The notes under the pieces: generated by a model
Told to the model about the DNA's origin: nothing
The model's input: the letters and a program-made list of their open reading frames with translations, nothing else
The model's database searches: none
Source of the DNA: Phormidium sp. OSCR
Lineage (GTDB): Bacteria > Cyanobacteriota > Cyanobacteriia > Cyanobacteriales > Geitlerinemataceae
Assembly: GCA_001314905.1 (NCBI GenBank)
Contig: LJZT01000042.1
Location: 1-35,992 of the forward strand
Direction: 5' to 3'
DNA: 35,992 bases
Shown: positions 1 to 35,992 of the stretch, piece after piece
Position numbering within the stretch: the first letter of the stretch is position 1
Layout: every line of letters begins with the position of its first letter
Program-made: the position numbers and the translations under genes

Positions 1-3000
1 AGCATTTCCTTGACCCCATGTACTGGAACTTAACCGAGTGCCATCTCGAACTTCTACACGAGTTCCAATTACACTAATGTTGCCCGCATTTCCTTGTCCC
101 GTTTCTGCTACATTGCTCAAAACATTTGCATTAGACAAAATTACAGTATCACCAGCTTCTAGGGTTAGGTTTCCTGCATTTCCCTCACCCAAGGTACCCG
201 AAGATAATCGTGCTCCACTATGTATCTCTATATGCTCAGAAAGCAAATTTAGGTCACCAGCATTTCCCCGTCCTGTTTCTGCTACATCACTAAATATAGC
301 ACTCGGCAAACCCTCCGAGTTTTCTCCTGAAAAAACAATTGCCTCTGTTCCGTATATGTCCACACGAGCAGCATCTCCTTGCCCTAATGTACTCGAATTT
401 AACTGAGCACCATTTCGAACTTCTACGCGATTACCAATTATGCTAATGTTGCCGGCATTTCCCCATACCGTTTCTGCTACATTGCTCAAAACCCTTCCAT
501 CTAATAACTGTACGGTTCCATGAGATTCTATGGTAATATTTCCCGCATCTCCCTCACCGAAGGTACTCGAAGATAATTGCGCCCTATTACTCACCTCTAT
601 ATGGTGACCCAGCAGGTTAATATCACCGGCATTTCCCCGTCCCCTTGTTCCTACACCGGTCAAAGCAGCACTAGGAGAACCCTCCGAGTTTTCTCCTGAA
701 AAAATAATTGCTTGAGCTCCGTAGATGTCTATCTGACCACCATTTCCTTGCCCGAGTACACTCGAATTTAGCTGAGAACCTCCTAGAACTTCTACGTGAT
801 CACCAAGTATACGAATGTTACCCGCATTTCCCTGTCCTATTGCTTCGACATTGCTCAAAACATTTGCATCTAATAACCGAACAGAATTATTAGATTCTAT
901 GATGATGTTTCCTGCATTTCCCTCGCCGAAAGTATTTGAAGATAATCGTGCCCTATCACTCAACTCTATAGAGTTACCAAGCAGGTTAATGTCTCCGGCA
1001 TTTCCTTGCCCTAATACACTGGAACGCAAAACAGAATCATTCCGGATTTCTAATTGGTCGCTAATCACGCTAATACTGCCCGAGTTTCCCCGTCCTGTTG
1101 CCGCCGAAGCAACATTTGCATTCAATAACTGAACAGTACTACGACCTTCTATTGTGACGTTTCCTGTATTTCCTTCACTCAAGTTAGTTGAAAACAAGTG
1201 TGCTCCATCACTCACCTCTATAGAGTTGGCAAACAGGTTAATGTCTCCGGCATCTCCCGGGCCAACTCCTGCTACATTACTCAACGCAGTACTAGGAGAA
1301 CCGTTTGAGTTTTGTCCTGAAAAAATAATTGCCTCATTTCCATAAATATTTATTCTACCGGCATTCCCTTGTCCTAGGGTATTAGAACTTAACCGAGTAC
1401 CATCCCGGATTTCTACTCGGTCCCCAATTACGCTGAGGTTGCCCGCATTTCCCTGGGCTGTCGGTGCCACATCACTCAAAACACCAACATTTAATAACTG
1501 AACAGTTTCATGGGCTTCTATGGTAACATTGCCCGCATCTCCTTCACTGAAAGTACTCGAAGATAATTGTGCCGCGTTACTCACCTGTACATGGCGACCC
1601 AACAGGTTAATCTCACCGGCATCTCCCTGTCCCCATGTATCGGAACTTAACCTAGATCCATTTTGAATGTCTACTCGATTGCCCATCACTCTAATGTTCC
1701 CACCATTCCCTCGTCCAGTTTCTCCGATTCCACTAAATACATACCCATCGGAAAAACCAAGATTCTCACCAGCTTCAAGCCTGATATTTCCGGCATTTCC
1801 TTCTCCTGAATTCATAGAATTCAACTCAGCACCATCTCGGACTTCGATATCATTAGCAATCACAGTTATATTTCCAGCATTTCCTCGACCTGTTTCCCCA
1901 ATTATCGTTCCGATACCTGTGGGAAACTCATTACTTTGGAAATTTGCTGCTGAAAAAACGGCCCTATCATGGGCTTCAACCCTAATGTCTCCTGCATTGC
2001 CTTGACCGAAGCTAACCGAAGATAACTGTGCTAGATCAAGAAGTTCTACAGTATTAGCAACCACAGAAACTTGACCAGCATTTCCTTGTCCAGTTTCTAG
2101 GATGCGACTTGATACCCTAGTAGGAAATCCAGCAGAATTTTCTCCTGACAAAATAATAGAGTCACTAGCTTGTGTTCTAATGTTTCCGGCATTTCCTACC
2201 CCTGAAACACTCGAATTCAAGCCAGAACCCCCAGTCACCTCTATCGTATTAGCTACGAGGTTAATATCACCAGCGTTACCAAGCGAGCCTTGTCTAACTG
2301 AATTTGTTATTAGACTACCTGAGATGCTGATGTTACCCATCGCATCCAACTTAATATTTCCCGACTGGCCGTCCTCAAACCCCAGTCCCTCAACAATTCC
2401 TCCCTCCAACAGACTATTGCGCATCTCCAGATCTAACGCCTGAATCCCAATTTCTCCCCCCACCAGTCCGGTGACATTAAGAGTTGTCTCATCCAACGAC
2501 ACCGAGGCGCGATTCAAGTCTCTGGGAATCCCAAACCCCTCAGATGGAAATCCCGAGGTGATATCGCCCACCTCAAAGCTGACTTGTCCCGCTCCCCCCA
2601 CTCCCACTAGGTCAATTCGTCCGGCGGGTGCATTGATTTCAACATCGTCTAGACTAATTTCCCCCCCCACCAGGGTGATTGCCTCTCCCTCAGATACGTT
2701 GAGAATTGCCCCGGTGGCCTCAATACGGCCGGGATTATCATTAAACTGCACTCCCAATGGCACATTAACCCTCAACAAAGGGGCCTCCCCAGATTCCTCA
2801 GCGTTGAAGGCGAGGCTATTCTCAAAGACAAGACTGTTGGCGGTACTGGCGACAAAAGAACCACCGATGTCTAAACGAGCATTGGGACCGAAGATGATGC
2901 CGTTGGGATTGAGTAGGAATAAGTTGGCGGTTCCGTTAGCCCGCAGTAGGCCATCAATGTCGGAGATTGAGCCACCGGTGACGCGGCTAAAGATGTTGGC

Positions 3001-3246
3001 AACGTCGGGATTGTTGAAAAAGGCTTCGCTGTTGGTAGGGATGGAAAATTCCTGGAAACTGTGGAAGAGATTATCCCCTCGCAAGGCCCCACCGTCGATT
3101 TGGACTCCAGTTTCCGTAGGCGTGGTCACCGAACCTTCATTACCTAGGCTGCCATCGGGGATAATCTGAGCTTGAATCGGGACGATAGGCACGATCGCCA
3201 TACCCAGTCCCAAACTAACCGCCCATCCCCATTGCCAATCATCCAT
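1..3246 (-). CDS. Filamentous haemagglutinin-like exoprotein (TpsA type), C-terminus beyond left edge
   Basis: The reading frame is open from the ATG at 3246 to base 1 (1082 codons, no stop), so the gene continues outside the window. A signal peptide of about 24 residues ends in a Q-A-Q type cleavage site. It is followed by the TPS secretion domain (Haemagg_act, TIGR01901-like, about residues 30-150) with the cyanobacterial landmarks SQxF-like FHSFQEFS and LFLLNPNGI. The rest is a Gly/Asn/Ser-rich repeat region with GQGNAG and GEGDAG motifs, expected to form a right-handed beta-helix. Family knowledge: such proteins cross the outer membrane through a TpsB/FhaC pore and act as adhesins or surface proteins. 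It is the last visible gene of a four-gene operon, 34 bases after the CHAT gene, and a paralogue of the protein at 5944-9216. Its repeat part looks more AT-rich than that paralogue. Certain as a family; the exact function is unknown. Confidence 0.9.
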   Translation of the reverse strand, partial: MDDWQWGWAVSLGLGMAIVPIVPIQAQIIPDGSLGNEGSVTTPTETGVQIDGGALRGDNLFHSFQEFSIPTNSEAFFNNPDVANIFSRVTGGSISDIDGLLRANGTANLFLLNPNGIIFGPNARLDIGGSFVASTANSLVFENSLAFNAEESGEAPLLRVNVPLGVQFNDNPGRIEATGAILNVSEGEAITLVGGEISLDDVEINAPAGRIDLVGVGGAGQVSFEVGDITSGFPSEGFGIPRDLNRASVSLDETTLNVTGLVGGEIGIQALDLEMRNSLLEGGIVEGLGFEDGQSGNIKLDAMGNISISGSLITNSVRQGSLGNAGDINLVANTIEVTGGSGLNSSVSGVGNAGNIRTQASDSIILSGENSAGFPTRVSSRILETGQGNAGQVSVVANTVELLDLAQLSSVSFGQGNAGDIRVEAHDRAVFSAANFQSNEFPTGIGTIIGETGRGNAGNITVIANDIEVRDGAELNSMNSGEGNAGNIRLEAGENLGFSDGYVFSGIGETGRGNGGNIRVMGNRVDIQNGSRLSSDTWGQGDAGEINLLGRHVQVSNAAQLSSSTFSEGDAGNVTIEAHETVQLLNVGVLSDVAPTAQGNAGNLSVIGDRVEIRDGTRLSSNTLGQGNAGRINIYGNEAIIFSGQNSNGSPSTALSNVAGVGPGDAGDINLFANSIEVSDGAHLFSTNLSEGNTGNVTIEGRSTVQLLNANVASAATGRGNSGSISVISDQLEIRNDSVLRSSVLGQGNAGDINLLGNSIELSDRARLSSNTFGEGNAGNIIIESNNSVRLLDANVLSNVEAIGQGNAGNIRILGDHVEVLGGSQLNSSVLGQGNGGQIDIYGAQAIIFSGENSEGSPSAALTGVGTRGRGNAGDINLLGHHIEVSNRAQLSSSTFGEGDAGNITIESHGTVQLLDGRVLSNVAETVWGNAGNISIIGNRVEVRNGAQLNSSTLGQGDAARVDIYGTEAIVFSGENSEGLPSAIFSDVAETGRGNAGDLNLLSEHIEIHSGARLSSGTLGEGNAGNLTLEAGDTVILSNANVLSNVAETGQGNAGNISVIGTRVEVRDGTRLSSSTWGQGNA
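311..1300 (-). repeat. In-frame tandem modules of 123 codons in the haemagglutinin gene
   Basis: A landmark encoding FSGENSEGSPS recurs with its left edge at 311, 680 and about 1301. The first spacing is 369 bases, exactly 123 codons. The second is 621 bases, 207 codons, that is one module plus 84 extra codons. Both intervals stay in frame. Each module holds two beta-helix blocks with GxGNAG/GEGDAG signatures. Confidence 0.8.
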
Positions 3247-3280
3247 CAAACCTACCTCAACTAAACAACAGTAAAACTCA

Positions 3281-5914
3281 TTATATCCAGTTACCAACTA
3301 AGATATACGCTGACCAATAATAGGGAAGTAAAGAACCCTCATTGTTCAATAAACTTAACTGAGCTTGTCGCAAAGCTTCCGCTTTGGTCGTTCCGGGTAT
3401 ACCCAAGTTCTGATAAAAAACTGACATAAATAAAGATGTCGCCGCATCATCTACTTGCCAGAGGGTGGCGAGAGTACTGCGCGCCCCCGCCCGCACAGCA
3501 ACTCCAGCTAAACCCAGGGCGGCACGATCATCACCAGTGGCCGTTTCACAGGCGCTCAGAACTAAAAGTTCTAGAATCTCTGATTCCCCATCCTCGCCTC
3601 GTTGGCGGAGTAGAGTTTCTAACTCCCGCACATTGATGGGGGTATCGTAGGCGAGAATAAACGTATTCTCTGCCTGAGAACTAAATTGTCCATGGGTGGC
3701 AATGTGGATGATAGGGGAGGGGAAGTTGCGAATTTCCTCGGCGATAGAGGTACGGGTAAAGGTGTTGTTGAGCAACTGGCGACTGGAGTTGACTTGAGCG
3801 GAGATCTGTTCTATTTCTCTAGGGACGTGGATGAGAGCCGGAAATCCATGTCTGGCTTCTGATAAACCAGCAGCTAAGGTGGTTAGTCGTTCCCGTGATC
3901 GCTCCCCCGTTTCCAAGAGCTGCATTCCCGGCGTTAGGGCAATGCTGTAGCGTTCAATGAGATACTCGTTTCCGTCATGTAGGGCGGCCATAGGGATATT
4001 CCGTAGTCCGCCATCGAGCACAAAGGTGAGGGTTTCCACGTCACTGTTCTCTAACGGGGCATCTAGGGGGCGAATCAGCCAATCGTAGAGTTGTTGCGAT
4101 TGTTCCAGAACTTCCGAGAGACTAGCAAGACGACGACCCACCTTTTGACGAAAGTTATCTAATTTGCTGTCAATTTTTGATTTAGAAACGGCGGTTTCAT
4201 AAAACTTTAGGGGTTCTCCAGGAAGGGAGAGAATCGTGGTTAGACGGTCAGGCAAAATAATGGAGTAGAGAACCGCTGCATTGGGGTCAATCTCTTCAAT
4301 GGAGACTGGGGTGGTATCTAAACAGGCATCCCGGAAAAAGTTGTCTAATTCAGCTAGTTGTAAATCTTCGATCGCCTCTCGGGCTTGTTGTAAGTTCTTC
4401 TGACTGGGGTTAGGGTCGGACAATAGGATATCCACATATTCCCGATAGACGGTTTCGACGGTTTCTCGGAAGTCATATTGAACTTCGGGGTTCATTGCCA
4501 CTAAGTCACTGCGAATCGATTGCAGGGTGCTTAGGGCGACCCCATAGGCATCCTGAGCGGCTTCGGTTTGTCCTTGGGCGTTGAGTAATCGTCCTAACTG
4601 CCAATGCCAACGATAGGCGATATCTCCGGCATCAATGGACTGGGCCAAGACCACCGCATCACGGGTTAGGGTTTCGGCAATCCCCCACTGTCGGGTGGTT
4701 TCATAGAGAGCGCCTAGGTTGCCGAGGGCGTGGGATTCGGCACGGCGATCGCCAATGTCGCGGGCCTGTTGGACGGCAGTGGCGAGAACTTCGGCCACGT
4801 CACGGGAGTTCTCGCCGAGGGACATGAGATGGCGGGCAAAGCGAACGTGAGCGTAGATGCTGCGGCGACTGGGGGGGACTTGGGTGAGTTGATGGGCGAT
4901 CGCCGTTTTGAGGGTTGAGAGGTCTTGGGGGCTTGGCCAGGGGAGGGTCTCGTCGTCTGAGGGGCGATCTTCGAACAGGGTGAGTTGGTTTAACTGGGCT
5001 TCCAACTGGAGGATGGGATGAGAGGCCAGGCTGGCGGCTCGTTCATAGGCCTGCCAACTGGTCTGTTGTTCCCGCCTAAAGGCTTCGGTATCGAGTGAGT
5101 TGTCCGCCCGTTGCGCGAGACTGCTGGCGGTGTTGCCTAAACTGATATAGATGGAGGCCAGGCTGGCGTCATCTCCCAGGGTTTGGGCAATCTGGAGACT
5201 GCGTTCTAAACGGTCTCGGGCCTCTTGCAACTGACCGATGGCCAGGAAGGTATTACCCAAACTTTGAAATCCCAGGGCTTTGACGAGGGAATCGGGCTGG
5301 TCCTCTAGGGTCCTGGCCACGGTTTCGAGGCGATCGCGGGCGCGGGCATAGAGTCCCAGGGCTTGCAGGGCTTGGGCTTCGTTAATTTGACTGGCGATCG
5401 CCCCCTCGGTATCGTCGGCTTGCTGATAGGTTTGCGTGGCCTGTTGCCAAATTTCAAAGGCCCGTTCCGGCTGTCCTGAGGCTAAATAGAGATGACCCCG
5501 GATATTGAGAATCTGAGCCAAGCGGGCCGGGCTGGTGATGGGTTCGGCGGCCAGGAGTTCCTGGGTGCGATCGTTGACCTGATGGGCTAAGGCCATCTGG
5601 CCGAGCTGTTGGTATCCTAAGCTGAGATAACTGAGAGCCAGGGCTTGCTGGGGGCGATTCCCGTGGCGATCGAACTCCGCCGCCGCCTGTTGCCAGGCCT
5701 CCACCGCCTCCTGATAGCGTTGCCCCTGATAGAACCCGCGTCCCTGTTGTAGCATCTCAAACCCCAACCCGCCCTGGGAACCGTTGCGAGTTGCCGTTTC
5801 CCGGTTGAGAGTGATTGTTGGTAATCCCTCCAGAGATGGCAGTGCTGACTGAGCGGGAACTGTCCAGAAACAGAGGCTAAGTAGAGCCAGGGGAACAGAT
5901 GTGCGATGGGACAT
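3281..5914 (-). CDS. TPR-CHAT domain protein, exported, caspase-like protease fold
   Basis: The 877-residue protein starts with a signal peptide (about residues 1-23, ending A-Q-S-A). It continues with tetratricopeptide-type helical repeats over about residues 50-480 and ends in a CHAT domain (about 600-877). The caspase-like dyad is visible: His741 in HIATHG and Cys789 in LSACETATGD, so the protease site looks intact. CHAT proteins are relatives of separase and caspases. In cyanobacteria they are common beside haemagglutinin-like exoproteins, where a role in processing or surface display is suspected but not established. It lies between two tpsA-like genes with gaps of 29 and 34 bases, strongly suggesting co-transcription. 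The ATG at 5914 gives the signal peptide and is preferred. Confidence 0.9.
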   Translation of the reverse strand: MSHRTSVPLALLSLCFWTVPAQSALPSLEGLPTITLNRETATRNGSQGGLGFEMLQQGRGFYQGQRYQEAVEAWQQAAAEFDRHGNRPQQALALSYLSLGYQQLGQMALAHQVNDRTQELLAAEPITSPARLAQILNIRGHLYLASGQPERAFEIWQQATQTYQQADDTEGAIASQINEAQALQALGLYARARDRLETVARTLEDQPDSLVKALGFQSLGNTFLAIGQLQEARDRLERSLQIAQTLGDDASLASIYISLGNTASSLAQRADNSLDTEAFRREQQTSWQAYERAASLASHPILQLEAQLNQLTLFEDRPSDDETLPWPSPQDLSTLKTAIAHQLTQVPPSRRSIYAHVRFARHLMSLGENSRDVAEVLATAVQQARDIGDRRAESHALGNLGALYETTRQWGIAETLTRDAVVLAQSIDAGDIAYRWHWQLGRLLNAQGQTEAAQDAYGVALSTLQSIRSDLVAMNPEVQYDFRETVETVYREYVDILLSDPNPSQKNLQQAREAIEDLQLAELDNFFRDACLDTTPVSIEEIDPNAAVLYSIILPDRLTTILSLPGEPLKFYETAVSKSKIDSKLDNFRQKVGRRLASLSEVLEQSQQLYDWLIRPLDAPLENSDVETLTFVLDGGLRNIPMAALHDGNEYLIERYSIALTPGMQLLETGERSRERLTTLAAGLSEARHGFPALIHVPREIEQISAQVNSSRQLLNNTFTRTSIAEEIRNFPSPIIHIATHGQFSSQAENTFILAYDTPINVRELETLLRQRGEDGESEILELLVLSACETATGDDRAALGLAGVAVRAGARSTLATLWQVDDAATSLFMSVFYQNLGIPGTTKAEALRQAQLSLLNNEGSLLPYYWSAYILVGNWI

Positions 5915-5943
5915 AAAAATCTAAGATAGAAACCTAAGTCTGT

Positions 5944-8900
5944 TTAAGGCAATAGAGAACAAGAGTTTGCTCGTCTTTCGGGAATAGTGGGGACGACATC
6001 ACCATTGCTAGATGAGAGGATCACCTCACCCTCATGATTCATATGCCAACCCTCGGCTTCCACCAACTCAACCCGCTCATCTCTGGGAACAGACCTGCCT
6101 TGAGACCTCGACAAATTCAGAGAACGTAAATCTACCCAGGTAACATCATTGACAAGTGTCCCCTCAGGGTTGGGAGGTAAGCCACCCCGTCCTGTGACAT
6201 AAAATTCACTGTCTCGTCCGCTGGTACAGGGATCAGTATTGAGAATCGATGCAACATCTATAGGGGCTGCTGAGAGATCCACCAGTCCTGCGGCTGTGTC
6301 AATATCGGGAGTGTTGAGTTCCACAACGCCGCTGAATTCTGGCCCTAGTGCTGACGTTGCAGTGATATCACTTTCAAGAGTGGGTTGATCGCGGAATTCA
6401 GTCCCAAAGATCTCCTGGGCATTGATGATAACTTGTCCCCCTGATGCATTAAGGGCATTGGCGGTAATATTGCTGTTTTCCAAGGCAACCAAGGCCCCCG
6501 TGTCGATGACAATGTTACCTCCGGGAAACTCTCCCTGAGCATTGGTCTGTAGATTACTACCACCTCGCAAAATGGTTGTGTTTGTATTCAATTGGAGATT
6601 CCCACCTTGTCCTAGGGTATCAACTGTAACAGCCGAACCATCTACCAGTCGTAGAGAGTCGGCTCTTACCATGAGATCACCGGCTGCAAAGTTGTTGGAA
6701 TTAGACTGTCCAGTATGACTTGAGGACAAGACTGCCCCATCTTGCAAGTCGATTTGTCTAGCATTTAACCTCACCCCTCCGGCATTGCCCTCGGCTTGAT
6801 CAATCACTTGGCTGAACACAGCACTATTGGAGAGAACGATGTGATCGCGCCCTTCAACTCTAACGCTACCTGCATCCCCTTCTCCAAAGGTACTCGAAGA
6901 TAAGATAGCACCGTCTTGTAGATTGATTTGACGTCCTGTGACCCTGACACCACCGGCATTACCTCGGCCGGTTTCCGTGACATTACTCAACACAAAACTG
7001 TCGGACAACCTCACAGACTCTTGTCCAGTTACTGTCGCCGTTCCCGCATTCCCTTCTCCAGCGGTACTCAAAGACACAAAAGCACCATCTCGGATATCGA
7101 CCCGATTTGCCATCAAGCTTATACCGCCTGCGTTTCCCCGTGCTGCCTCTCCAACCAGACTCACGACTCCGGTGGTCAACTGCCCAACATTAGCTCCTAA
7201 GAGTAGGATACTTTCATTAGCTTCAACCCTAACCGTTCCGGCATCTCCCTGCCCTAAGGTGCTGGAATTTAACTGTGCCCCATTGCGGAGCATAACGCGT
7301 TCTGCAGCGATCTCGATCCCTCCGGCATTACCCCTACCCGTCGGTGCCACCCCACTGATCACCTCACTATCTGAGATCAGAATACTATCGCCAGCTTCAA
7401 GAGTCACGGGACCGGCATTCCCCTCTCCAAACAGATTGGACGATACGACGGATTGCTCTTGTAATTCGATGGTTTGACCGATTAGGCTGAGTCCACCGGC
7501 GTTCCCTCGTCCGCTCGCTTCAACCTGACTAAAGGCATCGGCATTACGGAAGATAACCATCTCATGTCCTTCTACGGTGACGCCCCCAGCATTTCCGTCG
7601 CCGAAGCTACTGGCATCTAGGCGAGCGCCATCCTCAATGATAATCCGGTTGGCAACGAGATCAATTCTCCCTCCATCTCCCTGAGCGCCTTGTGCAACTC
7701 GGCTCAAGGCAGCGCTCATAAAACCCTCAGGGTTAACTCCTGAGAAGACAATCTGATCGGTGGCTTCAACCCTTACGCTTCCACCATGACCCTGACCAAA
7801 CGTACTAGAAGTTAATTGTGCCCCGTCACGTATCTCTACCTGATTGGCGATAAGACTTACCGCTCCAGCGTTGCCCTGCCCAGTTTCCTCGACAGCACTG
7901 AAAGCATCAGCATTGGAAATGATAATGGTCTCCCCCGCTTCAACTCGAACAAGTCCGGCATCTCCTGCGCCAAAGGTCGTTGTATCCAAGGTGGCTCCCT
8001 CCCTCACTGCTATGTGGTTGGCAACCAACCTCACATCACCTCCTTGTCCTTCAGCGGTTTCGCTCACACGGCTAAAGACTCCACTGACTAAACCCAGGGG
8101 ATTAGCTCCTGAAATGATAATACTGTGAACGGCATTAAGCCTGACGCTCCCAGAATTTCCTTGGCCAAAGGTACTTGAGGTTAACTGGGCTCCGTCTCGA
8201 ACTTCGATGTCATTGGCAATGAGGGTAATATTGCCGGAATGGCCGAAAGAATCTCGTCGAACTAAATTCAAGATCCCACCATTGGCTATGCTAATCCTCC
8301 CATGAGCGTCCAACCCAATGTTCCCGGATTGTCCGTCTGGGTTCCCAAATCCTTCGGCAATGCCCGCATCTAAAAAGCTATCCCATAGCTCGATCTCTGA
8401 AGCTTGAATTTTAATATCCCCACCTTGGGAAGCTACTACATTCAAGGCTGTTCCATTTCTCAACAACACCGAAGCGCGATTCAGGTCAGCGGGAACCCCA
8501 AACCCCCCAGACGGAAATCCCGAGTCTGCATCGCCCACCTCAAACCTAACTTGTCCCGCTTCCCCCACTCCCACTAGGTCAATTCGTCCAGCCGGTGCAT
8601 TCATCTCAACATCGTCTAGGCTAATCTCGCCTCCCACCAAGGCCATAGATTCTCCCTCAGAGACGTTGAGCGTTGCCCCGGTTGCCTCAAGGCTGCCGGG
8701 ATTACCATTAAATTGCACCCCTAATGGCACATTCACGCTCAATAGGGGGGCTGTGTCTCCAGAATCACTGGCACTAAACTCCAAGCCATTCTCAAACACA
8801 AGACTGTTGGCGGTACTGGCGACAAAGGAACCGCCGATGTCTAAACGGGCGTTGGGACCGAAAACAATACCGTTGGGATTGAGTAAAAATAAGTTGGCGG

Positions 8901-9216
8901 TTCCGTTGGCCCGCAATAAGCCGTCGATGTCCGAGATTGAGCCGCCGGTGACTCGGCTAAAGATGTTGGCGACATCGGGATTGTTGAAAAAGGCTTCGCT
9001 ATTGGTGGGAACGGAAAACTCCTGGAAACTGTGGAAGAGATTGTCTCCTCGCAAAGCCCCCCCGTCAATTTGTACCCCCGTTTCCATGGGCGTGGTTACG
9101 GAACCTTCTGAGCCTAAGCTACCATCGGGGACAATTTGGGCGTGAACCCGAATCCCTGGCGCGATCGCCACCCCCAGTCCTAGACCCAACACCCATCCCC
9201 ATCTCCGCCTATCCAT
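5944..9216 (-). CDS. Filamentous haemagglutinin-like exoprotein (TpsA type), complete
   Basis: The protein has about 1090 residues from the ATG at 9216; a GTG three codons upstream is less likely because the paralogue starts at the equivalent ATG. A signal peptide ends in V-H-A-Q. The TPS domain follows (FHSFQEFSVP, LFLLNPNGIVFGP), then many beta-helix repeats with GQGNAG, GEGDAG and SSTFGEG motifs. The C-terminus carries a motif typical of cyanobacterial members: a Cys, then FYVTGRGGLPPNP, and the block EAEGWHMNHEGEV. Expected fate is Sec export and passage through a TpsB outer-membrane pore; none is encoded here. It is 22 bases after the DUF928 gene and 29 before the CHAT gene. Its first ~230 residues are nearly the same as the paralogue at 1-3246, indicating gene duplication. 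Confidence 0.93.
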   Translation of the reverse strand: MDRRRWGWVLGLGLGVAIAPGIRVHAQIVPDGSLGSEGSVTTPMETGVQIDGGALRGDNLFHSFQEFSVPTNSEAFFNNPDVANIFSRVTGGSISDIDGLLRANGTANLFLLNPNGIVFGPNARLDIGGSFVASTANSLVFENGLEFSASDSGDTAPLLSVNVPLGVQFNGNPGSLEATGATLNVSEGESMALVGGEISLDDVEMNAPAGRIDLVGVGEAGQVRFEVGDADSGFPSGGFGVPADLNRASVLLRNGTALNVVASQGGDIKIQASEIELWDSFLDAGIAEGFGNPDGQSGNIGLDAHGRISIANGGILNLVRRDSFGHSGNITLIANDIEVRDGAQLTSSTFGQGNSGSVRLNAVHSIIISGANPLGLVSGVFSRVSETAEGQGGDVRLVANHIAVREGATLDTTTFGAGDAGLVRVEAGETIIISNADAFSAVEETGQGNAGAVSLIANQVEIRDGAQLTSSTFGQGHGGSVRVEATDQIVFSGVNPEGFMSAALSRVAQGAQGDGGRIDLVANRIIIEDGARLDASSFGDGNAGGVTVEGHEMVIFRNADAFSQVEASGRGNAGGLSLIGQTIELQEQSVVSSNLFGEGNAGPVTLEAGDSILISDSEVISGVAPTGRGNAGGIEIAAERVMLRNGAQLNSSTLGQGDAGTVRVEANESILLLGANVGQLTTGVVSLVGEAARGNAGGISLMANRVDIRDGAFVSLSTAGEGNAGTATVTGQESVRLSDSFVLSNVTETGRGNAGGVRVTGRQINLQDGAILSSSTFGEGDAGSVRVEGRDHIVLSNSAVFSQVIDQAEGNAGGVRLNARQIDLQDGAVLSSSHTGQSNSNNFAAGDLMVRADSLRLVDGSAVTVDTLGQGGNLQLNTNTTILRGGSNLQTNAQGEFPGGNIVIDTGALVALENSNITANALNASGGQVIINAQEIFGTEFRDQPTLESDITATSALGPEFSGVVELNTPDIDTAAGLVDLSAAPIDVASILNTDPCTSGRDSEFYVTGRGGLPPNPEGTLVNDVTWVDLRSLNLSRSQGRSVPRDERVELVEAEGWHMNHEGEVILSSSNGDVVPTIPERRANSCSLLP
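7822..8190 (-). repeat. 123-codon module in the second haemagglutinin gene
   Basis: The segment encoding AQLTSSTFGQGN is followed 369 bases further along the gene by AQLTSSTFGQGH (plus-strand anchors 8181 and 7812). The module is a 65-residue block plus a 58-residue block. The period is identical to that in the paralogue, so the 123-codon unit probably predates the duplication. Confidence 0.75.
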
Positions 9217-9238
9217 AACACCCACCCCAACTTAACTA

Positions 9239-10036
9239 TCAGTTCACGAGAGAAAATTCCGAAAATTCAGCCAACCCGGCGGATTCTAAAAAATCTTGCC
9301 AACGCTGTTGTAGCTGTGGGTCATCAGGAGTCGCCTGTCTCTGATGTGCCAGGCCCGAGAGGGACTCATACCAAATGCCATTTTGACCGTAAACTAGCGG
9401 GCGATCGCGCTCCGGTTGCTGCTGCAATTGATCGATTAGGCTGGGGGTGGGTTCAACCCGACGCACCCAACCTTGAGCCACCACTTCTCGCGGCGCACCG
9501 GTTCCATCGGGGGGACAGATGACGGCAAACTGCCAGCGGTAATCTTCTTCTAATGCCAACTCCTCAACGGTGTCCGGTAATTGCAGTTCCAGGATGCCCG
9601 ATTCAGGTAACGCCACCTCCTGACGGTAGATGTCATTCCATTGGCGATCGCGCACCACAAACAGCCCCTCAGAGGCCACGGTTTCCGGGACATAAACCCA
9701 AAACGTCGGACGAGGTGACACCGTGAAGGCCCAGTCCCTCGCATCTGGGGTGACTCTAGGAACTAACACTGTTAGAGGAGGGTTCGGCTGTAACGCATCT
9801 TGGGGACATTTCCCTCGCGTTCCTGCTGCATCGACGACATCACCTTCAGGCGCTCCGCGATCAGGTGGGTCAAAACGGGCGACGGTGTCGGACGCGACTG
9901 GATTTAACTGTTTCTGGATCTGATGGGGTTGGGGCGATCGCCCGGAATTGCCCTCGACGACTCTAGGAACTAGATTTCCTAATAGTCCCGCCTCCAACCA
10001 ACCGGTAGCCAGAAAAACCAATAATGCAGGAGTCAT
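9239..10036 (-). CDS. DUF928 domain protein
   Basis: The recognisable part is a DUF928 domain, about residues 85-210 of this form. It has the family landmarks PRPTFWVYVP, a pattern of short beta strands, LPDTVEELALEEDYRWQF, a Cys-Pro, and a closing GWVRRV. DUF928 proteins are cyanobacterial proteins of unknown function, usually next to CHAT and haemagglutinin genes and often with a signal peptide. The start is uncertain. ATG 10036 gives a hydrophobic N-terminus (MTPALLVFLATGW); GTG 10123 adds 29 residues, including another hydrophobic stretch. No strong ribosome-binding site decides it. It is the first gene of the operon that continues through both exoproteins and the CHAT protein, 22 bases before the next ATG. 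Confidence 0.85.
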   Translation of the reverse strand: MTPALLVFLATGWLEAGLLGNLVPRVVEGNSGRSPQPHQIQKQLNPVASDTVARFDPPDRGAPEGDVVDAAGTRGKCPQDALQPNPPLTVLVPRVTPDARDWAFTVSPRPTFWVYVPETVASEGLFVVRDRQWNDIYRQEVALPESGILELQLPDTVEELALEEDYRWQFAVICPPDGTGAPREVVAQGWVRRVEPTPSLIDQLQQQPERDRPLVYGQNGIWYESLSGLAHQRQATPDDPQLQQRWQDFLESAGLAEFSEFSLVN

Positions 10037-10123
10037 GAGCTGGATTTTAAAAAACAACAATACCCCGTTGCAATGGTGATGAAAAACCATCAACCAGGGG
10101 ATTTCAACCGGGATCAAGTCCAC

Positions 10124-10506
10124 CGAAGAGCATTCAAGTTGATTTTGTTGCTCAAGGGATGATGCACTGCGTCGAGCGGGGATGCACCCAGATGTATCTT
10201 ATCGTCAAGCCGTTACCCAAGGCTGGGCTAGATTCCTATGGTAATTCCGTAATTATACTGAATTTGATTCTCAGTGTCAGATCGGATGCCAATCGCTCAG
10301 GGATTGCCCCGATGTCAAGCCCTTTTCCGCCTATTATTAAGATTTGCAACTTAGTCAATCTTCATCAAGGGTCTAGTGCAAGCCAGAGCGGATGGAGCGT
10401 TGGCTTGGGTCCCCAATAAACTCAATCTGAGCCTCTACCATATTTTATTTTAATTGTCAAGTCTTTAGAGACAACAATTCCAGCCTGGCGGCTGGGTTCT
10501 GGGAAA
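10124..10506. other. Intergenic region, no convincing gene
   Basis: This 383-base gap separates the DUF928-led operon from the nuclease-ended operon upstream; both are on the minus strand. Short open frames here have no recognisable protein features. It should hold the promoter of the DUF928 operon, but I cannot point to secure -10/-35 boxes. A short direct repeat of GTAATT occurs around 10240-10254. The right end holds a hairpin (10480-10495). Confidence 0.5.
10452..10495 (-). terminator. Candidate terminator after the DUF1802-nuclease gene
   Basis: On the minus strand a 6-bp stem CCAGCC / GGCTGG with a 4-base loop starts 12 bases after the stop at 10507. It is followed by the T-containing stretch AATTGTTGTCTCT and then an AT-rich tract. 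A second, looser AATTGT/ACAATT inverted repeat lies beyond it. The T-run is weak, so intrinsic termination is plausible rather than certain. Confidence 0.45.
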
Positions 10507-12015
10507 TCACAGACTCAAGTCTCGGATGACCGAAAAGCAATCCTGCCGCCAGTCGCCTTTTTTCTCCCGTCGAATATAGCCAGTTAAGGGGGACGACAGT
10601 TCAATTAACAGCTCATAAATTCCCTGCTCTCCTAACTGATTGAGATATTTATAGTCATCATCAATAAATTTCAGTGAAAACACAAAATTACCAACCGTCA
10701 TCGAGCTTGAGTTAGCTGTATCAATAGCAACCTTGAGCGCCGAAATAATATCGGCTCGCTGTTTAATTCGTGCTTGCAGCTCTTGGATATAGTTTTCTAG
10801 TTGACGATCCGCCTCTTCCCCAAAGGGCGCAGCATTCAGATTTTCCTTTAACTCCTGTAAATCCACAGAACCGGGATAGTTGGCTTGGAGTTTTATCAAG
10901 GTTTCTAGGGTTTCGGGGCGTAACACATTCATTTCATTTCCTCGGGCAACTTGGTCAGCATCTGGGGTCAGTTTTCCGGCTGCAAAAATCACTTTAACAC
11001 AGCGTTCATATAGGCTTCCGGCATACTCCCCATCGGCGACATTTAGGTACTTTTGACCAAGTTTAATCAGTTGGGCGGGGGTGCTGTCGGGAACGCGATC
11101 GCCTTGGCTGGCTTTGCACTCTCCCACCAGGGGATAGGGAGACTCGCAATAGACATCTAAGCCACCTGCACCCCCAGTCTGATCGGGATTGAGGCTGGCT
11201 TTGGGGTTCTGTTCGGAATTGCGAAAGCCGAGTTTCAGGAGGGCGCGACGCACCAGTTTTTCAAATTCATAGCCGTCACTGGAGTTCCCGACTTCGCTGA
11301 TGCGTTCAATCCAGTCTAAGTCAGGATCGCGGCGGGGTAAAAGGGAGGTTTTAGTGGTGTTGTCTAAGCCGCGCCACTGTTGCTGAAATTGCTGAATCGC
11401 CGCCTCAAGACTCGGTTGGGAAATGGCGAGTTGGCGCAGTTGTCGTTGTAGGGAGTCGAGGGGTTGGCGTTTCCGTAAATCCTGATGGTACTCCTCAAAC
11501 TGGCGATCGCCCAAAACGGGATTCTCTTGGCGTAACGTTAGGGTTTCGGGTAAGCCTAAGAACTGACGAGGTTCCCGAGGGGTGGCCCCTTGAGACATCA
11601 CCAGGGGTTCGGGAAGTCGGTACACGCGCAAATAGGCTAAAAACAAGGTCGGACGTTGCGCGAGAATGTGGTTAAACATCTCTGTGGTCCAAATGCTACT
11701 CTCGGATAGGGCCGCTAAATCTGAGTCGGCGTTGAGAATTTCGCAGTCTTCACATACCGCCCAAGCGGGTATGATGAGAGTCTTCTCGTCTAAATCAACT
11801 CTCTCGGTGGCTAATACATCTTGATGATAGAGATACTTCTCGGGACCATCGGAGAAGGTTTGACTGACACAGAGGCCAAACTGCTGTTGTTTAGGGCGCA
11901 CAAATCGAGGGGCGATCGCCACAATACTCACCCCCTGCAAGAGGTTGGCCATCTCCAGAGGGGGGAGACTCAACGCTTGAAAGATAACGGATGTATTGGG
12001 AGATGTATTGGACAT
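10507..12015 (-). CDS. DUF1802 fused to a PD-(D/E)XK (Mrr-like) nuclease
   Basis: The 502-residue protein has two recognisable parts. Residues ~10-145 match DUF1802, a cyanobacterial domain of unknown function: FQALSLPPL, IIPAWAVCEDCEI, SSIWTTEMF and FLAYLRVYRLPEPL. Residues ~248-370 look like a restriction-endonuclease fold: GYEFEKLVRRALLKLGF (Glu250/252), then GLDVY (Asp287) and GECK (Glu299, Lys301). This gives the E...D-x11-ExK pattern with all catalytic residues present. A helical region (~400-435) and a C-terminal region without a known domain follow. Expected role: metal-dependent DNA cleavage, with DUF1802 perhaps for partner or target recognition (inference). It is last of four co-directed genes, 85 bases after the ATPase gene. 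Stand-alone DUF1802 proteins are usually much shorter, so the fusion is notable. Confidence 0.82.
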   Translation of the reverse strand: MSNTSPNTSVIFQALSLPPLEMANLLQGVSIVAIAPRFVRPKQQQFGLCVSQTFSDGPEKYLYHQDVLATERVDLDEKTLIIPAWAVCEDCEILNADSDLAALSESSIWTTEMFNHILAQRPTLFLAYLRVYRLPEPLVMSQGATPREPRQFLGLPETLTLRQENPVLGDRQFEEYHQDLRKRQPLDSLQRQLRQLAISQPSLEAAIQQFQQQWRGLDNTTKTSLLPRRDPDLDWIERISEVGNSSDGYEFEKLVRRALLKLGFRNSEQNPKASLNPDQTGGAGGLDVYCESPYPLVGECKASQGDRVPDSTPAQLIKLGQKYLNVADGEYAGSLYERCVKVIFAAGKLTPDADQVARGNEMNVLRPETLETLIKLQANYPGSVDLQELKENLNAAPFGEEADRQLENYIQELQARIKQRADIISALKVAIDTANSSSMTVGNFVFSLKFIDDDYKYLNQLGEQGIYELLIELSSPLTGYIRREKKGDWRQDCFSVIRDLSL

Positions 12016-12100
12016 CGACAGTAAGACAAAACAGATTCAACGTAGCCTAATTAAAAGGGTCTTCAGGATTGGGGATGTTTTGCCCCTACTACTCGCTCAT

Positions 12101-13969
12101 CTAAGCCTCATCACTGTCTGCATCTTCATCCACCACATCTTCAGGTTTTTGACCTGAAGGACGGCTAACAATCTTCCGAAGCAAGGGATTATCAATCAGG
12201 AGATTTTCCGCTTCGATAAACTCTTGCAGTTGCGCCTCGTCAATCTCGTAATCGTCCAAAGATTCAGAGATTTCTAACAGTGCCAGTAAAGGCTTGATGG
12301 GTTCAGCTTTTAGGGAGACCCATTTTCCTCCCTTTTCTTGCAATAGTTGGTCGCGGAAAGACTGGGCTTTTTGAGCCGAACGGCTAATATCCTTGGAACG
12401 CACTAAACAGCCCCGAGTAATCCCATAACTATCATAATCAACCAACCGTTTTAAGCCGGCTTGTACGCCGCGACCTCCAGACATTTGCAAGACCATAACA
12501 CCAATTTTAACGGACTCATTAGTTTGTTGTCCGATGATTCGGAAATCCAAGCAATACCGGGCTTCGGAAGCCGGGGTGTTAATGCCTTCAACTGCCTCAA
12601 TCTCAAAATCTCCCAGATTTTTTTTTAGTTTTATCAGAAATTGGTAGGCAAATTTCAGAGCTTTGGCAAGTCTGGATTTATCCTCTAGCCGCTCTTCCAT
12701 ATCCAAGTTAGCCAATTCTTTCTCAAAAATAGGCTTGAGCGTAGTAGTAATAGGAGGAGGAGGAGGAGTTTCCTCAACCTTAACCTCAGCTTCAGGAGCA
12801 TCAGGAATGCCCCAATGAGACTTACAATGTTGTAAGACATCCCGAGCGGTAGCCCGTTGTCGGCCAATGGCTTCAAGAGCTTCTTGTTTGAAGGGATAGA
12901 TTGATGTTGGGGGCGTTAATCCCCGCTGCTCATAAAACTGCTTGAGCCAATCTTGCACTAAGTCAACAACATTTTTTGAGTTTAAATAGTTCAGATCAAC
13001 CCGAGTTTCCCCAATGCGATCTACGACCGCTTCCGCTTGAGGTAAGGACTTAATTTGATGTTGCCAAATATCAGGATACAGGGCCGTCAGAATAACACCT
13101 TTGTTGAGAGCGTTATAGAGGTCCATGGCTAGGGTGACAATGACTTGTGCCTTGCTAAAGCCACTGTCTGACATTTCTGTTCCTTCGAGCTGATCAAAGC
13201 AAATCAAAATTGGATTATATTGACTAATCAAATCTAAAATCTGGCAGGAACGCTCAAACTCATCCATTTGATCATCTTCCTCCTGTTCCGGTAATCCCAT
13301 CATGTCACTGTCTCTCGACGAAATTCCTTTTCCCGAAATCCAGCGGATGGCTTGCAGTGCTTTGATACGATCTAACGTCCAGAGAATACTACGGATGAGA
13401 TAGGGATCACTATTATCGATTCCGTTATCAAGTTGACAGTTGCTCACCTCACTAGCTAACTCGTCAATCAAATCAGGCTCGGTTTTTATCCTAGCTTTAA
13501 TCTCCTGCATCCAGTCTTTCGCAGAGCAGCTTTGCTTGAGGGCTTCGTTGAGCAAATCGGCCGCCAGTTCTTGCCATTGCATGACCTCTTGACTGCCGGT
13601 TTGCCGTAAACTTTGGCAGAGGATATTGAGAAATTCTGGCTTAATGTGGTTGAGATTGTTATAATCTCCCATATAGATAAACCAGGCTCCACCACTGCTT
13701 TGCAGATGATGGCGGATTCTGCCGACAATATGACTTTTACCGAGACCTTTTTCAGCGACTAAGCTTACTCCTGCGACGTTGCGTTTGCCTTGAGAAATAT
13801 CGGCGAGGGCGCGAAATACTGTATCAGAGGCTTCGGCATTGATACTGGGAACGTCGATAAATTCACCGTTCCAAACGGCTTGTCGTTTGATGATTAACTC
13901 CCGGTTAAAGGGGTTGTCTTGTTGAATGGCGGCCTGGAGATCATTGAGGGGGGAAACGGAATCTGCCAT
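12101..13969 (-). CDS. P-loop ATPase of a candidate defence/DNA-processing operon
   Basis: A 622-residue protein with an AAA/STAND-like ATPase core. Walker A is AEKGLGKSH (~72-80) and Walker B is ILICFDQLEG (~254-262, Asp259; Gln260 where Glu is more usual). A helical region with RATARDVLQHCK (~372-383) may be a lid or winged-helix part. A Pro-rich linker (~401-407) leads to a C-terminal domain (~410-565) with alternating strands and helices (YCLDFRII, VKIGVMVLQMSGG) that could be a degenerate nuclease-like fold; this is a weak inference. The tail is acidic. Overall it resembles large ATPases of phage-defence loci more than replication or repair ATPases, but I do not recognise the family. It sits 75 bases after the small gene and 85 before the nuclease gene, all on one strand. 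Confidence 0.8.
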   Translation of the reverse strand: MADSVSPLNDLQAAIQQDNPFNRELIIKRQAVWNGEFIDVPSINAEASDTVFRALADISQGKRNVAGVSLVAEKGLGKSHIVGRIRHHLQSSGGAWFIYMGDYNNLNHIKPEFLNILCQSLRQTGSQEVMQWQELAADLLNEALKQSCSAKDWMQEIKARIKTEPDLIDELASEVSNCQLDNGIDNSDPYLIRSILWTLDRIKALQAIRWISGKGISSRDSDMMGLPEQEEDDQMDEFERSCQILDLISQYNPILICFDQLEGTEMSDSGFSKAQVIVTLAMDLYNALNKGVILTALYPDIWQHQIKSLPQAEAVVDRIGETRVDLNYLNSKNVVDLVQDWLKQFYEQRGLTPPTSIYPFKQEALEAIGRQRATARDVLQHCKSHWGIPDAPEAEVKVEETPPPPPITTTLKPIFEKELANLDMEERLEDKSRLAKALKFAYQFLIKLKKNLGDFEIEAVEGINTPASEARYCLDFRIIGQQTNESVKIGVMVLQMSGGRGVQAGLKRLVDYDSYGITRGCLVRSKDISRSAQKAQSFRDQLLQEKGGKWVSLKAEPIKPLLALLEISESLDDYEIDEAQLQEFIEAENLLIDNPLLRKIVSRPSGQKPEDVVDEDADSDEA

Positions 13970-14044
13970 GAGAGATCTAAACGGGTTGAGTCGTACTACT
14001 TAGGGGGAAAAGTCGGGTAGAGTGATGGCAATTGATGGATAAAC

Positions 14045-14689
14045 TTAAAGCCGCTTGGCGTAGCAGCGGAGTCCACTGAGTTCTGTGGTGATGGAATCGG
14101 CCAAGCTTTCGGGATTGGACTGATTAGCGGGTAAACTGCCTCCTTGAAGTTGCAAGATGTCCTCTGCTTGCATTTCCAGCATCCAGTCGTCAAACTGAGA
14201 GCGGCTGACGCGATCGCCCAAACTCCGACGAATCTGATAAATTGGCACTAAATGGTCTAAATGATACTCTTTGTTTAGACGATCATAGACCTCTAACGCT
14301 GCGGTTTTAAAGGCATCATAAGAGAGAATTGCTTTCTCAGTGGTTTTGGGAACAGCGGTGGTAGCGGCTTGACGATGCCATTGCAAGAGTGCATTGGCTA
14401 AGCGACTGCTGACAATACTGCCGGGGAAGCTAAAACTGGCATCATTTAAGCCGTCTTGCAGGATGTTTAAGCCGCGATCGCCCAAACGAACGCGAAATGA
14501 CTGACCCGCTTTCTCCGTTGCAATGGCTTTTTGCTCTACCAAGTCCTCAAAAATAGGGTCGAAGTCTCCCGATTTCTCCGCAGACCGCTTGACTTTTTGG
14601 AGTAATTTTCCCTTGGGAATACTGTCCTCCCCAGAAGCCCAAAGCATTAACAGTAAGCGGGTTTTAGCATCCGGTTTTTGTAGCCCCAT
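14045..14689 (-). CDS. Small protein with probable winged-helix N-terminus, unknown function
   Basis: I do not recognise the 214-residue protein by name. Residues ~8-85 have the helix spacing and final beta-wing of a winged helix: RLLLMLWASG, PKGKLLQKV, FEDLVEQKAIATEKAG, FRVRLGDRGLNIL. Residues ~123-212 (YDAFKTAALEVYDRLNKEY, HLVPIYQIRRSLGDRVSR, FDDWMLEMQAEDILQLQGG, SGLRCYAKRL) form a second helical domain that also resembles a winged helix. It may be a DNA-binding or adaptor subunit linking the helicase to the ATPase; this rests on position only. It lies 193 bases after the helicase gene and 75 before the ATPase gene. The ATG at 14689 is preceded by a weak GAGGAAA. Confidence 0.75.
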   Translation of the reverse strand: MGLQKPDAKTRLLLMLWASGEDSIPKGKLLQKVKRSAEKSGDFDPIFEDLVEQKAIATEKAGQSFRVRLGDRGLNILQDGLNDASFSFPGSIVSSRLANALLQWHRQAATTAVPKTTEKAILSYDAFKTAALEVYDRLNKEYHLDHLVPIYQIRRSLGDRVSRSQFDDWMLEMQAEDILQLQGGSLPANQSNPESLADSITTELSGLRCYAKRL

Positions 14690-14882
14690 TCTTGGTTTTT
14701 CCTCGAATTATTTAATAAACTGTTTAGCAAAATGCTCTCTAATCCACTCTACTATAAAAAAGCTAACTCGGCTAGTATTTAACTCCTCTTTAATATAAGT
14801 TCATGCTCTTAACGATTGACCTCACAAATCGCTTCTCTCGTCAAGCGCCAATTGGGGAAGTTCCTATCCAATTGCCAATCCA
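14690..14882. other. AT-rich gap inside the candidate operon
   Basis: This is the longest gap in the four-gene block. Near the helicase stop it has an inverted repeat CAATTGG / CCAATTG (14849-14855 and 14868-14874, 12-base loop). Minus-strand AT-rich stretches such as TTTTTTATAGT (around 14750-14760) could serve as an internal promoter. The downstream three genes may therefore be separately transcribed; this is uncertain. Confidence 0.4.
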
Positions 14883-17800
14883 CTACAACCCTGGACGAAT
14901 GCAGATGCGTTGACGCTTGTCTAAACCCGACAGCACAACCTCCACTCGCGGATTCCCCCCCCGATACACCAGTCGCCCGACGCAGACCGGCTCCAGACGA
15001 AACAGCAAGCTATTACCATCATCGGTGTAAATTGTCAAGTCCTGGCGACGAATCAGTCCCCCCTTGCGGGTGAGTTTGACGAATACGCTGTCCCCCCCCT
15101 CCCGAGCACGTAACGTCACCTGTAACGATTTGCGGGTTTGGACGGCTTCGACTGACACTCCCCCTAAGACAAACTGCGCCCCGTTACCGTGACGTTGCAA
15201 CAGCACGCGTTCGGGTAATCCTTCAACTTGCACTGTTCCCGGTAGCCGGGTGGGTTCAGCGGGTTGGGGTTGCGGGGGAATGCGCGTTGCATCTAATTGC
15301 CATTGCTGGCCCTTGCGTTGAATTTCGGCGCGAATCGCCTCGGCCCGTTGGGGGCTAGTTCCCTCGGCGAACTGTTGTTGCTTTAACTTGGTGGCTAACC
15401 AGCGTCGTTGGGCGTAACGTCGCCAATGAGGACTGAGATCCGGCGTCTCCAACAACTGTTCATAAAAGCTGAGACAGGGAACCCACTCCCCCACTCGTTC
15501 AAAACTAGCCCCCACTTCCGCTGGGGTGAGATGACGGGGCCAGGTTTCCTGCGCAATTACCCGCTGGAGAAACTCTACATACTGACGACGTTGGGGGCGG
15601 GTGTCGTCGGGGCTGAGGTTGGAGGTGGCCAGTTGACGCACCACTTCCCAGGTGAGGGCTTGACAGTCGGGGCCTTGGCAGCGATCGAGGCTGGCGATCG
15701 CCTCCAACCAACGACGGGCCTGCAAGAGATACTGCACCAAATCATCCCAGCGCTGTTCGAGTTCTAAGGCCCAACGGATACCATCGAGTTGTTTCAGCCA
15801 GTTGGCTTTCCCCGGTTTCCCGGCCTGTTCCCAACGATCGACAATCTGTTTATAGGCTTCGGCTTGTCGCAGATAGGGAATCCCCTCAGGAAATCCCACC
15901 TGTTGGGCTTTGGCTAAATAATAATCCCGATGTTCGGTGTCGCCGCAGGCCTCCCAACAATCCACGGCGCGACGGCGGTTTTCTGGAGTTTGGGCGGCGT
16001 AAAAACAGCAGCCGGCGCTATGTAGCAATTGAGGATATTTGGCTTGGGCCAGTCGTTCCAAGGAATCGCCATACTGTTGCCATTCTCTGGGGGTTAGGGT
16101 TTCTTTGGCGTTAAGGAACTCTTGGATGGTGTCTCGGTAGGCCTGGATGGCCATGCGCCAGGGTTTTTCGGTGTAATGGCGTTGGGCCTGGTGGATGTGG
16201 TTGTCTAGCTGTTGGCTAAACTCTCGCAGTTGGGTGAGTGAGGCCGGTTGACTTGCCATAAATTCCGCGATCGCCCTCTCAATAGCCGAACCCCGATGCT
16301 GTTGATACCAATCCCACAGTTGCGGCCAACATAACCCTTGCCAAAAACAAGTCCGGGCCTCGTCAGGCTGATTTAAGGCTAAAAAGCGTTCTCCGGCGGC
16401 CTGAAAGTCTCGTTCAAATTTCAAGGCCCAGGCCTGAGACATCTCGGCCTTGTCGTACGCATTCAGAGAACGGTAGAAGTCGGCGGCGCGATAGAGAAAT
16501 TCAGGATTTTCTTGACTTAAGCCGTTTTCCCAAAACTGTTCGGCTTGTTCGAGGCGATTGTCGCGGTTAAAGATGGCGAAACTCTCCCCCCTGGGCAAAA
16601 AGCTAATTTGGGCCGCATCTTGGGCTTCGAGTTGGCTGGCGTTGATGGCGCGATCGCATCCCTCTTGATTGGCAAATCGCCATAACGCCTGGTCCCCCGC
16701 CGGAGAGTCTAAAATCACTAAGGCTTCGGTAGGCCGACTGGCCGCCACATAGAGTTTATTGAAGAAATATTCCAGTTCTAAGTTGCGTTGCTGAGCGCGA
16801 TAGAGTTTGTTGAGATTCGTTTGTCCTTGGGCGAGTTCTTCTCCGAAGTTATAGAGAATGACAAAGGGAAACTCCAATCCCTTGGCTTGACTGGCACTGA
16901 GGATATTTTTGGGGACTTTACCTTGCTGAATTTCGGGAAAGAGATCCCGCAGCAGTTCATCCTGTTGCAGATAATTTAATTCTCCCCCTTCTTCACAGGG
17001 AATGAGAATAATCGGGTCATTTTGGCATTGTTCCCGAAATTGAGCGGCTTGCAAGTTCTCGGAGAGGATGAATTTTTGTGGGGGAATCCCGTTTCCCGGT
17101 TTCCAAGGCACTTGTAAGGTCAGTTGATGACTTTTGAAAAACAAATAGCGCCAGAGAAGAATCAGGTTAGTTAGCCGCACGATCGCCCCTAGGGAACGAT
17201 AGTTCGATTTCAGTTCATGGAAGGTCATCTGAAGTTTCAGATGGCGATCGGGATCTAAACTGGCAATCACCTGTTCATAAAAGGCCGCCCGCACACTTTT
17301 CCAGCGAAAGCCGGTGGGATTGAGGGTTTGTAATGGATCTCCGGCGAAGGCGAAGGGTAAACTGGCAACGGGGGGATAGAGTTCGTAATCGGTGAAAATG
17401 GAAAGTTGCACCAATAGCCGTAGTTCTAATTTGGTGAAATCTTGGGCTTCATCAAAGACAAGGGCGCTATATTTTTGGCTGATGTTACCCTGTTTTAGAA
17501 CTGCTCGGATTAAGTCTTGGTCATCCCAATAGTGATTTGATTTTAAGTAGTTTTTATACCAGGGATAGACGCGATCGCAGACAAACTTAAAGCTTTCTTC
17601 TGGAACGGTGCGTTCTCCCCGAGGAATATCTGAATAATCCTCAGCCGCCATATCTTCTAAATTATAGCCCTTAATAAAGGCCCGAATAATATGCCAACAT
17701 TCCGCTGGAGACAGTTGCCCCGGAAAGGAGGATTGATAGGCTCGTTCAAATTGATAAAAGGCGATATGTTTATCGGACTCAAACTTTTCTAAAGTCTCAG

Positions 17801-19031
17801 AATCCAATCGACTCAATAGAAAATCCTGAAATGGTGTAAAAAATTCTTCAAACTCGTTAATTTTAGTAGATTTATCCGCAAAACGATGATGGTGATCCAG
17901 CAGTTTTTTAACTCCCTGACGTGCTGATTGAAGTAGGCGTTTATTGTAGGTAATAAACAGAGGATGAACGGCCAAGGCTGTATCGGAAACATCCGGGTTA
18001 TGTTCGCGGATATCAATATATTTTTGGCAATAATAGGCAAATAAATAAAACAACATCGTGGATTTGCCACTTCCCGCCCGACCATTGATAAAAATAGGCA
18101 ATTTCCCAGATTCTAGGATGCTTTCTTCTTCCAAAGAAAGGGCAAAATTCCCTTCCGCTTCTCGCTCGATTTCATACCAAATATCGGGGTCAAGCAGTAA
18201 ATAACGAGGATAATAGCGGAGAGAATATTGGGCGATGTCGTTGCGGGAGAGGGAATGGGTGAGGCGATTCTCCAATCCAGGGCCATATAAATTCAGAGAG
18301 GCCCCGATGTTTTGAATATCTTGTAAACTGGGGCGTTTGTCAAAGGGAGAAATCAAGAGAATTGCCAAATTTCCCGGACTATCAGTTGCTTCAATTCGCG
18401 AAAAAAGAATTGCTTTTTGGCGGGTTTTGTGGTAACACCATGATAGTCCCTCATAGGGCGTTGACTGTTCTTGAAGTGCTGCATTCGAGTCTCGTTCAAT
18501 CAGACCATACACCAACTCATGATAGGTTTGCCAATGACGGTCAATTTCGACGGTTTTAAATTGTTCGACCCAGATACGAGTTTCATAAATGGCTCCCCCT
18601 TGGCTATCCATGAGCAAACTGGGTTTTTGCAGCCATTCTTTTAAATGTGCTGGCAGATATTTCGGCTGTTGTTCGGCGGTTAGATCCTCTTTTTGATGTT
18701 GAATTTCACGCTCGATATCGAGGATATTGAGCTTGAAGTGAGTTGTGCCATACTGGTCAGGATTATCCAAAAAATGATGTTCATAATCTGGCTGACCCCG
18801 TTGAAAGATTTTCAGGAAGCAGAAAACTCGGTCGTTGCCGACTTTTTGGATTTTGCCAATCAGACGTAAGTTATCGAAGCGATGTTTGAGATAGGGATAA
18901 TTCCAATCGAAGTGACTTTGAATGCCAGTGGTACCATGGGTTTGAATCGAAGCCCTGAGAGTGTTTAATTTATCGAGTTTATTGTAATTTCTAGCTTCAG
19001 TTATGCAGCTTGGGCTAATATAAACAAACAT
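14883..19031 (-). CDS. UvrD/Rep-like SF1 helicase with long N- and C-terminal extensions
   Basis: The 1382-residue protein carries the SF1A helicase motifs in order: Walker A GRAGSGKST (~317-325), motif II DEAQD (~527-531), motif III FAGDPLQTL (~562-570), SNYRS (~609-613), motif V LSASQAKGLEFPFVILYN (~711-728) and motif VI VAASRP (~762-767). The ~300 residues before the core have no domain I can name; RLIGKIQKVGNDRVFCFLKIF (split at 57-70 and 71-76) recalls small RelE-like folds, weakly. After ~790 there are about 450 residues of Trp-rich helical repeats (TPR/clathrin-like), then a beta-rich C-terminal ~130 residues. Ordinary UvrD/Rep proteins are ~650-750 residues, so this is not housekeeping UvrD. 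The ATG at 19031 is preferred over the TTG at 19124, whose extra 31 residues look non-coding. It is first gene of the minus-strand block, divergent from fbp. Confidence 0.85.
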   Translation of the reverse strand: MFVYISPSCITEARNYNKLDKLNTLRASIQTHGTTGIQSHFDWNYPYLKHRFDNLRLIGKIQKVGNDRVFCFLKIFQRGQPDYEHHFLDNPDQYGTTHFKLNILDIEREIQHQKEDLTAEQQPKYLPAHLKEWLQKPSLLMDSQGGAIYETRIWVEQFKTVEIDRHWQTYHELVYGLIERDSNAALQEQSTPYEGLSWCYHKTRQKAILFSRIEATDSPGNLAILLISPFDKRPSLQDIQNIGASLNLYGPGLENRLTHSLSRNDIAQYSLRYYPRYLLLDPDIWYEIEREAEGNFALSLEEESILESGKLPIFINGRAGSGKSTMLFYLFAYYCQKYIDIREHNPDVSDTALAVHPLFITYNKRLLQSARQGVKKLLDHHHRFADKSTKINEFEEFFTPFQDFLLSRLDSETLEKFESDKHIAFYQFERAYQSSFPGQLSPAECWHIIRAFIKGYNLEDMAAEDYSDIPRGERTVPEESFKFVCDRVYPWYKNYLKSNHYWDDQDLIRAVLKQGNISQKYSALVFDEAQDFTKLELRLLVQLSIFTDYELYPPVASLPFAFAGDPLQTLNPTGFRWKSVRAAFYEQVIASLDPDRHLKLQMTFHELKSNYRSLGAIVRLTNLILLWRYLFFKSHQLTLQVPWKPGNGIPPQKFILSENLQAAQFREQCQNDPIILIPCEEGGELNYLQQDELLRDLFPEIQQGKVPKNILSASQAKGLEFPFVILYNFGEELAQGQTNLNKLYRAQQRNLELEYFFNKLYVAASRPTEALVILDSPAGDQALWRFANQEGCDRAINASQLEAQDAAQISFLPRGESFAIFNRDNRLEQAEQFWENGLSQENPEFLYRAADFYRSLNAYDKAEMSQAWALKFERDFQAAGERFLALNQPDEARTCFWQGLCWPQLWDWYQQHRGSAIERAIAEFMASQPASLTQLREFSQQLDNHIHQAQRHYTEKPWRMAIQAYRDTIQEFLNAKETLTPREWQQYGDSLERLAQAKYPQLLHSAGCCFYAAQTPENRRRAVDCWEACGDTEHRDYYLAKAQQVGFPEGIPYLRQAEAYKQIVDRWEQAGKPGKANWLKQLDGIRWALELEQRWDDLVQYLLQARRWLEAIASLDRCQGPDCQALTWEVVRQLATSNLSPDDTRPQRRQYVEFLQRVIAQETWPRHLTPAEVGASFERVGEWVPCLSFYEQLLETPDLSPHWRRYAQRRWLATKLKQQQFAEGTSPQRAEAIRAEIQRKGQQWQLDATRIPPQPQPAEPTRLPGTVQVEGLPERVLLQRHGNGAQFVLGGVSVEAVQTRKSLQVTLRAREGGDSVFVKLTRKGGLIRRQDLTIYTDDGNSLLFRLEPVCVGRLVYRGGNPRVEVVLSGLDKRQRICIRPGL

Positions 19032-19321
19032 GGCAGCAGTATCTCGGCAGTTGGGCAGGTTTAGGAGAGTATTCTGGGGATAAATGAGAGGGTGAGGTGG
19101 AGGTTTTCGGGCAACAGACTCCAAGCCGCTAACTCCTTAACCTCCTATTATATGGAATATAAATCGAAGTTTAATCTAAAGAAAATCTATAGTCCCTGCC
19201 AAATGCGTAACAACTCGGAGAAGTGGTTTTACCATAGGAGCAAGGTACACTCATCCCAGGGTGCGATCGCCCAACCTCCCGAGTCCCTCACCGACATGAA
19301 CATCCTAGATAGGAACCCTTT
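19032..19321. promoter_or_regulatory. Divergent intergenic region, helicase operon and fbp
   Basis: This 290-base region must carry promoters for the minus-strand helicase gene and the plus-strand fbp gene. The centre (19140-19190) is AT-rich, and a HIP1-like GCGATCGC lies at about 19263. I cannot assign reliable -10/-35 boxes. Confidence 0.4.
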
Positions 19322-20368
19322 ATGACACCAACAGAACCCTTCGAGATGCCCCAACGGGCCTTAGACCGCGACTGTACCACCCTATCGCGCCATGTCCTTG
19401 AACAACTGCAAAGCTTTTCCCCCGAGGCCCAGGATCTCAGTACCCTGATGAACCGCATCGCCTTAGCCGGGAAACTCACCGCGCGTCGTCTCAGCCAATC
19501 GGGACTCATGGATGGGGTTCTCGGCTTTGCTGGGGGAGAAAACGTCCAGGGAGAAGACGTGAAGAGAATGGACGTCTACGCCAACGAAGTTTTCATCTCC
19601 GTCTTCAAACAAAGTGGCCTCGTCTGTCGCCTAGCCTCCGAGGAGATGGAAAAACCCTACTACATCCCCGAAAACTGCCCCATTGGCCGCTATACTCTGT
19701 TGTATGACCCCATCGACGGGTCCTCGAACATTGATGCCAATCTCAACGTGGGGTCAATCTTCGCGATCCGTCAACAAGAAGGGAACGACGAAAGCGGAGA
19801 AGCCCTCGATTTACTGCAATCGGGCCATAAACAACTGGCCGCCGGCTATATCCTCTATGGTCCCAGTACCGTCCTCGTCTACTCTATCGGGACTGGCGTT
19901 CACTCGTTCACTCTCGATCCCACCCTCGGCGAGTTTATCCTCTGGCAAGAGAACATCCAAGTCCCCGAACATGGTTCCGTCTATAGTGTTAACGAGGGCA
20001 ACTTCTGGCAATGGGACGACTCGATGCGAGATTACATTCGCTATGTCCATCGCCATGAAGGCTACACGGGACGCTACAGTGGCGCTTTAGTGGGGGACTT
20101 CCACCGCATCTTGCTGCAAGGCGGCGTCTTTCTCTATCCCGGAACCGTGAAGAAACCCGAAGGAAAATTGCGACTTCTCTATGAGTCTGCACCTCTGGCC
20201 TTCTTGATGGAACAAGCCGGCGGACAAGCCAGTACCGGATTGCAAAAAATCATGGATGTGGTTCCCGAGAAACTCCACCAACGAACCCCTCTGGTGATTG
20301 GTAGTCCTGAAGATGTGGCCCTAGTCGAGTCGTTTATCCAAGAAGGAACGCGGGGCGATCGCCACTAA
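19322..20368 (+). CDS. fbp: Class I fructose-1,6-bisphosphatase
   Basis: This enzyme hydrolyses fructose 1,6-bisphosphate to fructose 6-phosphate and phosphate in the cytosol, for gluconeogenesis and the Calvin cycle. The 348-residue length fits class I. Metal-site residues are visible as the Glu pair at 107-108 (ASEEME) and [11 protein letters not shown] (129-138, the D-P-x-D-G-S signature). The phosphate-binding part includes [14 protein letters not shown] and the C-terminal EQAGGQAS. The ATG at 19322 fits the family's N-terminus. It is followed 110 bases later by zwf and then opcA, the classic cyanobacterial cluster. Unlike in Nostoc, no tal gene lies between fbp and zwf. Family identity is certain. 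Confidence 0.97.
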
Positions 20369-20415
20369 CCCCCATCCCAAACGTCAGGAAACCCTGAATC
20401 TTCCCCAATGGCGAG

Positions 20416-20447
20416 AGTTGACAAGCCTGAGTCCGCAATTGTCAACT
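20416..20447. promoter_or_regulatory. Perfect 9-bp inverted repeat upstream of zwf
   Basis: AGTTGACAA (20416-20424) and TTGTCAACT (20439-20447) are perfect inverted copies with a 14-base spacer, ending 31 bases before the zwf ATG. The location suits an operator, or a stem-loop in the fbp-zwf transcript. It does not fit the NtcA pattern GTA-N8-TAC. The regulator, if any, is unknown. Confidence 0.5.
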
Positions 20448-20478
20448 CAATACTGTCACTCTAATCATTAAAGCTTCT

Positions 20479-22008
20479 ATGGTCGCTATCCAAGACAATC
20501 CCCTGCGCGTTGGCCTGCAACAAGATCGCATTCCCGAACCGCAAATTCTGATTATCTTCGGCGCATCAGGGGATTTAACCCAGCGTAAGCTGGTGCCCGC
20601 CATCTACCAGATGCACCTCGAACGTCGTCTTCCCCCGGAACTCACCATCGTGGGAGTCTCACGCCGAGACTGGAGTCATGACTATTTCCGCGATCATTGT
20701 CGCCAAGGTGTCGATGAATTTGGCGGTGGTTTACAATCCGATGAGATTTGGAACAGTTTTGCCCAAGGACTCTTCTATTGTCCCGGAAATATCGACAATC
20801 CTCAAGATTACCAAGATCTAAAAGCCTTCCTCAGCGAACTCGATGAAAAACGAGGAACACGGGGAAATCGAGTCTTCTACCTCTCGGTAGCCCCCCGTTT
20901 CTTTGGGGAAGCCACCCAACAACTCGGGGAAGCGGGAATGTTGGCCGATCCGACCAAACAACGCTTGGTGATTGAGAAACCCTTTGGCCGGGATTTAGCC
21001 TCGGCTCAATTTCTCAATCAGGTCGTCCAATCGGTTTGTGACGAAAAACAAGTCTATCGCATCGACCATTATCTTGGCAAAGAAACGGTCCAAAACTTAT
21101 TAGTATTCCGCTTCGCTAATGCCATTTTTGAACCTCTTTGGAATCGGCAATTTGTGGATCATGTGCAAATTACTGTCGCTGAACGGGTGGGACTCGAAGG
21201 ACGGGCGGGGTATTATGAAACCGCTGGGGCGTTGCGAGATATGGTGCAAAACCATTTGATGCAGTTATTCAGCCTCACGGCGATGGAAGCCCCCAATTCT
21301 TTAGATGCGGACAGTATCCGCAATGAGAAAGTGAAGGTGGTTCAAGCGACTCGTTTGGCGGACACGGAACATTTGGATAATGCCGCTGTTCGGGGACAAT
21401 ATACGAAAGGCTGGATGGATGGCAAAACGATTCCCGCCTATCGTGATGAAGACGGGGCTGATCCTGAGTCTACCACTCCCACCTATGCGGCCTTGAAGTT
21501 GAGTATCGATAATTGGCGTTGGAAGGGGGTTCCCTTCTATTTACGAACGGGGAAACGGATGCCGAAAAAGGTCTCGGAAATTGCTATTCAGTTTAAGGAT
21601 GTGCCATTTCTGATGTTCCAATCGGCGGCGAAACAAGCCAATCCCAATGTCTTGGTGATGCGGATTCAGCCGAATGAAGGCATTAGTATGCGTTTTGAGG
21701 TGAAAACGCCGGGAACGTCTTTGCGCACGCGATCGGTGAACATGGATTTCCGTTATGATGCGGCGTTTGGGAAACCGAGTACCGATGCTTATAGCCGTTT
21801 ACTGATTGATTGTATGTTGGGTGATCAGACGCTGTTTACCCGTGGTGATGAAGTCGAAGCCTCCTGGCGGGTGTTAACCCCGGTTTTGGAAGTCTGGGAT
21901 GCACCCGCACCCCCGGATTCGATTCCCCTCTATGAAGCCGGAACTTGGGAACCCGTCGAAGCGGAATTGTTATTGAATCGAGACAATCGTCGCTGGCGGC
22001 GTTTATAA
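20479..22008 (+). CDS. zwf: Glucose-6-phosphate 1-dehydrogenase
   Basis: Zwf oxidises glucose 6-phosphate to 6-phosphogluconolactone with NADP+, the entry step of the oxidative pentose phosphate pathway used by cyanobacteria in the dark. The 509-residue protein has the NADP-binding motif [12 protein letters not shown] (~28-38), the EKPFG motif (~167-171) and the active-site signature RIDHYLGKE (~194-202, His197). Cys187 lies in SVCDEK, close to a cysteine known from redox control of cyanobacterial G6PDH; correspondence is inferred. Its activator OpcA follows 138 bases downstream. Regulation may involve the palindrome at 20416-20447 and co-transcription with fbp. Confidence 0.97.
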
Positions 22009-22146
22009 CCTCGAATCGCGGCTGGTGCATCGGTTTGACGGGTTCACGATGAGAACCTGGCCGGCTAATCCAGTCGAGTTGCGTCAAAATCAAGGTGGTA
22101 TTGCCTTGTTGCTCGGTTGTTTGCACGTTTAGGGAGATGATTGATT

Positions 22147-23481
22147 ATGAGTACTAGCACACCTGTTGTTGCGTTACAGAAACCCAAAGATATTTCCTTG
22201 GGGGAGATTGAGGCCGAACTCAGTCAAATTTGGCTGGGACAGAGTAAGGGACAAGGTGCGCCCTTGGCGAGTCGGGCCTCAACCTTTAGTATGGTGGTCT
22301 ATGAACCTGAGGAGTTTCAGCAGTTGTTAGCTGCTTTGGGGTTTTATGATTGCCCTATTGATGGTGTTAATGGGGAAGAAGCCCGCCAAGCCATCGAAGC
22401 GGCGCAGAAACAGTATGATCTCAAGGTGACGGGACATATGAATGCTCCTACCCTGCGCAAGTTACGGGAGGAGTTCAACCGGTTATCCCCCCAAGACCAG
22501 CATTATGACAACCTAGATGCGCGGGGATTTCAGATTAGTGAGGCGATCGCCGCCGCCAATCCCTGCCGCATTATTACCATCTGTCCCACTTTTGGCATTG
22601 AAGATAAGGGCGTGACGGCCCAAGTCTCAGCCTATTGTCCGCTTCAGCGTCAGAGTTCCAAGTTAGTCTGTTGCGAGTACATCACCCTACGAGGAACGAA
22701 GGACGCCCTCAACCGGGTGGGGGATTTAGTCACGTCCCTGATGGTTCCTGAGTTACCTCGCTTCGTCTGGTGGAAAGCCACCCCGAACCCGGAACAGGAG
22801 TTGTTCGCATCCCTGGCTACCGCCAGCAACTGTACGGTGGTCGATTCGAGTTATTTCAGTGATCCGCGATCGGAATTGCTGAAAATGCAGGAGTTAGTCG
22901 AGCAAGAAATCTATATTGCTGACCTCAACTGGCATCGTCTCTCGGCTTGGCAAGAGTTAACCGCCGCCGCCTTCGATCCTCCTGAACGGCGGATGTCCCT
23001 GGGGGAAATCGACAGCATCACCATTGATTATGAGAAGGGCAACGACTCTCAGGCGTTGCTGTTCCTGGGTTGGTTTGCTAGTCGCCTCGGCTGGAAACCT
23101 ATCTCTTATTCTGTGGAGTCGGGGGATTACGAGATTACTCAGATCAAGTTCGAGGGAGAGTGCGATCGCGAAATCCTGGCGGAGTTAGCTGGGGTTCCGG
23201 TGGCGGATACTGGTGAAATTCCCGGAGATTTAATCGCTTTACGCCTCAATTCCTCGAACCCTGATGCCGACTGTTGCACCATTCTCTGTTCCGAAACCAC
23301 TGGCTGTATGCGCATGGAAGCGGGTGGAAGCGCCCAATCCTGTCGCACGGAACAGGTCACGGCTCTCTCAGACCAGAAGGCTGAGTCCTTAATGGCTCAA
23401 CAACTGCAACGCTGGGGACATGATGTGTTGTATGAGGAAAGTCTTGGGGTTACCGCACAACTGTTAGGTTTAGCACCTTAA
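22147..23481 (+). CDS. opcA: Glucose-6-phosphate dehydrogenase assembly/activator protein OpcA
   Basis: OpcA binds Zwf and promotes its oligomeric, active state in cyanobacteria. The 444-residue protein includes a peptidoglycan-binding-like helical module near residues 50-100 (GFYDCPIDGVNGEEAR, a feature of cyanobacterial OpcA). The conserved OpcA core follows, with CRIITICPTF, LVCCEYITLRG, LPRFVWWKATP and VVDSSYFSDPRSELL. The ATG at 22147 is chosen over an in-frame TTG at 22141 because AGGGAGA lies about 10 bases upstream. Many cysteines (for example CPLQRQSSKLVCCE, and CCTILCSETTGC near the C-terminus) would allow redox control. It closes the fbp-zwf-opcA unit; a strong terminator follows at 23576. 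Confidence 0.96.
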   Translation: MSTSTPVVALQKPKDISLGEIEAELSQIWLGQSKGQGAPLASRASTFSMVVYEPEEFQQLLAALGFYDCPIDGVNGEEARQAIEAAQKQYDLKVTGHMNAPTLRKLREEFNRLSPQDQHYDNLDARGFQISEAIAAANPCRIITICPTFGIEDKGVTAQVSAYCPLQRQSSKLVCCEYITLRGTKDALNRVGDLVTSLMVPELPRFVWWKATPNPEQELFASLATASNCTVVDSSYFSDPRSELLKMQELVEQEIYIADLNWHRLSAWQELTAAAFDPPERRMSLGEIDSITIDYEKGNDSQALLFLGWFASRLGWKPISYSVESGDYEITQIKFEGECDREILAELAGVPVADTGEIPGDLIALRLNSSNPDADCCTILCSETTGCMRMEAGGSAQSCRTEQVTALSDQKAESLMAQQLQRWGHDVLYEESLGVTAQLLGLAP

Positions 23482-23575
23482 TTTCGTTGGCACACATTGC
23501 GATTTTTGTCAATCTCACCGCTTTTTTTGGTAAAGTTGTGTAAAGAACAAACCCCATCGTGAGCGCTGAACTGGC

Positions 23576-23618
23576 GAGGGATGGAGAGAAATTTGCTCCC
23601 ATCCCTCTCTCGATTTTT
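23576..23618 (+). terminator. Rho-independent terminator after opcA
   Basis: GAGGGATGGAG (23576-23586) pairs with CTCCCATCCCTC (23596-23607), with one bulged base and a 9-base loop. TCTCGATTTTT follows (T-run 23614-23618). The stem is long and GC-rich. It lies 95 bases after the opcA stop and is the best terminator in the window. Confidence 0.8.
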
Positions 23619-24041
23619 CCCGACAACCTCTCTTATGGCGGCGATGCTGATTGATGCTCTTAAGTCTTTCTAGGCAAAGGTTTCGGAGGATAAAACGGGT
23701 CCCTAATTTGGCAAAAATTTGGCGTTGAGTCGGCAACAGTCTCTCGCAAGCTGCCAAATTTTGCACACAAGTAGGTCAGTGTGAAAATCCTAGCAAATCT
23801 CTGAAACCCTGTCAAATTCGTTCTTTTATTAGGAATTTTTCCTAGTAAGCTCTTGACTTTGAAGTTTTGTAACAAGCGGCAAATTTTAAAGATTAAAAGT
23901 ATGTGTGATATAAAATCAGTTTTACTTATCACACGTCCGAAAGACCCCCAGTAAGGGGAAAATTTGGTCGTTGACCCCATCTAGGGCTAAACTTGGAGAC
24001 GATTGTAACCCGTACAGCTAACCCTTTATCCCGTCTCCAAC
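23619..24041. other. Long intergenic leader region upstream of sat
   Basis: About 420 bases without a convincing gene. Minus-strand open frames here have no recognisable features. It contains a small inverted repeat TAGGAA-TTT-TTCCTA (23830-23844), the larger inverted repeat at 23901-23936, and a CCCC-AGTAA-GGGG hairpin (about 23947-23959). Structure of this density before sat is compatible with promoter and leader control of sulfate assimilation. No riboswitch class was recognised. Confidence 0.45.
23901..23936. promoter_or_regulatory. 10-bp inverted repeat overlapping an AT-rich -10-like box
   Basis: ATGTGTGATA (23901-23910) and TATCACACGT (23927-23936) are inverted copies with one mismatch that would pair as G-U in RNA; 8 bp are perfect. 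The 16-base spacer begins TAAAAT, giving GATATAAAAT, a possible -10 box. The arms contain TGTGA/TCACA, but the spacing is too wide for a CRP-type site. It is an operator or leader stem-loop candidate about 105 bases before sat. Confidence 0.45.
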
Positions 24042-25217
24042 GTGAGTGTAGCAACCAAACTTCAAGAAACCATTGCCGCCCACGGTGGCACTCTGATTAA
24101 TCGCCTGGCCACCGCCGAGCAGAAACAGGAATTTCTCGCCCAAGCCGATGACCTGCCTCGGGTGACGATGGACGATCGCACCTTCTCGGACTTGGCCTTA
24201 ATAGCCATTGGTGGCTTTAGTCCCCTGACCGGCTTCATGGCCGAAGCCGACTATCAGCGAGTTGTCCAGGAAATGCGCCTGGCCAACGGCTTACCCTGGT
24301 CGGTGCCGATTACCCTCAGTGTCAGCGAAGAGGTGGCCAATTCCTTGAAGGAGGGCGATCGCGTGCGCCTCGACGACAAAAGCGGGCGTTTTGTCGGAGT
24401 TCTCGACCTAAGGGAGAAATACCACTACGACAAACTGCAAGAAGCCCTCCATGTCTATCGCACCAACGAAGACAAACATCCCGGTGTGGCGGTCGTCTAT
24501 GCACAAGGGCCAGTCAATCTAGCCGGTTCGGTGTGGATGCTAGAGCGAGATCCTCATCCTCTGTTCCCCAACTACCAAATCGATCCAGCCGACTCCCGGC
24601 AACTGTTTATCGAAAAAGGCTGGAAAACCGTCGTCGGCTTCCAAACCCGCAACCCCATCCACCGCGCCCATGAATATATCCAAAAATGCGCCTTAGAAAC
24701 CGTCGATGGTTTATTTTTGCATCCTCTCGTGGGCGCAACCAAAAGCGATGACATTCCCGCTGATGTGCGGATGCGTTGCTATGAAATTATGCTCGATAAA
24801 TACTTCCCCCGCGATCGCGTGATGATGGCCATTAACCCCGCCGCCATGCGCTACGCTGGCCCTCGGGAAGCGATTTTCCACGCCTTAGTCCGCAAAAACT
24901 ATGGCTGCACTCACTTCATTGTTGGACGGGATCACGCCGGGGTTGGAGATTACTATGGAACCTACGACGCTCAAAAGATTTTTGAGGAGTTTGAACCCGG
25001 AGAATTGGGGATTACACCCATGAAGTTTGAACACGCCTTCTACTGCACTCGGACCGGAACCATGGCCACCTCAAAAACCAGTCCCAGTACAGCCGAAGAG
25101 CGGATTCACCTATCAGGAACCAAAGTGCGCGAAATGTTGCGACGGGGTGAACTCCCGCCGCCAGAGTTCTCTCGTCCGGAAGTCGCAGCGGAACTGGCTA
25201 AAGCCATGCACGACTAA
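24042..25217 (+). CDS. sat: Sulfate adenylyltransferase (ATP sulfurylase)
   Basis: Sat converts sulfate and ATP to adenosine 5'-phosphosulfate and pyrophosphate, the first step of assimilatory sulfate reduction in the cytosol. The 391-residue length fits the single-polypeptide Sat/MET3 family, without an APS-kinase domain. Visible motifs are [10 protein letters not shown] (~57-66), [11 protein letters not shown] (201-211, the QxRN and HxxH nucleotide site) and [12 protein letters not shown] (~295-306). The start is GTG at 24042; [10 protein letters not shown] then fits the usual short N-terminus. It appears to be transcribed alone, with a terminator before its leader and a stem-loop after its stop. 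Confidence 0.96.
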
Positions 25218-25233
25218 TCGCGACGGCTATAGG

Positions 25234-25263
25234 GGAACAGAATCACAGAATTCTGTTCCTGTC
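25234..25263 (+). terminator. Stem-loop after sat
   Basis: GGAACAGAAT (25234-25243) and ATTCTGTTCC (25250-25259) form a perfect 10-bp stem with a 6-base loop, 16 bases after the sat stop. The following TGTCGTTTATC is only modestly T-rich, so it may terminate or protect the transcript end. Confidence 0.6.
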
Positions 25264-25336
25264 GTTTATCAAACATAACTAAAGTTAGGGGTTTTATCCT
25301 GATGAATTTGCTGTTTCATCTGCCGACTGCTATCTC

Positions 25337-25364
25337 TATTAACTATTAACTATTAACTATTAAC
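25337..25364. repeat. Four perfect TATTAAC heptamers
   Basis: Four exact tandem copies of a 7-base unit lie 17 bases before the orthocaspase-like gene. This resembles the short tandemly repeated repetitive (STRR) heptamers known from filamentous cyanobacteria. The same unit family reappears at 27591 (inverted) and 30327. Confidence 0.85.
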
Positions 25365-25381
25365 TTTCTTACGCAACTACT

Positions 25382-27592
25382 ATGAAACGACGGGGTTTTC
25401 TACAACAATCTGCCTGGCTGCTGGCCGCAACGACAGTGGGTGGACTGGGGTGGGTGTCGGGAGATCCTCGCCTGAGGGAAGTCCTGGCCGGCCCAGCGGT
25501 TCGCAAGCGAGCCTTATTGATTGGCATTAACCGCTATCCTGACTCGACCGGCAACGATTTAAGCGGGGCGGTGACAGATGTCCGCTTGCAAGAGCAGGTG
25601 TTACAGCATCGCTTCGGCTTTGCCCCTAATGATATTCTCCGCCTCAGCGATGACGCGGCCAAGCGCGAGGCCACCTTGGACGCCTTCGCAGACCATTTCT
25701 CCGAGGTCACGGCCAATGATGTGGTGTGGCTGCATTTTAGTGGCTATGGCTCTCAGGTACAGCCGTCCCCCGACTCCGAAGCCGTCGAACCGAGTCTCGT
25801 TATGGCCGATGGCTTAGATTTGCCCTTGACAACCCTGTGGTTGCTGCTGCGATCGCTGCCCACGGACAAAATTATGACCGTTCTCGATACCAGTTATACC
25901 TATCCCGGCAATCCGCTGTTGGGCAACCTGCGAGTGCGATCGCGCCCCAGTCCCACCGTCGTGCAACTCGACGAGGCTCAACGACAACTACAAGACCAAT
26001 TACAGGCTCAACTGCGTGGCGCCAACAAATCGAGTCTCAAACGGAATGGCCCCGGTTGGGTCCTCTCAGCGGCGGCCCGGCAACAGGTGGCCACCGAAAC
26101 TCAATGGCAAGGGTTTAGTTCAGGACTCTTTACCTATGGGTTAAGCCAACAACTCTGGTGGCTATCCCCTGAAGCCTCCCTCACCAACCTCCTGACTCGC
26201 ACCGACCAACTGATTGAAGCCTTTGCCGGCGGCGAACAAACCCCGAACATCTGTCGAGGGGGGATTGACCAATGCAGCGTCTCAGGAGAACTGCCCCCGC
26301 CTCTCGTGCCTCAACTCGCCGCCTTGGGCGCTGATGGAGTCATTTTAGCCAAAAACTCTGGTAACGACCCCTTCAAGCTCTGGCTAGGGGGCTTACCGGT
26401 CACAGTTTTGAACCGATACGGGGTGGGGTCGTTGTTCTCCGTCTTACCCGAACCGGGAACCCCACCTCAAACCGATGTAAAACTTCAACTGCGATCGCGA
26501 TCGGGCCTAACAGCAACCGCCCAACTGTGGAACGGCCCAGAGAGCCAGTCCCTAGATGCTGAGTCCATTGTCTCCGGGCGACTGTTGCGGGAGTCAGTAC
26601 GCATTTTGCCGCGCACCCTACCCCTAACCGTGGCTCTCGACAGTCGCTTAGAACGCATTGAACGGGTTGACGCCACCAGTGCCTTCTCCGGGATTCGCGA
26701 TGTCACCTCCGTCAGCGCCGGGGAACAAGCCGCCGACTGTGTGTTTGGCCGAGTGCGTCGAGCCACCATCGCCCAAACCTACTCAAGCGATTTGGTTCAA
26801 CTTCCCAAAGATCAAGGCACCTATGGCCTATTTTCCGTCGGTCGAGAACTCATCCCCAACAGTATTGGCGAGGAAGACGAGGCCATTAAGAAATCCGTGC
26901 AACGCCTCGTCCCACAACTGCAAGCTTTGCTGGCCGCCAAATGGCTCACCCTCACCTTAAACGAAGGGGCCTCCCGTCTAGGAGTGCGGGGAACCTTAAG
27001 CGTCCTCGATCCTGATGAGTCTGTTGTCTTGCAACGGCAAACTCGACGCGCCCAACGGGCCAAGGGCGTGCGTCCGTTAGCGGGTGTGGAGGGAACTCTC
27101 GATATTCCCGCCGGTAGTCAAGTGCAATATCACCTGGAAAACTTAGGCGATCGCCCCGTCTATTATCTCCTGTTTGGCCTCGATAGTAGTGGTCGGGCCG
27201 TGGGCTTCTATCCCTATGAAACCGTCGCCGATGGCAATCCCCCAACCTTGCAGCAACCGCCTCTTAATCCCGGTGAGTCGGTCATGCTTCCCCCGACAGA
27301 CGCCGAAACTTGGTCTGTGGGACGACCAATTGGTACGGTATCGATGAAACTCATTTGTTGCGATCGCCCCTTCGGTCAAGCCTTAACCCTCCTCGCCAGT
27401 CGGCAAAACTCCCCTCGCCATCCCCGCAGTCTCACTCCCCTAGAGTCGCCGCTACAAGTCGCTCAAGCCATTATGGAAGATTTACACCGAGCCAGTCTGC
27501 GCAAAACTGATGCGGATGCCTTCCCCGATGATGTGTATGCCTTGGATATGGAGGTTTGGACAACGTTGAATTTCATTTATCGGGTGGTTTAG
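25382..27592 (+). CDS. Orthocaspase-like (peptidase C14) protein with substituted catalytic dyad
   Basis: The 736-residue protein begins with a twin-arginine type signal (KRRGFLQQSAWLLAATT, residues 2-18), so export of the folded protein is likely. A caspase-like p20 domain follows (~42-175): KRALLIGINRYPD, FGFAPNDILRLSDD, VVWLHFSGYGSQ and KIMTVLDTSYT. In active members the two motifs read H-x-SGHG and D-x-C. Here the catalytic His is Tyr122 and the Cys is Ser171, so cysteine-protease activity should be absent. Tyr/Ser pseudo-orthocaspases are known in cyanobacteria. The C-terminal ~250 residues contain a DUF4384-like beta domain (QVQYHLENLGDRPVYYLLFG, FYPYETV). It may be a binding or regulatory protein. 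Heptamer repeats flank the gene, and the downstream array overlaps its stop codon. Confidence 0.9.
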   Translation: MKRRGFLQQSAWLLAATTVGGLGWVSGDPRLREVLAGPAVRKRALLIGINRYPDSTGNDLSGAVTDVRLQEQVLQHRFGFAPNDILRLSDDAAKREATLDAFADHFSEVTANDVVWLHFSGYGSQVQPSPDSEAVEPSLVMADGLDLPLTTLWLLLRSLPTDKIMTVLDTSYTYPGNPLLGNLRVRSRPSPTVVQLDEAQRQLQDQLQAQLRGANKSSLKRNGPGWVLSAAARQQVATETQWQGFSSGLFTYGLSQQLWWLSPEASLTNLLTRTDQLIEAFAGGEQTPNICRGGIDQCSVSGELPPPLVPQLAALGADGVILAKNSGNDPFKLWLGGLPVTVLNRYGVGSLFSVLPEPGTPPQTDVKLQLRSRSGLTATAQLWNGPESQSLDAESIVSGRLLRESVRILPRTLPLTVALDSRLERIERVDATSAFSGIRDVTSVSAGEQAADCVFGRVRRATIAQTYSSDLVQLPKDQGTYGLFSVGRELIPNSIGEEDEAIKKSVQRLVPQLQALLAAKWLTLTLNEGASRLGVRGTLSVLDPDESVVLQRQTRRAQRAKGVRPLAGVEGTLDIPAGSQVQYHLENLGDRPVYYLLFGLDSSGRAVGFYPYETVADGNPPTLQQPPLNPGESVMLPPTDAETWSVGRPIGTVSMKLICCDRPFGQALTLLASRQNSPRHPRSLTPLESPLQVAQAIMEDLHRASLRKTDADAFPDDVYALDMEVWTTLNFIYRVV

Positions 27593-27667
27593 TTAATAGT
27601 GAATAGTTAATAGTGAATAGTTAATAGTTGGTAGTTGATAGTGAATAGTTGGTAGTTGGTAGTTGAT
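27591..27667. repeat. Eleven degenerate heptamers (AGTTAAT/AGTGAAT/AGTTGGT)
   Basis: Eleven uninterrupted 7-base units in strict phase (AGTTAAT, AGTGAAT, AGTTGGT and AGTTGAT variants) span the stop of the orthocaspase-like gene to the start of the next gene. Read on the minus strand they match the TTAACTA family at 25337 and 30327. Confidence 0.85.
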
Positions 27668-27674
27668 GGGGAGT

Positions 27675-28934
27675 ATGGGTGATAAACTTTTGTGTTTAAG
27701 TAATGGTCATGGTGAAGATGCGATCGCCGTGCGGATTTTGCAACACCTGCAACAGCATCCTCAAGGCCCGGAATTAGCAGCATTACCCCTTGTCGGGGAG
27801 GGACAAGCTTATCAGAATGTACCAGAGATTCCCATTGTTGGCCCCGTGAAAGCCATGCCTTCGGGGGGCTTTGTCTATATGGATGGCCGGGAACTTTGGC
27901 GGGATGTGCGGGGGGGATTGTTGGGCTTAACCTGGGCACAATGGCGTGTGGTGCGTCAATGGAGTAAACAGGGCGGTAAAATCCTGGCGGTGGGGGATAT
28001 TGTGCCGCTGTTGCTGGCTTGGCTGAGTGGAAGTCCCTATTGTTTCGTCGGAACCGCCAAATCTGAGTATTATCTACGGGATGAAATTGGCCCCTTGCAG
28101 CGACGGAGTTGGTTTGAGCGGTTGGAGAGTTGGTCCGGTTCGGTGTATTTGCCCTGGGAACGGGCCTTGATGCGCTCAAAACGCTGTCGGGCGGTGTTTC
28201 CTCGGGATGGCCTAACCAGCGAACGACTGCAAGAGATGGGGATTCGGGCCTATAACTTGGGCAATCCGATGATGGATGGCTTAGACGCCAAACCTGTGGT
28301 GGTAGACGGGGAACAGGCGCGATCGCTCACCCTGCTTCTCTTGCCCGGTTCTCGGGTTCCTGAAGCCCATCGCAACTGGGAACAACTGCTGCAAGCGGTT
28401 CAGGGGGTGCAACGTCTCCAGAATAATCGACCGCTGACGGTGGTGGCGGCGATCGCCCCAGGCTTGGATCTCGAACCCTTCACTCGCGCCCTCGATTCCT
28501 ATGGGTGGCAGGCCACCCGTAAACCTGTTCCCGGCATTAACGATGACCAGTCCCAACGCTTTAGTTTTGGTCAAGGGCGCTTAGTTCTCAGTCAAAATGC
28601 CTTCGCAGACTGTTTACGCCAAGCGGATATCGCCATCGCCCTAGCAGGGACCGCTACTGAGCAATTTGTGGGCTTGGGGAAACCGGCGATCGCCTTCCCC
28701 GGCCAGGGACCTCAATATACCGCTGCCTTTGCCGAGGCCCAAAGTCGCCTTTTAGGACAGTCCTTAATTCTCGTTCCCGGACCGGAACAGGTGGCCGATG
28801 TGGTGCAACGATTGCTGCAAGATCCCGACTGGCATCAACTGATTGCCGAAAACGGTCGTCGTCGCTTGGGACTCCCCGGCGCGGGAGAACGAATCGCCAA
28901 GGATGTCTTACAATTATTGTTTGGGGTTGAATGA
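27675..28934 (+). CDS. Lipid-A-disaccharide synthase-related protein (TIGR03492)
   Basis: A glycosyltransferase GT-B-like protein of ~419 residues, conserved in cyanobacteria and distantly related to LpxB. Seen: N-terminal KLLCLSNGHGEDAIAVRIL, typical of this group; an acceptor-domain region; then LLLPGSR (~Leu-Pro-Gly-Ser-Arg strand-loop) and the C-terminal donor site ADIAIALAGTATEQFVGLGKPAIAF (given in parts: ALAGTATEQ, GKPAIAFPGQGPQ). The exact substrate is unknown; a role in envelope glycolipid synthesis is an inference. Three in-frame starts exist (TTG 27663, ATG 27666, ATG 27675). I choose 27675 because GDKLLCLSNGHGED fits the family and the earlier ones lie in the heptamer array. It may be co-transcribed with the two genes that follow. 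Confidence 0.9.
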   Translation: MGDKLLCLSNGHGEDAIAVRILQHLQQHPQGPELAALPLVGEGQAYQNVPEIPIVGPVKAMPSGGFVYMDGRELWRDVRGGLLGLTWAQWRVVRQWSKQGGKILAVGDIVPLLLAWLSGSPYCFVGTAKSEYYLRDEIGPLQRRSWFERLESWSGSVYLPWERALMRSKRCRAVFPRDGLTSERLQEMGIRAYNLGNPMMDGLDAKPVVVDGEQARSLTLLLLPGSRVPEAHRNWEQLLQAVQGVQRLQNNRPLTVVAAIAPGLDLEPFTRALDSYGWQATRKPVPGINDDQSQRFSFGQGRLVLSQNAFADCLRQADIAIALAGTATEQFVGLGKPAIAFPGQGPQYTAAFAEAQSRLLGQSLILVPGPEQVADVVQRLLQDPDWHQLIAENGRRRLGLPGAGERIAKDVLQLLFGVE

Positions 28935-28992
28935 GCGCCCCAAACCCGCCTTGTTAGCCCTGATTCTGTTCCTTTCGCGTTCTCTCGACCCT

Positions 28993-29145
28993 ATGGACCG
29001 TTCTAAAGTTGTAGCCATCGTCACCGGGGCGATTTCCCTGTTGCTGGCGATCGCCTATCTCGTCTTAGTCCAATTCCTCGATTTTCGCGGCGAAATGCTG
29101 CCGGCCCCTCAAGATCTCTCGACACTCATGAGTTGGTATGGCTAA
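28993..29145 (+). CDS. Small single-pass membrane protein, 50 residues
   Basis: The ATG at 28993 opens a 50-codon frame: a basic N-terminus (MDRSKV), one hydrophobic helix (~residues 6-27, VAIVTGAISLLLAIAYLVLV) and a short tail ending LMSWYG. Its stop overlaps the glycosyltransferase start by 8 bases, so translation is probably coupled. It starts 58 bases after the preceding gene. The layout argues for a real gene, probably a cyanobacterial conserved membrane protein of unknown function. Confidence 0.7.
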   Translation: MDRSKVVAIVTGAISLLLAIAYLVLVQFLDFRGEMLPAPQDLSTLMSWYG

Positions 29146-30244
29146 GACTCCCCGCAAGCTATTGGTTCTCTCGACTCCTGTTGGCCCCCTGGGAACGGGA
29201 TTAGGCGGCGGAGTGGAATTAACCCTGTTCAACATGGCCGAGGTGCTAGAGGAACGAGGCTATTCCTTGAGCGTTCTAGCTCCCGAAGGCTCTGCGTTAC
29301 CACGCTTAGAGATTCAGACCGTCCCCGGAACCCTACAGGATACCGCCCAAAGTCAGGGACGGCAAACCCCGATTACGCTGCCGGCCAACTCGGTTCTCGG
29401 GGCAATGTGTGAGATCGCCCGACAACGCCAGTCTCAGTTTGATGCCATCATCAACTTTGCCTATGATTGGCTTCCGTTTTATCTAACCCCCTTTTTTGAG
29501 ATTCCTGTCTTCCATTTTGTCAGTATGGGGTCGTTAACCGATGCCATGGATGAGGTGGTAGTGAACGCTGTCAAAGCAACCCCTGAACGGGTGACGTTCT
29601 ATACCCGCACTCAAGCCCAAACCTTCGGACTCAACCGGCCCGATGGTCTCTACATTCCCAGTGGCTTGGATTTGTCTCTCTATGACTTTTGTGCGACCCC
29701 TGGCTCTGAGTTAGCCTGGGTGGGGCGTATTGCCCCGGAAAAGGGTTTAGAAGATGCTCTAGCTGCCATTAGTCAAACCGGAGACTCAATGACGGTTTGG
29801 GGCGTGATGCAATGTCCTGAGTATTGGCAAGAGATCTGTCAGCGTTATCCCCAGGCCAAAGTGACCTATGGTGGCTTTTTGCCGACCGAAGCCTTGCAAC
29901 GGGCCTTAGGACAATGTCGCGGCTTAATTATGACCTCGAAATGGGTCGAAGCCTTTGGTAATGTAGCCATTGAAGCGTTGGCCTGTGGGGTTCCAGTGGT
30001 AGCTTACCGTCGCGGTGGCCCCGCCGAGATTGTCCGTCATGGCAAAACCGGCTGGTTGGTTGAACCGGATTCAGTACCGGGATTGGTTGCCGCAATTGCT
30101 AAACTTCCTGAGTTTAACCGTTGCGATTGTCGCCATCAGGCTGAAGTGGAGTTTTCCTTGGCGGCGATGGGCGATCGCCTCGAACAATGGCTGGCCACGG
30201 CCAATCTGGCCACGGCCAATCTGGCCACGGCCAAGGGTGAATAA
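29138..30244 (+). CDS. Glycosyltransferase family 4-like protein (GT-B fold)
   Basis: A 368-residue cytosolic or membrane-associated sugar transferase. Seen: N-terminal Gly-rich loop LGTGLGGGVELTLFN (~18-32), the donor-side motif WVGRIAPEKGLEDAL (~194-208) and the E-x7-E retaining motif EAFGNVAIEALACGVPVV (Glu271, Glu279). The substrate is unknown; the neighbouring lipid-A-synthase-like gene suggests envelope glycolipids or polysaccharide (inference). The start overlaps the small membrane protein gene by 8 bases. The C-terminus ends in three LATAN/LATAK units encoded by 15-base tandem repeats. These are probably slippage-prone and outside the folded core. Confidence 0.9.
   Translation: MAKTPRKLLVLSTPVGPLGTGLGGGVELTLFNMAEVLEERGYSLSVLAPEGSALPRLEIQTVPGTLQDTAQSQGRQTPITLPANSVLGAMCEIARQRQSQFDAIINFAYDWLPFYLTPFFEIPVFHFVSMGSLTDAMDEVVVNAVKATPERVTFYTRTQAQTFGLNRPDGLYIPSGLDLSLYDFCATPGSELAWVGRIAPEKGLEDALAAISQTGDSMTVWGVMQCPEYWQEICQRYPQAKVTYGGFLPTEALQRALGQCRGLIMTSKWVEAFGNVAIEALACGVPVVAYRRGGPAEIVRHGKTGWLVEPDSVPGLVAAIAKLPEFNRCDCRHQAEVEFSLAAMGDRLEQWLATANLATANLATAKGE
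30191..30235 (+). repeat. Three 15-base tandem repeats at the glycosyltransferase 3' end
   Basis: CTGGCCACGGCCAAT occurs at 30191 and 30206, and with one changed base at 30221. The period is in frame (5 codons, LATAN), so copy-number change would lengthen or shorten the tail without a frameshift. Just after the stop, the motif ATGCTGGA recurs three times (about 30248-30277). Confidence 0.85.
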
Positions 30245-30326
30245 TCTATGCTGGAATTGATGCTGGAATCTATGCTGGATGTATGAACAACCTCAATTCA
30301 TCGGGTGATGGTTTAATCGCCACCGA

Positions 30327-30389
30327 CTGTTAACGATTAACTGTTAACAATTAACGATCAACTCTCAACAATCAACTGCCAACAATCAA
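30327..30389. repeat. Nine degenerate heptamers (CTGTTAA/CAATCAA type)
   Basis: Nine 7-base units in phase (CTGTTAA, CGATTAA, CAATTAA, CGATCAA, CTCTCAA, CAATCAA, CTGCCAA) end 18 bases before the next gene. They belong to the TTAACTA-like family seen at 25337, with more divergence. Confidence 0.75.
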
Positions 30390-30407
30390 CTTTTATCAAT
30401 ACTGACC

Positions 30408-31190
30408 TTGGATAACACCTATCAAGACTATTTAGAGCGTATCGCTCATCTGACGACTCCGGCCGCCCATGCCAGTAAACTTAAGCATATTGTCGAGTCG
30501 CCCAAGTTTGTCCCCACAGCCGATGGCGGGCGAGAACCGGTGTCGTTTCCCGGCTATAGCATTATCACTCCTCCAGGGGCGGAGGATCGGGCTAATGCTG
30601 AGTTTTATCAGGTGGCTGCTGATTGTCAAACTCGCATTGCTCAACGACTTGGGACTAATCTGTTTGCGGCGGTTCCCCCGAAGAGTTTTCATCTGACTCT
30701 GGCTGATTTGATTTGGGATAGTGCCTATCATGAAGCCAGTTTAGACCCGGAATTTGACGGCAAATTGCAACACTGTATCGGCGAAATCTTCGATCGCATT
30801 CAACCGAGTTTAAGCAGTCCCCAATCGCCTCAATGGCAGCTCAGTGGCTTAGTCGTCATGCCTCGGGCGATCGCCGTTACCCTCAACCCCAGCAATGAGG
30901 CCGCCTATGACCGTATTATCGCCCTCCGTCGCGCTGTTTATCAAAGTCCGTCTCTGATGCAGTTGGGCATTGACCAACAATATAATCTCACCGCTCATAT
31001 CACCCTCGGCTATTTTGGCGCGTCGGACAGTCCCCTCGACAGCCAAGAGTTAGCCGGGTTCCTCGATGACTGTGCCGAAGCCGCGAAAACCGCCGCCCCC
31101 CCATTTTCGGTGACTCGGGCTGAACTCCGCAAGTTTACGGATATGACTCACTATCACCGCGAGCCGGATTTCCCGGTCTTGAGCCTGTAA
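30408..31190 (+). CDS. DUF1868 protein, 2H phosphoesterase superfamily
   Basis: The 260-residue protein has the two H-x-T motifs that define 2H (LigT-like) phosphoesterases: FHLTLADL (His95, Thr97) and LTAHITLGYFG (His197, Thr199). The N-terminus YLERIAHLT...GGREPVSFPGYSIITPP fits DUF1868. Family knowledge suggests hydrolysis of a cyclic or 2',3' nucleotide-type phosphodiester; the real substrate is unknown. The frame begins at a TTG (30408), since no nearby ATG keeps the conserved N-terminus. It is convergent with the M48 gene. Confidence 0.88.
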   Translation: MDNTYQDYLERIAHLTTPAAHASKLKHIVESPKFVPTADGGREPVSFPGYSIITPPGAEDRANAEFYQVAADCQTRIAQRLGTNLFAAVPPKSFHLTLADLIWDSAYHEASLDPEFDGKLQHCIGEIFDRIQPSLSSPQSPQWQLSGLVVMPRAIAVTLNPSNEAAYDRIIALRRAVYQSPSLMQLGIDQQYNLTAHITLGYFGASDSPLDSQELAGFLDDCAEAAKTAAPPFSVTRAELRKFTDMTHYHREPDFPVLSL

Positions 31191-31208
31191 GCCCTATACC
31201 ACATATAA

Positions 31209-31254
31209 TGTTAATTGTCAAGCACGTTAAGAGAAATTGAGATAACAATTAACA
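31209..31254. terminator. Perfect 10-bp inverted repeat between convergent genes
   Basis: TGTTAATTGT (31209-31218) and ACAATTAACA (31245-31254) pair perfectly around a 26-base loop, 18 bases after the DUF1868 stop and 18 bases from the M48 stop. The position suits a bidirectional terminator, although the stem is AT-rich and no clear T-run follows. Confidence 0.45.
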
Positions 31255-31272
31255 AAACAGGCGATCACACAG

Positions 31273-32118
31273 CTATAACAAGGGTTGAATTTGTTGTTGA
31301 TAGGCGGTGGCGTTCAAGCCATCGCCTTGGGCCGCTTGGGAGGGGTTAATCTCGTCTCGTAAGCGGGCGACACGATTGCGGGTATCGGGGTGAGTGTTGA
31401 GGAACTGGGGTAGGCCACCGCCACTGCTGAGGAGTCGTTCAAAGAAGTTGACCATCCCGATGGGGGCGTAATTGCTGCGGGTGAGGATGTTGAGTCCCAC
31501 CTGATCGGCTTCATACTCAGCACTACGGCTGTTGGGGCGGTTAATCACCAGTTCATAGGCGATATTGACCAAGACATCGGGGTCAACTCCCGTTGCATCG
31601 AGAACACCTTGGGCGATCGCCGCCTGGCGTAAGCGAGCCAAGACGTGTTTTTCGGTAATATGGGCGATTTCATGGGCGACAACGCCGGCCAATTCCGCCT
31701 CGTTGTCAGCCCGACGAATCAGGCCCGTGTTGATATAGACAAAGCCGCCGAGAGTGGCAAAGGCATTGATGCTATCATCTTGGACGACCTGAAACGTAAA
31801 CGGTAACTCCGGCCGGCTGCTTTGGCGGACCAATCGCTGACCAATGGCGTTGACATAGTTGGTCACTTGGCGATTATTGTAAAGGCGGACATCTCGGGCG
31901 AGGCGATCGTTAATCTGTCGTCCCAGGGCCACTTCTTGCTCATCGGACATTGAGGAAATCTGAATCACCTCAATCACGTTGGGGAGGATATCCAAAATCG
32001 AGAAGCCAAAGACAGCGGGAGGGGACAGCAGCAGCACTGAAACCGCCGTCACCAGAGATAAGGTGCCATAGAGGAGACGGCGTGGGAGATTAGACGGGGA
32101 TGTGGAGAACCAAGACAT
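31273..32118 (-). CDS. M48 family zinc metalloprotease, exported or membrane-anchored
   Basis: The 281-residue protein has an N-terminal hydrophobic segment (~14-38, a signal peptide or anchor). It is followed by the M48 catalytic domain with VVAHEIAHITEKH (zinc ligands His149 and His153, catalytic Glu150) and the third-ligand motif EYEAD (Glu201, Asp205). This is a BepA/Oma1/YcaL-like layout without C-terminal TPRs. The likely role is quality control of envelope proteins in the periplasm, inferred from the family. It is transcribed convergently with the DUF1868 gene and divergently from the DUF4330 gene. The ATG at 32118 is immediately preceded by degenerate heptamers. Confidence 0.93.
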   Translation of the reverse strand: MSWFSTSPSNLPRRLLYGTLSLVTAVSVLLLSPPAVFGFSILDILPNVIEVIQISSMSDEQEVALGRQINDRLARDVRLYNNRQVTNYVNAIGQRLVRQSSRPELPFTFQVVQDDSINAFATLGGFVYINTGLIRRADNEAELAGVVAHEIAHITEKHVLARLRQAAIAQGVLDATGVDPDVLVNIAYELVINRPNSRSAEYEADQVGLNILTRSNYAPIGMVNFFERLLSSGGGLPQFLNTHPDTRNRVARLRDEINPSQAAQGDGLNATAYQQQIQPLL

Positions 32119-32120
32119 GA

Positions 32121-32162
32121 GGAGTTAGATGTCAGATGTTAGAGGTTGGGCGTTGGGCGATC
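32121..32162. repeat. Possible degenerate heptamer tract upstream of the M48 gene
   Basis: Units GGAGTTA, GATGTCA, GATGTTA, GAGGTTG and GGCGTTG keep a 7-base phase and run into a GCGATCGC site. They are more degenerate than the other three arrays and could be coincidence. Confidence 0.4.
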
Positions 32163-32315
32163 GCAACAGGGGAAACTTGGCGGTCTCCCATAGGGTATAG
32201 ACGCAACTGGCCCCCAAAAAGTTCAGGGCCATAATTCCCTCAAGCAATATGCTAGGCTCGGAAGTTGAGTTTTTCCCATTTCAAGACAAATTAATAAATA
32301 CGACTAAATACAACT

Positions 32316-32846
32316 ATGAAACTGCTCGATGCTAAGGGTCGTCTGTTCGGCAAAATCAGCTTACTCGATATCGGGGCGATCGCCGTGATTCTGTCCGTCT
32401 TTGTGGCCGTCTTCCTGGTTCCCGGAACTGGGGGTTCCGTGGCCCAAGTGAACCTCAACACCCGTCCCGTGGAAGTGACGGTCATCGTTCGGGGTTTGAG
32501 TGTCTTCGACGCCGATGACTTTGTCGAACAGATGCGAGATGATGGAAAAACTAACCTTATCATTCGTAACCAGCCTCACGGAACCATTGATATTGCCAAC
32601 ATCGAACGGCTACCGCGGACTTTAGCGGTTCCTCAACCCGATGGAACTGTGGCCGCTCTCCAAGACCCACGCTCAGAAGAACTCTATAGTGTTAGCCTCC
32701 TGTTGACCCTAGCCGGGAACGCCCGCATGACTAGTAGTGGTCCCGTCTTGGGCAATAGCAAACTGAAAATTGGGACCTCCGTCGAACTCGAAGGAACTCT
32801 ATATAACTTTAAGGGCAGCGTCATCGACGTGAACTTAGAGCCTTAG
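32316..32846 (+). CDS. DUF4330 domain membrane protein
   Basis: The 176-residue protein has a short basic N-terminus with FGKISLLDIGAI, one transmembrane helix (~18-36) and a soluble beta-rich domain rich in RPVEVTVIVRGLS-type strands. This matches DUF4330, a cyanobacterial family of unknown function. The C-terminus (LKIGTSVELEGTLYNFKGSVIDV) is typical of the family. It is divergent from the M48 gene with a 197-base gap, which must hold its promoter. No operon partner is obvious. Confidence 0.88.
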   Translation: MKLLDAKGRLFGKISLLDIGAIAVILSVFVAVFLVPGTGGSVAQVNLNTRPVEVTVIVRGLSVFDADDFVEQMRDDGKTNLIIRNQPHGTIDIANIERLPRTLAVPQPDGTVAALQDPRSEELYSVSLLLTLAGNARMTSSGPVLGNSKLKIGTSVELEGTLYNFKGSVIDVNLEP

Positions 32847-32984
32847 ACACCTCTAAGACACCTCTAAGACTAGCGAATCCTCAACCCCGCCGCTAAGATG
32901 AAGCCATTTCAATCAACGGTGGCTACCAATTCGTAGTCCTCGGTTGAGTCTCCCAATTGCTCCAGATATCGAGTTATTTCTCTC

Positions 32985-34127
32985 ATGCAAGTCGACCCTG
33001 CACAGATTACGCCGATTCAACCCGTTAACCCTGTTCAACCCCCTCCTCAACCCTCCAGCGAGTCTCAAAACACCACCACCGACAACGAACCCATTACCGA
33101 TCGCGCCTATCTCGATCGCGTCGTGGCCCAGAATACCCGCAAATACACCATGGCCAAAGCGGAGTTTTCGGTTCCCTGTATGCCCTCAATGCTCGATGAG
33201 GCCCTGAGACTCTTGCAGGAGTATTGTCGCCTCTTAGGCAAGCCAGGAACCCCTGAAGAACAAGAGAAACTGCGAGGGTTCCTGGCCCAAAAATTGAAGG
33301 AGGGGTTTAACATCTCTCCCCATTCCCGATTAGTCCTCATGTGCGTTCCCGCCAAGCCACAAGTGGGACTCCTCGGCGGCGTATCGATTCAAACCAAGGT
33401 GGTTTCTGAGTCCTTGAGCGATAAGTACACCACTTGGCCCAAAACTCGCCCCGATCCCCTCTTTGGCAGTGAGCCAGACGTTAAAGTGATGAACGTGGCG
33501 GCCTCCTTGGGTGAACCGAGTCAAGTTCGCGTTTTAGACGTAGGAGCCGGCCCAGGACGTAATAGCCTCCCCCTCGCTCGTCGTGGCCACCCGGTTCATG
33601 CCCTAGAACTAACCCCCGTATTTGCCGAGAAACTGGTGCAGGCGGCCAAACCCGAGAATTTACCCGTTGAAGTGGCGGTGGGGAATGTCCTCGATCCTCT
33701 AGTGCGGATGCAGCCTTACTATTATCACTATGTGGTCTCAACTGAGGTGCTTTCCCATTTCCGAAATACTCAAGAGTTACGCCTATTTTTTGGCAAAATG
33801 TGTGATGCTCTGGTCACGGGTGGGAAGTTGTTGGTGAGTATGTTTTTGACGCAAGGGGGCTATCAACCAACGGATTTAGTGCGGGAGTTAGCGGAAGTGT
33901 CCTTCTCCTGTCTGTTTACTCCGGCGGAGTTACGCAAGTCCCTTGAGGGATTACCGTTAAACCTGCTTTCGGTCGAGTCGACGTTGGATTACGAGAAACA
34001 GCATTGTCAGGGAAAATCTTGGCCACCCACACCTTGGTATGAGGGGTGGTGTTCGGGCCGAAATGTGTTTCCAATTGAGAAAAAACCACCCATGCAGTTG
34101 TCTTGGGTTCTCATGGAACGCTCTTAA
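32985..34127 (+). CDS. Class I SAM-dependent methyltransferase
   Basis: The 380-residue protein has a Pro/Gln-rich, probably disordered N-terminus (~1-35), a helical region (~60-110), then a Rossmann methyltransferase domain. Motif I is VLDVGAGPGRNSLPLARRG (~183-201), followed by the acidic end of strand 2 (HALELTP). Later strands include YYYHYVVSTEVLSHFRNT and GGKLLVSMFL. The substrate is unknown; no neighbour gives a pathway. The ATG at 32985 is the first in frame. The intergenic region before it (138 bases) shows nothing distinctive. Confidence 0.85.
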   Translation: MQVDPAQITPIQPVNPVQPPPQPSSESQNTTTDNEPITDRAYLDRVVAQNTRKYTMAKAEFSVPCMPSMLDEALRLLQEYCRLLGKPGTPEEQEKLRGFLAQKLKEGFNISPHSRLVLMCVPAKPQVGLLGGVSIQTKVVSESLSDKYTTWPKTRPDPLFGSEPDVKVMNVAASLGEPSQVRVLDVGAGPGRNSLPLARRGHPVHALELTPVFAEKLVQAAKPENLPVEVAVGNVLDPLVRMQPYYYHYVVSTEVLSHFRNTQELRLFFGKMCDALVTGGKLLVSMFLTQGGYQPTDLVRELAEVSFSCLFTPAELRKSLEGLPLNLLSVESTLDYEKQHCQGKSWPPTPWYEGWCSGRNVFPIEKKPPMQLSWVLMERS

Positions 34128-34138
34128 ATTCTAACTCT

Positions 34139-34164
34139 CGTGTCACAGCTCCCGCCGTGACACG
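34139..34164. terminator. 8-bp hairpin between the methyltransferase and the IS605 element
   Basis: CGTGTCAC (34139-34146) and GTGACACG (34157-34164) pair perfectly with a 10-base loop, 11 bases after the methyltransferase stop, followed by AAAAAT. It could be the gene's terminator or part of the element's left end. Confidence 0.5.
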
Positions 34165-34187
34165 AAAAATAGCACGGTAGCTTGGTA

Positions 34188-34239
34188 GCCCCGTCTCTTT
34201 AGAGCGGGGCGGAAAAGCGACACGGCGGCTTCAGCCGCC
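34188..34239. other. Paired hairpins, probable left end of the IS605 element
   Basis: GCCCCG / CGGGGC arms (34188-34193, 34205-34210) extend through CTC/GAG with one bulge. A perfect GGCGGC-TTCA-GCCGCC hairpin (34224-34239) then abuts the tnpA stop at 34241. TnpA of this family recognises subterminal hairpins, so these are candidates for its binding sites. Confidence 0.6.
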
Positions 34240-34240
34240 T

Positions 34241-34645
34241 TCAGGAATGGTGGGGGTCGTTGATGTAAGCCACGATCTTTGCGGTGCTGACCTTCCCAGT
34301 AGTGTCGAAGAAATACGAGCGAGTCCACAGGGAGGGTAGCTTGCAGAGGTGCGGAAACTCCTGTCTGAGCAACCTGGAAGAACGACCTTTCATTGCCCTG
34401 GCTATTTGATGAATGGCAACCTGGGAGCCATGCTCTACCAGAATGTGAACGTGGTCGGGGGCTATTTCTAGAGCCTTGACTAGCCACCCATTCTCTAGGG
34501 CGACTTCATTGAGTATTGCGGCAAGTCTGAGCTTGACATCGCCAACTAAAACCTTCTTCCGCCGCTTCGGTATCCAGACTAGGTGAACATGGGCTAGCCC
34601 TACCGAGTGATTGCCGTGACGGTAATTAATAGACTCATCTGGCAT
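34241..34645 (-). CDS. tnpA: IS200/IS605 transposase TnpA (Y1 HUH)
   Basis: The 134-residue protein is a full-length TnpA. The metal-binding HUH motif is DHVHILVEHG (His65, His67) and the catalytic tyrosine is in KIVAYIND (Tyr127). Other family traits are HVHLVWIPKRRKKVL near the N-terminus and SRLLRQEFPHL. It excises and inserts the element as single-stranded DNA through a 5'-phosphotyrosine intermediate, acting as a dimer. It appears intact and may be active. It is divergent from tnpB. Confidence 0.95.
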   Translation of the reverse strand: MPDESINYRHGNHSVGLAHVHLVWIPKRRKKVLVGDVKLRLAAILNEVALENGWLVKALEIAPDHVHILVEHGSQVAIHQIARAMKGRSSRLLRQEFPHLCKLPSLWTRSYFFDTTGKVSTAKIVAYINDPHHS

Positions 34646-34690
34646 TGTTGAAGGCTACCCATTTATCTACAACTCCAGTAGAATTGTTTT

Positions 34691-35992
34691 ATGGCTAAAA
34701 CCTTTGCAGCACAAGTCAATCGGCTACCTGAAGACAGAGAGTTGTCAGCGGCATTGGAGTATCTGTGCAGAGAGTCCAATAAGCTCTACAACTGCACTCT
34801 GTACTTAGCTCGACAGCTTTACTTTAAGGCGGACAAATTCTCCAACGGGCGCTGGCTGTCCACTGAGATGAAGCGCAATCCTCACCTGAAAGCGCTTTAT
34901 ACCAGTGCAGCTCAGCAAACTTGCATCTCTGTGGGAGAGGCTTTTAAGAGTTTTAAGGAACTGCTAAAGCTATGGCGTAAAGGTGAATTGGCGGAAAAAC
35001 CAAAACCTCCCAACTATCGAACCTCTGGAGGGCTTTTTCAGATCAGCTATCCAAAACGCTGGCTGAAACTGGTAGAAGGCATGGTTAGGGTTCCTATGGG
35101 TACAGCCTGCAAGGTCTGGTTCAACCTGCCAGAAATCTTTCTGCCATTCCCGAGCAATCTTGACTGGGGGAAGGTTAGAGAACTGCAAATCGTTCCCAGG
35201 GCTGGCTACTTCGATGCAGTCTGGATCTGTGAAGGGAGTCCCGTCGATCGGGTTGATTTAGACCCGAATAAGGCTCTGTCCATTGATCCAGGCTTAGACA
35301 ACTGGCTGACTTGTACCACAACTGAGGGCACCAGCTTTATCGTTGATGGTAAACATCTGAAATCGTTGAACCAGTGGTACAACAAACGGGTAGCCAGCAT
35401 CAAGGAAGATAAGCCCCAGGGTTTCTGGTGCAACCTGCTAGACCGCATTACGGGCAAGCGAAATCGACAGATGAGGGATGCTGTTAACAAAGCCGCTCGA
35501 ATCGTGATTGACCACTGCCTGGAACATGGGATTGGCACCATTGTCTTTGGTTGGAATAAAGGACAAAAGCAGCGGTCTGATCTGGGCCGTAAAACCAATC
35601 AAAAGTTTGTCTCTGTGCCTACTGCAAGGCTCAAAAAGCGCATTCAACAGCTTGCAGAGCAGTACGGCATTATCTTTATCGAACAGGAGGAAAGCTATAC
35701 GTCAAAGGCTTCTGTGCTAGACCTGGATGAGATTCCCGTTTTCGGTGAGAAACCCGAGGGATGGAATCCATCTGGTAAGCGCGTCAAGCGTGGTCTATAC
35801 CGTTCAGCCGATGGAACCGAAGTCAATGCTGATGCAAATGGCTCTTGGAATATCGGCAGAAAAGCAAACGTAACCGGGATGCAAGGCACCCCGGCAAGAG
35901 GCGTTTTGACTTCGCCTAAGCGTCTGAGGTTATGGGATCTACCGCATGTCGATCCGATCAGAAGTGCTGAAACTCCCTCCGGGGAATCCCCG
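34691..35992 (+). CDS. tnpB: TnpB-family RNA-guided nuclease, open at right edge
   Basis: The frame is open from ATG 34691 to the last base (434 codons). The ending PHVDPIRSAETPSGESP resembles the usual C-terminus of the family, so few residues are missing. Seen: RuvC-I ALSIDPGLDN (Asp199); a RuvC-II-position strand TIVFGWNKGQKQ, where Gly287 stands where Glu is usual; then EQEESYTSKAS (Glu331/333/334) and RuvC-III NADANGSWNIGRK (Asp381). The CxxC zinc-ribbon pairs usual after YTS are absent; the segment SVLDLDEIPVFGE...GKRVKRGLYRS replaces them. This fits a cyanobacterial-rich TnpB group with a rearranged RuvC site. TnpB cuts DNA guided by an omega RNA from the element's right end and helps retain the element. 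Confidence 0.93.
   Translation, partial: MAKTFAAQVNRLPEDRELSAALEYLCRESNKLYNCTLYLARQLYFKADKFSNGRWLSTEMKRNPHLKALYTSAAQQTCISVGEAFKSFKELLKLWRKGELAEKPKPPNYRTSGGLFQISYPKRWLKLVEGMVRVPMGTACKVWFNLPEIFLPFPSNLDWGKVRELQIVPRAGYFDAVWICEGSPVDRVDLDPNKALSIDPGLDNWLTCTTTEGTSFIVDGKHLKSLNQWYNKRVASIKEDKPQGFWCNLLDRITGKRNRQMRDAVNKAARIVIDHCLEHGIGTIVFGWNKGQKQRSDLGRKTNQKFVSVPTARLKKRIQQLAEQYGIIFIEQEESYTSKASVLDLDEIPVFGEKPEGWNPSGKRVKRGLYRSADGTEVNADANGSWNIGRKANVTGMQGTPARGVLTSPKRLRLWDLPHVDPIRSAETPSGESP
35980..35992 (+). other. Hairpin at the 3' end of tnpB, possible start of the omega RNA scaffold
   Basis: CGGGG-AAT-CCCCG forms a perfect 5-bp hairpin that ends at the window edge, inside the tnpB reading frame. In this family the omega RNA overlaps the tnpB 3' end, so this may be one of its stems; the rest is not visible. 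Confidence 0.4.

Follow-up and report, generated by a model that had tools for sequence, protein, structure and literature searches.

A three-gene cyanobacterial unit encoding a winged-helix-like protein, an AAA+ ATPase and a DUF1802 nuclease: a candidate modification-sensing restriction module

Gene content of the locus

The window analyzed here, a stretch of 35,992 nucleotides from Phormidium sp. OSCR (contig LJZT01000042.1), carries four consecutive minus-strand ORFs of 502, 622, 214 and 1413 aa (Table 1), all confirmed as real. Three of them form a unit consisting of a winged-helix-like protein (gene 1), an AAA+ ATPase (gene 2) and a DUF1802 nuclease (gene 3); the helicase gene lies outside it. 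A promoter and terminator scan stayed at chance level (7 promoter-like sites versus 5.8 expected, and 8 terminator-like sites versus 5.7 expected).

Table 1. Features of the three-gene locus and its helicase neighbor
Feature	Position	Strand	Basis
Gene 1: winged-helix-like protein, 214 aa	14045..14689	-	profile matches, hhalign
Gene 2: AAA+ ATPase, 622 aa, ORC/Cdc6/BrxC vicinity	12101..13969	-	AlphaFold/Foldseek, pLDDT 90.0
Gene 2 AAA+ core, residues ~45-400	12770..13837	-	DSSP of model; AAA_16 in 58/60 homologues
Gene 2 C-terminal alpha/beta domain, residues ~425-555	12305..12697	-	model, 60-row alignment
Gene 3: DUF1802 nuclease, 502 aa	10507..12015	-	Pfam, AlphaFold/Foldseek, pLDDT 86.1
Gene 3 DUF1802 domain, residues ~8-180, predicted ASCH/PUA-like fold	11476..11994	-	Foldseek
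Gene 3 Mrr-like PD-(D/E)XK domain, residues ~233-380	10876..11319	-	invariant residues; Mrr_cat profile in 38/60 homologues
Trio-bearing 4.5-kb segment	10350..14877	.	missing from G002 and G005
Neighbor outside the unit: SF1 UvrD-like helicase, 1413 aa (1382 from ATG at 19031)	14883..19124	-	

A sequence-only reading of this DNA had proposed all four genes as one candidate system that includes a 1382-residue SF1 helicase. The helicase itself is as described, its length corresponding to the ORF counted from the ATG given in Table 1: SF1 motifs are present (GRAGSGKS, FDEAQD, GDPLQ, NYRS, SQAKGLE and YVAASR), and its Pfam UvrD matches fall slightly under the curated cut-offs. As a system component, however, it was rejected. 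A homologue occurs in none of 79 trio loci, and all seven genomes of the genus carry the helicase, three of them (G002, G004 and G005) without the trio. Only in the source genus does it adjoin the trio, with 193 bases between it and gene 1; 35 of the 42 module-bearing genomes in our cyanobacterial sample lack it, and in the five that possess it outside the genus it is found 0.24 Mb from the module or on a different contig. The four genes are thus rarely found together, which the sequence-only reading had itself named as grounds for refutation, and its composition is therefore wrong.

Conservation, distribution and loss of the trio

A GTDB scan, from which 80 of 206 relatives were kept, yielded 79 loci; alignments comprise 60 modules, drawn from 65 that passed length filters among 78 complete modules, and the phylum sample consists of 291 cyanobacterial genomes. 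The order gene 1-gene 2-gene 3 is kept in 74 of the 79 loci, with a median of 2 bases between the ATPase and nuclease genes and no conserved fourth gene in the unit. Distances among the trio proteins are correlated (Mantel r 0.50-0.70; permutations reached 0.28 at most). The distribution is sporadic and patchy within genera: the module was found in 42 of the 291 genomes and 24 of 115 genera, and all relatives, among the matches listed, are cyanobacterial, in agreement with the proposal that DUF1802 would tie the system to cyanobacteria. Gene 1 is present in all 42 genomes that carry gene 3, on the same contig and a few kb apart in 40 and on separate contigs in 2; in L053, a locus on a long contig, gene 1 could not be detected. 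Calothrix sp. PCC 7103 (locus L080) is among the carriers of the module.

Losses and duplications are both observed. Two genomes of the genus (G002 and G005) show a near-clean empty site, with 21 and 32 bases between the flanks, and a third (G004) retains a 96-nt relic of the nuclease gene; elsewhere, a module relic in G292 and the intact module of G037 share a neighboring gene. Two complete modules occur in four loci, and more than one nuclease ORF in eight.

Predicted domains of the three proteins

Gene 3 matches the DUF1802 profile (E 6.8e-20) and combines a DUF1802/ASCH-like domain, an Mrr-like PD-(D/E)XK domain and a helical C-terminal part, possibly with a terminal wing. The nuclease site, already described as intact, is invariant at E252, D287, E299 and K301 in 60 of 60 aligned homologues. 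In Foldseek searches with the DUF1802 model, the top 11 matches are all ASCH domains (best E 7.4e-3, probability 1.00, TMt 0.57), none at E 0.001 or better, and a YqfB amidohydrolase is among the matches. ASCH domains have a PUA-like fold able to read modified bases, with RNA binding and enzyme activity as alternatives. The model thus points to the DUF1802 domain as a probable ASCH-like reader of modified bases, which gives an unannotated Pfam family a probable fold and role, and Foldseek together with the invariant residues predicts that gene 3 joins an active REase to an ASCH domain. Three 60-row profiles, one for each trio protein, were also compared with the sequences of solved structures and gave no match below E 0.01; literature searches returned one listing for 'DUF1802' and no match for 'Sll1717'.

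Gene 2 has the intact P-loop expected of an ATPase. Its model matches first Cdc6 (1fnn) and second BrxC (9zll_B), both at E 1.2e-4, with ORC also among the top matches, which places it with the Orc/Cdc6 AAA+ proteins by Foldseek, although other AAA+ proteins (NSF and p97) score close to these. A detail absent from the earlier reading is the Walker B motif, FDQLE, in which Gln (Q260) occupies the usual Glu position; the ATPases of two genus mates (G001 and G003) have the identical Gln, and across the 60 homologues the position is Glu in 56 and Gln in 4. The C-terminal alpha/beta domain is, judged by its helix/strand order, a putative inactive REase-like domain; it has no E-x-K and instead a conserved Gln495 (56 of 60), and at the sequence level it showed no match to the active REase domain (hhalign 0.2%). 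A distant ATPase paralogue of 636-638 aa is found amid ordinary genes within the family of the source organism.

The 214-aa ORF of gene 1 stands, and its winged-helix label goes back to weak profile matches, of which SelB-wing_2 (best E 0.0025) appears in 13 of 60 homologues. Sister ATPases in other loci are partnered by a homologue of it (hhalign probability 97.0%, E 9e-11, against the sister winged-helix family), and it is probably the DNA-recognition subunit. Two parts are suggested, because some matches span only residues ~6-92 or 108-216; hhalign detected no similarity among the winged-helix stretches. A search for the DptG family (TIGR03236) gave no match in any genome and was uninformative, the controls being likewise silent. 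The homologous winged-helix and ATPase genes in related genomes adjoin proteins with FtsK, DEDD exonuclease and PD-(D/E)XK parts, the FtsK part matching SspH (E about 1e-61). A single genome has the winged-helix protein on its own next to a PLD-like/SF2-helicase protein.

Defense databases and genomic surroundings

None of the four window ORFs matched PADLOC-DB 2.0.0 above background (GajB, Nhi, mad8 and JetA were hit below threshold, E 0.007-0.15), consistent with the earlier view that no named system would be matched. Searches of plasmids and viral contigs with gene 3 and of phages with gene 2 gave no match. Co-occurrence with other defense genes shows as a weak excess, in surroundings that are largely ordinary chromosomal genes: 65 PADLOC families were matched near modules, where 135 proteins were compared out of 258 left after deduplication of 467, versus 14 near helicase and core-ATPase control loci, where all 71 left from 96 were compared. 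These figures count families rather than proteins, and the families listed are the first 25.

Possible functions

We hypothesize, with moderate confidence, that the trio is a self-contained, ATP-dependent, modification-sensing restriction module. Gene 1 and the ORC/Cdc6-type ATPase would come together on DNA, where they would select or scan a target. The ASCH-like DUF1802 domain would inspect the DNA, most probably in search of a modified base, and the Mrr-like domain would cut, probably only when the ATPase complex licenses it. Such a scheme would resemble McrBC and type IV systems, except that reader and nuclease are joined in one protein. Foreign DNA would be the target and modification the signal, with the ATPase gating cleavage and the winged-helix protein setting specificity. 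Gene order, co-occurrence, correlated distances, predicted folds, invariant residues, sporadic spread, losses and duplications argue for this, as do the winged-helix-ATPase pairs beside FtsK effectors and a published counter-invader prediction (Rakesh, Aravind & Krishnan 2024, PMC10853773, section 22); the Walker-B Gln, ordinary neighborhoods, recurring Nostocales sites, the locus without gene 1, the versatility of ASCH domains, the weak ASCH E-values and the closeness of NSF/p97 to ORC/Cdc6 argue against it. The earlier assignment to anti-phage-type systems thus survives as a sporadic operon of nuclease, ATPase and DNA-binding protein best read as anti-invader, and fails in its helicase.

A replication/repair complex with a housekeeping or accessory role in filamentous cyanobacteria, pairing an ORC-like loader with a repair nuclease, would suit the ATPase fold, the chromosomal setting and the distant paralogue among ordinary genes. 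In many Nostocales the module recurs at particular sites, as long vertical inheritance would allow, and a 528-aa family, which we take by eye to be glucose-6-phosphate isomerase, neighbors it in 28 of the 79 loci. Restriction to 42 of 291 genomes, patchiness within genera, clean absence, relics and tandem copies make this unlikely. We consider improbable, too, an abortive or toxin-like system in which the ATPase-winged-helix sensor turns the nuclease against the host chromosome instead of selectively cutting the invader: ORC/Cdc6-STAND ATPases frequently serve as the sensors in suicide systems (PMC10853773), and the module includes no cognate methyltransferase and therefore no visible host protection, but the ASCH-like reader within the nuclease protein suggests that targets are told apart at the DNA level.

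Very unlikely is a mobile element or relic outside defense, even though published relatives are termed mobile gene neighborhoods (PMC10853773), the empty site is near-clean, and the trios of G000 and G001 (96.9-98.7% nt identity) are more alike than most of their flanks (helicase 91.2%, DUF928 93.8%, though fbp 96.0%); no target-site duplication was seen by eye at the trio junction, and no recombinase or transposase recurs among ORFs within 1.5 kb in the 79 loci, the commonest family there being a 99-aa protein (18 loci). That the helicase unwinds foreign DNA for the nuclease is scarcely credible given its absences and the intervening gap, despite its adjacent, co-directional position in the window, G001, G003 and G006 and the presence of the module in 7 of 17 helicase-bearing genomes, more than the 2.5 expected under independence and clustered in few lineages.

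Should the restriction reading be correct, module-bearing cyanobacteria should restrict DNA by its modification, a prediction directly testable in a laboratory strain and relevant both to the ecology of cyanophages and to efforts to transform filamentous cyanobacteria. More tentatively, a fast-changing winged-helix protein and an ORC/Cdc6-type ATPase might form an exchangeable cyanobacterial targeting platform for varied DNA-destroying effectors (DUF1802/ASCH-REase or exonuclease-PD-(D/E)XK-FtsK), directed against modified or replicating cyanophage DNA; this would constitute a modular restriction family.

Comparison with known systems

With Gabija, Hachiman and Zorya the trio shares a general helicase/ATPase/nuclease theme, but PADLOC matches to them are sub-threshold (GajB, E 0.0085, from the helicase) and the helicase is outside the unit. 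The BrxC match of the ATPase points toward BREX, yet none of the trio proteins matches PglZ or a methyltransferase, and the unit lacks a fourth gene. McrBC and type IV restriction systems consist of an AAA+ motor, a PD-(D/E)XK nuclease and a modified-base reader, with no methyltransferase in the unit. The trio resembles them in all four respects, its reader being predicted, and differs in an ATPase of another clade, the fusion of reader and nuclease, and an additional winged-helix-like subunit.

DndFGH/SspFGH operons contain a DndH/SspH-type HerA/FtsK protein, found in 0 of 79 trio loci, and PADLOC gave no Dnd/Ssp match for the trio proteins. The trio has in common with the HerA/FtsK capture systems with Orc/Cdc6 ATPases (PMC10853773) the homologous winged-helix and ATPase genes that in related genomes stand beside FtsK, DEDD exonuclease and PD-(D/E)XK proteins. 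It differs in having no FtsK, and profile comparison shows no relationship between its nuclease and the FtsK-nuclease (hhalign 0.5%); the FtsK-nuclease profile gave 0 best hits among the ORFs of the 79 loci.

The sequence-only reading had taken the combination to match no known system; the trio fits, however, an operon type predicted in one sentence of section 22 of PMC10853773, comprising an Orc/Cdc6 ATPase, an ASCH-REase and a DndG-like triple-wHTH protein. Literature searches found no experimental study of this class, and the main text of that paper, with 0 occurrences of 'DUF1802', gives no DUF1802 link; the identity of the families is our inference. The published type has a DndG-like triple wHTH, whereas gene 1 shows only weak winged-helix matches, and in its ATPase an inactive REase follows the AAA+ core and precedes a C-terminal wHTH; the helix/strand order and the missing E-x-K of gene 2 would agree with this, but the hhalign comparison given above would not. 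Common to both are the ORC/Cdc6-like ATPase, the nuclease with an ASCH-like domain, a separate winged-helix-like protein, organization in one operon and the lack of HerA/FtsK, which would make the trio a concrete, compact (4.5 kb, three genes) and widespread example of the predicted counter-invader class.

Three genes as the conserved unit

Four minus-strand open reading frames (ORFs) follow one another in the window, encoding a DUF1802 nuclease (REase), an AAA+ ATPase, a winged-helix-like protein (wHTH), and a large UvrD-like helicase in which SF1 motifs were found. The sequence-only reading had proposed the four as one candidate defence system; the run of four genes is indeed present, but their belonging together as a system is unsupported by gene neighbourhoods. 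A PADLOC search with the four proteins returned background-level matches only.

Genes in the window and their profile matches
Gene product	Position	Strand	Basis
CHAT-TPR protein, two-partner-secretion (TPS) protein, DUF928 protein	3281-10123		Downstream of the module
REase (DUF1802 nuclease), 502 aa	10507-12015	-	ORF; Pfam DUF1802, E 6.8e-20
AAA+ ATPase, 622 aa	12101-13969	-	ORF; Pfam AAA_16 under cut-off
wHTH protein, 214 aa	14045-14689	-	ORF; no Pfam match
Helicase, 1413 aa (1382 if started at ATG 19031)	14883-19124	-	ORF; UvrD-type Pfam matches slightly under cut-off

A first comparison covered 19 whole genomes, our own and relatives. Each of the seven genomes in the genus has the helicase, although the gene is interrupted in G005; the wHTH and ATPase genes have close copies in four of the seven and the REase in three. 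The REase was not found in G003, whose ATPase sits at the end of a contig, and G004 retains a REase remnant of 33 residues. In G002 and G005 the DUF928 gene comes directly after the helicase, homology to the window DNA ending at 14878 and 14884 and restarting at 10349 and 10346, with 21 and 32 bases between, respectively. Outside the genus, G007, G012, G013, G014 and G016 carry the trio together in the same gene order (the ATPase ORF is interrupted in G007 and G012, and G013 has two), and no helicase homologue was present among the ORFs in the regions retrieved from these genomes.

Scanning GTDB with the nuclease alignment yielded 206 relatives and from these 79 loci, all cyanobacterial by record title. 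The order wHTH-ATPase-REase is kept in 74 of them; in four of the five exceptions the first gene present is cut by or lies at a contig end, and in L053, on a long contig, the wHTH was not detectable. The helicase was matched in 0/79 loci, and no family is constant as a fourth member, the commonest neighbour family occurring in 28 loci and the commonest within 1.5 kb in 18. Helicase and module are both present in 7 of 291 cyanobacterial genomes; among these seven, only the two genus members have them adjacent. The three-gene module is real, and inclusion of the helicase is unsupported. The helicase, some 1400 aa in length and extending far beyond its helicase motifs at the C-terminus, is itself sporadic among cyanobacteria (17/291 genomes) and may be an independent accessory system.

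Distribution, loss and duplication

The REase was detected in 42 of the 291 genomes (24 of 115 genera) and the wHTH profile matches 48, including all 42; in 40 genomes the two genes share a contig, separated by a few kb, and in two they are on separate contigs. The other six genomes with a wHTH match are G144 (partial, with an ATPase at a contig end), G114 (a sister system of the kind described below), G139 and G253 (fragments of about 90 N-terminal residues), G292 (a relic in which an N-terminal wHTH piece and a C-terminal REase piece lie about 1 kb apart), and G141. In the last (L128:5657-9876) a full-length wHTH homologue adjoins an SNF2-type helicase of 1097 aa that also gives a weak PLD-like match and stands in the place of ATPase and REase. 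A 528-aa neighbour gene lies near both the G292 relic and the intact module of G037.

Two complete modules occur in 4 of the 79 loci and more than one REase ORF in 8; the ATPase ORF is split in several (e.g., L079, L095, L098, L102, L119), which may reflect decay or sequencing error. Between our genome and G001, nucleotide identity is 97.4% for the wHTH, 96.9% for the ATPase and 98.7% for the REase; in the flanks the helicase is lower at 91.2%, as is DUF928 at 93.8%, though fbp reaches 96.0%. Nothing matched in plasmids and viral contigs searched with the REase or in phages searched with the ATPase. Recurring ORF pairs (about 105-140 aa plus 120 aa) stand beside modules or relics at L124:2739-3430, L125:3475-4172 and L130:3002-5236; by eye, we take the 120-aa ORF to resemble a small aspartic-protease family.

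Predicted folds and active sites

The nuclease model (pLDDT 86.1, pTM 0.65) has as its eleven best structural matches ASCH domains (Zymomonas ASCH, human TRIP4), followed by ORC entries; the best ASCH match reaches E 7.4e-3 with prob 1.00, and none falls below 0.001. As residues 8-180 form the sole comparable beta-rich domain of the model, DUF1802 is read as probably ASCH-like, a link for which no printed statement was found in the literature searched, where the term DUF1802 occurs in one paper. Binding of modified bases has been predicted for some ASCH domains (PMC7641849). Among 60 nuclease homologues Pfam assigns DUF1802 to all and Mrr_cat to 38, and residues F251, E252, D287, E299, C300 and K301 are invariant. 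Winged-helix profile matches of the 214-aa protein are weak.

The ATPase model (pLDDT 90.0) retrieves first Cdc6 (1fnn, E 1.2e-4) and BrxC (9zll) in Foldseek, with ORC structures close behind; its family assignment rests on this hit ranking, because NSF, p97 and FtsH score almost equally and whole-query TM-scores are low (0.2-0.3). A weak NCBIfam match to the Sll1717 family (E 6.8e-5) is below the family cut-off. The C-terminal alpha/beta domain has the strand and helix order of the REase fold without E-x-K, and no sequence match backs a REase identity. Within the genus the ATPase has Gln at the Walker-B Glu position (residue 260), as do 4 of 60 aligned homologues, the window's own among them; the following acidic residue is retained, and the enzyme is possibly slow or non-hydrolysing.

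Sister systems, probable defence role and published prediction

More distant wHTH and ATPase homologues occur in G002, G009, G016 and G017 in trios with FtsK-translocase proteins, the third protein comprising a DEDD exonuclease, a PD-(D/E)XK domain (a protein kinase instead in G017) and FtsK. Loci in which wHTH-ATPase genes precede such proteins are L034, L037, L038, L039 (which begins at a contig edge) and L040. At the edge of contig 123, our own genome carries a sister-type ATPase together with an FtsK-nuclease. On its contig 114 (L033:5473-10573) stand a wHTH and two AAA+ ATPases in tandem (682 and 688 aa), with no effector identified alongside. The FtsK parts match SspH at E 5e-62 to 2e-64 in the four proteins scanned. 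Profile comparison of module and sister system confirms that the wHTH proteins (97.0%, E 9e-11) and the ATPases (99.7%, E 2.4e-26) are homologous; the effectors show no homology (0.5%).

The module is sporadic, has been lost and duplicated, is akin to SspH-like systems and fits a published prediction, all of which support a role in defence. Among 135 proteins neighbouring modules, PADLOC matched 65 families, versus 14 for 71 control proteins, the counts being of families rather than proteins; this excess is weak support, and most neighbours are ordinary genes. Our best reading, which goes by inference beyond the folds, residues and gene conservation, is a mechanism in which the wHTH protein and ORC-like ATPase would load onto DNA, the ASCH-like domain would inspect it for base modification, and the Mrr-like domain would then cleave in a type IV-like manner.

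The prediction is that of Rakesh, Aravind and Krishnan (2024; PMC10853773), who predicted operons of an Orc/Cdc6 ATPase, an ASCH-REase and a DndG-like triple-wHTH protein; the word DUF1802 is absent from its main text. A 2026 BREX survey (PMC12839542) takes up the same theme, and no experimental study of the class was found in the literature searched. Of the five features compared, two or three fit the prediction and none contradicts it; on the other two, the inactive REase domain of the ATPase is backed by strand and helix order without a sequence match, and the triple wHTH by weak winged-helix matches. The three-gene module is most likely a member of that class.
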